In this document: in pieces, positions 1 through 36,660 of the stretch
Numbering within the stretch: position 1 is the first letter of the stretch
Layout of the letters: every line of letters starts with the position of its first letter
Assembly (NCBI GenBank): GCA_029941135.1
Contig: JAPYRI010000021.1
Location: forward strand, 1-36,660
Reading direction: 5' to 3'
Origin: Alphaproteobacteria bacterium
Lineage (GTDB): Bacteria > Pseudomonadota > Alphaproteobacteria > JAPYRI01
Length of the DNA stretch: 36,660 nt
Notes under the pieces: generated by a model
Seen by the model: the letters and a program-made list of their open reading frames with translations, nothing else
Database searches by the model: none
Told to the model about the DNA's origin: nothing
Program-made: the position numbers and the translations under genes

Positions 1-1
1 A

Positions 2-853
2 GTTTGGGTAAAACACGAGAACCACACGCCGATAGGGGCATTTAAAGTGCGTGGCGGCATCGTCTTTATGGACGCGCTACAAAAAAGCGGCGCGCGGGTG
101 GACGGGGTCATCACCGCAACCCGCGGGAATCACGGACAAAGCATCGCCACTGCAGCCACACGCGCCGGTCTCAACGCCGTCATTCTTGTCCCCAAAGGCA
201 ACAGTCGTGAGAAGAACGCGGCCATGCGCTCCCAGGGGGCGGAATTGATCGAATACGGCGATGACTTTCAAGCTGCACGCGAGTACGCGGAGATTTTAGG
301 CCGGGAGCGTAGCCTTCACATGATCGGGCCGTTTGAGCCGGCGCTGGTAAAAGGCGTCTCCAGTTACTGCCTCGAATTTCTGACCTCCGCCCCGGCACTG
401 GATACGGTATATGTGCCGATCGGCATGGGCTCGGGCATTTGCGCCATGATCGCAACCCGCGACGCACTCAACTTGAAGACTAAAGTCGTGGGGGTGGTGT
501 CAACCGGAGCACCGTCGTACGCGCTGTCATTTGACATGGGCGAAGTTGTGTCAACCAACGCGGCCCTTACTATGGCCGATGGGATTGCCTGCCGGGTACC
601 GGCACAAGCCGCGCTGGATATCATTTTGAAGGGCGCCGAGCGGGTGGTGCAAGTGACCGACGATCAGATCATGGCCGCCATGCGCCATTATTACACCGAC
701 ACCCACAACATCGCCGAAGGCGCGGGCGCAGCCCCCCTCGCGGCACTGCTGTCTGAGCGCGAGGCCATGGCCGGTAAACGTATCGGGGTCGTGCTCACCG
801 GCGGTGGGGTGGATATGGACATATACCGAAAAGTGTTGGCAAGTGAAGATTAG
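2..853 (+). CDS. Threonine dehydratase-like PLP enzyme (5' partial)
   Basis: This is the 3' part of a fold-type II PLP enzyme of the threonine/serine dehydratase family, which deaminates hydroxy-amino acids to 2-oxo acids and ammonia. The reading frame is open from base 2 and the start lies outside the window. Its first visible residues include HTPIGAFKVRGG, the family's PLP-lysine motif, with the Schiff-base Lys at 44-46. GNHGQS, the usual substrate-carboxylate loop, follows. The phosphate-binding loop reads PIGMGSGI, less glycine-rich than the common GGGGL type. The protein ends soon after LTGGGVDMD, so there is no C-terminal ACT regulatory domain, which points to a catabolic or broad-specificity enzyme rather than feedback-regulated IlvA. 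Its stop overlaps by 4 bp the stop of the convergent amidase-like gene. Exact substrate is not determined. Confidence 0.85.
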   Translation, partial: VWVKHENHTPIGAFKVRGGIVFMDALQKSGARVDGVITATRGNHGQSIATAATRAGLNAVILVPKGNSREKNAAMRSQGAELIEYGDDFQAAREYAEILGRERSLHMIGPFEPALVKGVSSYCLEFLTSAPALDTVYVPIGMGSGICAMIATRDALNLKTKVVGVVSTGAPSYALSFDMGEVVSTNAALTMADGIACRVPAQAALDIILKGAERVVQVTDDQIMAAMRHYYTDTHNIAEGAGAAPLAALLSEREAMAGKRIGVVLTGGGVDMDIYRKVLASED

Positions 854-1917
854 GCGGACGGCTTTTTCCAGATATCCCGGTCCTGCATTAATTTCACCTG
901 CACTTTCGTGACTTTTTCTGCGTACTCCGCATGTTTCATGGGCGCGCGGTCGAGATACAGGTTCTTCGGGTAAATCGGTTGCTCATAGACTTTCTGATAC
1001 ATTTCGGTGCGCAGATCTTTCATCCAGTTGGTCCAGGGTGAACTTTGCCGATGATGACGGAGGGCCTCGATATTGATCGGGCCGCACACGCTCGTCGATA
1101 CACCGCCATAGTCCTGACGCCCAACAATCTGCCCCCGGTAATCGACAATCATTGAGCGCCCGCCAAAGGTGTCGATCGGCGTATCGGTATCTGCCGTCAA
1201 ATAATAGGTGCCCATGTTGGGCGCGAGTACGAATACGTTATTATCCAGCGCGCGCGCGCGGGTTTGAATTTCAAAGTAGTCGTTTGACGCGGCCGGATGG
1301 GGAATGGATCCACGGTATATGAGCTCGGCCCCATTCATGGCCAGCGCACGGGCATTCTCAGGGTACGACCCCTCGTTTGCCATCATGATGCCCATGCGCC
1401 CGATAGGGGTGTCGGCCACCGGCCAAAAAGTGTCGAGGCTGTTGCCATAGCGCTCGATCCACCAATCGTAGATATCGTGGGGACAGACCGAGTGCTCAAC
1501 CGGATACAGAGGAGCGACCTTGTAGTGTTTCAAGATCACTTCGCCGTCAGGGTCGATAATGAAGCCAACGTTAAAGAAACGATCTTTCACCTCCGGGTGC
1601 CGCGCCTTGGCCTGAGCAATCAAATAAACCCCGCATTCCCGAGCTATGGCACCCAGTTGATCGGTTTCCGGCCCCGGAATATCGATCGCGCAAGTGCGGG
1701 CGAAATCTTCGTGGTCGACGTCGTAAACTTCGTCGTTAAATCCTTGCAGCGCTCCTTCTGGGATGGCGATCAATTTGACCGGCAAATCGAGCGAAGACAA
1801 CCAGCAGGCGGCCTTAATCATGTGACTGTGGTGCTCGATGTTGCGGCCGATATCGGCGCGCTCGGATATGCCCCAAACCGTCGGCACCAGGCCGACCGCG
1901 TTGTACGGCTCAATCAT
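850..1917 (-). CDS. Amidase/nitrilase-superfamily protein lacking the catalytic Cys
   Basis: This 355-aa protein has the carbon-nitrogen hydrolase (nitrilase) fold and most resembles aliphatic amidases, which hydrolyse amides through a Glu-Lys-Cys triad. The Glu is visible in IPEGALQGF (E54) and the Lys in LKHYKVAPLY (K130 or K133). Where AmiE-type enzymes have ICDDGNYPE, this protein reads MANEGSYPE, so residue 180 is Ala (GCA, complement of 1378-1380) instead of the nucleophilic Cys, with no nearby Cys to replace it. Fold landmarks such as MNGAELIYR are kept. It may be a non-hydrolytic paralogue or use different chemistry. The ATG at 1917 is preferred over the GTG 12 bases upstream because a GGAGAG ribosome site lies just before it. 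It is convergent with the dehydratase gene. Confidence 0.8.
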   Translation of the reverse strand: MIEPYNAVGLVPTVWGISERADIGRNIEHHSHMIKAACWLSSLDLPVKLIAIPEGALQGFNDEVYDVDHEDFARTCAIDIPGPETDQLGAIARECGVYLIAQAKARHPEVKDRFFNVGFIIDPDGEVILKHYKVAPLYPVEHSVCPHDIYDWWIERYGNSLDTFWPVADTPIGRMGIMMANEGSYPENARALAMNGAELIYRGSIPHPAASNDYFEIQTRARALDNNVFVLAPNMGTYYLTADTDTPIDTFGGRSMIVDYRGQIVGRQDYGGVSTSVCGPINIEALRHHRQSSPWTNWMKDLRTEMYQKVYEQPIYPKNLYLDRAPMKHAEYAEKVTKVQVKLMQDRDIWKKPSA

Positions 1918-1950
1918 TGATCTCTCCACTCAAAATGGCGCTATAACCGA

Positions 1951-2715
1951 TCAATCGGTCAGCAAGGCGGTGAAAGCGCGCAAACGATTTGCATTCGCGC
2001 CGACGTCACTCAGTCCCACCCGTGACACCGAACGAGCGTCAATGCGGCTCCGGCCGGGCTCTCCTTCAATGGGGCGCACGCGGACCACAATGTCGTCTTT
2101 GAAGCCAAACCAAAAAGTTGTGTCGGTGGCTTCGATACGACCTTCAGTGGTAATTAAAGCGACCACGTCCCAGCCAAGTCTGCGGACCGCCGCCTCGGCG
2201 CGCCGAAACCCTTCGTCCGCACTGAGGTCCAGAATAACCGGTTGAATGTCCGGGTAAGCTGCTTTTTGCTGGGCCGCCACTTCAGCGCCGCCATAGTCGG
2301 ATGTATTGGGCGACTCCGCGCGCGCGGCCAGAAGAGCAACAAACAGTGGCGGGTCGTCGGTATTGGTGCTGATGTCATGAATAAAAGGCAATTTGTATAC
2401 GGTTTGGTTCCATTGCCACGGCACAACGGCCACGGCCACGGCTAAAATCGCCGCCCCAATCGCTATGCTCATGCGGCCGCGTGATGGCAAAGTACGGGCA
2501 AAATAAGCCCCCACCAGCGACACGACCGCAGCGCCCAGACCCAGCCATGCGGATACGCCAAGAATAGTAAATCCGGTCATAAACGACCATAAATCCATTT
2601 GGTAGCCAAATCCCGCGCTGGCGAGCATTAGCAATGCAGCAAAAGTTGCAACCACCCCCATGGGCACGGCGATATCAGCTATTTTTGGCCTATCATCGCC
2701 AATTTCCTCAGTCAT
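1951..2715 (-). CDS. DUF1499 family membrane protein
   Basis: This 254-aa protein has three predicted membrane helices in its first 110 residues (around VPMGVVATFAALLMLASAG, ILGVSAWLGLGAAVVSLVG and IAIGAAILAVAVAVVPW). A soluble C-terminal domain of the DUF1499 type follows, with landmarks LPFIHDISTNTDDPP and WFGFKDDIVVRVRP. The family is common in alphaproteobacteria; its function is not established. The start at 2715 was chosen because AGGAGGA lies five bases upstream; a longer frame from 2736 would read through that ribosome site. The gene lies just upstream of, and in the same direction as, the amidase-like gene (34-base gap), so the two may be cotranscribed. Confidence 0.85.
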   Translation of the reverse strand: MTEEIGDDRPKIADIAVPMGVVATFAALLMLASAGFGYQMDLWSFMTGFTILGVSAWLGLGAAVVSLVGAYFARTLPSRGRMSIAIGAAILAVAVAVVPWQWNQTVYKLPFIHDISTNTDDPPLFVALLAARAESPNTSDYGGAEVAAQQKAAYPDIQPVILDLSADEGFRRAEAAVRRLGWDVVALITTEGRIEATDTTFWFGFKDDIVVRVRPIEGEPGRSRIDARSVSRVGLSDVGANANRLRAFTALLTD

Positions 2716-2826
2716 GCGCTTCCTCCTGTTCCCCAAGCCTGCAGGTTTACCCTAATATAACCGAACTTGGACCTAAATCGGGACTTGATATCACACCCCT
2801 GTCACACAACCTGGATGATGCCGCCA

Positions 2827-3477
2827 ATGACCCTTTCAATCGATCTATATTGGTCCTTTCGCAGCCCTTACTCATATTTAGCAACCCGGCGTCTGGTCGA
2901 GATCAACGCAGATTATGACGTCGACATCAACGTACGGCCGGTGCAGCCCCTCGCCGTGCGCGACGACACATTTTTTGAGCGCGTTGACCCTCTATTCATT
3001 CGCTATTTGGTGCCGGACACGTTTCGCCTCGCCGAGATGATGGGGATCGATTACCGCTGGCCGCAACCGGACCCCATCGTTCAAGACATAGAAACCGGCA
3101 AAGTTGCCACGGAGCAACCCCACATTTGGCGTCTGACCCGGCTAGGTGTGGCGGCGGCGGCTGAAGGCAAGGGCCTGTCCTTTATCGACCAAATATCGCA
3201 GGTCATATGGGACGGCAGTGTCGAAGACTGGAATGAGGGCGATCACCTCAAAAAGGCCGCCGCGCGAGCGGGCGTCGATCTCGACAGATTGGAAGCGGGC
3301 ATCGCTGACGACACGGCAAAGTATGATGCGTTGATTGCAGACAATCACGCAGCACTGCAAGCCGCCGGCCATTGGGGAGTGCCGACAATGGTGTTCGACG
3401 GCGAACCGTTCTTTGGCCAAGATCGCATCGATGTGCTGCTCTGGCGCATGGGTCAGCATGGCCTCAAAAAATGCTGA
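2827..3477 (+). CDS. DsbA-family 2-hydroxychromene-2-carboxylate isomerase-like protein
   Basis: A thioredoxin-fold protein of the DsbA/HCCA isomerase family, which includes kappa-class glutathione transferases. The N-terminus MTLSIDLYWSFRSPYSYLA carries the family's Ser-Pro (S13-P14) where DsbA has CxxC, so this is a glutathione-type isomerase or transferase rather than a thiol oxidase. A cis-Pro segment WGVPTMVFDGEPFFGQDRI near the C-terminus is typical. The start was placed at the ATG before TLSIDLYW because upstream residues do not look like this family; ATGs at 2815 and 2818 are possible. The gene ends 10 bases before hpnC and is probably read together with it, though no role in hopanoid synthesis is known. 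Confidence 0.8.
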   Translation: MTLSIDLYWSFRSPYSYLATRRLVEINADYDVDINVRPVQPLAVRDDTFFERVDPLFIRYLVPDTFRLAEMMGIDYRWPQPDPIVQDIETGKVATEQPHIWRLTRLGVAAAAEGKGLSFIDQISQVIWDGSVEDWNEGDHLKKAAARAGVDLDRLEAGIADDTAKYDALIADNHAALQAAGHWGVPTMVFDGEPFFGQDRIDVLLWRMGQHGLKKC

Positions 3478-3487
3478 GGAGCAGGTT

Positions 3488-4336
3488 GTGAGCACAGGTG
3501 CACAGGGTTTGGAAACGCCGTCTGGCAAGGACGTTGACTACGAAAATTTTCCGGTCGGGTCGTGGCTGCTGCCTGCCCAATTTCGGCCCCATATCGCAAC
3601 ATATTATCGCTTTGCCCGCGCCGCTGACGACATAGCAGACAATGGCGATTTCAGCGGGCATGAAAAAATCGAGCGCCTCACCGCCTTCGAAGACGCCGTG
3701 CGCGGCCGCAAACCCGCAGATCCGGCAACAGAGACCGCCCAGCGCATGCGCGCGAGCCTCGTTGAAACCGGCATTGACGTGCGCCGGGCGACGGATTTAT
3801 TGCGCGCCTTCAAGCAAGACGCAACCAAATTAAGGTACACAGACTGGGACGACCTCGTCGATTACTGCACCTACTCGGCGGCGCCGGTAGGGCAATATTT
3901 ACTCGACTTGCATGGCGGCTCGACCGAAGGCTACGAATCATCGAACGCTCTGTGTATTGCGCTCCAAATTATCAATCACTTGCAGGATTGTCAGGATGAT
4001 TACCGCGAACTTGACCGGGTTTACCTGCCGGATGAAATGATGAAAAGCGCCGGCGCGCATATTGACGATCTCGACAAAGCTCAATCAACGCCAGCCCTGC
4101 GCCAGGTGTTTGACCAGATGCTGGAACGGACGGACGACTTGCTGAAAACCGCCGGCCGGTTGCCGGGCGGTCTGCGCAGCAAACGGCTTGCCATGGAATC
4201 GGCAACCATCATCAATATTGCCCATGCCCTGGTCGCCCGTCTGCGCAAACACGACCCCTTGGCGGCACGGATCGAGCTGCCCAAAGCAGTTTATATTTGG
4301 TGCGGGGTGCGGGGCATCTTGAGCGCGGTATTGTGA
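3488..4336 (+). CDS. hpnC: Hydroxysqualene synthase HpnC
   Basis: A trans-isoprenyl diphosphate synthase-fold enzyme of the HpnC branch. In the bacterial three-step squalene route, HpnC turns presqualene diphosphate (made by HpnD) into hydroxysqualene. The first Asp-rich motif is ARAADDIAD (D47, D48, D51) and the second is LQDCQDDYRELDRVYLP, which bind diphosphate through magnesium. The GTG at 3488 is preferred: AGGAG sits six bases upstream and the resulting 282 aa fits the family; an in-frame ATG at 3458 would overlap the previous gene. The stop TGA at 4334-4336 overlaps the next start as GTGA, indicating translational coupling with hpnB. First gene of the core hopanoid operon. Confidence 0.93.
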   Translation: MSTGAQGLETPSGKDVDYENFPVGSWLLPAQFRPHIATYYRFARAADDIADNGDFSGHEKIERLTAFEDAVRGRKPADPATETAQRMRASLVETGIDVRRATDLLRAFKQDATKLRYTDWDDLVDYCTYSAAPVGQYLLDLHGGSTEGYESSNALCIALQIINHLQDCQDDYRELDRVYLPDEMMKSAGAHIDDLDKAQSTPALRQVFDQMLERTDDLLKTAGRLPGGLRSKRLAMESATIINIAHALVARLRKHDPLAARIELPKAVYIWCGVRGILSAVL

Positions 4337-5517
4337 TTTTGTCGTTGCTAGCGAGCCTCAGCGTTCTTTCAGCCTCCCTATGGCTCGGATTGCTATTATT
4401 CAGAGGCGGCTTTTGGCGTGCCGACCAGCACCTCGGTCACAAATCAGAATTTACTGACGGCGCCTGGCCCGCCGTGGCCGTGGTCATTCCGGCCCGGAAT
4501 GAGGCCGCGGGCATCGGTCGCGCGGTCACGTCTCACCTCGGTCAAGATTACCCAGGTCTTGTGCGGGTATTCGTCATCGATGACAACAGTGACGATGGCA
4601 CCGCCGAAGCGGCCGGCATGGCGGCAGGTGATGACAATCGGCTGACAGTTATTCCTGGCAAAGCGCTTGAAAGTGGATGGACAGGCAAGTTGTGGGCGGT
4701 CTCCCAGGGCATTGAACGCGTCCGCGAGGAAATGTCCGATGCTGAGTATCTATTGCTGACCGACGGCGACATTGAGCACGGCCCGGAAAACCTTGGGCGA
4801 CTCGTTTCCAAGGCCCGGCAGGATAACCTGCTGCTGACTTCTCTCATGGTCAAGTTGCGTTGCAACACAAGTTGGGAGCGTCTACTCATCCCGGCGTTTG
4901 TATTTTTCTTTCAAAAATTGTTTCCGTTTCCTTGGGTCAACAACCCCCATCAAAATCTGGCGGCGGCGGCGGGTGGGTGCATGCTGGTTAATTTCGCGGC
5001 GCTCGAAGATGCAGGCGGAGTGTCGCGCATTCGCGACCAGGTGATCGACGATTGTGCGCTGGCGGCGCTGCTAAAACCCCGAGGACCGATCTGGCTCGGC
5101 CTCACCGACAATGCCCACAGCCTGCGCCCTTACGACAAGTTGGGCGAAATTTGGGATATGGTCACGCGTACCGCTTACGTACAGCTCAAACATTCCCCAT
5201 CGGCTCTCATTGGCTCCGTTCTTGGCATGATTTTGATCTACGTTTTGCCGGTCGCAGGATTGATCCTCGGTTTGCTAACTGGCGATACTCCAGCCGTTGC
5301 CGCCGCGAGCACAGCGTGGATGATGATGGCAATCACCTATTTGCCTACTTTACGGCTTTATAAGGAGCCCTTATGGCGAGCCTTGTTGCTGCCCATTGCA
5401 GCAAGCTTTTACACGCTTATGACATTGGATTCTGCCCGCCGCCACTACGCCGGTCAGGGAGGTACTTGGAAAGGCCGCAACTATGACGTTCCTGAGCCAC
5501 CCGCAAATCATCCGTGA
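4333..5517 (+). CDS. hpnB: Hopanoid-associated glycosyltransferase HpnB
   Basis: A membrane-bound family 2 glycosyltransferase of the HpnB type found in hopanoid loci; its product is not established. An N-terminal helix (LSLLASLSVLSASLWLGLLL) anchors it. The GT-A domain contains VVIPARNEAAGIGRAV, VIDDNSDDGT and the DxD motif LLTDGDIEH, with a later VIDDCALAALL segment. Two or three helices follow near the C-terminus (SVLGMILIYVLPVAGLILGLL and after). The GTG at 4333 overlaps the hpnC stop (GTGA) and gives 394 aa; a TTG at 4297 would be a poor alternative. It is tightly packed between hpnC and hpnD, so it probably acts on a hopanoid or a precursor, which is inference from context. Confidence 0.88.
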   Translation: MILSLLASLSVLSASLWLGLLLFRGGFWRADQHLGHKSEFTDGAWPAVAVVIPARNEAAGIGRAVTSHLGQDYPGLVRVFVIDDNSDDGTAEAAGMAAGDDNRLTVIPGKALESGWTGKLWAVSQGIERVREEMSDAEYLLLTDGDIEHGPENLGRLVSKARQDNLLLTSLMVKLRCNTSWERLLIPAFVFFFQKLFPFPWVNNPHQNLAAAAGGCMLVNFAALEDAGGVSRIRDQVIDDCALAALLKPRGPIWLGLTDNAHSLRPYDKLGEIWDMVTRTAYVQLKHSPSALIGSVLGMILIYVLPVAGLILGLLTGDTPAVAAASTAWMMMAITYLPTLRLYKEPLWRALLLPIAASFYTLMTLDSARRHYAGQGGTWKGRNYDVPEPPANHP

Positions 5518-5550
5518 CCTAACCCAGTCCACTCGTGTATCCATATACCC

Positions 5551-6417
5551 ATGAGCGCCGAAGCCACCCATGCGGCGACTGTTGACCCGGTCGCACTCGT
5601 CACCGAAATCGTAAAGAAGTCGGGGAGCTCATTTTTTTGGGCCATGCGTTTGTTGCCAGCAGAGAAACGCAGCGCTTTGTTTGCCATTTACGCGTTCTGC
5701 AGAGAAGTCGACGATATTGCCGACGAACCCGGTACCCTCGAGAGCAAACGCGAGCGCTTGAGCGCCTGGCGTGACGAAGTGGATCGTATCTATTCCGGCA
5801 AACCAGAATTTCCGATTGGCCAAGTGTTGGCCAAAGTGGTGCCTAAGTATGGTCTCGACACACTTGACTTTTTGGCGGTGATTGAAGGCATGGAAATGGA
5901 CGCGCCCGAGCGTTTGAGAATTACCGACATGGCAGGGCTCGAATATTATTGTGATCGGGTTGCGTGCGCGGTAGGCCGCTTGTGCAATCGAGTATTTGGC
6001 ATTGATCGCGAACATGGCAATCAGATCGCCACGGCGCTGGGTCTCGCTCTTCAGTTGACCAACATATTGCGGGACGTTCAGGAGGATGCGGCGCGCGACC
6101 ACGTCTATCTGCCCGCAGACCTATTGCGCGCACAGAGTATCGACACCACAAATCCTGTCGACATTATTGATCACCCCGGCCTCGAAGCCGTGTGCACGCA
6201 AATAAGTGTGCGCGCAGGTCAATGTTTTAGCCAAGCCGAGCAGTATTTGGCATCTAGCGATCGCCGCAAAATGCGCGCAGCAATTATCATGATGGAAGTG
6301 TATCGGCGCATTTACGAGCGGCTGCGTGTACGCGGATGGGGGCGCGTTAGCGAACCCGTGAGTGTGCCTAAAATTGAGAAACTGTGGATCGCATTGCGTT
6401 ATGGTCTCATCCCGTGA
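5551..6417 (+). CDS. hpnD: Presqualene diphosphate synthase HpnD
   Basis: Condenses two farnesyl diphosphates to presqualene diphosphate, the first committed step to squalene. The 288-aa protein has the squalene/phytoene synthase signature: FCREVDDIADE (D54, D55, D58), YCDRVACAVGRL in the middle and the second Asp motif LTNILRDVQEDAARDHVYLP. These separate it from HpnC, whose second motif is shorter. It begins 33 bases after hpnB with no obvious ribosome site, so it may depend on coupling. Its stop TGA (6415-6417) overlaps the hpnE GTG start. No cofactor domain is present, as expected for HpnD. Confidence 0.93.
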   Translation: MSAEATHAATVDPVALVTEIVKKSGSSFFWAMRLLPAEKRSALFAIYAFCREVDDIADEPGTLESKRERLSAWRDEVDRIYSGKPEFPIGQVLAKVVPKYGLDTLDFLAVIEGMEMDAPERLRITDMAGLEYYCDRVACAVGRLCNRVFGIDREHGNQIATALGLALQLTNILRDVQEDAARDHVYLPADLLRAQSIDTTNPVDIIDHPGLEAVCTQISVRAGQCFSQAEQYLASSDRRKMRAAIIMMEVYRRIYERLRVRGWGRVSEPVSVPKIEKLWIALRYGLIP

Positions 6418-7691
6418 CCCCTAGTCCTAGTCTTACCGGCACCATTCATATAGTGGGCGCGGGTTTAGCTGGACTGGCAGCGGCCGTGCGCATGGCTCAG
6501 AGTGGGCGCCGCGTTGTACTTTACGAATCTGCGGGCCAAGCTGGGGGGCGCTGTCGCTCCTATCACGATACCGCGCTTGATCGGCGTATCGACAATGGCA
6601 ACCATTTGCTGTTCAGCGGCAATCATGCCGCCATGGGATACCTGCAAGCAATCGGCGCCGCCGACTCACTAGACGGTCCGGAGCGCGCAGAGTTTCCGTT
6701 TCTCGACTTGGCAAGCGGCGAAAGTTGGACAGTTAGATTGGACCGCGGGCGGGTCCAATGGGGGCTTTTATCGGCCCAACGCCGCATTCCCGGGACAACC
6801 GTTTTGGATTATCTAGGCGGCATCAAGTTTCTCCTGGCCGGCGCAAGCAAAACAGTCGCCGAATGTTTTGATACTGCCCGCCCTATGTATCGGCGGTTCT
6901 GGGAGCCACTGGCGGTTGCCGCTCTCAATACCAGAGGCGACGAAGGTGCGGCGCGCTTATTGTGGCCCGTGTTACGAGATACTTTCGGTAAAGGCGAAGC
7001 TGCGTCCAGGCCACGCTATGTACGCAATGGCTTGTCGGAAAGTTTCATCGACCCCGCCCTTCGTTTGCTCGAAGACCAACACTCTAAGGTTCACTTCAAT
7101 TCACGTCTGAAAAGTATTTCATTTCAAGGCCGCGCTGTAAGTGGACTCGATTTCGGTGACGGTGTGACCCCATTTGCCGCCGACGACGTTGCCATCCTCG
7201 CCTTGCCGCCGTGGATTGTGAGTGATCTTATGCCGGATATCAAAGTGCCAGGAGAGACGCGGGCGATTGTCAACGGACATTTTTTGTTGCCGCATTCGAT
7301 TAGCGACTGGGCACCCATGGGTTTGATCGGCGGAACCGCGCAATGGCTGTTCGCCCGTGGCGACGTGGCGTCGGTGACAGTTAGTGCCGCCGATGATCTG
7401 GTCAACGAGGCGGCAGAAACGATTGCCGAAAAGATTTGGCCTGAAATCACGCGCGCGCTTAATTTGGGCGACACACAATTGGGCCGTTATCGCATCGTTA
7501 AAGAGAAGCGCGCCACCTTTGCTCAAACCCCAGATCAGGTGGCCCGGCGACCTGATACTCACACCGGGTACAAAAACCTGTTTCTGGCGGGCGATTGGAC
7601 CAACACTGGTTTGCCTGCCACTATCGAAGGGGCTATCCGGTCGGGCAACTCTGCAGCCGATGCCGCGCGCCGCTTGGTGCCAACGGGATAG
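6414..7691 (+). CDS. hpnE: Hydroxysqualene dehydroxylase HpnE
   Basis: A flavin-dependent amine-oxidase/phytoene-desaturase-fold protein that reduces hydroxysqualene to squalene, completing the HpnD-HpnC-HpnE route. The N-terminus has the FAD Rossmann signature IHIVGAGLAGLAAAVRMA, followed by an acidic residue ending beta-2 (LYES) and GGRCRSY. The C-terminus has LFLAGDWTNTGLPATIEGA, the second FAD contact typical of the family. The GTG at 6414 overlaps the hpnD stop as GTGA and gives 425 aa; an in-frame upstream start would lie within hpnD. A 121-base gap with no further gene separates it from shc. Confidence 0.92.
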   Translation: MTPSPSLTGTIHIVGAGLAGLAAAVRMAQSGRRVVLYESAGQAGGRCRSYHDTALDRRIDNGNHLLFSGNHAAMGYLQAIGAADSLDGPERAEFPFLDLASGESWTVRLDRGRVQWGLLSAQRRIPGTTVLDYLGGIKFLLAGASKTVAECFDTARPMYRRFWEPLAVAALNTRGDEGAARLLWPVLRDTFGKGEAASRPRYVRNGLSESFIDPALRLLEDQHSKVHFNSRLKSISFQGRAVSGLDFGDGVTPFAADDVAILALPPWIVSDLMPDIKVPGETRAIVNGHFLLPHSISDWAPMGLIGGTAQWLFARGDVASVTVSAADDLVNEAAETIAEKIWPEITRALNLGDTQLGRYRIVKEKRATFAQTPDQVARRPDTHTGYKNLFLAGDWTNTGLPATIEGAIRSGNSAADAARRLVPTG

Positions 7692-7812
7692 CGGTCAAAA
7701 ATGTGGACCTATCGCATGGTTGACTACCGACTTGACATCCCCGGGCGTTTAACTTCAAAAAGCCTCTGAAAAAGGGACGCGTCGTCGTCTATGGCGATAA
7801 CTGGGCGAATTG

Positions 7813-9759
7813 ATGACAATTCAAACAACCGATCTACCGGTTAAGAAACCAAACCTCGAGGAAGTTGAAGCTGTAATTTCAGAGGCGCTTTCTGGCTTGG
7901 AGGGAAAGCAGTCCGACGATGGTCATTGGTGCTATGAACTGGAAGCGGACGCAACTATTCCTGCCGAATATATTTTACTGAACCATTATCTGGACGAAAT
8001 CGATGACCCGCTAGAGCAAAAGATTGCTGTCTATCTCCGCGCTATCCAAGAAGACCACGGCGGCTGGCCCCTGTTTCATGACGGGGACATAGATTTGAGT
8101 GCGAGTGTCAAAGCTTACTATGCCTTGAAGATGGTCGGCGATGACATAAACGAGCCCCATATGGTACGAGCGCGCGAAGCTATTTTGGCTTCGGGCGGTG
8201 CGGTCAGATGTAATATTTTTACCCGCTTTGCGCTTGCTTTATTCGAACAAGTTCCGTGGCGGGCAGTGCCTGTTATGCGGGTTGAAATGATTTTCGCGCC
8301 GCGTTGGTTTCCCATCAATATTTGGAAAATGTCTTACTGGTCGCGGACGGTGTCGGTCCCCTTGTTGGTGTTGGCCACTTTGAAGCCTAAGGCGCGCAAC
8401 CCCCGCCGGGTACATGTCCAAGAACTATTTACGACACCGCGATCCGAAAAAGATTATGCACTCAAAAACCCTACGGGTCATTGGTTGGGCGATCTTCTGC
8501 TGTTTCTCGATAAAATGGGACGGCTGGTCGAACCCTTGTTTCCGAAGTCGACCGAAAAAAGGGCAATCAGTAAAGCAATAGAGTTTGTTACCGAACGTCT
8601 GAATGGAAAAGACGGTGTCGGCGGAATTTTTCCGGCCATGGTCAATACGCTGATGGCGTTCGATGCACTCGAGTACCCCAAAGACCATCCGGATCGGGCC
8701 ATTGTGCGCGCATCCATCAATGGACTGATCGTCGAAAAAGCCGAGGACGCCTACTGCCAGCCATGCTTTTCACCGGTTTGGGACACCTGTCTAGCCATGC
8801 ATTCAGTGATGGAAGCGGGAACACCGGGAGCTGATCCTGTCCTCGAAAAAGCCAGTCAATGGATGTTGGATCGGGAGATCACTGAATTCAAGGGCGATTG
8901 GAAAGAAATGCGTCCCGATGCACCGGCCGGTGGCTGGGCGTTTCAATATCTGAACGAACACTACCCGGATGTGGATGACACGGCGGTGGTCGCCATGGCT
9001 CTGGATCGGGCTGACCGGCAAAAGTACCGGGGGTCGATTGGTCGGGCGGCTGCGTGGATTGTAGAAATGCAATGCGAGAATGGGGGATGGGGCGCGTTTG
9101 ACGCTGAAAACGACTACTATTTTGTGGAGAACATTCCATTTGCCGATCATGGCGCAATGCTGGATCCGCCGACAGTGGATGTTACCGCACGGTGCCTTAG
9201 TTTCCTTCTGCAAATTGGCCGGCCGATTGAACACCCGGCGGTGGCGCGCGGTCTCGCCTATCTTCGGCGCGAGCAAGAAGAAGATGGCTCGTGGTTTGGA
9301 CGTTGGGGCACCAATTACGTTTATGGCACCTGGTCGGCATTGTGCGCTTTCAATGCCGCGGGCGAAGACATGACCTCACCCCATATGGCAAAGGCGGTCA
9401 AGTGGCTAAAATCCCGCCAACGCGCAGACGGCGGATGGGGCGAGGATTGTGCCTCTTATTGGGCGAACCGGAAAGAAGAAGTGAAATCATCCACGGCTTC
9501 GCAAACATCTTGGGCGTTGCTCGGATTAATGGCGGCGGGCGAGATCGACAGCGAAGAAGTGGATAATGGCATTCACTATTTGTCCGAAGCACCCAGGGAC
9601 GGCTCAAAGTGGCATGAAGATTACTACAATGCGGTTGGCTTTCCGCGCGTGTTTTATCTGCGGTATCACGGTTACAGTGAGTATTTTCCGTTGTGGGCTT
9701 TGTCGCGGTACCGCAACTTGAAAGACGCCAATGCGAAAACTCCAATATACGGGATTTAG
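7813..9759 (+). CDS. shc: Squalene-hopene cyclase
   Basis: Cyclises squalene to hopene/diplopterol at the cytoplasmic membrane face. The 648-aa length is standard. The catalytic acid motif DVDDTA is present at residues 386-391. Several QW repeats are visible, including GGWGAFDAEN, DGSWFGRWG and DGGWGEDC, and the conserved C-terminal YYNAVGFPRVFYLRYHGY segment is complete. The ATG at 7813 follows directly after an in-frame TTG at 7810; the ATG is taken as the start. Its TAG stop is immediately followed by the ATG of hpnG, so the two are read together. All key residues look intact, so it should be active. Confidence 0.97.
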   Translation: MTIQTTDLPVKKPNLEEVEAVISEALSGLEGKQSDDGHWCYELEADATIPAEYILLNHYLDEIDDPLEQKIAVYLRAIQEDHGGWPLFHDGDIDLSASVKAYYALKMVGDDINEPHMVRAREAILASGGAVRCNIFTRFALALFEQVPWRAVPVMRVEMIFAPRWFPINIWKMSYWSRTVSVPLLVLATLKPKARNPRRVHVQELFTTPRSEKDYALKNPTGHWLGDLLLFLDKMGRLVEPLFPKSTEKRAISKAIEFVTERLNGKDGVGGIFPAMVNTLMAFDALEYPKDHPDRAIVRASINGLIVEKAEDAYCQPCFSPVWDTCLAMHSVMEAGTPGADPVLEKASQWMLDREITEFKGDWKEMRPDAPAGGWAFQYLNEHYPDVDDTAVVAMALDRADRQKYRGSIGRAAAWIVEMQCENGGWGAFDAENDYYFVENIPFADHGAMLDPPTVDVTARCLSFLLQIGRPIEHPAVARGLAYLRREQEEDGSWFGRWGTNYVYGTWSALCAFNAAGEDMTSPHMAKAVKWLKSRQRADGGWGEDCASYWANRKEEVKSSTASQTSWALLGLMAAGEIDSEEVDNGIHYLSEAPRDGSKWHEDYYNAVGFPRVFYLRYHGYSEYFPLWALSRYRNLKDANAKTPIYGI

Positions 9760-10446
9760 ATGAGACGGCTCGGCATCGTAACCGGACTTAAAAGTGAAGC
9801 CCAGTGCATAACCAATACTCCGGTGGCTGAAAACGCCGACACACGGGTTGCAGCGGCCGTCAGTGCGCGGGCGCTGGTGGAAGCGCGCGCCTTGGCCGCA
9901 CAGGGTTGCACGGCGCTGGTCAGTTTTGGCATTGCCGGAGGTCTGGATCCGCGCCTGAAAGTTGGGGCCCTTATTCTCGCCAATGAAGTGATCGCGCCAG
10001 ACGGAACCCGGTATCAAACCGATGCTCGTGCCCGTCGAGCCCTACACCAATCACTGGAGAAAGACCTTCAGATCTCACACGCCCCTATATTGGGGAGCAC
10101 GAAAGTAATTTTTTCGCCCCGCCGCAAAATCAACTTACATGTGGACTCTGGCGCCGCCGCCGTCGATATGGAGAGCCATGCTGTCGCCCAAGCGGCGGCG
10201 GAAGCAGGTATCCCCTTCCTTGTGGTGCGCGTCATATCTGACAATGCCTGCAGCCGGGTACCGCGTTCGGTAATTGGCGCCATGGCACCGGATGGAGGCC
10301 GACGCATTTGGCGCGTTATGCTCAATTTATTGATCCGGCCTTTTGATTTCCCAGGATTGCTTAGATTGCAGCGCGGCAGTGATGTCGCTCATAAACGTTT
10401 ACGCAGCATCGCTACGTCCGGTGGCGCTTTCCTCGGTTTCGGATAA
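9760..10446 (+). CDS. hpnG: Adenosylhopane nucleosidase/phosphorylase HpnG
   Basis: A nucleoside phosphorylase-fold protein (MTA/SAH nucleosidase-like) that removes adenine from adenosylhopane, giving ribosylhopane or its phosphate, the precursor of C35 bacteriohopanepolyols. Landmarks are MRRLGIVTGLKSEA at the N-terminus, FGIAGGLDPRLKVG, the purine/ribose site VDMESHAVAQAA and the late VVRVISDNA with its conserved Asp. At 228 aa it matches the family. The ATG starts right after the shc stop. Its last 48 bases overlap the 3' end of the convergent hpnH gene, whose product makes its substrate. Confidence 0.9.
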   Translation: MRRLGIVTGLKSEAQCITNTPVAENADTRVAAAVSARALVEARALAAQGCTALVSFGIAGGLDPRLKVGALILANEVIAPDGTRYQTDARARRALHQSLEKDLQISHAPILGSTKVIFSPRRKINLHVDSGAAAVDMESHAVAQAAAEAGIPFLVVRVISDNACSRVPRSVIGAMAPDGGRRIWRVMLNLLIRPFDFPGLLRLQRGSDVAHKRLRSIATSGGAFLGFG

Positions 10447-11541
10447 TCGCTTCACCAAGCCTTCGAAAACATATTCAGCCGGCCGCTGGTTTTCCAAAGA
10501 TATTTCAGGCGCCATCGGCGCTTTAGTATCGACGCCGAATAAGGCGACTTTTGCCGCCTTCAAGGGGTGCGCCAAAGTATCCGCAACAGCAGACGGTTCG
10601 AACCCACAATGGACCATGCAGTTAGCGCACTTTTCGTAATTGCCGACACCGTAGCTGTCCCAGTCGGTTGTCTCCATCAACTCGTTAAAAGACTCGGCAT
10701 ACCCTTCGCCGAGCAAATAACAAGGCCGTTGCCAGCCAAATACGTTGCGCGTGGGGTTACCCCACGGAGTGCAGTGATACTTCTGATTGCCAGCGAGAAA
10801 ATCGAGAAACAAGCTTGATTGGCTGAACTTCCACTTAGATTTACGGCTGGCTCCCATTTCAAATACATCGCGGAACAATTGCTTGGTTTTGCGGCGATTT
10901 AGGAAGTGGCCTTGATTTGGGGCGCGTTCGTAAGCATAGCCGGGTGAAACGGTTATGCCTTCGATCCTCAAGTCGTTGGTCACAAAATCGAAATATTCAG
11001 CAATTTCCACCGCCGTCATTTGATCGAACAGCGTGCAATTGACGTTGACCCGAAACCCCAGGTCGCGTGCTTTGCAGATGGCGGAAATCGCGCGCTTGAA
11101 CACTCCGTCCTGGCACACCGCCTCGTCGTGATGTTTTTCCAACCCATCCAGATGGACAGAAAATGTGAGATATGAGGAAGGCTTAAACAGATGAATACGT
11201 TTTTCCAGCAGCAAGGCATTGGTGCACAAATAGACAAACTTCTTACGCTCGACAATGCCCTCGACGATCTGCCGGATTTCCTTATGCAGCAGAGGCTCAC
11301 CACCAGGGATAGACACGATTGGCGCGCCACATTCATCGACCGCCTGCAGGCAATCTTCCGTCGACAGACGACGATTAAGAATGTCGTCCTCGTAGTCGAT
11401 TTTGCCGCAGCCGGCGCATGCAAGATTGCACCGAAACAATGGTTCCAGCATCAAAACCAAGGGGTAACGGTCGCGTCGAAGCACTTTTTGTTTTAAAACA
11501 TAGGCACCAACGCGCGCCTGCTGAATAAATGGAACCGCCAT
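10399..11541 (-). CDS. hpnH: Adenosylhopane synthase HpnH (radical SAM)
   Basis: A radical SAM enzyme that adds the adenosyl group to hopene (diploptene), producing adenosylhopane, the first step of side-chain extension. The iron-sulfur cluster motif CNLACAGC (C38, C42, C45) is complete. VSIPGGEPLLH is the GGE SAM-binding segment. A C-terminal cysteine cluster (YEKCANCMVHCGFEPSA) matches the SPASM-like ending of HpnH proteins. Length 380 aa is normal. An AGGTAGG ribosome site precedes the ATG. It follows ispH by 26 bases on the same strand, so the pair forms a minus-strand operon convergent with the shc-hpnG operon. Confidence 0.95.
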   Translation of the reverse strand: MAVPFIQQARVGAYVLKQKVLRRDRYPLVLMLEPLFRCNLACAGCGKIDYEDDILNRRLSTEDCLQAVDECGAPIVSIPGGEPLLHKEIRQIVEGIVERKKFVYLCTNALLLEKRIHLFKPSSYLTFSVHLDGLEKHHDEAVCQDGVFKRAISAICKARDLGFRVNVNCTLFDQMTAVEIAEYFDFVTNDLRIEGITVSPGYAYERAPNQGHFLNRRKTKQLFRDVFEMGASRKSKWKFSQSSLFLDFLAGNQKYHCTPWGNPTRNVFGWQRPCYLLGEGYAESFNELMETTDWDSYGVGNYEKCANCMVHCGFEPSAVADTLAHPLKAAKVALFGVDTKAPMAPEISLENQRPAEYVFEGLVKRLSETEESATGRSDAA

Positions 11542-11567
11542 ATTAATACTACCTACCTGCCAGTGTT

Positions 11568-12530
11568 TTAGTCGGCCGCTTCAAGCAACTCAGGGGGTAA
11601 TTTAAAGCGCACCGTTTCTTTAACCCCTTCAATGGATTCTTCGACCACTGTGCCAAACTCGCCCAATCGTTCAATAAGTTCCTGAACCAGTTCTTCGGGC
11701 GCTGAAGCGCCTGCAGTTATCCCGACCACGTCGACATGGTCGAGCCATACCGGATCGAACCCGTCCGCATCGTCGATCAAATAACTCGGCACGCCCATTT
11801 CGGCGCCGATTTCTCGTAGCCGATTGGAGTTTGAACTATTGCGCGCCCCAACCACGAGAAATAAATCTACTCTGGCCGCTATGTCGCGCACAGCTTTTTG
11901 CCGGTTTTGCGTGGCATAGCAGATATCTTTGACGTCGGGTCCGCTAATGCTGGGAAACTTGGCTTGGAGGAAATCAATAACGTCCCGAGTGTCATCGACG
12001 CTGAGTGTGGTTTGGGTTACGTAAGCGACGTTACTAGGGTCGCCAATCTCCAAATCATCAACGTCCAACGCCGATGTTACCAAATGGACGCCTCCGGGAA
12101 TGCGACCCCGCGTGCCGTCCACTTCCGGGTGCCCCTCATGGCCGATAAGAACCACTTCCTTACCATTACGGACGTGTGTTTGACCTTCTTTGTGAACTTT
12201 GGAAACGAGGGGGCATGTCGCGTCAAGTATTGGCAAATTGCGCCGCCTCGCCTCATCTTCGACCGCCTGTGACACACCGTGAGCACTGAAAATAGCAACC
12301 CCGCCGTCGGGTACTTCGTCCAGTTCTTCCACAAACACTGCCCCTTTTTCGCGCAGCGCGTCCACAACCCGTTTGTTATGTACGATCTCGTGTCGCACAT
12401 AAACCGGCGGGCCGTACAAAGTCAGTGCACGTTCGACAATGTCAATTGCGCGCTCAACGCCGGCGCAAAAACCACGCGGCTGTGCCTGGACGACTTTTAA
12501 AATCCGCGCGGGCGGCTCAACCGCATCCAT
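11568..12530 (-). CDS. ispH: 4-hydroxy-3-methylbut-2-enyl diphosphate reductase IspH
   Basis: The last enzyme of the MEP pathway, an iron-sulfur reductase giving IPP and DMAPP, the building blocks for farnesyl diphosphate and hopanoids. The three cluster-binding cysteines are C22 ([10 protein letters not shown]), C106 (DATCPLVSK) and C204 ([10 protein letters not shown]). HEGHPEV, TQTTLS and SSNSNRL are also intact. Length 320 aa is typical. It heads a minus-strand unit with hpnH and starts from a 220-base gap shared with the divergent hpnA. Placement in the hpn locus ties precursor supply to hopanoid production. Confidence 0.97.
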
Positions 12531-12750
12531 ATTCGACGCCTTTCATCTCACCCTCGAGGAGCCCGACGGCTCCGAATTATGCAAATAACACACAATACTA
12601 GTCAGGTATTTGACTCTTCAGATATAAATCACTGTGCCCCATATTGGCAAAGAGTTATTGAAAAATAGCAGCACATCCGCAACAGATTAAGAACCCGGTA
12701 CTTGGATTTTTCGGGAATTGACGTTTTTTTGCAACAGGTTGGGATATTTA
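12531..12750. promoter_or_regulatory. Divergent intergenic region between ispH and hpnA
   Basis: This 220-base AT-rich gap separates two divergent genes and must hold promoters for both ispH-hpnH and hpnA. A TTGAAA at 12658-12663 could be a -35 element for hpnA, but no convincing -10 follows at the usual distance, so no exact site is called. No open reading frame or clear hairpin was seen. Confidence 0.5.
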
Positions 12751-13743
12751 ATGAAAGCATTGGTAACTGGGGCAACAGGATTTGTCGGCTCGGCCGTTGC
12801 GCGGCACTTGGTGCGTGCCGGACATCACGTCAAAGTACTCGCCCGTCCAGAAGGCAATCGCTCGAATTTGGCAGACCTGGATGTGGAAATATCTGAGGGA
12901 GACTTAAACGACATTGATTCCCTTGAGCATGCTTGCGCGCACTGCGATGCGTTGTTTCACGTCGCCGCTGATTATCGCTTGTGGACACGGCATCCGGCTG
13001 CGATGCGGGATACGAATGTTCAGGGCACACGGCGTTTGATGCGGGCGGCAATGGGCGCAAACATCCAAAGGATTGTATACACCAGTAGCGTGGCGACGTT
13101 AGGCATTTTACCCGGGACAGCAGTGTCTGACGAGGATACACCCGTCGCCTACGACCAGATGATAGGGGTTTATAAGCAGTCAAAGTTCATGGCTGAAGTC
13201 GAAGTCAGCAAAATGATCACCGAAGACGGTCTGCCTGCAATCATTGTCAATCCGTCAACTCCGGTTGGCTCCCATGATATAAAACCGACCCCGACCGGGC
13301 GCATGATCGTTGAAGCGGCTTCTGGAAAAATGCCGGCTTTCGTGGACACGGGCCTCAATATTGTTCACGTGGACGATGTTGCCGAAGGGCATTTATTGGC
13401 GTTTCAGCATGGCGAGATCGGCGCCCGCTATGTACTCGGTGGCGAAGACATGACGCTGCAGCAAATTTTAGCACAGATAGCCGAAATCACTGGCCGGACG
13501 GCGCCGAAGATACGCATCCCCCACAACGTCGTTTTACCCATTGCCTATATGGCCGAAGCGTGGACCCGTATGACCGGTGGCGAGGAGCCTTTTGTCACTG
13601 TGGATGGAGTACGTATGGCAAAGAAGAAGATGTACTTTTCGAGCGAGCGCGCCAAATCAATTCTTGGATATAATCCGCGCCTGCCGCGAGCCGCTTTCGA
13701 AGAAGCGATCACTTGGTTCGGAAATAATGGCTATATATGCTAG
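12751..13743 (+). CDS. hpnA: Hopanoid-associated sugar epimerase HpnA
   Basis: An extended short-chain dehydrogenase (NAD-dependent epimerase) of the HpnA type, common in hopanoid loci and thought to act on a sugar joined to or used for the side chain; its substrate is unproven. MKALVTGATGFVGSAVA is the NAD-binding Gly motif, YTSSVATLG follows the active-site Ser strand, and YKQSKFMAE supplies the catalytic Tyr and Lys. The ATG at 12751 gives 330 aa and starts directly at the family's N-terminus; upstream in-frame codons add an unrelated tail. It is convergent with the FPP synthase gene, 13 bases away. Confidence 0.9.
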   Translation: MKALVTGATGFVGSAVARHLVRAGHHVKVLARPEGNRSNLADLDVEISEGDLNDIDSLEHACAHCDALFHVAADYRLWTRHPAAMRDTNVQGTRRLMRAAMGANIQRIVYTSSVATLGILPGTAVSDEDTPVAYDQMIGVYKQSKFMAEVEVSKMITEDGLPAIIVNPSTPVGSHDIKPTPTGRMIVEAASGKMPAFVDTGLNIVHVDDVAEGHLLAFQHGEIGARYVLGGEDMTLQQILAQIAEITGRTAPKIRIPHNVVLPIAYMAEAWTRMTGGEEPFVTVDGVRMAKKKMYFSSERAKSILGYNPRLPRAAFEEAITWFGNNGYIC

Positions 13744-13756
13744 CTTTGAGACGGTT

Positions 13757-14653
13757 TCATGAATCCCGGTTGATGACAAAACGGGCCAAATCGCGCAGGC
13801 TGTCAGCACGATCCTCGAACGGCGCCAAATGCTCGATGGCCTGATCGACCAACATGCCAGCTTGCGCTCGGGCTTGGTCCACTCCCAGTAATGACACGAA
13901 TGTTTCTTTGCCCGCCGCTGCGTCCTTGCCCGTCTTTTTACCAACAATTTCAGAATCTCCCTCCACGTCCAGTAAATCGTCGGCTATTTGGAACGCGAGG
14001 CCCAGGTCGTGCGCGTACGCTGAAAGTGCGTGATGGGCGGGATCAGGGGCATTGCCCAAAATTGCACCGGCTTCACAGGCGACCGCAATCAGCATGCCGG
14101 TTTTGAGCCGTTGTAGACGGGTGATTTGCTCCATACCAAGGGAACTGTCTTCTGCCATCAAATCGAGCATCTGTCCGCCGACCATGCCGCGCGCACCCGC
14201 GGCACCGGCCAACGCCATCACTAATTTCGACCGCACCTCGCCGCTCGGATGGGTGTCCGGGTGACCGACAATTTCAAAAGCATAGGTGAGCAAGGCATCG
14301 CCCGCCAAAATGGCTGTCGCTTCATCGAACTCAATATGACAAGTGGGCTTGCCGCGGCGCAATTCATCATTGTCCATTGCCGGCAAATCGTCATGTACGA
14401 GCGAGTAGGAATGAATCATCTCAAGCGCCGCCGCCACTCGCAACGCCCGGTCTTCCGGTACGTCAAACAGCTCTGCCGAGGTTCTCACCAAAAACGGCCG
14501 CAACCGTTTACCGCCGTTCAACGTTGCGTAGCGCATGGCATCGCTCAGCCGAGACTCAGGACCGTCCGTGGCCGGAATGAGACGGGAGATGGTGTCACTG
14601 ACTTTTTTGGCCGATTGCACCAAATGATTTTGAAAATCAGACAAACGCCCCAC
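13757..14653 (-). CDS. ispA: Farnesyl diphosphate synthase (polyprenyl synthetase)
   Basis: A short-chain trans-isoprenyl diphosphate synthase that condenses IPP with DMAPP/GPP to farnesyl diphosphate, the substrate of HpnD. The first Asp-rich motif is DDLPAMD (D88-D94) and the second is AFQIADDLLDVEGD. GGKRLRPFLV and the KTG-containing segment LKTGMLIAVACEAGA are typical of IspA. The start is GTG at 14653 and the length 298 aa is standard. It lies at the border between the hopanoid core and the phosphonate genes, reading away from the divergent nucleotidyltransferase. Chain length as farnesyl is inferred from similarity. Confidence 0.9.
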   Translation of the reverse strand: MGRLSDFQNHLVQSAKKVSDTISRLIPATDGPESRLSDAMRYATLNGGKRLRPFLVRTSAELFDVPEDRALRVAAALEMIHSYSLVHDDLPAMDNDELRRGKPTCHIEFDEATAILAGDALLTYAFEIVGHPDTHPSGEVRSKLVMALAGAAGARGMVGGQMLDLMAEDSSLGMEQITRLQRLKTGMLIAVACEAGAILGNAPDPAHHALSAYAHDLGLAFQIADDLLDVEGDSEIVGKKTGKDAAAGKETFVSLLGVDQARAQAGMLVDQAIEHLAPFEDRADSLRDLARFVINRDS

Positions 14654-14769
14654 CCGGTACGAAATTTCTGCTGCGGTCGCGTTATAGCGTGACCGACGAA
14701 AGGGTGCAAACGACTTGCCTAGCGGCTTGGGAAAGCGCTAGGGATGGAGCGCAATGAAATGAGGAAACT

Positions 14770-15510
14770 ATGAAAGCGATCATGCTGGCCGCGGGGCGCG
14801 GCAGCCGATTATCCGGTGATGACCCCGATCACCCGCCGAAATCACTTCTTCAGTTCGGGGGTCTCAGCTTACTTGAACGCCACATCCGAGTGCTACGCGC
14901 AACCGGCATTGAAGGTTTGACTTTGGTCGTCGGCTATCGGGCTGATGACATACGGGCTGAACTAACTCGCATTGGGGTCAACGATTTTGTCGTGACCATC
15001 TATAATCCGGATTTTCATGAAGGCACTGGAGTATCCCTCTGGTGCGCACGGCAGACACTGCTGTCGGGCAACCGTGTCTTATTTATGGACGCTGACGTTC
15101 TCTATCATCCCGAATTGATAGCGCGTCTTGTGGAGTCTCATAGCGATGATTGCTTATTGCTCGATCAAAACTTTGATCCGAGTGACGAACCCGTGCGGTT
15201 ATGCGTAAAGAACGATCGGGTCGTCGAATTTCGCAAAGCCGCGCTAGTGGACTGTGATCTGGTTGGCGAGTGGCCGGGTTTTTTGACCCTGGGGGCGAAG
15301 TCGGCACGTGCCGTTGCCGCCGCTTTAGAGCGCATGTTCGAAACCGGCAACCGAGATGCTCCGATGGAGGAAGCGATCCGTGAAGTTGCCATGGCAGCAC
15401 CTGCAAGCACTTTTAGCATTAAAGACATCACGGGCTTGCCGTGGACTGAAATTGATTTTCCTAGAGACTTGATACGTGCCGAAAACGAGATTTTGCCAAA
15501 ATTGCCTTAA
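14770..15510 (+). CDS. LicC/PntC-like nucleotidyltransferase
   Basis: A 246-aa GT-A-fold nucleotidyltransferase that couples a phosphorylated or phosphonylated alcohol/amine to an NTP. The N-terminal NTP-binding motif is MLAAGRGSRL with a downstream PPKSLLQFGG lysine. FMDADVLYHPEL carries the metal-binding Asp residues, and GVSLWCARQTL resembles the substrate loop of LicC-type cytidylyltransferases. A GAGG ribosome site lies about five bases before the ATG. Lying beside PEP mutase, phosphonopyruvate decarboxylase and PhnW homologues, it is a candidate for CTP activation of 2-aminoethylphosphonate (PntC role). Since PepM carries a second such domain, their roles may differ. An unrelated sugar substrate cannot be excluded. 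Confidence 0.8.
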   Translation: MKAIMLAAGRGSRLSGDDPDHPPKSLLQFGGLSLLERHIRVLRATGIEGLTLVVGYRADDIRAELTRIGVNDFVVTIYNPDFHEGTGVSLWCARQTLLSGNRVLFMDADVLYHPELIARLVESHSDDCLLLDQNFDPSDEPVRLCVKNDRVVEFRKAALVDCDLVGEWPGFLTLGAKSARAVAAALERMFETGNRDAPMEEAIREVAMAAPASTFSIKDITGLPWTEIDFPRDLIRAENEILPKLP

Positions 15511-15528
15511 GTCCCTCCGACGCGAAGA

Positions 15529-16293
15529 TCACACCCGAAAAACATACTTACGATTGGGGTCCCGGTCGATGTCAGGTGGGTAATTCTTATATTTATCGTC
15601 ATGATAACGGTCAAAATAGTTCCCTGCTGACGCCTTGTTATAGGTCGCAAAATATAAGCGCCGGATTGAGGTGCTTAGGTTTGGTTCCGAGTAGTGGGGG
15701 GTGTAGCTATCGAACAGCACCAGATCACCAGGTAAGGTCGGCGTCGGTTGAAAGTCCATTTCAGCCAAATCGTCGTCGGTGAGGGGCTCCCACTCGCGAT
15801 ACAAAACACGATTTTGTTTGCCAGGCACCACTTGCAAGCAGCCGTTTTCAAGATTGGCCTCGTCAATACACACCATAATCGTAATAAAATAAGGGGCGTA
15901 GTCTTCCCATCCCGCTTGGCTGTCCTGATGGGGTTTAAACCCGTCTCCCCCGGGCATTTTGAAATTAATTTTTTCTTTGAATAAGACCGCCTCCTCACCC
16001 AAAAGTTGCCCTGCTGGTCCCATCAATGCGTGCGCAAGATCCGCAAAACCACTGTGGAAGGGTGACATTTTCTCTATTCGGGAAACTAAGTCGGTTCCCT
16101 GATCAGTTTGGCTTTCCTCGTGAAACACCCACTGCCTGCCGGTTATTTCTGGTAATTCAGCAAGTTCAGTCGTCCACCCTTCAATGAGGGCCATATTCTC
16201 TGTTCCGAAACCCCCGGGTACGTGCAATAAAGCATCCCGGTTGAATTCTTCGATCTGGCTGTCCAACAGGACAGGTGTTGCTAATCTGTTCAT
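15529..16293 (-). CDS. PhyH-family Fe/2-oxoglutarate dioxygenase, PhnY*-like
   Basis: A non-haem iron dioxygenase of the phytanoyl-CoA hydroxylase family. The Fe ligands are H122 and D124 (KPHQDSQAG) and H200 (YTPHYSEPN), and R211 or R212 is the likely 2-oxoglutarate anchor. The C-terminus (FATYNKASAGNYFDRYHDDK, then a late FPPD-like YPPDIDRDP and YVFRV) resembles PhnY*, which hydroxylates 2-aminoethylphosphonate at C1. With phosphonate synthesis genes on both sides it is likely to tailor AEP to 1-hydroxy-AEP rather than degrade it, since no PhnZ homologue is present here. The ATG at 16293 gives 254 aa and begins with a PhyH-like start; a longer frame to 16542 would overlap pepM. It is convergent with the nucleotidyltransferase gene. 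Confidence 0.8.
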   Translation of the reverse strand: MNRLATPVLLDSQIEEFNRDALLHVPGGFGTENMALIEGWTTELAELPEITGRQWVFHEESQTDQGTDLVSRIEKMSPFHSGFADLAHALMGPAGQLLGEEAVLFKEKINFKMPGGDGFKPHQDSQAGWEDYAPYFITIMVCIDEANLENGCLQVVPGKQNRVLYREWEPLTDDDLAEMDFQPTPTLPGDLVLFDSYTPHYSEPNLSTSIRRLYFATYNKASAGNYFDRYHDDKYKNYPPDIDRDPNRKYVFRV

Positions 16294-16485
16294 AAATTGA
16301 CTTATACATTGTAATTCGAGAGGCAGAAGCGGCAAATCTATACATGGAGTCCGCTCGTCTTCAAGCATGGTCGAGGCGATTGAAACTAATCTGGCCTGGT
16401 TTACCGCCGAGCGGACATAAATGATACAAAATCTGGAAGACCCCCTGGCGAGAGAGGGTTTCCCCCATTCATTAGAAATGTAGGC
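16294..16485. promoter_or_regulatory. Divergent intergenic region between dioxygenase and pepM
   Basis: About 190 bases separate the divergent dioxygenase and pepM starts, so promoters for both should lie here. No clear -35/-10 pair or palindrome was recognised. If the dioxygenase starts further upstream (ATG at 16368), the region is shorter. Confidence 0.4.
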
Positions 16486-18168
16486 ATGAGTACAAAAAAT
16501 ATATTTTCCCGTCGCGCTACCGCGATATCGGACAACACCCAACAGCCCGCCAAACCAAGTAAGTCAGAGCGATTACGTGCACTTCTGACATCCCCTCAGC
16601 TTGAGTTTTTGATGGAGGCCCATGACGGCTTGTCCGCCAAGATCGTTGAGGAATCAGGCTTTAACGGCATTTGGGCCTCTGGCTTATCCATGTCTGCGGC
16701 CATGGGTGTGCGTGACAATAACGAAGCTTCGTGGACTCAAGTTCTCGAAGTGCTCGAGTTCATGTCGGATGCAACCGATATACCTATTCTAGTCGATGGT
16801 GACACCGGTTACGGCAATTTCAATAACATGCGACGGGTGGTCAGAAAGTTGTGCCAACGTGGCATCGCCGGCATCTGCATAGAAGATAAGCTGTTTCCCA
16901 AAACCAATTCGTTCATCGGCGAAAATCAACCGTTAGCCGATATGGATGAGTTCTGCGGCAAGATCAAAGCCGGCAAAGATTCTCAAACCGATCCTGACTT
17001 TAGCATCGTCGCCAGAGTTGAAGCGTTTATTTCCGGCTGGGGCTTGGAAGAAACCTTGCGCCGCGCCCATGCCTATCGGGAAGCGGGCGCGGACGCGGTT
17101 CTGATCCACTCGAAAATTCGCTCAGCGGATGAAATTATGGCCTTCATGGAGGCATGGAATAATGCCGGCCCGGTCGTCATCGTCCCGACAACCTATTATG
17201 CCACCCCAACCGAAGAATTTCGCCGGGCAGGTGTTTCTGCGGTTATTTGGGCCAATCATAATTTGCGTGCCTCAATTAGAGCCATGCGCGAAGTGTCCCG
17301 TCAGTTGCAGCGCGATGAATCTTTGGTCGACGTTGAGAAATTCGTCGTCAGCGTCCGTGATGTGTTCGAATTGGCGGGGAACGATGAACTCGCGGAAGCC
17401 GAACGCCGGTACTTGCCGACAACGCTGAGCGGGCCTCGAGCTGTCATCTTAGCCGCGTCGCGCGGCATTGAGCTCGGCACACTGACTGAGAATCGACCCA
17501 AGTGCATGATTGATGTTCGCGGGCAACCGTTGTTGCAAAGACTGGTTGCAACCTTCAACGAGGGCGGTATTCGGGACATCGTGGTGGTCCGGGGTTATCG
17601 CAAGAAAATGGTCAATCTGCCGTCGATTAAGACCGTGGACAATGACATTCACGCAACAACCGGAGAAGCTGCCACCCTCGCCTGCGCTAACGAACATTTG
17701 CAAGCCGAATGTATTGTGTCCTACGGCGACATATTGTTTCGTCTCCATATATTGGACCAATTGTTAGCAGCAAAAGGCGATATTGTTCTTGCCGTCGATG
17801 CGTTGTGGCAAGAACGGGGGAATGACAATGGGCGCGCCCGCGACTTGATTGCGTGCTCTTCACCATTCCGGTCCGGATACCATGACAACGGTCCGGTTTC
17901 CATGGTCGGTATCGGCCCGACCTTGCCGGAGGACAGTGCCGATGGCGAATGGATCGGCCTCATGAAATTAAGCGCCGACGGCGCCGAGGCCGTGCGTGCC
18001 GAATTGACATCCATGTCAGAGGATGGCTCCCTCGGCAGCGCCAGTTTAACCGCCCTCATGGATCGCTTACGGCTCAGGGGCCAAACCATTGGCGTCGTCT
18101 ACATTACCGGACGTTGGATGGACGTGGATGAAGTGGCCGACTTGGCCGAGGCGCAAAAGTTCTTGTGA
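16486..18168 (+). CDS. pepM: PEP mutase fused to a nucleotidyltransferase domain
   Basis: A two-domain, 560-aa protein. Residues about 25-305 are phosphoenolpyruvate mutase, which converts PEP to phosphonopyruvate and creates the C-P bond. The diagnostic motif [10 protein letters not shown] (E133-S142) and the metal-binding VDGDTGYG (D104) are intact. Residues about 313-560 form a nucleotidyltransferase domain with [20 protein letters not shown] and VSYGDILF; the usual AAGxGxRL reads AASRGIELG, a variant I associate with PepM-fused domains. Such fusions are known, and the domain is a candidate AEP cytidylyltransferase (PntC type). The stop overlaps the ppd start as GTGA, so the two are translationally coupled. 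Confidence 0.93.
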
Positions 18169-19304
18169 TCGCCGCAAACGACTTCCTCGAACCCGCCGCC
18201 GCTGCCGGGTTCGATTTTTACTCCGGCGTGCCCTGCTCATTTTTGACGCCGATCATCAATCAAGTTGTGGGCGCGAGCGGTCCTGACTACGTCGGCGCCG
18301 CGAGCGAAGGTGAAGCCGTGGCAATCGCGTCAGGTGCCTGGCTGGCCGGGCGTAACACTGTGGTCATGTGCCAAAACTCCGGCCTCGGTAATGCCGTCAA
18401 TCCGCTGACATCGCTCAATCATCCCTTCCGTATTCCGACTTTGTTGATTGTGACTTGGCGTGGCGGACCTGGCATAAGCGACGAGCCTCAGCACACGGTT
18501 ATGGGCGAAATAACACCAAAGTTGCTGGATCTGATGCAAATCCCCCACCGGGATTTTCCTCAAACAGTAGATGATGTGGCCGACGCTCTGGCTGAAGCTG
18601 AGGCCCGGATCAAAGTGACCGATTTACCATTCGCGCTCATCATGCATAAAGGCAGCGTGCGGGATGACGGTTTGGAAGTTCCAACTCCAGTGCGGCGCGC
18701 GCGCGGCACGGTCGATGATATGACCGAAGGGGGTAGCTTGCCGACACGTTTTCGCATTCTCGAACGGTTTCTCGGCCGCGTAGACGGCGACACGGCGGTG
18801 ATCGCAACAACGGGAAAATGCGGACGTGAGTTGTTTACCCTGGATGATCGGGAACAGCATCTCTACCAAGTCGGCTCCATGGGCGGGGCCTCTGCCATGG
18901 GATTAGGGCTCGCGGTGAATACGCTGCGCAAAGTCGTCGTTTTGGATGGCGACGGCGCCGCCTTGATGAAACTTGGCAACCTGGCAACCATTGGTCATTA
19001 CGCACCCGAAAACCTCGTTCACATTGTACTGGATAACGGGATTCACGATTCAACCGGCGGCCAGCCGACGGTCGCCCCCAACGTGGATTTTGCCGGCATG
19101 GCCGTAGCCGCTGGGTATCCTCGAAGCTATAGGGCAGACAGTGAAGAAGGCTTTGAGCGCGCCTTCGCGGCGACACTGGCGACGCCGGGCCCTCATTTCA
19201 TTCATCAGGAGATCGCACCTGGCTCTATGAACGGCCTTGGCCGCCCCACCGTGAAGCCAGACGAAGTGGCGCGCCGTTTTAAGCAGTTTGTAACCGGCGG
19301 CTAA
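18165..19304 (+). CDS. ppd: Phosphonopyruvate decarboxylase
   Basis: A ThDP-dependent enzyme that decarboxylates phosphonopyruvate to phosphonoacetaldehyde, pulling the unfavourable PepM reaction forward. The N-terminal half has [12 protein letters not shown] and [18 protein letters not shown], with the ThDP-activating Glu. The C-terminal half has [15 protein letters not shown] and a later [12 protein letters not shown], together the GDG...N metal/ThDP motif. Length 379 aa is standard. The GTG start at 18165 overlaps the pepM stop. Its own stop overlaps by 4 bp the stop of the convergent phnW-like gene, so the three-step AEP pathway is encoded as a contiguous block on two strands. Confidence 0.93.
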
Positions 19305-20431
19305 AGGGTAGCCTCAGGTGCGCCACTACTCACCTCCATCTCACCCATTACCGCGCGCACGGCATCTAACGCACGACGCATGTGACTTTCGTCGAGGGCG
19401 CCAATGCAGCCCATGCGAAAACTATTTGCCTGGGTGAGTTTGCCCGGATAGATAACGATCCCGCGATCCCGCAACAGGTTATAAAAACGGTCAAACACAA
19501 AGTTCGGATCAGAGGGCGTGAGAAAGGTGATGATAATGGGAGCTTGCAGGTTGGCCGACAGGTAAGGCTGGAAACCCATCTCGGTCATACCTTCGATCAA
19601 CACCGTGCAATTCCGCCGGTAGCGCGCCTCCCGCCCGGCAATGCCGCCTTCAGCTTCGTGTTGAGCCAACGCCGCATCCAGTGCCGCGATGACGTGAGTG
19701 GGGGGCGTAAAACGCCATTGGCCATTGGCTTCCATGGCGCGCCATTGATCATGAAGATCAAAACACAAAACCGGCGCATTGCCTTCCGCCTGCTCTAGTG
19801 CCTGCTCGCGAATAATGGCAAACGACATGCCCGGCACACCTTCCAGACACTTGTTCGCCGACGCCACAATTGCGTCCGCAGGACTGTCGGCCAAACTGAA
19901 AGGGAGAGCTCCGAAGGCGCTCATAGAGTCGATTATCAACGCTCGGTCGTGTGCGGCGACCGTTTGGGCGAGCTCTCGAATGGGGTTCAAAATACCGGAC
20001 GTCGTCTCGCAGTGAACCGCAATCACATGGGTTATGCCGGTGTCGGCGTTCAGTACACGCGCCACATCTTCGGGCACGGGCGGCTCATCTTCGGGCATTT
20101 CAAGTGTCACGTAAGCGCGCCCCATGATGTCGCACATGCGGGTAATCCGCGTACCGTAAGCCCCATTAATCAGCACCAGGGCTTTGCCGTCGCGGGGCAA
20201 AAGAGTGCCGATTGTCGCTTCAACCGCAAATGTGCCACTGCCCTGGACCGGCACACAAACATGAGTGCCCTCGCCTCCCGCCAGCGCCACCAGCCGCCGG
20301 CGGATGCGGGCGTTCATCGCAATAAAATCTTCGTCGCGCGAACCCCAATCCCGCAGCATTGCTTCGCGAGTTGGTCGGGAGGTGGTAAGCGGCCCCGGAG
20401 TTAGCAATATCGGCGGTTCAGACTTGGTCAT
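19301..20431 (-). CDS. phnW: 2-aminoethylphosphonate aminotransferase (PhnW-like)
   Basis: A class V PLP aminotransferase that interconverts phosphonoacetaldehyde and 2-aminoethylphosphonate. The N-terminus ILLTPGPLTTSRPTREAML is characteristic of PhnW. The PLP Lys is K194 in ASANKCLEGVPG, preceded by the cofactor Asp in LIIDSMSAFG, and GSGTFAVEA is the phosphate loop. In degradative loci PhnW pairs with phosphonatase PhnX, which is absent here; beside pepM and ppd it should run in the biosynthetic direction. Length 376 aa is normal. It is divergent from the CDP-alcohol phosphotransferase-HpnN gene across an 83-base gap. Confidence 0.93.
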   Translation of the reverse strand: MTKSEPPILLTPGPLTTSRPTREAMLRDWGSRDEDFIAMNARIRRRLVALAGGEGTHVCVPVQGSGTFAVEATIGTLLPRDGKALVLINGAYGTRITRMCDIMGRAYVTLEMPEDEPPVPEDVARVLNADTGITHVIAVHCETTSGILNPIRELAQTVAAHDRALIIDSMSAFGALPFSLADSPADAIVASANKCLEGVPGMSFAIIREQALEQAEGNAPVLCFDLHDQWRAMEANGQWRFTPPTHVIAALDAALAQHEAEGGIAGREARYRRNCTVLIEGMTEMGFQPYLSANLQAPIIITFLTPSDPNFVFDRFYNLLRDRGIVIYPGKLTQANSFRMGCIGALDESHMRRALDAVRAVMGEMEVSSGAPEATL

Positions 20432-20514
20432 CGTATAATCCTCGGGTATGAGAGAGCCCAGATCAAGTTTTGTCGGCTTGCAATTGTGTATAAAGCATCG
20501 TTGCGAATAACCAC

Positions 20515-23500
20515 GTGCGTCTCTGGAGATCGATCATTAGCCACAATACCTATATTCACCGACTTGTCCGGATTGGCGTACGACGCCTGGTCAACACACC
20601 TGTCACCCCCAATCAGATTACCGGGGTACGCTTGATGGGGGCAATTGGGGCCGCCGCGGCGTTCGCTGTTGGCGAGCCCCTGTGGTCGAATATCGGCGCT
20701 CTGGTGTTTATAATTTCCATGTTCCTTGATCGGGCTGACGGCGAATTGGCTCGCCTCTCCGGCAAAACCAGTGCCTGGGGCCACAAATTTGATTTGGTGT
20801 CTGACAGCGCGGCCAATGCGCTCGCTTTTGTCGGCATTGGCATCGGACTGCGGGCCAGCGAGTTAGGGTATTGGGCGCTTATTCTGGGTTTCATTGCCGG
20901 TGCAGCGGTTGCGGCAGTGTTGTGGTTTGTGATGCGCCTTGAAAGCGAAGGCGGGGATCGTGCCGGTGAAATTGGCGGTTTCGCTGGGTTCGACCCCGAC
21001 GACGCCATGCTGCTCGTGCCCGTATTTGTGCTGTTGGGTTTTGCGCAACCATTGTTGGTCGCGGCAGCCATAGGTGCACCGGCATTTGCCGTGTTTTTTT
21101 ACATTCTATTTCGGCGGGCGCTTGCCCAGAAAAAAGAGCAATCTTTCACCGACGGCGCAAGTGCGACCTCCCGGGGGTGCCTCGCGAAGTGGGTGGATTC
21201 TGCCCGTCGGAACGCGATCCTGATCGTAATCCTCGCCGTCGTATCTGCCGTCGCCTGCGGCTGGTACACGGTGACGCGGGTTGGCATCAACACGGACACG
21301 GAAGGGATGCTGTCGTCCGAACTGCCCTTTCGTCAAAATTCGATACGCCTTAAACAAGCCTTTCCGCAACTGCAGGATCCCCTTTTGATCCTAATCGAGG
21401 GGCGCAACCCTGAACGCGTGCAATTTGGCGCCGATCAGCTCGTCGCAAAATTGCGTGCCTTACCCGACCTTTTCAGCAACATTTTTGATCCGGCAGGTGA
21501 GCCATTTTTCCGGAAAAATGGCTTACTGTACCTGGACGAAGACGCACTTTACGACTTGGGCGACCGGCTGGCAGACGCGCAACCCTTTCTCGGCACTCTT
21601 TGGCACAATCCAACGTTACCCAGTCTGTTTGATCTTCTGGGGCTGGCCATCGAACAAAGCGGGCAAGAAGGGGGCGCGCCGATTGATACCGCTGCTGCTC
21701 TCAACGCCATTGCCCAAGTGGCGAAAGCCCAGGCGCGTGACGATGCAGATACCTTGTCGTGGCGGAATCTGATGACCGGCAACGTGGCAACCGGCACTCC
21801 GGAACGTCGATTTATTGTCGTCCAGCCAGTTCTTAATTTTGCCAGTCTCGCCCCAGCCGCCGCCGCCATGGAGGAAGTGAGGCATCTGGCTGAAGAACTG
21901 GATTTGGTCCCTGAAAAAGGCGTGTCGGTGCGTCTCAGCGGAAGTGCTGCGCTTAACCATGAGGAACTTGAAAGTGTCCAAGAAGGTCTGGGCTTGGCAG
22001 GCCTGCTTACAGTGGTGATGGTGATTGGCTTGCTGATGACGGGATTACGATCAAAACGGCTGGTCGTCTCAACCCTAGTTACACTCTTCGCTGGGCTGTT
22101 GTGGACAGCTGCATTTGCAACCCTCGCCGTCGGACGCCTAAATTTGATATCGGTCGCTTTTGCTATTTTGTTTATTGGCCTAAGCGTCGATTTTGGTATC
22201 CATTTCAGTTTACGCTACCGCGAGGAACTGAACCGCCATCGCAACCACGCGGCCGCTTTGGCAGGTGCAGCCGAAGGAGTTGGCGGCGCTCTGGTCCTAT
22301 CAGCGGTGGCCGCGGCCATTGGCTTCTTCGCTTTTTTGCCCACTTCCTATGTGGGTTTAGCAGAACTTGGCTTAATTTCAGGCTTTGGCATGTTCATCGC
22401 ATTATTCGCAAATCTGACCCTAATGCCCGCCCTGCTCACGCTCCTGCCAATAAAACCTCAGGCATTCGACGATGTACAAACAGGGTTATTTAAAACTGTT
22501 GGATCCTTCCTCAGTCGCCGCCATCGCCTCGTCGTTATCGTAGCCGTCGTCATTGGGTTGGGCGCAGGGGTGATCGCGAGCCGGGCGCGTTTCGATTTCG
22601 ACCCCCTCAATTTGAAAGACCCGAACAGTGAAAGCATGGAGGTGCTGCGAGACATTTCAGACAGTCCGCGTACGGGGCCTTACGCAATTACCGTCTTGGC
22701 ACCCGACTTAGGCAAAGCCGACGATATTGCCGCCCAGGCGCGGGCGCTGTCGTCGGTCGAAGGCGCGGCAACGTTCTCGGACTTTGTGCCGACCAATCAA
22801 GAAGAGAAACTGGACATTATTCTGTCGACCGCTCTGTTTCTCGAACCCGCATTTACCGGGAAGTTCTCCACTGTCGCGGCAGTTCGTGGGGAACGCAGGC
22901 GGGCTGCTGCTAATCTGGGCAGGAAATTGGTCGCATTTGAAAGTCGTAAAGACCTTAGTTTGGCCAATCGGGCGGCAGCCCATGAATTGCGGTCAGCCCT
23001 TGAAGTCTTGACCGCTTCTAATGAAAGAAATAGCGAAACCCAATTGACCGAACTTGAGCGACGCCTCCTTTGGTCACTTACCCGGGAAATAGCTCTTTTG
23101 AGAACTTCCCTGACTGCGGATCTGGTGACAATCGATCATATTCCGGCCGTGGTAAGGGACCGGTATCTGACCCGTGACGGCCAGGCGCGGGTCGAAATAT
23201 ACCCCCGTGGCGATATGTCTGACGACGCCGCCTTGAGAAATTTGGTCGCTGATGTGCGCGGTATTGCGCCCAACGCCACCGGCGCCCCGGTAATTATTGT
23301 CGAAGCGGGAAACGCTGTGATGACAGCTTTCATTCAAGCGGCACTCGTGTCCGTGACGCTCATATCGATCCTGATTGCCGCACTTTTGAGGCGAGCACGC
23401 AGCGTGGTTTTGGTGTTCGCACCCTTGGCGCTGGCAGCCTTATTGACCATCGCCACATCGGTGGTTTTGAATTTACCCTTTAACTTCGCCAATGTGATCG

Positions 23501-23808
23501 TCCTGCCGCTGCTATTTGGTCTGGGGGTGGCAAGCGGCATACACTTGGTTATTCGCGAAGGCCAAACCGGCGGGGGCGCGACCGAAGTCCTGTCGACCTG
23601 CACCCCACGCGCGGTCTTGTTCAGTGCACTGACGACCATCGGGTCCTTCGGCAGTATGGCCCTCTCCGGTCACCCGGGGACAGCGAGCATGGGAATTTTG
23701 CTAACTATTGCGATAACGCTCACACTCGGGTGCACACTGGTGGTCCTGCCGGCATTGATGGCTGTGTTGCCAACCTCCGAGACATCGGTTGCGGCTTCGG
23801 TGGACTGA
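20515..23808 (+). CDS. hpnN: CDP-alcohol phosphotransferase-HpnN RND exporter fusion
   Basis: A 1097-aa two-part membrane protein. Residues about 1-215 are a CDP-alcohol phosphatidyltransferase domain with the full motif D72xxDGxxAR, then G89xxxD93xxxD97 (DRADGELAR ... GHKFDLVSD) and several helices. Residues about 225-1090 are a full-length HpnN, the RND/MMPL-type transporter needed to deliver hopanoids to the outer membrane. It has the two repeated halves, with IGLSVDFGIHFSLRYREE closing the first helix bundle and FGLGVASGIHLVIREG the second. The frame is open across the linker (RALAQKKEQSFTDGASATSR) with no stop or evident internal start. GTG at 20515 is the start. The transferase probably moves a CMP-activated head group, likely AEP or hydroxy-AEP, to a lipid hydroxyl; fusion suggests the exported hopanoid is the acceptor, which is inference. 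Confidence 0.9.
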   Translation: MRLWRSIISHNTYIHRLVRIGVRRLVNTPVTPNQITGVRLMGAIGAAAAFAVGEPLWSNIGALVFIISMFLDRADGELARLSGKTSAWGHKFDLVSDSAANALAFVGIGIGLRASELGYWALILGFIAGAAVAAVLWFVMRLESEGGDRAGEIGGFAGFDPDDAMLLVPVFVLLGFAQPLLVAAAIGAPAFAVFFYILFRRALAQKKEQSFTDGASATSRGCLAKWVDSARRNAILIVILAVVSAVACGWYTVTRVGINTDTEGMLSSELPFRQNSIRLKQAFPQLQDPLLILIEGRNPERVQFGADQLVAKLRALPDLFSNIFDPAGEPFFRKNGLLYLDEDALYDLGDRLADAQPFLGTLWHNPTLPSLFDLLGLAIEQSGQEGGAPIDTAAALNAIAQVAKAQARDDADTLSWRNLMTGNVATGTPERRFIVVQPVLNFASLAPAAAAMEEVRHLAEELDLVPEKGVSVRLSGSAALNHEELESVQEGLGLAGLLTVVMVIGLLMTGLRSKRLVVSTLVTLFAGLLWTAAFATLAVGRLNLISVAFAILFIGLSVDFGIHFSLRYREELNRHRNHAAALAGAAEGVGGALVLSAVAAAIGFFAFLPTSYVGLAELGLISGFGMFIALFANLTLMPALLTLLPIKPQAFDDVQTGLFKTVGSFLSRRHRLVVIVAVVIGLGAGVIASRARFDFDPLNLKDPNSESMEVLRDISDSPRTGPYAITVLAPDLGKADDIAAQARALSSVEGAATFSDFVPTNQEEKLDIILSTALFLEPAFTGKFSTVAAVRGERRRAAANLGRKLVAFESRKDLSLANRAAAHELRSALEVLTASNERNSETQLTELERRLLWSLTREIALLRTSLTADLVTIDHIPAVVRDRYLTRDGQARVEIYPRGDMSDDAALRNLVADVRGIAPNATGAPVIIVEAGNAVMTAFIQAALVSVTLISILIAALLRRARSVVLVFAPLALAALLTIATSVVLNLPFNFANVIVLPLLFGLGVASGIHLVIREGQTGGGATEVLSTCTPRAVLFSALTTIGSFGSMALSGHPGTASMGILLTIAITLTLGCTLVVLPALMAVLPTSETSVAASVD

Positions 23809-23809
23809 A

Positions 23810-24823
23810 ATGAAAGTTGTTAAATTTTTGTATGTTCTGTTGGGCGCAGCCCTGCTGATTGGCGTCGTTCTCCAAACCGACCTCGGCGAAGTATCAAACT
23901 ACTTACGCCAAATCGGGGGGGGCGCCGGCGCCATACTTGTTATTTATCTGGTCTATTTTTCTATTGATTCACTGACTTGGTTGATCGCACTCCAGCCTGC
24001 GCCCTTAAATGTCACTTGGTTCCAGCGGCTGTGGAAAGTACGGCTGGTAGGCGAAGCTTTTAACGCGGTTATTCCTGCAGGCGGCATGGGCGGCGAACCG
24101 GTAAAAGCGGTGCTGCTCAAAAAGCACTACGGCATCGATTACCGGGCCGCGATCGCATCGGTGATACTTGCCAAGACAGTCAATATGGGCGCGTTAATTG
24201 TATTTCTTGGCATTGGGTTCTTTCTAATGCTGAATTCTCCCCAATTGCCGGATACTTACAAAACCGTGGCTGGTCTCGGATTGGGCGGAGTATGCCTCGG
24301 CACGTTCTCGTTTTTCACAGTTCAACGGCTTAAACTTTCGTCACGCGTTGGCAAATTTGTGAGCCGGCGCGAGTTCGCCGCCTGGCTGGCTGATGTACTC
24401 CATCATGTGGAGGCTGTTGAAGATCGGTTTGTGGCTTTCTATACCCGCAACCGAGCCCGACTTGCCAGTGCCGCTGCGCTTGCCCTGCTCAACTGGATCA
24501 TTGGCGCGGTTGAGATATACGCGACCCTGTGGTTTCTGGGTCATCCGGTTTCCATATGGGATGCCTGGATGATCGAAGCAGCCGCGCAAATGGTGCGAGC
24601 GGCCACCTTTTTTATCCCCTCCAGTCTAGGCGCCCAGGAAGGTGCATTCCTGTTTATGGTGTCTGCGTTAACCGGATCACCGCCGTTGGGAATAGCCGTC
24701 GCAGTTATTCGCCGGTTCCGTGAACTGGTATGGATCGGATCAGGTTTTCTAATGGGAACCGTATATTCTCGAACCCCGAACGGCGCGCGGGCTGCAGTCG
24801 CTCAAGAAGAAAAAGATAGCTAG
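23810..24823 (+). CDS. hpnL: Hopanoid-associated membrane protein HpnL
   Basis: A 337-aa integral membrane protein of the lysylphosphatidylglycerol synthase transmembrane (UPF0104) family, HpnL subgroup. It has about seven or eight helices; NAVIPAGGMGGEPVKAVLL and FFIPSSLGAQEGAFLFM are the conserved family segments. Family members act as flippase-like lipid transporters or synthase membrane parts; the role of HpnL itself is unproven. The ATG at 23810 follows the hpnN stop by one base, so the two are almost certainly cotranslated and may act together in lipid movement. Its stop overlaps by 4 bp the stop of convergent hpnM. Confidence 0.9.
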   Translation: MKVVKFLYVLLGAALLIGVVLQTDLGEVSNYLRQIGGGAGAILVIYLVYFSIDSLTWLIALQPAPLNVTWFQRLWKVRLVGEAFNAVIPAGGMGGEPVKAVLLKKHYGIDYRAAIASVILAKTVNMGALIVFLGIGFFLMLNSPQLPDTYKTVAGLGLGGVCLGTFSFFTVQRLKLSSRVGKFVSRREFAAWLADVLHHVEAVEDRFVAFYTRNRARLASAAALALLNWIIGAVEIYATLWFLGHPVSIWDAWMIEAAAQMVRAATFFIPSSLGAQEGAFLFMVSALTGSPPLGIAVAVIRRFRELVWIGSGFLMGTVYSRTPNGARAAVAQEEKDS

Positions 24824-25497
24824 CCAGCCGGCCCAACCAGCCGATCGGCCTTTTTGTTGAGCGCCCCAATGAGACCCCGAACCCCACTTGCCCTCAGGAT
24901 TGAACGGTACTCGGATCGGCGCACGGCCAGTTCGCTTATGCCGCCGGCAAGCAACACGTCGATAATGCGCCAACCGTCGTCGGCCGATTTCATAACATAA
25001 GTCAATGCGATGGGACCATCGCCACCGCCAACAATCTGGGTGTCGACCAAAGTCGTTCCTCGCGGTCCTCCTTTTTCGCCTAGGATGTCAAATCCCTGTC
25101 CTGAGTAGCCATTAAATCGAACCGCATAGGTTCCAATGCTGACCCTACTGAACGCCGTCACCAGCTCCTGCTTTTCCTGCTCTGTCGCCCGCCGCCAATA
25201 TCCGCCGCACGATATTCGCGTCATCGCCGTTAGGTCGTAGCTCGATGCTACCGGTCCAGCCAATTGCTCGTAGCGGCCATTAACATCTAGCGTATCGGCG
25301 CGCTTCATCGTTGTTAGTAGAACCTCGTGGAATGCCGAAACCACTTGCGTCGGCGACTGACCTGCCGCTGCATTTCCGTCACTCACCGAGAGAACAGCGA
25401 AAAGCACCCCAAGCGCCGCGAATCCCCGGATCAAATATCGCCTTTGCAAAAATTTTCTCCCAAACGATGTCGAATAACAGTGTTCTTCGGCTATCAT
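24820..25497 (-). CDS. hpnM: HpnM, MlaC-type periplasmic lipid carrier
   Basis: A 225-aa exported protein of the MlaC/Ttg2D family, HpnM subgroup. An N-terminal signal (RRYLIRGFAALGVLFAVLSV, with likely cleavage near GNAAAG) sends it to the periplasm, where MlaC-type proteins carry lipids between membranes. Conserved landmarks are LTAMTRISCGGYWRRATEQE and YVMKSADDGWRIIDVLLAGGIS. It is convergent with hpnL and divergent from mlaA, so a hopanoid or phospholipid shuttle between the inner-membrane HpnN/HpnL and the outer-membrane MlaA is a reasonable inference. A start a few codons downstream is possible, because the first 18 residues are unusual for a signal peptide. Confidence 0.88.
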   Translation of the reverse strand: MIAEEHCYSTSFGRKFLQRRYLIRGFAALGVLFAVLSVSDGNAAAGQSPTQVVSAFHEVLLTTMKRADTLDVNGRYEQLAGPVASSYDLTAMTRISCGGYWRRATEQEKQELVTAFSRVSIGTYAVRFNGYSGQGFDILGEKGGPRGTTLVDTQIVGGGDGPIALTYVMKSADDGWRIIDVLLAGGISELAVRRSEYRSILRASGVRGLIGALNKKADRLVGPAG

Positions 25498-25670
25498 GCA
25501 TCCCTATATGTGTGTTGCGCTAAAGCAACATCAACTCAGGATTTCGAAGTCATTTCGCAAGAACCGAGTTATTAACGTGTTCGAAGTATCGTTTCCGTTG
25601 CCTATGCCGGTACATATTTCATAAAATGACCGGGAAGCGAAGGGTGCCCCGCGACTTTGTTCGCGCTAAA

Positions 25671-25708
25671 AACTGTACGCCAAGTAACTGTACACATCAG
25701 AAGTACAG
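25671..25708. promoter_or_regulatory. Phased CTGTAC repeats upstream of mlaA
   Basis: AACTGTAC occurs at 25671-25678 and again at 25686-25693, exactly 15 bases apart. The inverse hexamer GTACAG starts a further 15 bases on (25703-25708). The second and third form an inverted repeat CTGTAC-N9-GTACAG. The block lies about 40 bases before the mlaA start, inside the 250-base divergent hpnM-mlaA gap, and could be an operator. No regulator is identified. Confidence 0.35.
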
Positions 25709-25747
25709 AGGCAGGTTGATTGTGATGCACCAAAGCAGGCGGAGAAT

Positions 25748-26569
25748 ATGGGCAGTATGAATAATTCTAGTAACGTTTGGCGGCCCAGGGTCCTCAGTAT
25801 CCTGATGGCATTATTCCTTGCTTTGGGAAGTTTTGTAGTGGCTGCGGATTCAGCCAAAGCCCAGAACGATATCGATTATTCTCTGGATGACGATTTTGAG
25901 GATATTGCCGACGAGGGAAGCGATGACCCGTATGAGAGCTTTAATCGGGCGATGTTCACCTTCAATAATTTCTTTATGACTTATTTGCTGAAGCCATTGG
26001 CAACAGCCTACAATTATGCGCCCGAAATCACACGCGACGGCGTTCGCAATGCTCTTGATAATTTGGATTCACCCAACAACCTCGTAAATGACATGTTACA
26101 GGGCGAATTTATTCGGGCTATGCAAATTGCCGAACGCGCGGTAATCAACACAACAGTTGGCGTGGGCGGCATTATGGATGTCGCATCCGACTTAGGCATT
26201 CCGAAACACAGTGCTGACTTTGGTCAAACCCTGGCGATCTGGGGTGTCGGCGAAGGTCCCTATTTAGTGTTGCCATTTTTCGGCCCGACCAATCCTCGTG
26301 ATGCAATCGGTCTGGGTGTTGATTCGGTTGGCGATCCGCTTAATTTGTGGGCTCGAAATACCGACCGGGAAGCCATCGGATATGGCCGATTTGGCGCAAC
26401 CGCAATCGATTCATACTCCCGAGTCATGGATGATTTAGAGGTGATTGAAGAAACATCGATCGATTTCTATGCCGCGCTCCGCAGCCTATCGCGCCAGCAT
26501 CGCCGCCATCAGATCAAGTATGGCAAATATGAAGGCGGGCCGCCCGTGACGGATGCTGAGAAACCGTAA
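25748..26569 (+). CDS. mlaA: MlaA/VacJ family protein
   Basis: A 273-aa protein of the MlaA (VacJ) family, outer-membrane components that remove phospholipids from the outer leaflet and pass them to MlaC. The signature DPYESFNRAMFTFNNFF is near residues 58-75, followed by NLDSPNNLVNDMLQG and DFGQTLAIWGVGEGPYLVLP, all typical. The signal region (ILMALFLALGSFVVAADSAKA) has no lipobox Cys, unlike the E. coli lipoprotein. A GGAG lies just before the ATG at 25748; the ATG at 25757 is an alternative. It is divergent from hpnM, its likely MlaC-like partner. Confidence 0.9.
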   Translation: MGSMNNSSNVWRPRVLSILMALFLALGSFVVAADSAKAQNDIDYSLDDDFEDIADEGSDDPYESFNRAMFTFNNFFMTYLLKPLATAYNYAPEITRDGVRNALDNLDSPNNLVNDMLQGEFIRAMQIAERAVINTTVGVGGIMDVASDLGIPKHSADFGQTLAIWGVGEGPYLVLPFFGPTNPRDAIGLGVDSVGDPLNLWARNTDREAIGYGRFGATAIDSYSRVMDDLEVIEETSIDFYAALRSLSRQHRRHQIKYGKYEGGPPVTDAEKP

Positions 26570-26703
26570 CTCCCTTCATCGGCCCTTTTCACCGCTTTAA
26601 CGTTTTCATCATTCAGTCATGCGACTGGGCTGTTCATCATGAGCCCCGAAGGTTAATATATGCGTGGTCGTAACAATAATAGTTCTCACAGGGGGTATTA
26701 AAA

Positions 26704-27105
26704 ATGTTCGAAATGACGATGCAAACGTCTTTGGTCTACTCAGCGATCCTCACTTTTGTCATGTTCTTAACGGCGTCCGCCGCAAAGGGCCGGTATTGGA
26801 CAATGGAAGGGATGATATTCGGTATGGGCAATCGGGACACATTTCCCGTAACTTCGCCTTTGGCCGCACGTGCGGACCGGGCTGCTAAAAATATGATCGA
26901 AGGCATGGTTTTGTTTGGCGCCGTTGTAATTGCCGCACAAGGTATGGGCGTGTCTAACGAATCAACCACACTGGGGGCCACATTATTCTTTTGGTCTCGA
27001 GTGGTCTATTTCCCGGTGTACGTCGCCGGAATCCCATGGGTTCGCACCGGTGTTTGGGCTGTGGGATTAATTGGAACCGTAATCATAGGGTGCGAAGCGA
27101 TCTGA
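26704..27105 (+). CDS. MAPEG family membrane protein
   Basis: A small (133-aa) four-helix membrane protein of the MAPEG family, which includes glutathione S-transferases and eicosanoid-type enzymes. The conserved second-helix region ARADRAAKNMIEGMVLFG and the later FWSRVVYFPVYVAGIPWVRT are clear. AGGGGG lies about eight bases before the ATG. Bacterial members are mostly uncharacterised, so no substrate is claimed. It follows mlaA by 134 bases (no feature seen in that gap) and is closed by a strong terminator. Confidence 0.88.
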   Translation: MFEMTMQTSLVYSAILTFVMFLTASAAKGRYWTMEGMIFGMGNRDTFPVTSPLAARADRAAKNMIEGMVLFGAVVIAAQGMGVSNESTTLGATLFFWSRVVYFPVYVAGIPWVRTGVWAVGLIGTVIIGCEAI

Positions 27106-27128
27106 ATTAGATACCACGGATCGATGAC

Positions 27129-27158
27129 GAAGGCGGCGCTTGCGCCGCCTTCTTTATT
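27129..27158 (+). terminator. Rho-independent terminator after the MAPEG gene
   Basis: An 11-bp perfect GC-rich stem (gaaggcggcgc paired with gcgccgccttc) with a two-base loop is followed by TTTATT. It lies 24 bases after the MAPEG stop and should end transcription of that gene, marking the boundary between the lipid locus and the DUF1329 region. Confidence 0.85.
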
Positions 27159-27291
27159 GCCCGCCGCGCGCCAATATGAGAAAACCCATTTTCCCGGTCA
27201 CGATCATTTGATCATCCGTTAATTGCCCCCCATGACTTGCTGGTCTTAGTCTTCCTTACCACCGATTTGTTGACAGCGGCGGGGCCCAATA

Positions 27292-28642
27292 TGCACTTAG
27301 TAAAGTATGGTCGCGACTATACCCGGCTGCGCTTTTTGGAAAGTTTGGGAAAAACGGCTTTGAGCGCCGGAATGCTGCCGCCATTATGGGAAGTGGTGGC
27401 AAAAGATGGCGACATTGGCCGCGCTTATCCGGATGAGGCGCTGTCGATTGAAGCGTACACAGGTGGTGCAATCCAGACCGGAAATGTGATCGACCCGGGT
27501 AACGTGGAAGCGGTACGCGATTTGATCGATCCCCTGATGTGCAAGCAAATTAATACGGATGGACGGATCATTCATATTGCCCCGACGACCACCGAACTGG
27601 ACCGTTTAAGCCCCCGCCCCTCTAACGAAGCGACACTCAAATACCGGGGACGATGCAAACTGGATGCAGATGGCAACGTGAGAGGGATCAATGGTGATCG
27701 CTGGCCGGGCGGAAACCCATTCCCGGATGGCGGTACGGCCCAGAAAATTGTTGCCGCCAACACGCTCTCATTGGGGGTGGCACGACGGTGCACTTTACCC
27801 AATGAAGGAATGGGAAATGGGCGCGGAAGGGGGCCCGAAGTATCACTACCAATATTTGTTTGCAGAGTATTTAGCCGCTGGCCGCACCGTGATGGAGTCC
27901 AATCCCAATCTGCCCGGCCATGACAATACGCTCAGGTTTGTTGCCACCCAATTCACCAGTCCACGCACTGTGCGCGCGACGTCATTGTTGTGTATTTGGC
28001 CCTACGACCAAACCCAGCACACGGATTTCGTTGGCAACATGCCGGCGTTTTGCCCCATTCGTACACGTCGATTGCCAACAACCCGCCGGTTCGAGCCGAT
28101 TGTCTGGGGATCGACATTGTTCCCAACCGACGTTTGGTTAACTGGTGATCCTTATTTGAAATGGGGAAACTTCAAGCTGCTCGTTAAACGGCCGTGGCTG
28201 GGAGCAGTGTCGAACCTCAATTGGTCGGGACAGCGTGACAACTGGGAGCATGGCCGGCACGGCGGCGCCAGCGGACAACGCTACTTCGACACCACATACG
28301 AGCTTGTTCCTGAGGTCTATGTGGTCGAGTTGGAGCCGGTGAAATATCACTGGGCTCGTTATGGCAAAAAACGCATATGGTTCAGGCCCACACTTTAGTG
28401 CCGCTGGCCATGATCGTGTACGACCGGCGCGGCCAGGAACTGAAGCACGTGGACTGGGCGACCCGTTCTGGTCATGGACACACATTCAGTCCCACGACGT
28501 CCAAGACGACCATCTCACAATCGCCCAACAAGTTGGCGAGGTGACCGGAGATGGCGTTCATCGGACGCGTGTCAACGATCCGGCCATTTATGATCTGTAT
28601 TGCTCGGTGAACGCATTGCACAGGTATGAACCGCCGCAATAA
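27292..28642 (+). pseudogene. Decayed DUF1329-like paralogue 1
   Basis: A broken copy of the DUF1329-like genes downstream. It starts MHLVKYGRDYTRLRFLESLG, parallel to the intact copies, but with RLR in place of their RR pair. The first frame holds to about 27770, where an extra base (around 27771, in CATTGGGGGTGG) moves the similarity (HDGALYPMKEW) to another frame. Near 28384 a missing base after WF ends that frame at a TAG, while LVPLAMIVYDRRGQELK continues in the next frame. Around 28440-28465 about 20 residues present in the paralogues are lost and the frame shifts again before GDPFWSWTHIQSHDVQDD. Three separate lesions argue for true decay rather than one sequencing error. Confidence 0.85.
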
Positions 28643-28673
28643 CAGTCGGATAGGACCAGCGGAAGAAGATTGC

Positions 28674-29540
28674 CTATTTGGCCACGATCATCCACATATT
28701 GTCGCCGGTTGGCAGCCGATCCATGATTCCAAACCGCCGCACTTTGAGCCCCGCGATCTCAACTACTTGCCGCAAAGATTTTGGCGTGAAATAGTTTAAA
28801 TGATCGGGAAAGCGAAAACCGCACCATCGAGCTCCCATCACCCGCCGGTTAAGCGAGCCATAATTGGGTACTTTGATCACCGCAATTCCGCCGGGCGCGA
28901 GGGTTCTTGCAAGCTCTTGCAATACCGGCAAAGGCGCCGCTTCATGCTCCAGATATGACCGCAGCAATGCGCCAGTAAAATACGCGTCAGGAAACTTTTT
29001 TAAGCCAAGCAAGGATGGCGCGGTGACAATAGTTCCCTTCCGGGTCGTCAAACGAGCTCGAGCACGATCAGCAAGCTCGCCTGAAATCTCTATCCCGCAC
29101 GGAATATACTCAGGCCCTAAATTTGCCACTTGAGCGCCGTCGCCACAGCCGAGGTCCACTACCGGGCCCGGAGCGGCATAACGAGAAATCAATTCAACAA
29201 TGTCTTTTCTCGGAAACAAATGTAGGCGTGCTCTGGTTTTTTTGCTCAGCTTATAGCCAAAAGCGCGCTCGGTTTCACGGCGTTGTTCTTCTACCTTGGA
29301 AGACTTCTCCCAAGCCAACTTTTCGAACATTTCAGCGTAATCCGGCGCCTTCCCCAGGTAAACAAAACCGCAATCGCGGCAATCAACCACCCGCCAGATA
29401 TCTCGGCAATATCGTTCCTTACCCGTTTCCGGAGTGACCCCGCCACACAGTGGGCAACCGCGCACATGCACGCTGATATCGCCAAAGGCTTCCGACTGCC
29501 AGCTTTGGGCAAGGGGGGGCGCGGGAAATGAAACGTCCAT
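28674..29540 (-). CDS. Zinc-ribbon SAM-dependent methyltransferase
   Basis: A 288-aa class I methyltransferase. An N-terminal zinc ribbon (CPLCGG ... CRDCGFVYLG) precedes the SAM-binding motif VVDLGCGDGAQVANLG and the later LAPGGIAVIKVPNYGSLNRR, the arrangement seen in many methyltransferases of polysaccharide or small-molecule pathways. A late segment RFPDHLNYFTPKSLRQV is also typical of that group. The substrate is unknown. The start at 29540 is preferred over an upstream frame from 29645 because AAGGTGA lies about nine bases before it and the extra 35 residues look non-homologous. It is convergent with the decayed paralogue. Confidence 0.85.
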   Translation of the reverse strand: MDVSFPAPPLAQSWQSEAFGDISVHVRGCPLCGGVTPETGKERYCRDIWRVVDCRDCGFVYLGKAPDYAEMFEKLAWEKSSKVEEQRRETERAFGYKLSKKTRARLHLFPRKDIVELISRYAAPGPVVDLGCGDGAQVANLGPEYIPCGIEISGELADRARARLTTRKGTIVTAPSLLGLKKFPDAYFTGALLRSYLEHEAAPLPVLQELARTLAPGGIAVIKVPNYGSLNRRVMGARWCGFRFPDHLNYFTPKSLRQVVEIAGLKVRRFGIMDRLPTGDNMWMIVAK

Positions 29541-29690
29541 GATGGACGTCACCTTAGCACAAGCTCCTGGCGGCCCTGAGGAGCTTGGTAAATCATTTGG
29601 CCCAAGGTGTTGCGCCACAAGCCCGTCCCTTTCATATTGAACCACGCGGGTGTTAGGACATGGAAGAGAACTGTCTGAGGGGTATGTTGG

Positions 29691-30377
29691 ATGTCTAAGT
29701 TACTTACGCCGGTTAACCTTTGTGTCGCGGCTACCGCCGTCATCACAGCAATTGTTTGGGCGATTTTTGATCAAAACAAAACCGAAAAAGCCGAACAACG
29801 GGATTTTCGCGATGCGTTTTCAAAAATAATCGCGATCGACGAAAATAAAACTGGGGTGGTCTGCCAGGATTGCTGGTTGCACGAACTTAACCGGGATCTC
29901 ACCGTCCTCGTCGACATCAAACGATATATCGTCGATATCCCGCGACTGGACGACATCGATCTTACCGGATCTGACCTGTTCGGTTCATACTTCACCAAGG
30001 CAATTGCTATCAATGGCACTTTTGCCGGTGCCATCCTCGACATGGCGCTACTGGATCAGGCGGATTTTAGCAACGCCGATTTTTCGCGCGCAAATATGCG
30101 CGGCGCCAATATGACAAATGTTAATCTGACGGGAGCCAATCTCTCCGGCGCCGACCTTTCCCCCATGCAAGACACATCTTGGCTGCGCATATTTCGCGGC
30201 AAGTTCGAAGAACATGGGGGGCAAACCAACTTTGGCGGGGCCATCCTAAAGGGGGTGGATTTCACCGACGCCAACCTGACCGGAGTTAAGATGAAGGCTG
30301 CCAAAGATACCGATTCGGCGATTTTTTGTAACACCATTATGCCGGATGGAAATATTTCGAATCGCAATTGCAAATAG
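29691..30377 (+). CDS. Membrane-anchored pentapeptide-repeat protein
   Basis: A 228-aa protein with an N-terminal helix (VNLCVAATAVITAIVWAIF) and, from about residue 85, pentapeptide repeats of the A(D/N)LxG type such as ADFSNADFSRANMRGANM and LTGANLSGADL. They form a right-handed quadrilateral beta-helix. The end, FCNTIMPDGNISNRNC, resembles a recurrent C-terminal cap in such proteins and could form a disulfide. The one-helix anchor suggests the repeats are outside the cytoplasm. Function is unknown. It is divergent from the methyltransferase gene across a 150-base gap. Confidence 0.85.
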   Translation: MSKLLTPVNLCVAATAVITAIVWAIFDQNKTEKAEQRDFRDAFSKIIAIDENKTGVVCQDCWLHELNRDLTVLVDIKRYIVDIPRLDDIDLTGSDLFGSYFTKAIAINGTFAGAILDMALLDQADFSNADFSRANMRGANMTNVNLTGANLSGADLSPMQDTSWLRIFRGKFEEHGGQTNFGGAILKGVDFTDANLTGVKMKAAKDTDSAIFCNTIMPDGNISNRNCK

Positions 30378-30658
30378 CTTAATCGCGTATTTCACTTCTT
30401 CCACTACAGTTGACGTCGCGTCACTTTAGGTTTCCAGGCAAACGAACATTTGATTGATTTTTGTGCCCGCTCAATGGTCCGAAAAGCCTTTGTTTCTACC
30501 ACAAAATAACCATATTCTCGATATATCAATTAGGTGCTTATTAAAAATAGAGCCTTGGCGCTTAGGCGCATTTTAAGAATACGGCCGTATTTTATTACCG
30601 CTTTCATACGGGTGCTCCGACCGACGCTATGCGGTCGATGGGCCAGGAGTATATTTCG
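30378..30658. other. Intergenic stretch before DUF1329-like paralogue 2
   Basis: About 280 bases without a convincing gene. It is AT-rich in its middle and should hold the promoter of the following DUF1329-like gene. An AGGAG ribosome site at 30645-30649 precedes that gene. Minus-strand open frames entering from 31216 are shadows of the downstream gene. No clear operator or terminator was seen. Confidence 0.5.
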
Positions 30659-32047
30659 ATGCATGTGATTAAATACGACAAAAATTATACCCGCCGTTAT
30701 TTCATGGAAGGTGTCGGCAAATCCGCCATAGGTGCAGGCATGCTGGCGCCACTGTGGGATGTCATCGCCCGCGATGGCGATATCTCCAAAGCCTATCCCG
30801 ACGAAGCCTTGGACATTTCGCACTACACAGACGGCAAAATTAACGTCGGCGACGTCATCGACGCCAGCAACGTCGAGTATGTGCGCGACATGATGGACCC
30901 TGGCATGTACTTCCAAATCAGCCAACAGGGACGGCTTGTTGATGTGGCGCCAACCGAGACCGACATCAACCGGCTGAGCCCAGTTAAATTTAACGAAGCA
31001 ACTTTGCGCAATCGCGGCAAACATAAATTCGATAGCATCGGCAACGTTGTAACCAAAGAAGATGGCAGGCCATGGATTGGTGGTCTGCCCTTCCATGAGC
31101 CCAAGACCGCCCGCGAATTTGTTGCCAACAACACACTGTGCTGGGCGCGCTACGATTCCAGTTTCTTCCCCGTAGAAGAATGGGACATGGACAGGCACGG
31201 CAACCAAAAATTTCACTACGAGCTACTCTTCGCCGAATATAAGGCCGTGGGTCGCATTTCGATGAAACCCAGTCCATATATGAGCGGGCATGAGGACAAG
31301 CTCCGCTTCGCTATGGCGCTGTTTACGTCTCCCAGTGACATTAGTGGTACATCAATCGTCAACCATTGGCCCTATGACCAGCGGAAACTTCCTGACTTCT
31401 TTGGTTGGTTGCCACAATTCAAACGCGTCCGGCGCTTTCCCACCAATCAGCGGTTCGAGCCGATGATCCCTGGTTCAACGTTGTTTCCTTCGGACGCCTT
31501 TTTGACCGGGGATCCGTACCTGACGTGGGGCAATTACAAAATCGTTGGTAAAACTCCTTTCCTGGGCGGGGTGTCGAGCAATAACTGGGCAGCGGAAAAA
31601 GACCGCTGGCTTCTCGATCGTTGTGGCGGCACCACCGGTAAGAAATTTTTTCGCACGTCTGTGTCCCTTATCCCAGAGGTATATGCGATTGATCTGTACC
31701 CAACTGGCTATCCCCGTGCCCCGTACGGTAAAAAACGCATCTGGTTCGATTCCCGCAACATCTCCGCCTTTGCCATGGTTGGATTCGACCGCCACGGCGA
31801 AACCTGGAAGGTGTTAGAGGGCGGCGGGGGCGATTATGACAACAAAAAGGGACGAGTGTTCACTGACGATGACGGCAATCCATATATTTCATGGACTTAT
31901 TTCCATTCGCACGATGTCCAATCGGACAATATTAGCACCATCCAACAAGTTTCTGAAATCGATGGCGGCCACAAAGTGCGGATCAACGATCCGGCGGTGT
32001 ATGAAAACTTCTGCACGGTGTCAGCGATCAGGCGGCTGGGCACTTGA
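30659..32047 (+). CDS. DUF1329-like exported protein, paralogue 2
   Basis: A 462-aa protein resembling DUF1329 proteins, which are thought to be periplasmic or outer-membrane lipid-related proteins. The N-terminus has an Arg-Arg segment YTRRYFMEGVGKS followed by a short apolar stretch (AIGAGMLAPLWDVIA), similar to a Tat signal though weak. DUF1329-type landmarks are RRFPTNQRFEPMIPGSTLF, TGDPYLTWGNYKIVG, PEVYAIDLYP and YGKKRIWFDSRN. AGGAG lies nine bases before the ATG at 30659. It has the same length as paralogues 3 and 4 but is the most distant of the intact copies, and carries its own GGGGDYDNKKG loop near residue 395. Function is unknown. Confidence 0.82.
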   Translation: MHVIKYDKNYTRRYFMEGVGKSAIGAGMLAPLWDVIARDGDISKAYPDEALDISHYTDGKINVGDVIDASNVEYVRDMMDPGMYFQISQQGRLVDVAPTETDINRLSPVKFNEATLRNRGKHKFDSIGNVVTKEDGRPWIGGLPFHEPKTAREFVANNTLCWARYDSSFFPVEEWDMDRHGNQKFHYELLFAEYKAVGRISMKPSPYMSGHEDKLRFAMALFTSPSDISGTSIVNHWPYDQRKLPDFFGWLPQFKRVRRFPTNQRFEPMIPGSTLFPSDAFLTGDPYLTWGNYKIVGKTPFLGGVSSNNWAAEKDRWLLDRCGGTTGKKFFRTSVSLIPEVYAIDLYPTGYPRAPYGKKRIWFDSRNISAFAMVGFDRHGETWKVLEGGGGDYDNKKGRVFTDDDGNPYISWTYFHSHDVQSDNISTIQQVSEIDGGHKVRINDPAVYENFCTVSAIRRLGT

Positions 32048-32126
32048 CGCAAGAGTAGTTACCTAAAAAGCAAGCGCCACCCCCTGCATTTAGCGGTGGG
32101 AGGCGTAATTGCATGCGCTCCGCGCG

Positions 32127-33329
32127 CTACTCTTTCAGCATTTCGCCGGCAATAATGATTTTGCGCACTTCCTGCGTGCCGCCACCGATCTCCATTAATT
32201 TGCCGGCGCGATACAGGCGATTAACCTCGGTTTCCCGCATGTACCCCATGCCGCCATGAATTTGAACGGCATCGTCTAAAATCCGAGATGACATTTCGGC
32301 TGCGTAATGAACACCGGCGGCTGTCAATTTATGAATGGATCCACGGCCGCCTTCGCCATGGCTCAATTGATTGCACGCGGCCAAAACCCGGTAGGCAAAA
32401 GTACGCGCGCTCTCCAATTGAACGAACATGGTCGCAAGCTTTGATTGGATCATCTGAAACGAGGCAATAGGCTTGCCGAATTGCTCACGGGTTTTGGCAT
32501 ATTCGACTGACAATTCGAGAGCACGGGCCGCAACTCCGACGCAGATTGGAGAAATCATCGCCCGTTCCAAGTCGAGACCGCTCATCATGACGACGTTGCC
32601 TTGGTTCTCCCTGCCCACCAAATTTCCGGCAGGCACCCGGCAGTCGTCAAACAGCAATTCACCTGTCGGACTGCCCCGATAGCCCATTTTGTCGAGTTTT
32701 TGCGCCACCTTGAAGCCAGGATAATCTCTCTCGACAATAAATGCCGAAATGCCATGCACGCCTTTCTCAGGCTCGGTCTTCGCATAGACCAGCAACACGT
32801 CGGCGTTGGGTCCATTGGTGATAAACATTTTGGTGCCATTGAGGACATAATCACTGCCATCCCGGCGAGCCGTGGTGCGCATGGAGCCCAGGGCGTCCGA
32901 TCCGGCGCCAGGTTCAGTCATGCCCAAGGCTCCAATAAAGGCGCCTGAACACAGCTTAGGCAGGTATTTTCGGCGCTGTCCATCTGAACCGTTGCGGTAG
33001 ATGTTATTCGCGCACAAATTGTCATGGGCCGCCCAACTGAGGGTGATCGCGTGGTTGGCGGCAGCCATGGCTTCGCAGATGACGCCGGTTGTCAGATAGT
33101 CCAGTCCCGCGCCGCCAAACTCCTCCGGAATCGTGAGACCCAAATATCCCATCTCCCCCAATTTCGCGAACGTATCCTCGGGCCACCATTCCTCGTCATC
33201 CATCTTTTGCTGATGGGGATACAATTCCGACATGAAAAATCTCTCCGCCTGATCGCGAATTTCTGTCTGATCGGGCGACAGCTCGAAACTTGGATCGCTG
33301 ACATTCGGGATCATGCTCTCGATCGTCAT
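32127..33329 (-). CDS. Acyl-CoA dehydrogenase, isovaleryl-CoA dehydrogenase-like
   Basis: A 400-aa FAD-dependent acyl-CoA dehydrogenase that introduces a 2,3-double bond in an acyl-CoA and passes electrons to ETF. GAFIGALGMTEPGAGSDA is the FAD/substrate signature and FKVAQKLDKMGYRGSPT the central domain. The catalytic Glu appears to be E255 in SGLDLERAM, the position used by isovaleryl-CoA dehydrogenase rather than the C-terminal Glu of medium-chain enzymes. QIHGGMGYMRE ends the C-terminal flavin contact. This points to branched-chain acyl-CoA substrates, as in leucine or isoprenoid breakdown. It sits between two DUF1329-like genes on the opposite strand. Confidence 0.9.
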   Translation of the reverse strand: MTIESMIPNVSDPSFELSPDQTEIRDQAERFFMSELYPHQQKMDDEEWWPEDTFAKLGEMGYLGLTIPEEFGGAGLDYLTTGVICEAMAAANHAITLSWAAHDNLCANNIYRNGSDGQRRKYLPKLCSGAFIGALGMTEPGAGSDALGSMRTTARRDGSDYVLNGTKMFITNGPNADVLLVYAKTEPEKGVHGISAFIVERDYPGFKVAQKLDKMGYRGSPTGELLFDDCRVPAGNLVGRENQGNVVMMSGLDLERAMISPICVGVAARALELSVEYAKTREQFGKPIASFQMIQSKLATMFVQLESARTFAYRVLAACNQLSHGEGGRGSIHKLTAAGVHYAAEMSSRILDDAVQIHGGMGYMRETEVNRLYRAGKLMEIGGGTQEVRKIIIAGEMLKE

Positions 33330-33350
33330 GGGATTCCTCTAGAGGTTTTC

Positions 33351-33361
33351 TGGTCAGACCA
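33351..33361. promoter_or_regulatory. TGGTC-A-GACCA palindrome, GntR/FadR-like operator candidate
   Basis: A perfect 11-base palindrome TGGTCAGACCA lies 22 bases upstream of the acyl-CoA dehydrogenase start, in the gap shared with divergent DUF1329-like paralogue 3. It matches the TGGTnnnACCA pattern bound by GntR/FadR-family regulators of acyl-CoA genes. A related half-site, CTGGTCA, follows at 33414-33420 nearer paralogue 3. No regulator gene is in the window. Confidence 0.45.
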
Positions 33362-33489
33362 TTTTGTTCCATTTATACTTGGTAAGAGCAACCCTTCTCA
33401 TGAAGAGAATTGTCTGGTCAAACGTATCAAGGACGATGCACTGAGATTTGAACGCACTGCGCGTACCGCCCGCCGGGAAAGCACACGCC

Positions 33490-34878
33490 ATGCACATAAT
33501 CAAATATGACAAGCACTTCAGTCGCCGTTATTTTGTTGAATCCATAGGAAAATCGGCTTTGTATGCGGGCATGCTCTCGCCCCTGTGGGACGTCATTGGC
33601 CGTGACGGCGACATCTCAAAAGCCTACCCGGACGAAGCCTTGTCGATCGAGTTCCTAAGCGGTGGAGCGGTTAAACCCGGCGGTATGATCGATGCTGGAA
33701 ATGCCGAGTCGGTGCGCCATTTGCTGGATCCCGGCACATTCATTCAGATCTCGCAGCAGGGCCGGGTGGTAAAAATGGCCGAAAAGACTACTACCGACAT
33801 TTACAGCCTGAATCCCCGAGCCTATGTGGAAGCGACCCTGCGCAATCGATACAAGGCCCTGTTGGATGCCAAAGGCAATGTGATTGTGGCCGGTAAAAAG
33901 CCATGGATTGGCGGCAACCCGTTTCCCGAAGGAGGGTCTGCCCACAAAATACTGGCGGCGCACGTGCTCAGCTGGGGGCGGCGTGATTCCTCGGCCTATC
34001 CGGTGAAAGAGTGGGACATGAACGCCGCAGGCGAACAGAAGTTCCATTACAACTACTACTTCGTCGAAGTAATGGCGATCGGGCGGACGGTACTCAACCC
34101 TAAGCCCTACATGTCCGATGACCTGGAAACTTTGCGTTATCATACGGCACTGGTGACAGCTCCCTCGGGCAATCTTCGCGGTACGTCGGTGTTTAATCAT
34201 TGGCCCTATGACCAAACCAAGTGGCCGGATTTTTTTGGTTACTTACCGGCTTTCAAACGGGTCTCAAGATTTCCCACCCTGGCGCGATTTGAGCCCATGG
34301 TCCCGGGCTCGACCATGTGCCCGACCGACGTTTGGATGACGGGTGATCCGTTCCTCACCTGGGGAAACTTCAAGTTGAAAGGCGCAGTGCCGTGGTTGGG
34401 AGGCACTTCCGGCACTTGGCAAGGTCAGGCCGACAATTGGGAACACAAGCGTGTCGGTGGCGAGAATGGAAAGAAGTTCTTCGAGTCTACGTTCGAGTTG
34501 ATCCCCGAGGTCTATGCCATTGACATGGAGCCGGTAACCTTCACCCGTTCGCCCTATGCCAAGAAACGCGTCTGGTTCGATGCCCGCACTATGACCCCGT
34601 TTGCAACTGTGGTCTTCAACCGGCAGGGACAACTTTGGAAATCGATTGAGGCCGGAACCTGTTTGTTTAAGATGAACGATGGCACCCAGTGGCCCTTGAA
34701 AGGTGATCCGTATTGGTCGTGGACCTATGCCCATTCCCATGATTTAGAAAACGACTACATCACCATATTCGAGCAAGCCGAACATGTGGACGGCGGCTTC
34801 CACATACGCTTTGACGATCCTAAATTGTACGAACAATATTGTACGATGCAGGCCATCAATCGCTTGGGATCGGGATAA
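33490..34878 (+). CDS. DUF1329-like exported protein, paralogue 3
   Basis: A 462-aa DUF1329-like protein closely similar to paralogue 4 across its whole length. The N-terminus MHIIKYDKHFSRRYFVESIG contains an SRRYFVE segment close to the Tat consensus, followed by ALYAGMLSPLWDVIG. Shared landmarks are KPWIGGNPFPEGGSAH, HWPYDQTKWPDFFGYLP, AVPWLGGTSGTWQ and PEVYAIDMEP. The ATG at 33490 matches the start of all the paralogues; an upstream frame adds an unrelated tail. It is divergent from the acyl-CoA dehydrogenase across a 160-base gap with a FadR-like palindrome. It is followed by paralogue 4 after 48 bases, probably in one transcript. Function is unknown. Confidence 0.83.
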   Translation: MHIIKYDKHFSRRYFVESIGKSALYAGMLSPLWDVIGRDGDISKAYPDEALSIEFLSGGAVKPGGMIDAGNAESVRHLLDPGTFIQISQQGRVVKMAEKTTTDIYSLNPRAYVEATLRNRYKALLDAKGNVIVAGKKPWIGGNPFPEGGSAHKILAAHVLSWGRRDSSAYPVKEWDMNAAGEQKFHYNYYFVEVMAIGRTVLNPKPYMSDDLETLRYHTALVTAPSGNLRGTSVFNHWPYDQTKWPDFFGYLPAFKRVSRFPTLARFEPMVPGSTMCPTDVWMTGDPFLTWGNFKLKGAVPWLGGTSGTWQGQADNWEHKRVGGENGKKFFESTFELIPEVYAIDMEPVTFTRSPYAKKRVWFDARTMTPFATVVFNRQGQLWKSIEAGTCLFKMNDGTQWPLKGDPYWSWTYAHSHDLENDYITIFEQAEHVDGGFHIRFDDPKLYEQYCTMQAINRLGSG

Positions 34879-34926
34879 AGTGGTCTAGACTGGGTGAACG
34901 GAAAATCTGAACGGAGATCACCAGCC

Positions 34927-36315
34927 ATGCATATAATTAAATACGACAAAGGGTTCACCCGACGTCATGTTCTGGAAGGCATGGGAAAAACAGCTTTGTT
35001 CGGTGGGATGTTAGCCCCCTTGTGGGACGTGATCGCCCGCGACGGAGATATCTCCAAGGCCTACCCGGACGAAGCCATGTCGATCGACTTGCTGAGCGGC
35101 GGCGCGGTCAAACCCGGCGGCATGATCGATGCCGGAAACGTTGAATCGGTGCGTCATTTGATGGACCCGATCACTTTCATTCAGATCTCGCAGCAGGGCC
35201 GGGTGGTCAAAATGGCCGAGAAGACCACCACAGACATTTATAAGCTAAATCCGCGCCCCTATATTGACGCTACCCTGCGTCATCGGCACCAGGCACTTTT
35301 GGATGCCAAGGGCAATGTCATCGTTGCCGGCAAAAAGCCGTGGATTGGCGGCAACCCATTCCCGGATGGTGGCTCGGCCCACGAGATTCTGGCCGGCCAC
35401 GTGCTCAGTTGGGGCCGTCATGATGCTTCGTGTTATCCAATCAAGGAATGGGACATGACCGGGGGCGGCGTGCAACAGTTCCATTACAATTATCTGTTCG
35501 TTGAGGTGATGGCGACCGGTCGCACCGTGCTGGATCCCAAACCTTACATGACCAATAAGCTCGACCGGTTGCGCTATCATACTGTGCTGGTGACCGCGCC
35601 GGCCGGCAACCTGCGCGGTGTGTCTCTAGTCCAGCACTGGCCCTATGATCAGACCAAATTTCCTGATTTCTTCGGCTACTTGCCGTCGTTCAAACGTGTC
35701 CGGCGGTTTCCCACAAATCAGCGTTTTGAGCCCATCGTCCCAGGTTCGACCGTGTTTTTGACCGATGCCTGGATGACCGGCGACCCGTTCCTCACGTGGG
35801 GCAACTTCAAGTTGAAGGGAGCCGTACCCTGGCTCGGTGGAACTTCGGGGACGTGGCAAGCCAATACCGACAACTGGGAACATAAGCGTGTCGGGGGGAC
35901 GACCGGCAATAAGTTCTTCGAGTCCACGTTCGAGCTGATCCCCGAGGTCTATGCCGTTGATCTGGAGCCGGTTTATTACCCCCGTGCACCTTATGCCAAG
36001 AAGCGGGTTTGGTTCGACGCGCGCACTATGACGCCGCTGGCCATGGTCGCGTTCAACCGAAAAGGAGAAGTATGGAAGTCGTTCGAAGCGGGCACCTGCA
36101 TGTATCAGCTGGATGACGGCACCCAGTGGCCCAAAAAAGGCAATCCTTATTGGTCATGGACATACGGCCACTCTCACGATATGGAAAACGACCGAATCAG
36201 TATCTTTGAGCAAGCCGAGCATGTGGATGGTGGTTTCCACGTGCGTGTGGACGATCCAAAACTGTTCGAACAGTTTTGCACCATTCCCGCAATACGGCGA
36301 TTGGGAGCGGGATAG
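34927..36315 (+). CDS. DUF1329-like exported protein, paralogue 4
   Basis: A 462-aa paralogue, nearest to paralogue 3 and likely its tandem duplicate: long runs such as LSGGAVKPGGMIDAGN and QISQQGRVVKMAEKTTTDIY are identical. The N-terminus reads FTRRHVLEGMGKTALFGGML, again with an Arg-Arg pair before an apolar run. Late segments FFGYLPSFKRVRRFPTNQRF, PEVYAVDLEPVYYPRAPYA and DNWEHKRVGG fit the DUF1329-like pattern. GGAG lies upstream of the ATG. Neighbouring genes are an acyl-CoA dehydrogenase and an LLM flavin oxidoreductase, which suggests the products bind or move a hydrophobic growth substrate; this is inference. Confidence 0.83.
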   Translation: MHIIKYDKGFTRRHVLEGMGKTALFGGMLAPLWDVIARDGDISKAYPDEAMSIDLLSGGAVKPGGMIDAGNVESVRHLMDPITFIQISQQGRVVKMAEKTTTDIYKLNPRPYIDATLRHRHQALLDAKGNVIVAGKKPWIGGNPFPDGGSAHEILAGHVLSWGRHDASCYPIKEWDMTGGGVQQFHYNYLFVEVMATGRTVLDPKPYMTNKLDRLRYHTVLVTAPAGNLRGVSLVQHWPYDQTKFPDFFGYLPSFKRVRRFPTNQRFEPIVPGSTVFLTDAWMTGDPFLTWGNFKLKGAVPWLGGTSGTWQANTDNWEHKRVGGTTGNKFFESTFELIPEVYAVDLEPVYYPRAPYAKKRVWFDARTMTPLAMVAFNRKGEVWKSFEAGTCMYQLDDGTQWPKKGNPYWSWTYGHSHDMENDRISIFEQAEHVDGGFHVRVDDPKLFEQFCTIPAIRRLGAG

Positions 36316-36404
36316 ACGCGAGGGTTTGAATGCCTTCGAAGAAAAGCGTGCGCCTAAATTCACCGGCAAATAAATCGTAGAATTCACGGCAAGGGAGAAC
36401 CGGC

Positions 36405-36660
36405 ATGGACGTCGGCGTGTTTCAAATTTTGCCAAACATGGCAGCAGACCCGCGCGTGGTTGCGCAACGGGCGGAAGAATTGGGATTTGAAAGCTATTGG
36501 GTGCCTGAGCACCCGGTGTTGCCGATGGAATACGAGGCGAATTATCCGGGTGTCGCGCCCGATGCACCCCCGCCTGAATACCTCTGGCAAATGCCCGACC
36601 CCTTCATCACCCTAGCTCCCGTGGCCGAAACCACCACGACGATAAAACTCGGCACAGCCG
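36405..36660 (+). CDS. LLM-class flavin-dependent oxidoreductase (3' partial)
   Basis: The first 85 residues of a bacterial luciferase-like monooxygenase or F420-dependent oxidoreductase; the gene runs off the right edge. MDVGVFQILPNMAADP, AEELGFESYWVPEHPV and, near the edge, TLAPVAETTTTIKLGTA are the first beta strands and helices of the TIM barrel in this family, with the flavin-contact Glu/His (PEHP). A GGGAG ribosome site lies about nine bases before the ATG. FMN or F420 use cannot be told from this part. It follows paralogue 4 after 89 bases on the same strand and may be cotranscribed. Confidence 0.88.
   Translation, partial: MDVGVFQILPNMAADPRVVAQRAEELGFESYWVPEHPVLPMEYEANYPGVAPDAPPPEYLWQMPDPFITLAPVAETTTTIKLGTA

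Follow-up and report, generated by a model that had tools for sequence, protein, structure and literature searches.

A predicted phosphonohopanoid pathway in an alphaproteobacterial hopanoid locus, with a candidate head-group transferase fused to the transporter HpnN

Related systems in the literature

Phosphonolipid gene clusters have been proposed in earlier literature, and one paper proposed an undiscovered terpene-phosphonate. The locus described here lies in a stretch of 36,660 nucleotides (hereafter the window; contig JAPYRI010000021.1 of assembly GCA_029941135.1, Alphaproteobacteria bacterium). It shares with the Pnt phosphonyl-tailoring clusters that carry PntC (Rice et al. 2019, PMC6697681) a PepM with both a fused and a nearby MobA-like nucleotidyltransferase, Ppd, an aminoethylphosphonate (AEP) transaminase and, for the window as a prediction, activation of the phosphonate as CMP-AEP. 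The characterised Pnt clusters use LicD-like or glycosyl transferases, whereas in the window a CDP-alcohol phosphotransferase associated with hopanoid genes takes this place. A phosphonolipid cluster of lichen Nostoc (PMC5987646) has in common with the window a CDP-alcohol phosphatidyltransferase, an Fe/2OG oxygenase, an NTP transferase, pepM, ppd, AEPT and hpnL; in that paper it was compared with a Burkholderia cluster, and the abbreviation list includes 1-hydroxy-AEP. The cluster was interpreted there as a phosphonolipid pathway, and the term 'hopan-' does not occur in the paper. In a phylogenetic tree, three Nostoc transferases group with the window transferase in the type A clade. The Nostoc clusters lie away from shc; the genomes nonetheless encode squalene-hopene cyclase (SHC).

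A hopene cyclase of Roseomonas was linked to PEP mutase in 2021 (PMC8776678), with no transferase, mechanism, fusion or distribution given in the accessible part of that article. The HpnN RND transporter structures (5khn, 6wu0) are homologous to the whole HpnN half of the window protein, to which the window adds an N-terminal CDP-alcohol phosphotransferase domain. The same two folds, nucleotidyltransferase and transferase, are likewise combined in one pathway in archaeal IPCT-DIPPS and AF2299 (4mnd, 4o6m); the substrate of IPCT-DIPPS is inositol phosphate, and the nucleotidyltransferase NTP1 of the window scores only 71 bits against the bifunctional IPCT/DIPPS model NF041135, far under the cut-off of 580. 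A survey of 52 Alphaproteobacteria described 63 bacteriohopanepolyol structures (PMC12583986), the accessible part of which mentions no phosphonate, and no published phosphonate-headed hopanoid was found in the literature searched.

Hopanoid flanks and the enzymes of AEP synthesis and activation

The original prediction that hopanoid genes flank the phosphonate genes on both sides is borne out by family matches, with hpnC-hpnB-hpnD-hpnE-shc-hpnG-hpnH-ispH-hpnA on one side and hpnN-hpnL-hpnM-mlaA on the other. The genes hpnC, hpnB, hpnD, hpnE, shc and hpnG (3335..10446, + strand; shc at 7810-9759, +), assigned to the making of hopene and the C35 side chain, all exceed their NCBIfam cut-offs (TIGR03464 276, TIGR03469 543, TIGR03465 325, TIGR03467 390, TIGR01507 762 and TIGR03468 194 bits). 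They are followed by hpnH, a radical SAM adenosyl-hopene transferase (10399..11541, - strand; TIGR03470, 545 bits, cut-off 225), and hpnA, a hopanoid-associated sugar epimerase (12718..13743, +; TIGR03466, 485 bits, cut-off 368). The far flank comprises an hpnL-like putative flippase of the LPG_synthase_TM family (23789..24823, +; PF03706, 95.8 bits; TIGR03476, 158.9 bits, below the cut-off of 195.7), hpnM, encoding an MlaC-like periplasmic lipid carrier (24820..25497, -; TIGR03481, 184 bits, cut-off 160), and a gene for an mlaA-like outer-membrane lipoprotein (25748..26569, +; PF04333, 225 bits).

Between the flanks, at 14770-24823, all of the phosphonate and lipid genes named in the original prediction were found, most of them above curated profile cut-offs, and a complete AEP route is encoded inside the hopanoid locus. 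PepM (aa 26-300) is fused to a MobA-like nucleotidyltransferase, NTP2 (aa 317-560), in one reading frame (16486..18168, +). It scores 387.5 bits with TIGR02320 (cut-off 319.6), carries the PEP-mutase motif EDKxxxxxNS and matches Mytilus PepM 1m1b (E=4e-129). Other PF13714 matches in the same genome (C54, C7) have only 24-29% identity to it, and matches within the class with 38-45% identity were provisionally treated as other enzymes. Ppd, a phosphonopyruvate decarboxylase (18165..19304, +), scores 423.5 bits with TIGR03297 (cut-off 312.5), and PhnW/AEPT, a 2-aminoethylphosphonate transaminase (19301..20431, -), scores 472.6 bits with TIGR02326 (400.8) and 471.2 with TIGR03301 (360.8). These family assignments support the predicted formation of AEP by the three enzymes. 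PhnW was not taken as an enzyme of phosphonate catabolism, given that pepM, ppd and phnW adjoin one another.

A PhyH-type Fe(II)/2-oxoglutarate oxygenase (15529..16542, -; PF05721, 89.5 bits), absent from the original prediction, belongs to the phosphonate set; it adjoins NTP1 in many loci, and the real start of its reading frame is probably near 16293. HxD at 205-207 and a distal His are present. The best NCBIfam model is the methylphosphonate hydroxylase NF052437 (131 bits, below the cut-off of 500), and on this resemblance the protein is a tentative AEP (phosphonate) hydroxylase. Since the gene is conserved, the head group may be 1-hydroxy-AEP instead of AEP.

Both MobA-like domains match NTP_transf_3 (PF12804; 56.5 and 45.5 bits, cut-off 27), in keeping with the proposal that LicC/PntC-like domains could activate AEP with CTP; of the two, the stand-alone NTP1 (14770..15510, +) is the better PntC candidate. 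Its sequence profile has Tde-PntC 6pd1 as best PDB match over the full length (E=1.8e-21), and its AF2 model (pLDDT 94.5) has 6pd2 as first-ranked Foldseek match (TMq 0.84-0.87). D107 and E200, invariant in 24 orthologues, align with E104 and E196, the residues of Tde-PntC that contact the AEP amine (PMC6697681). As LicC has Asp at both positions as well, acidic amine contacts cannot tell PntC and LicC apart, and NTP1 shows a further resemblance to inositol-1-phosphate cytidylyltransferases. Its sequence, fold and amine-contact residues are nevertheless PntC-like, and a preference for AEP, with formation of CMP-AEP, is predicted. NTP2 has LicC 1jyk as best match and YGD in place of DxD, and the equivalents of E104 and E196 cannot be placed with certainty.

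The CDP-alcohol phosphotransferase domain and HpnN

The predicted CDP-alcohol phosphotransferase is present, not as a separate gene but as the N-terminal domain of the HpnN reading frame. A single in-frame ORF (20515-23808, 1097 aa) contains the CDP-OH domain at residues 31-167 and HpnN at residues 223-1083; the candidate head-group transferase part corresponds to the N-terminal 210 residues (20515..21144, +). This part scores 44.0 bits with PF01066 (cut-off 22) and carries the full D(x2)DG(x2)AR(x8)G(x3)D(x3)D motif at residues 72-97 (DRADGELARLSGKTSAWGHKFDLVSD, 20728-20805). It matches AF2299 4o6m (E=5e-12), with AF2299 and PIPS as Foldseek matches, and lies inside the type A clade of the tree; type B lacks the final Asp of the motif. 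The hopanoid RND transporter part (21181..23763, +) scores 959 bits with TIGR03480 (cut-off 752) and 733.5 bits with the stricter equivalog model NF052374 (cut-off 1100), and its top Foldseek matches are the HpnN structures 5khn/5khs/6wu0.

No internal ATG and only two GTG codons occur between the two domains. In the AF2 model of the full fusion the transferase domain is confident and the N-terminal half of HpnN is poor (mean pLDDT 66.6), so no claim is made on the packing of the two halves. The fusion is known from one MAG only. Relatives encode the transferase separately, and in three loci (L099, L101, L176) a type A gene lies directly upstream of hpnN; the window thus represents the fused form of a common arrangement.

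Distribution, alternative explanations and significance

The order hpnA-NTP1-PhyH-PepM~NTP2-Ppd-PhnW-CDPOH-HpnN-hpnL is conserved in many Rhodospirillales. Cultured bearers of the cluster include Nostoc sp. KVJ20 (locus L108) and Rhodospirillaceae bacterium LM-1 (L098). SHC was found in all 30 genomes with this PepM, compared with 76 of 288 genomes of the class overall (Fisher 2.7e-20); counted by family, the co-occurrence is 17/17 (about 1e-10). The transferase family tracks SHC in 29/30 genomes. In a set of genomes picked with NTP1, which includes Nostoc and Gammaproteobacteria, 28 have transferase and SHC, one SHC only, one the transferase only and ten neither (p=1.4e-7), placing the transferase in 28/29 SHC-positive genomes; in a phylum sample it accompanies SHC in 8/8. 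In two NTP1-PepM clusters that lack SHC (L062, L075), LicD adjoins NTP1 instead, and in five genomes of the NTP1-picked set PepM and NTP1 occur without SHC. The hopanoid glycosyltransferase gene hpnI lies within about 6 kb of transferase copies in five genomes. The idea that this pathway and the BHT glucosamine head group exclude each other was rejected, as hpnI occurs in 11/30 PepM-positive and 14/46 PepM-negative SHC-positive genomes.

The cluster probably makes and exports a phosphonate-headed hopanoid. Judged by strong family membership, PepM would convert phosphoenolpyruvate to phosphonopyruvate, which Ppd would decarboxylate and PhnW, acting on the product, would turn into AEP; PhyH would then probably, though less certainly, give 1-hydroxy-AEP. 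NTP1, from its fold and active-site residues, would use CTP to form the CMP-phosphonate in the manner of PntC. The phylogenetic profile and the fusion suggest that the CDP-alcohol phosphotransferase domain would transfer the phosphonate from CMP to a hopanoid hydroxyl, most likely of bacteriohopanetetrol or its precursor because hpnH and hpnG are present, and that the attached HpnN half would work with HpnL, HpnM and MlaA to move the product in the direction of the outer membrane. With bacteriohopanetetrol (BHT) as acceptor, the calculated [M+H]+ is 654.4857 for BHT-AEP and 670.4806 for BHT-hydroxy-AEP. Enzyme by enzyme, the logic of making AEP, activating it with CTP and placing it on a lipid is supported, as a prediction and not a proof. 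The original prediction had left the acceptor as either a hopanoid polyol or diacylglycerol; co-occurrence with SHC and the fusion and adjacency of transferase and HpnN favour the hopanoid.

Diacylglycerol is universal, so an ordinary phosphonolipid, with AEP or 1-hydroxy-AEP on diacylglycerol and genes placed in the hopanoid locus by shared outer-membrane targeting or co-regulation, would predict neither that the transferase tracks SHC (29/30, 28/29, 8/8) nor that it is fused to the hopanoid transporter HpnN. This reading is considered unlikely; in its favour, structurally solved CDP-alcohol phosphotransferases include the diacylglycerol users CPT1 and CEPT1, the related cluster of lichen Nostoc has been put forward as one for phosphonolipid synthesis (PMC5987646), and the module lies away from hpn genes in the G014, Nostoc and f197 genomes. 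Those unlinked cases are also all that speaks for a chance or hitch-hiking presence of functionally unrelated phosphonate genes, which is strongly disfavoured and highly improbable. At least two hopanoid genes lie within 10 kb in 37 of the 80 loci fetched with NTP1 alone, so the arrangement is not due to chance; the same genes are interspersed with hopanoid genes in a different order in Gammaproteobacteria (L110/L120, n=2), the co-occurrence persists even where the genes are unlinked, and the transferase is fused to HpnN.

NTP1 and the transferase might instead put another phospho-headgroup (e.g. phosphoethanolamine or inositol phosphate) on hopanoids, with the PepM genes supplying phosphonate for a different product, for example a glycan. 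A close PepM is absent from 8/29 SHC-positive NTP1-picked genomes, so that either NTP1 and the transferase may handle a different head group in some species or these MAGs have gaps; the likeness of NTP1 to inositol-1-phosphate cytidylyltransferases and the presence of two nucleotidyltransferases point the same way. Against this stand the best score of NTP1, which is to PntC, its acidic residues at the amine-contact positions, and the joint presence of transferase and PepM in 27/30 genomes, as neighbours in many loci. Such a division of labour is regarded as quite improbable. The preferred reading, a phosphonate-headed hopanoid, does not account for the presence of two nucleotidyltransferases or of as many as three paralogues of the transferase; the restriction of the fusion to one MAG, the SHC-negative genomes with PepM and NTP1, the unlinked modules and the hopanoid survey that mentions no phosphonate also count against it.

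Hopanoids, the counterparts in bacteria of cholesterol, are regarded as analogues of sterols and belong to the most used of all molecular fossils. On balance, and a little less firmly than for the cluster itself, phosphonohopanoids are proposed as a new lipid class of many Rhodospirillales and of further hopanoid producers, made by a dedicated CDP-alcohol phosphotransferase family. If this is true, a widespread bacterial group would carry carbon-phosphorus head groups on hopanoids, which would bear on unexplained bacterial surface phosphonates, on the phosphorus redox cycle and on the function of hpn genes still without a role, and would be relevant to lipid surveys, which would miss such polar species. 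In the window organism, the fusion joins the predicted head-group transferase to the transporter by which hopanoids reach the outer membrane, and one polypeptide would both attach the head group and export the hopanoid.

Gene content and order of the locus

The window corresponds to contig 21, one of the 178 contigs that make up a 3.02 Mb draft genome. Its left end carries hpnC, hpnB, hpnD, hpnE, shc (squalene-hopene cyclase, SHC) and hpnG in that order, followed by hpnH (minus strand), ispH (minus strand), hpnA, an FPP synthase gene (minus strand) and NTP1 (14770-15510), a stand-alone PntC-like nucleotidyltransferase; the hopanoid synthesis genes passed curated cut-offs. Between NTP1 and the fused gene PepM~NTP2 (16486-18168; PepM above curated cut-off) lies PhyH (minus strand), for which a methylphosphonate hydroxylase model was the best match, yet below cut-off. 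Ppd and PhnW (minus strand), both above curated cut-offs, are followed by a single ORF joining a CDP-alcohol phosphotransferase to HpnN (20515-23808; HpnN above the TIGR03480 cut-off), hpnL (TIGR03476 score below cut-off), hpnM (minus strand; above curated cut-off) and mlaA. Four DUF1329 (PF07044) ORFs are located 3' of mlaA (27691-28398, apparently partial, 30629-32047, 33448-34878 and 34894-36315), three of them with weak LolA-like matches. The genome encodes, outside this locus, one more NTP1-like protein and a further CDP-alcohol transferase of 462 aa (G000:C44:1400-2128 and 21351-21710), which possibly belong to an inositol-type pathway.

Scanning GTDB species genomes with an NTP1 alignment confirmed 568 relatives among the examined candidates; the 80 best were retained. 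The order hpnC...shc-hpnG-hpnH-ispH-hpnA-NTP1-PhyH-PepM~NTP2-Ppd-PhnW-transferase(s)-HpnN-hpnL-hpnM-mlaA is common to many Rhodospirillales (loci L048, L066, L085, L065, L074 and others). The order differs in the gammaproteobacterial loci L110 and L120, where NTP1, PepM~NTP2, Ppd and PhnW are interleaved with HpnN, hpnA, hpnH, hpnB, hpnM and mlaA, in L120 also with shc. At least two hopanoid genes were found within 10 kb in 37 of these best 80 of 568 loci, and in 13 of the 29 among them that bear PepM; the phosphonate module lies apart from hpn genes in Nostoc, genome G014 and the f197 genomes. In gammaproteobacterial clusters dxs (DXP synthase) adjoins the AEP (2-aminoethylphosphonate) transaminase (L110:14836-16722, L120:14771-16660, L111:15311-17227), as assigned by Pfam in L110 and L111 and by position and size only in L120.

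The transferase-HpnN fusion

The phosphotransferase, originally predicted as a separate enzyme, proved to occupy residues 1-210 of the ORF that encodes HpnN. Its catalytic motif D(x2)DG(x2)AR(x8)G(x3)D(x3)D is complete (residues 72-97); no ATG occurs between the two domains, and the only GTG codons are at residues 193 and 227. A Foldseek search with the predicted fusion model, in which the N-terminal half of HpnN is poorly modelled, retrieved AF2299, a CDP-alcohol phosphotransferase, as well as HpnN structures. The fusion is known from this genome only. In three other loci a transferase of this type immediately precedes hpnN: in L099 the two are in frame and separated by a single stop, and in L101 and L176 they are approximately 10 bases apart, so that the fusion could plausibly have arisen by a minor change.

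As many as three types of transferase are found per locus, and they form tree groups A, B and C. Group A, the only one in the window locus, has the complete motif and contains the window domain with Nostoc, f197 and gammaproteobacterial sequences. Group B keeps the fold motif and lacks the last Asp in 19/19 members. Type B (L048:16335-16973, L066:16245-16901, L103:16102-16713 and others) often stands beside type A, and may be its pseudo-enzyme partner.

Activated substrate and acceptor

Regarding NTP1, the best profile match was the AEP cytidylyltransferase Tde-PntC (E=1.8e-21, full length), which was also the closest match of the predicted fold (pLDDT 94.5; TM 0.84-0.87). Two NTP1 residues that do not vary among 24 orthologues, D107 and E200, align with the amine contacts E104 and E196 of Tde-PntC (PMC6697681). 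LicC has Asp at both positions too, so the NTP1 residues argue for an aminoalkyl phosphate or phosphonate and not strictly for AEP over phosphocholine; genomic context favours AEP as the predicted substrate. NTP2 matched LicC best and keeps the GD metal motif.

In the SHC-lacking clusters L062 and L075 the neighbour of NTP1 is a LicD-family phosphotransferase, and a search of both genomes found no related CDP-alcohol transferase. LicD-type enzymes use glycans as acceptors in the Lic pathway. The swap fits one AEP-making and -activating module with two endings, decided by the acceptor. A sulfatase-superfamily enzyme adjoins LicD (L062:12117-13697, L075:12156-13721).

Co-occurrence with SHC and relation to known pathways

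Among 288 genomes of the window organism's class (assigned to Alphaproteobacteria through matches to named records; at least 85% complete; thresholds E<1e-100 for the PepM type and E<1e-40 for the transferase profile), SHC was present in 76 and the PepM type in 30, all SHC-positive (Fisher 2.7e-20). Since the genomes are related, such p-values overstate independence, and the family-level count (17/17 PepM families SHC-positive, p about 1e-10) is fairer. The transferase profile was found in 30/288 genomes, 29 of them with SHC; the remaining one, G283, matches the genome of L115, a locus bearing other hopanoid genes. A second set comprised 40 genomes from NTP1 loci, mostly with a weak or absent hopanoid link and including Nostoc and Gammaproteobacteria; SHC and transferase occurred together in 28, neither in 10, and each alone in one (p=1.4e-7). 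In a phylum-wide sample (339 genomes), all eight other transferase-bearing genomes were SHC-positive. SHC is tracked more closely by the transferase than by PepM: in the NTP1 set PepM occurred without SHC in 5/40 genomes, and 8 of the 29 SHC-positive genomes had no close PepM. CDP-alcohol transferase copies also lie within about 6 kb of the hopanoid glycosyltransferase gene hpnI (G084:C37, G186:C69, G270:C300, G196:C1, G277:C1).

PntC and PepM-nucleotidyltransferase fusions have been published (PMC6697681), and a lichen Nostoc cluster with the same gene types was named a phosphonolipid pathway (PMC5987646). A 2021 Acetobacteraceae survey links Roseomonas shc to pepM and proposes an undiscovered terpene-phosphonate (PMC8776678); no other hopanoid-phosphonate link, and no use of a term such as phosphonohopanoid, was found in the literature searched. 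The cluster's functions are predicted from sequence, among them which hydroxyl of the acceptor is used, whether hydroxylation takes place, and that NTP1 takes AEP and not another phosphate in every species. The kind of pathway is known, and the variant lies in the predicted acceptor and the predicted fused synthase-transporter. New are the transferase-HpnN fusion, the LicD swap, a concrete mass prediction, and the transferase family with its SHC co-occurrence over Alphaproteobacteria, Gammaproteobacteria and Cyanobacteria.
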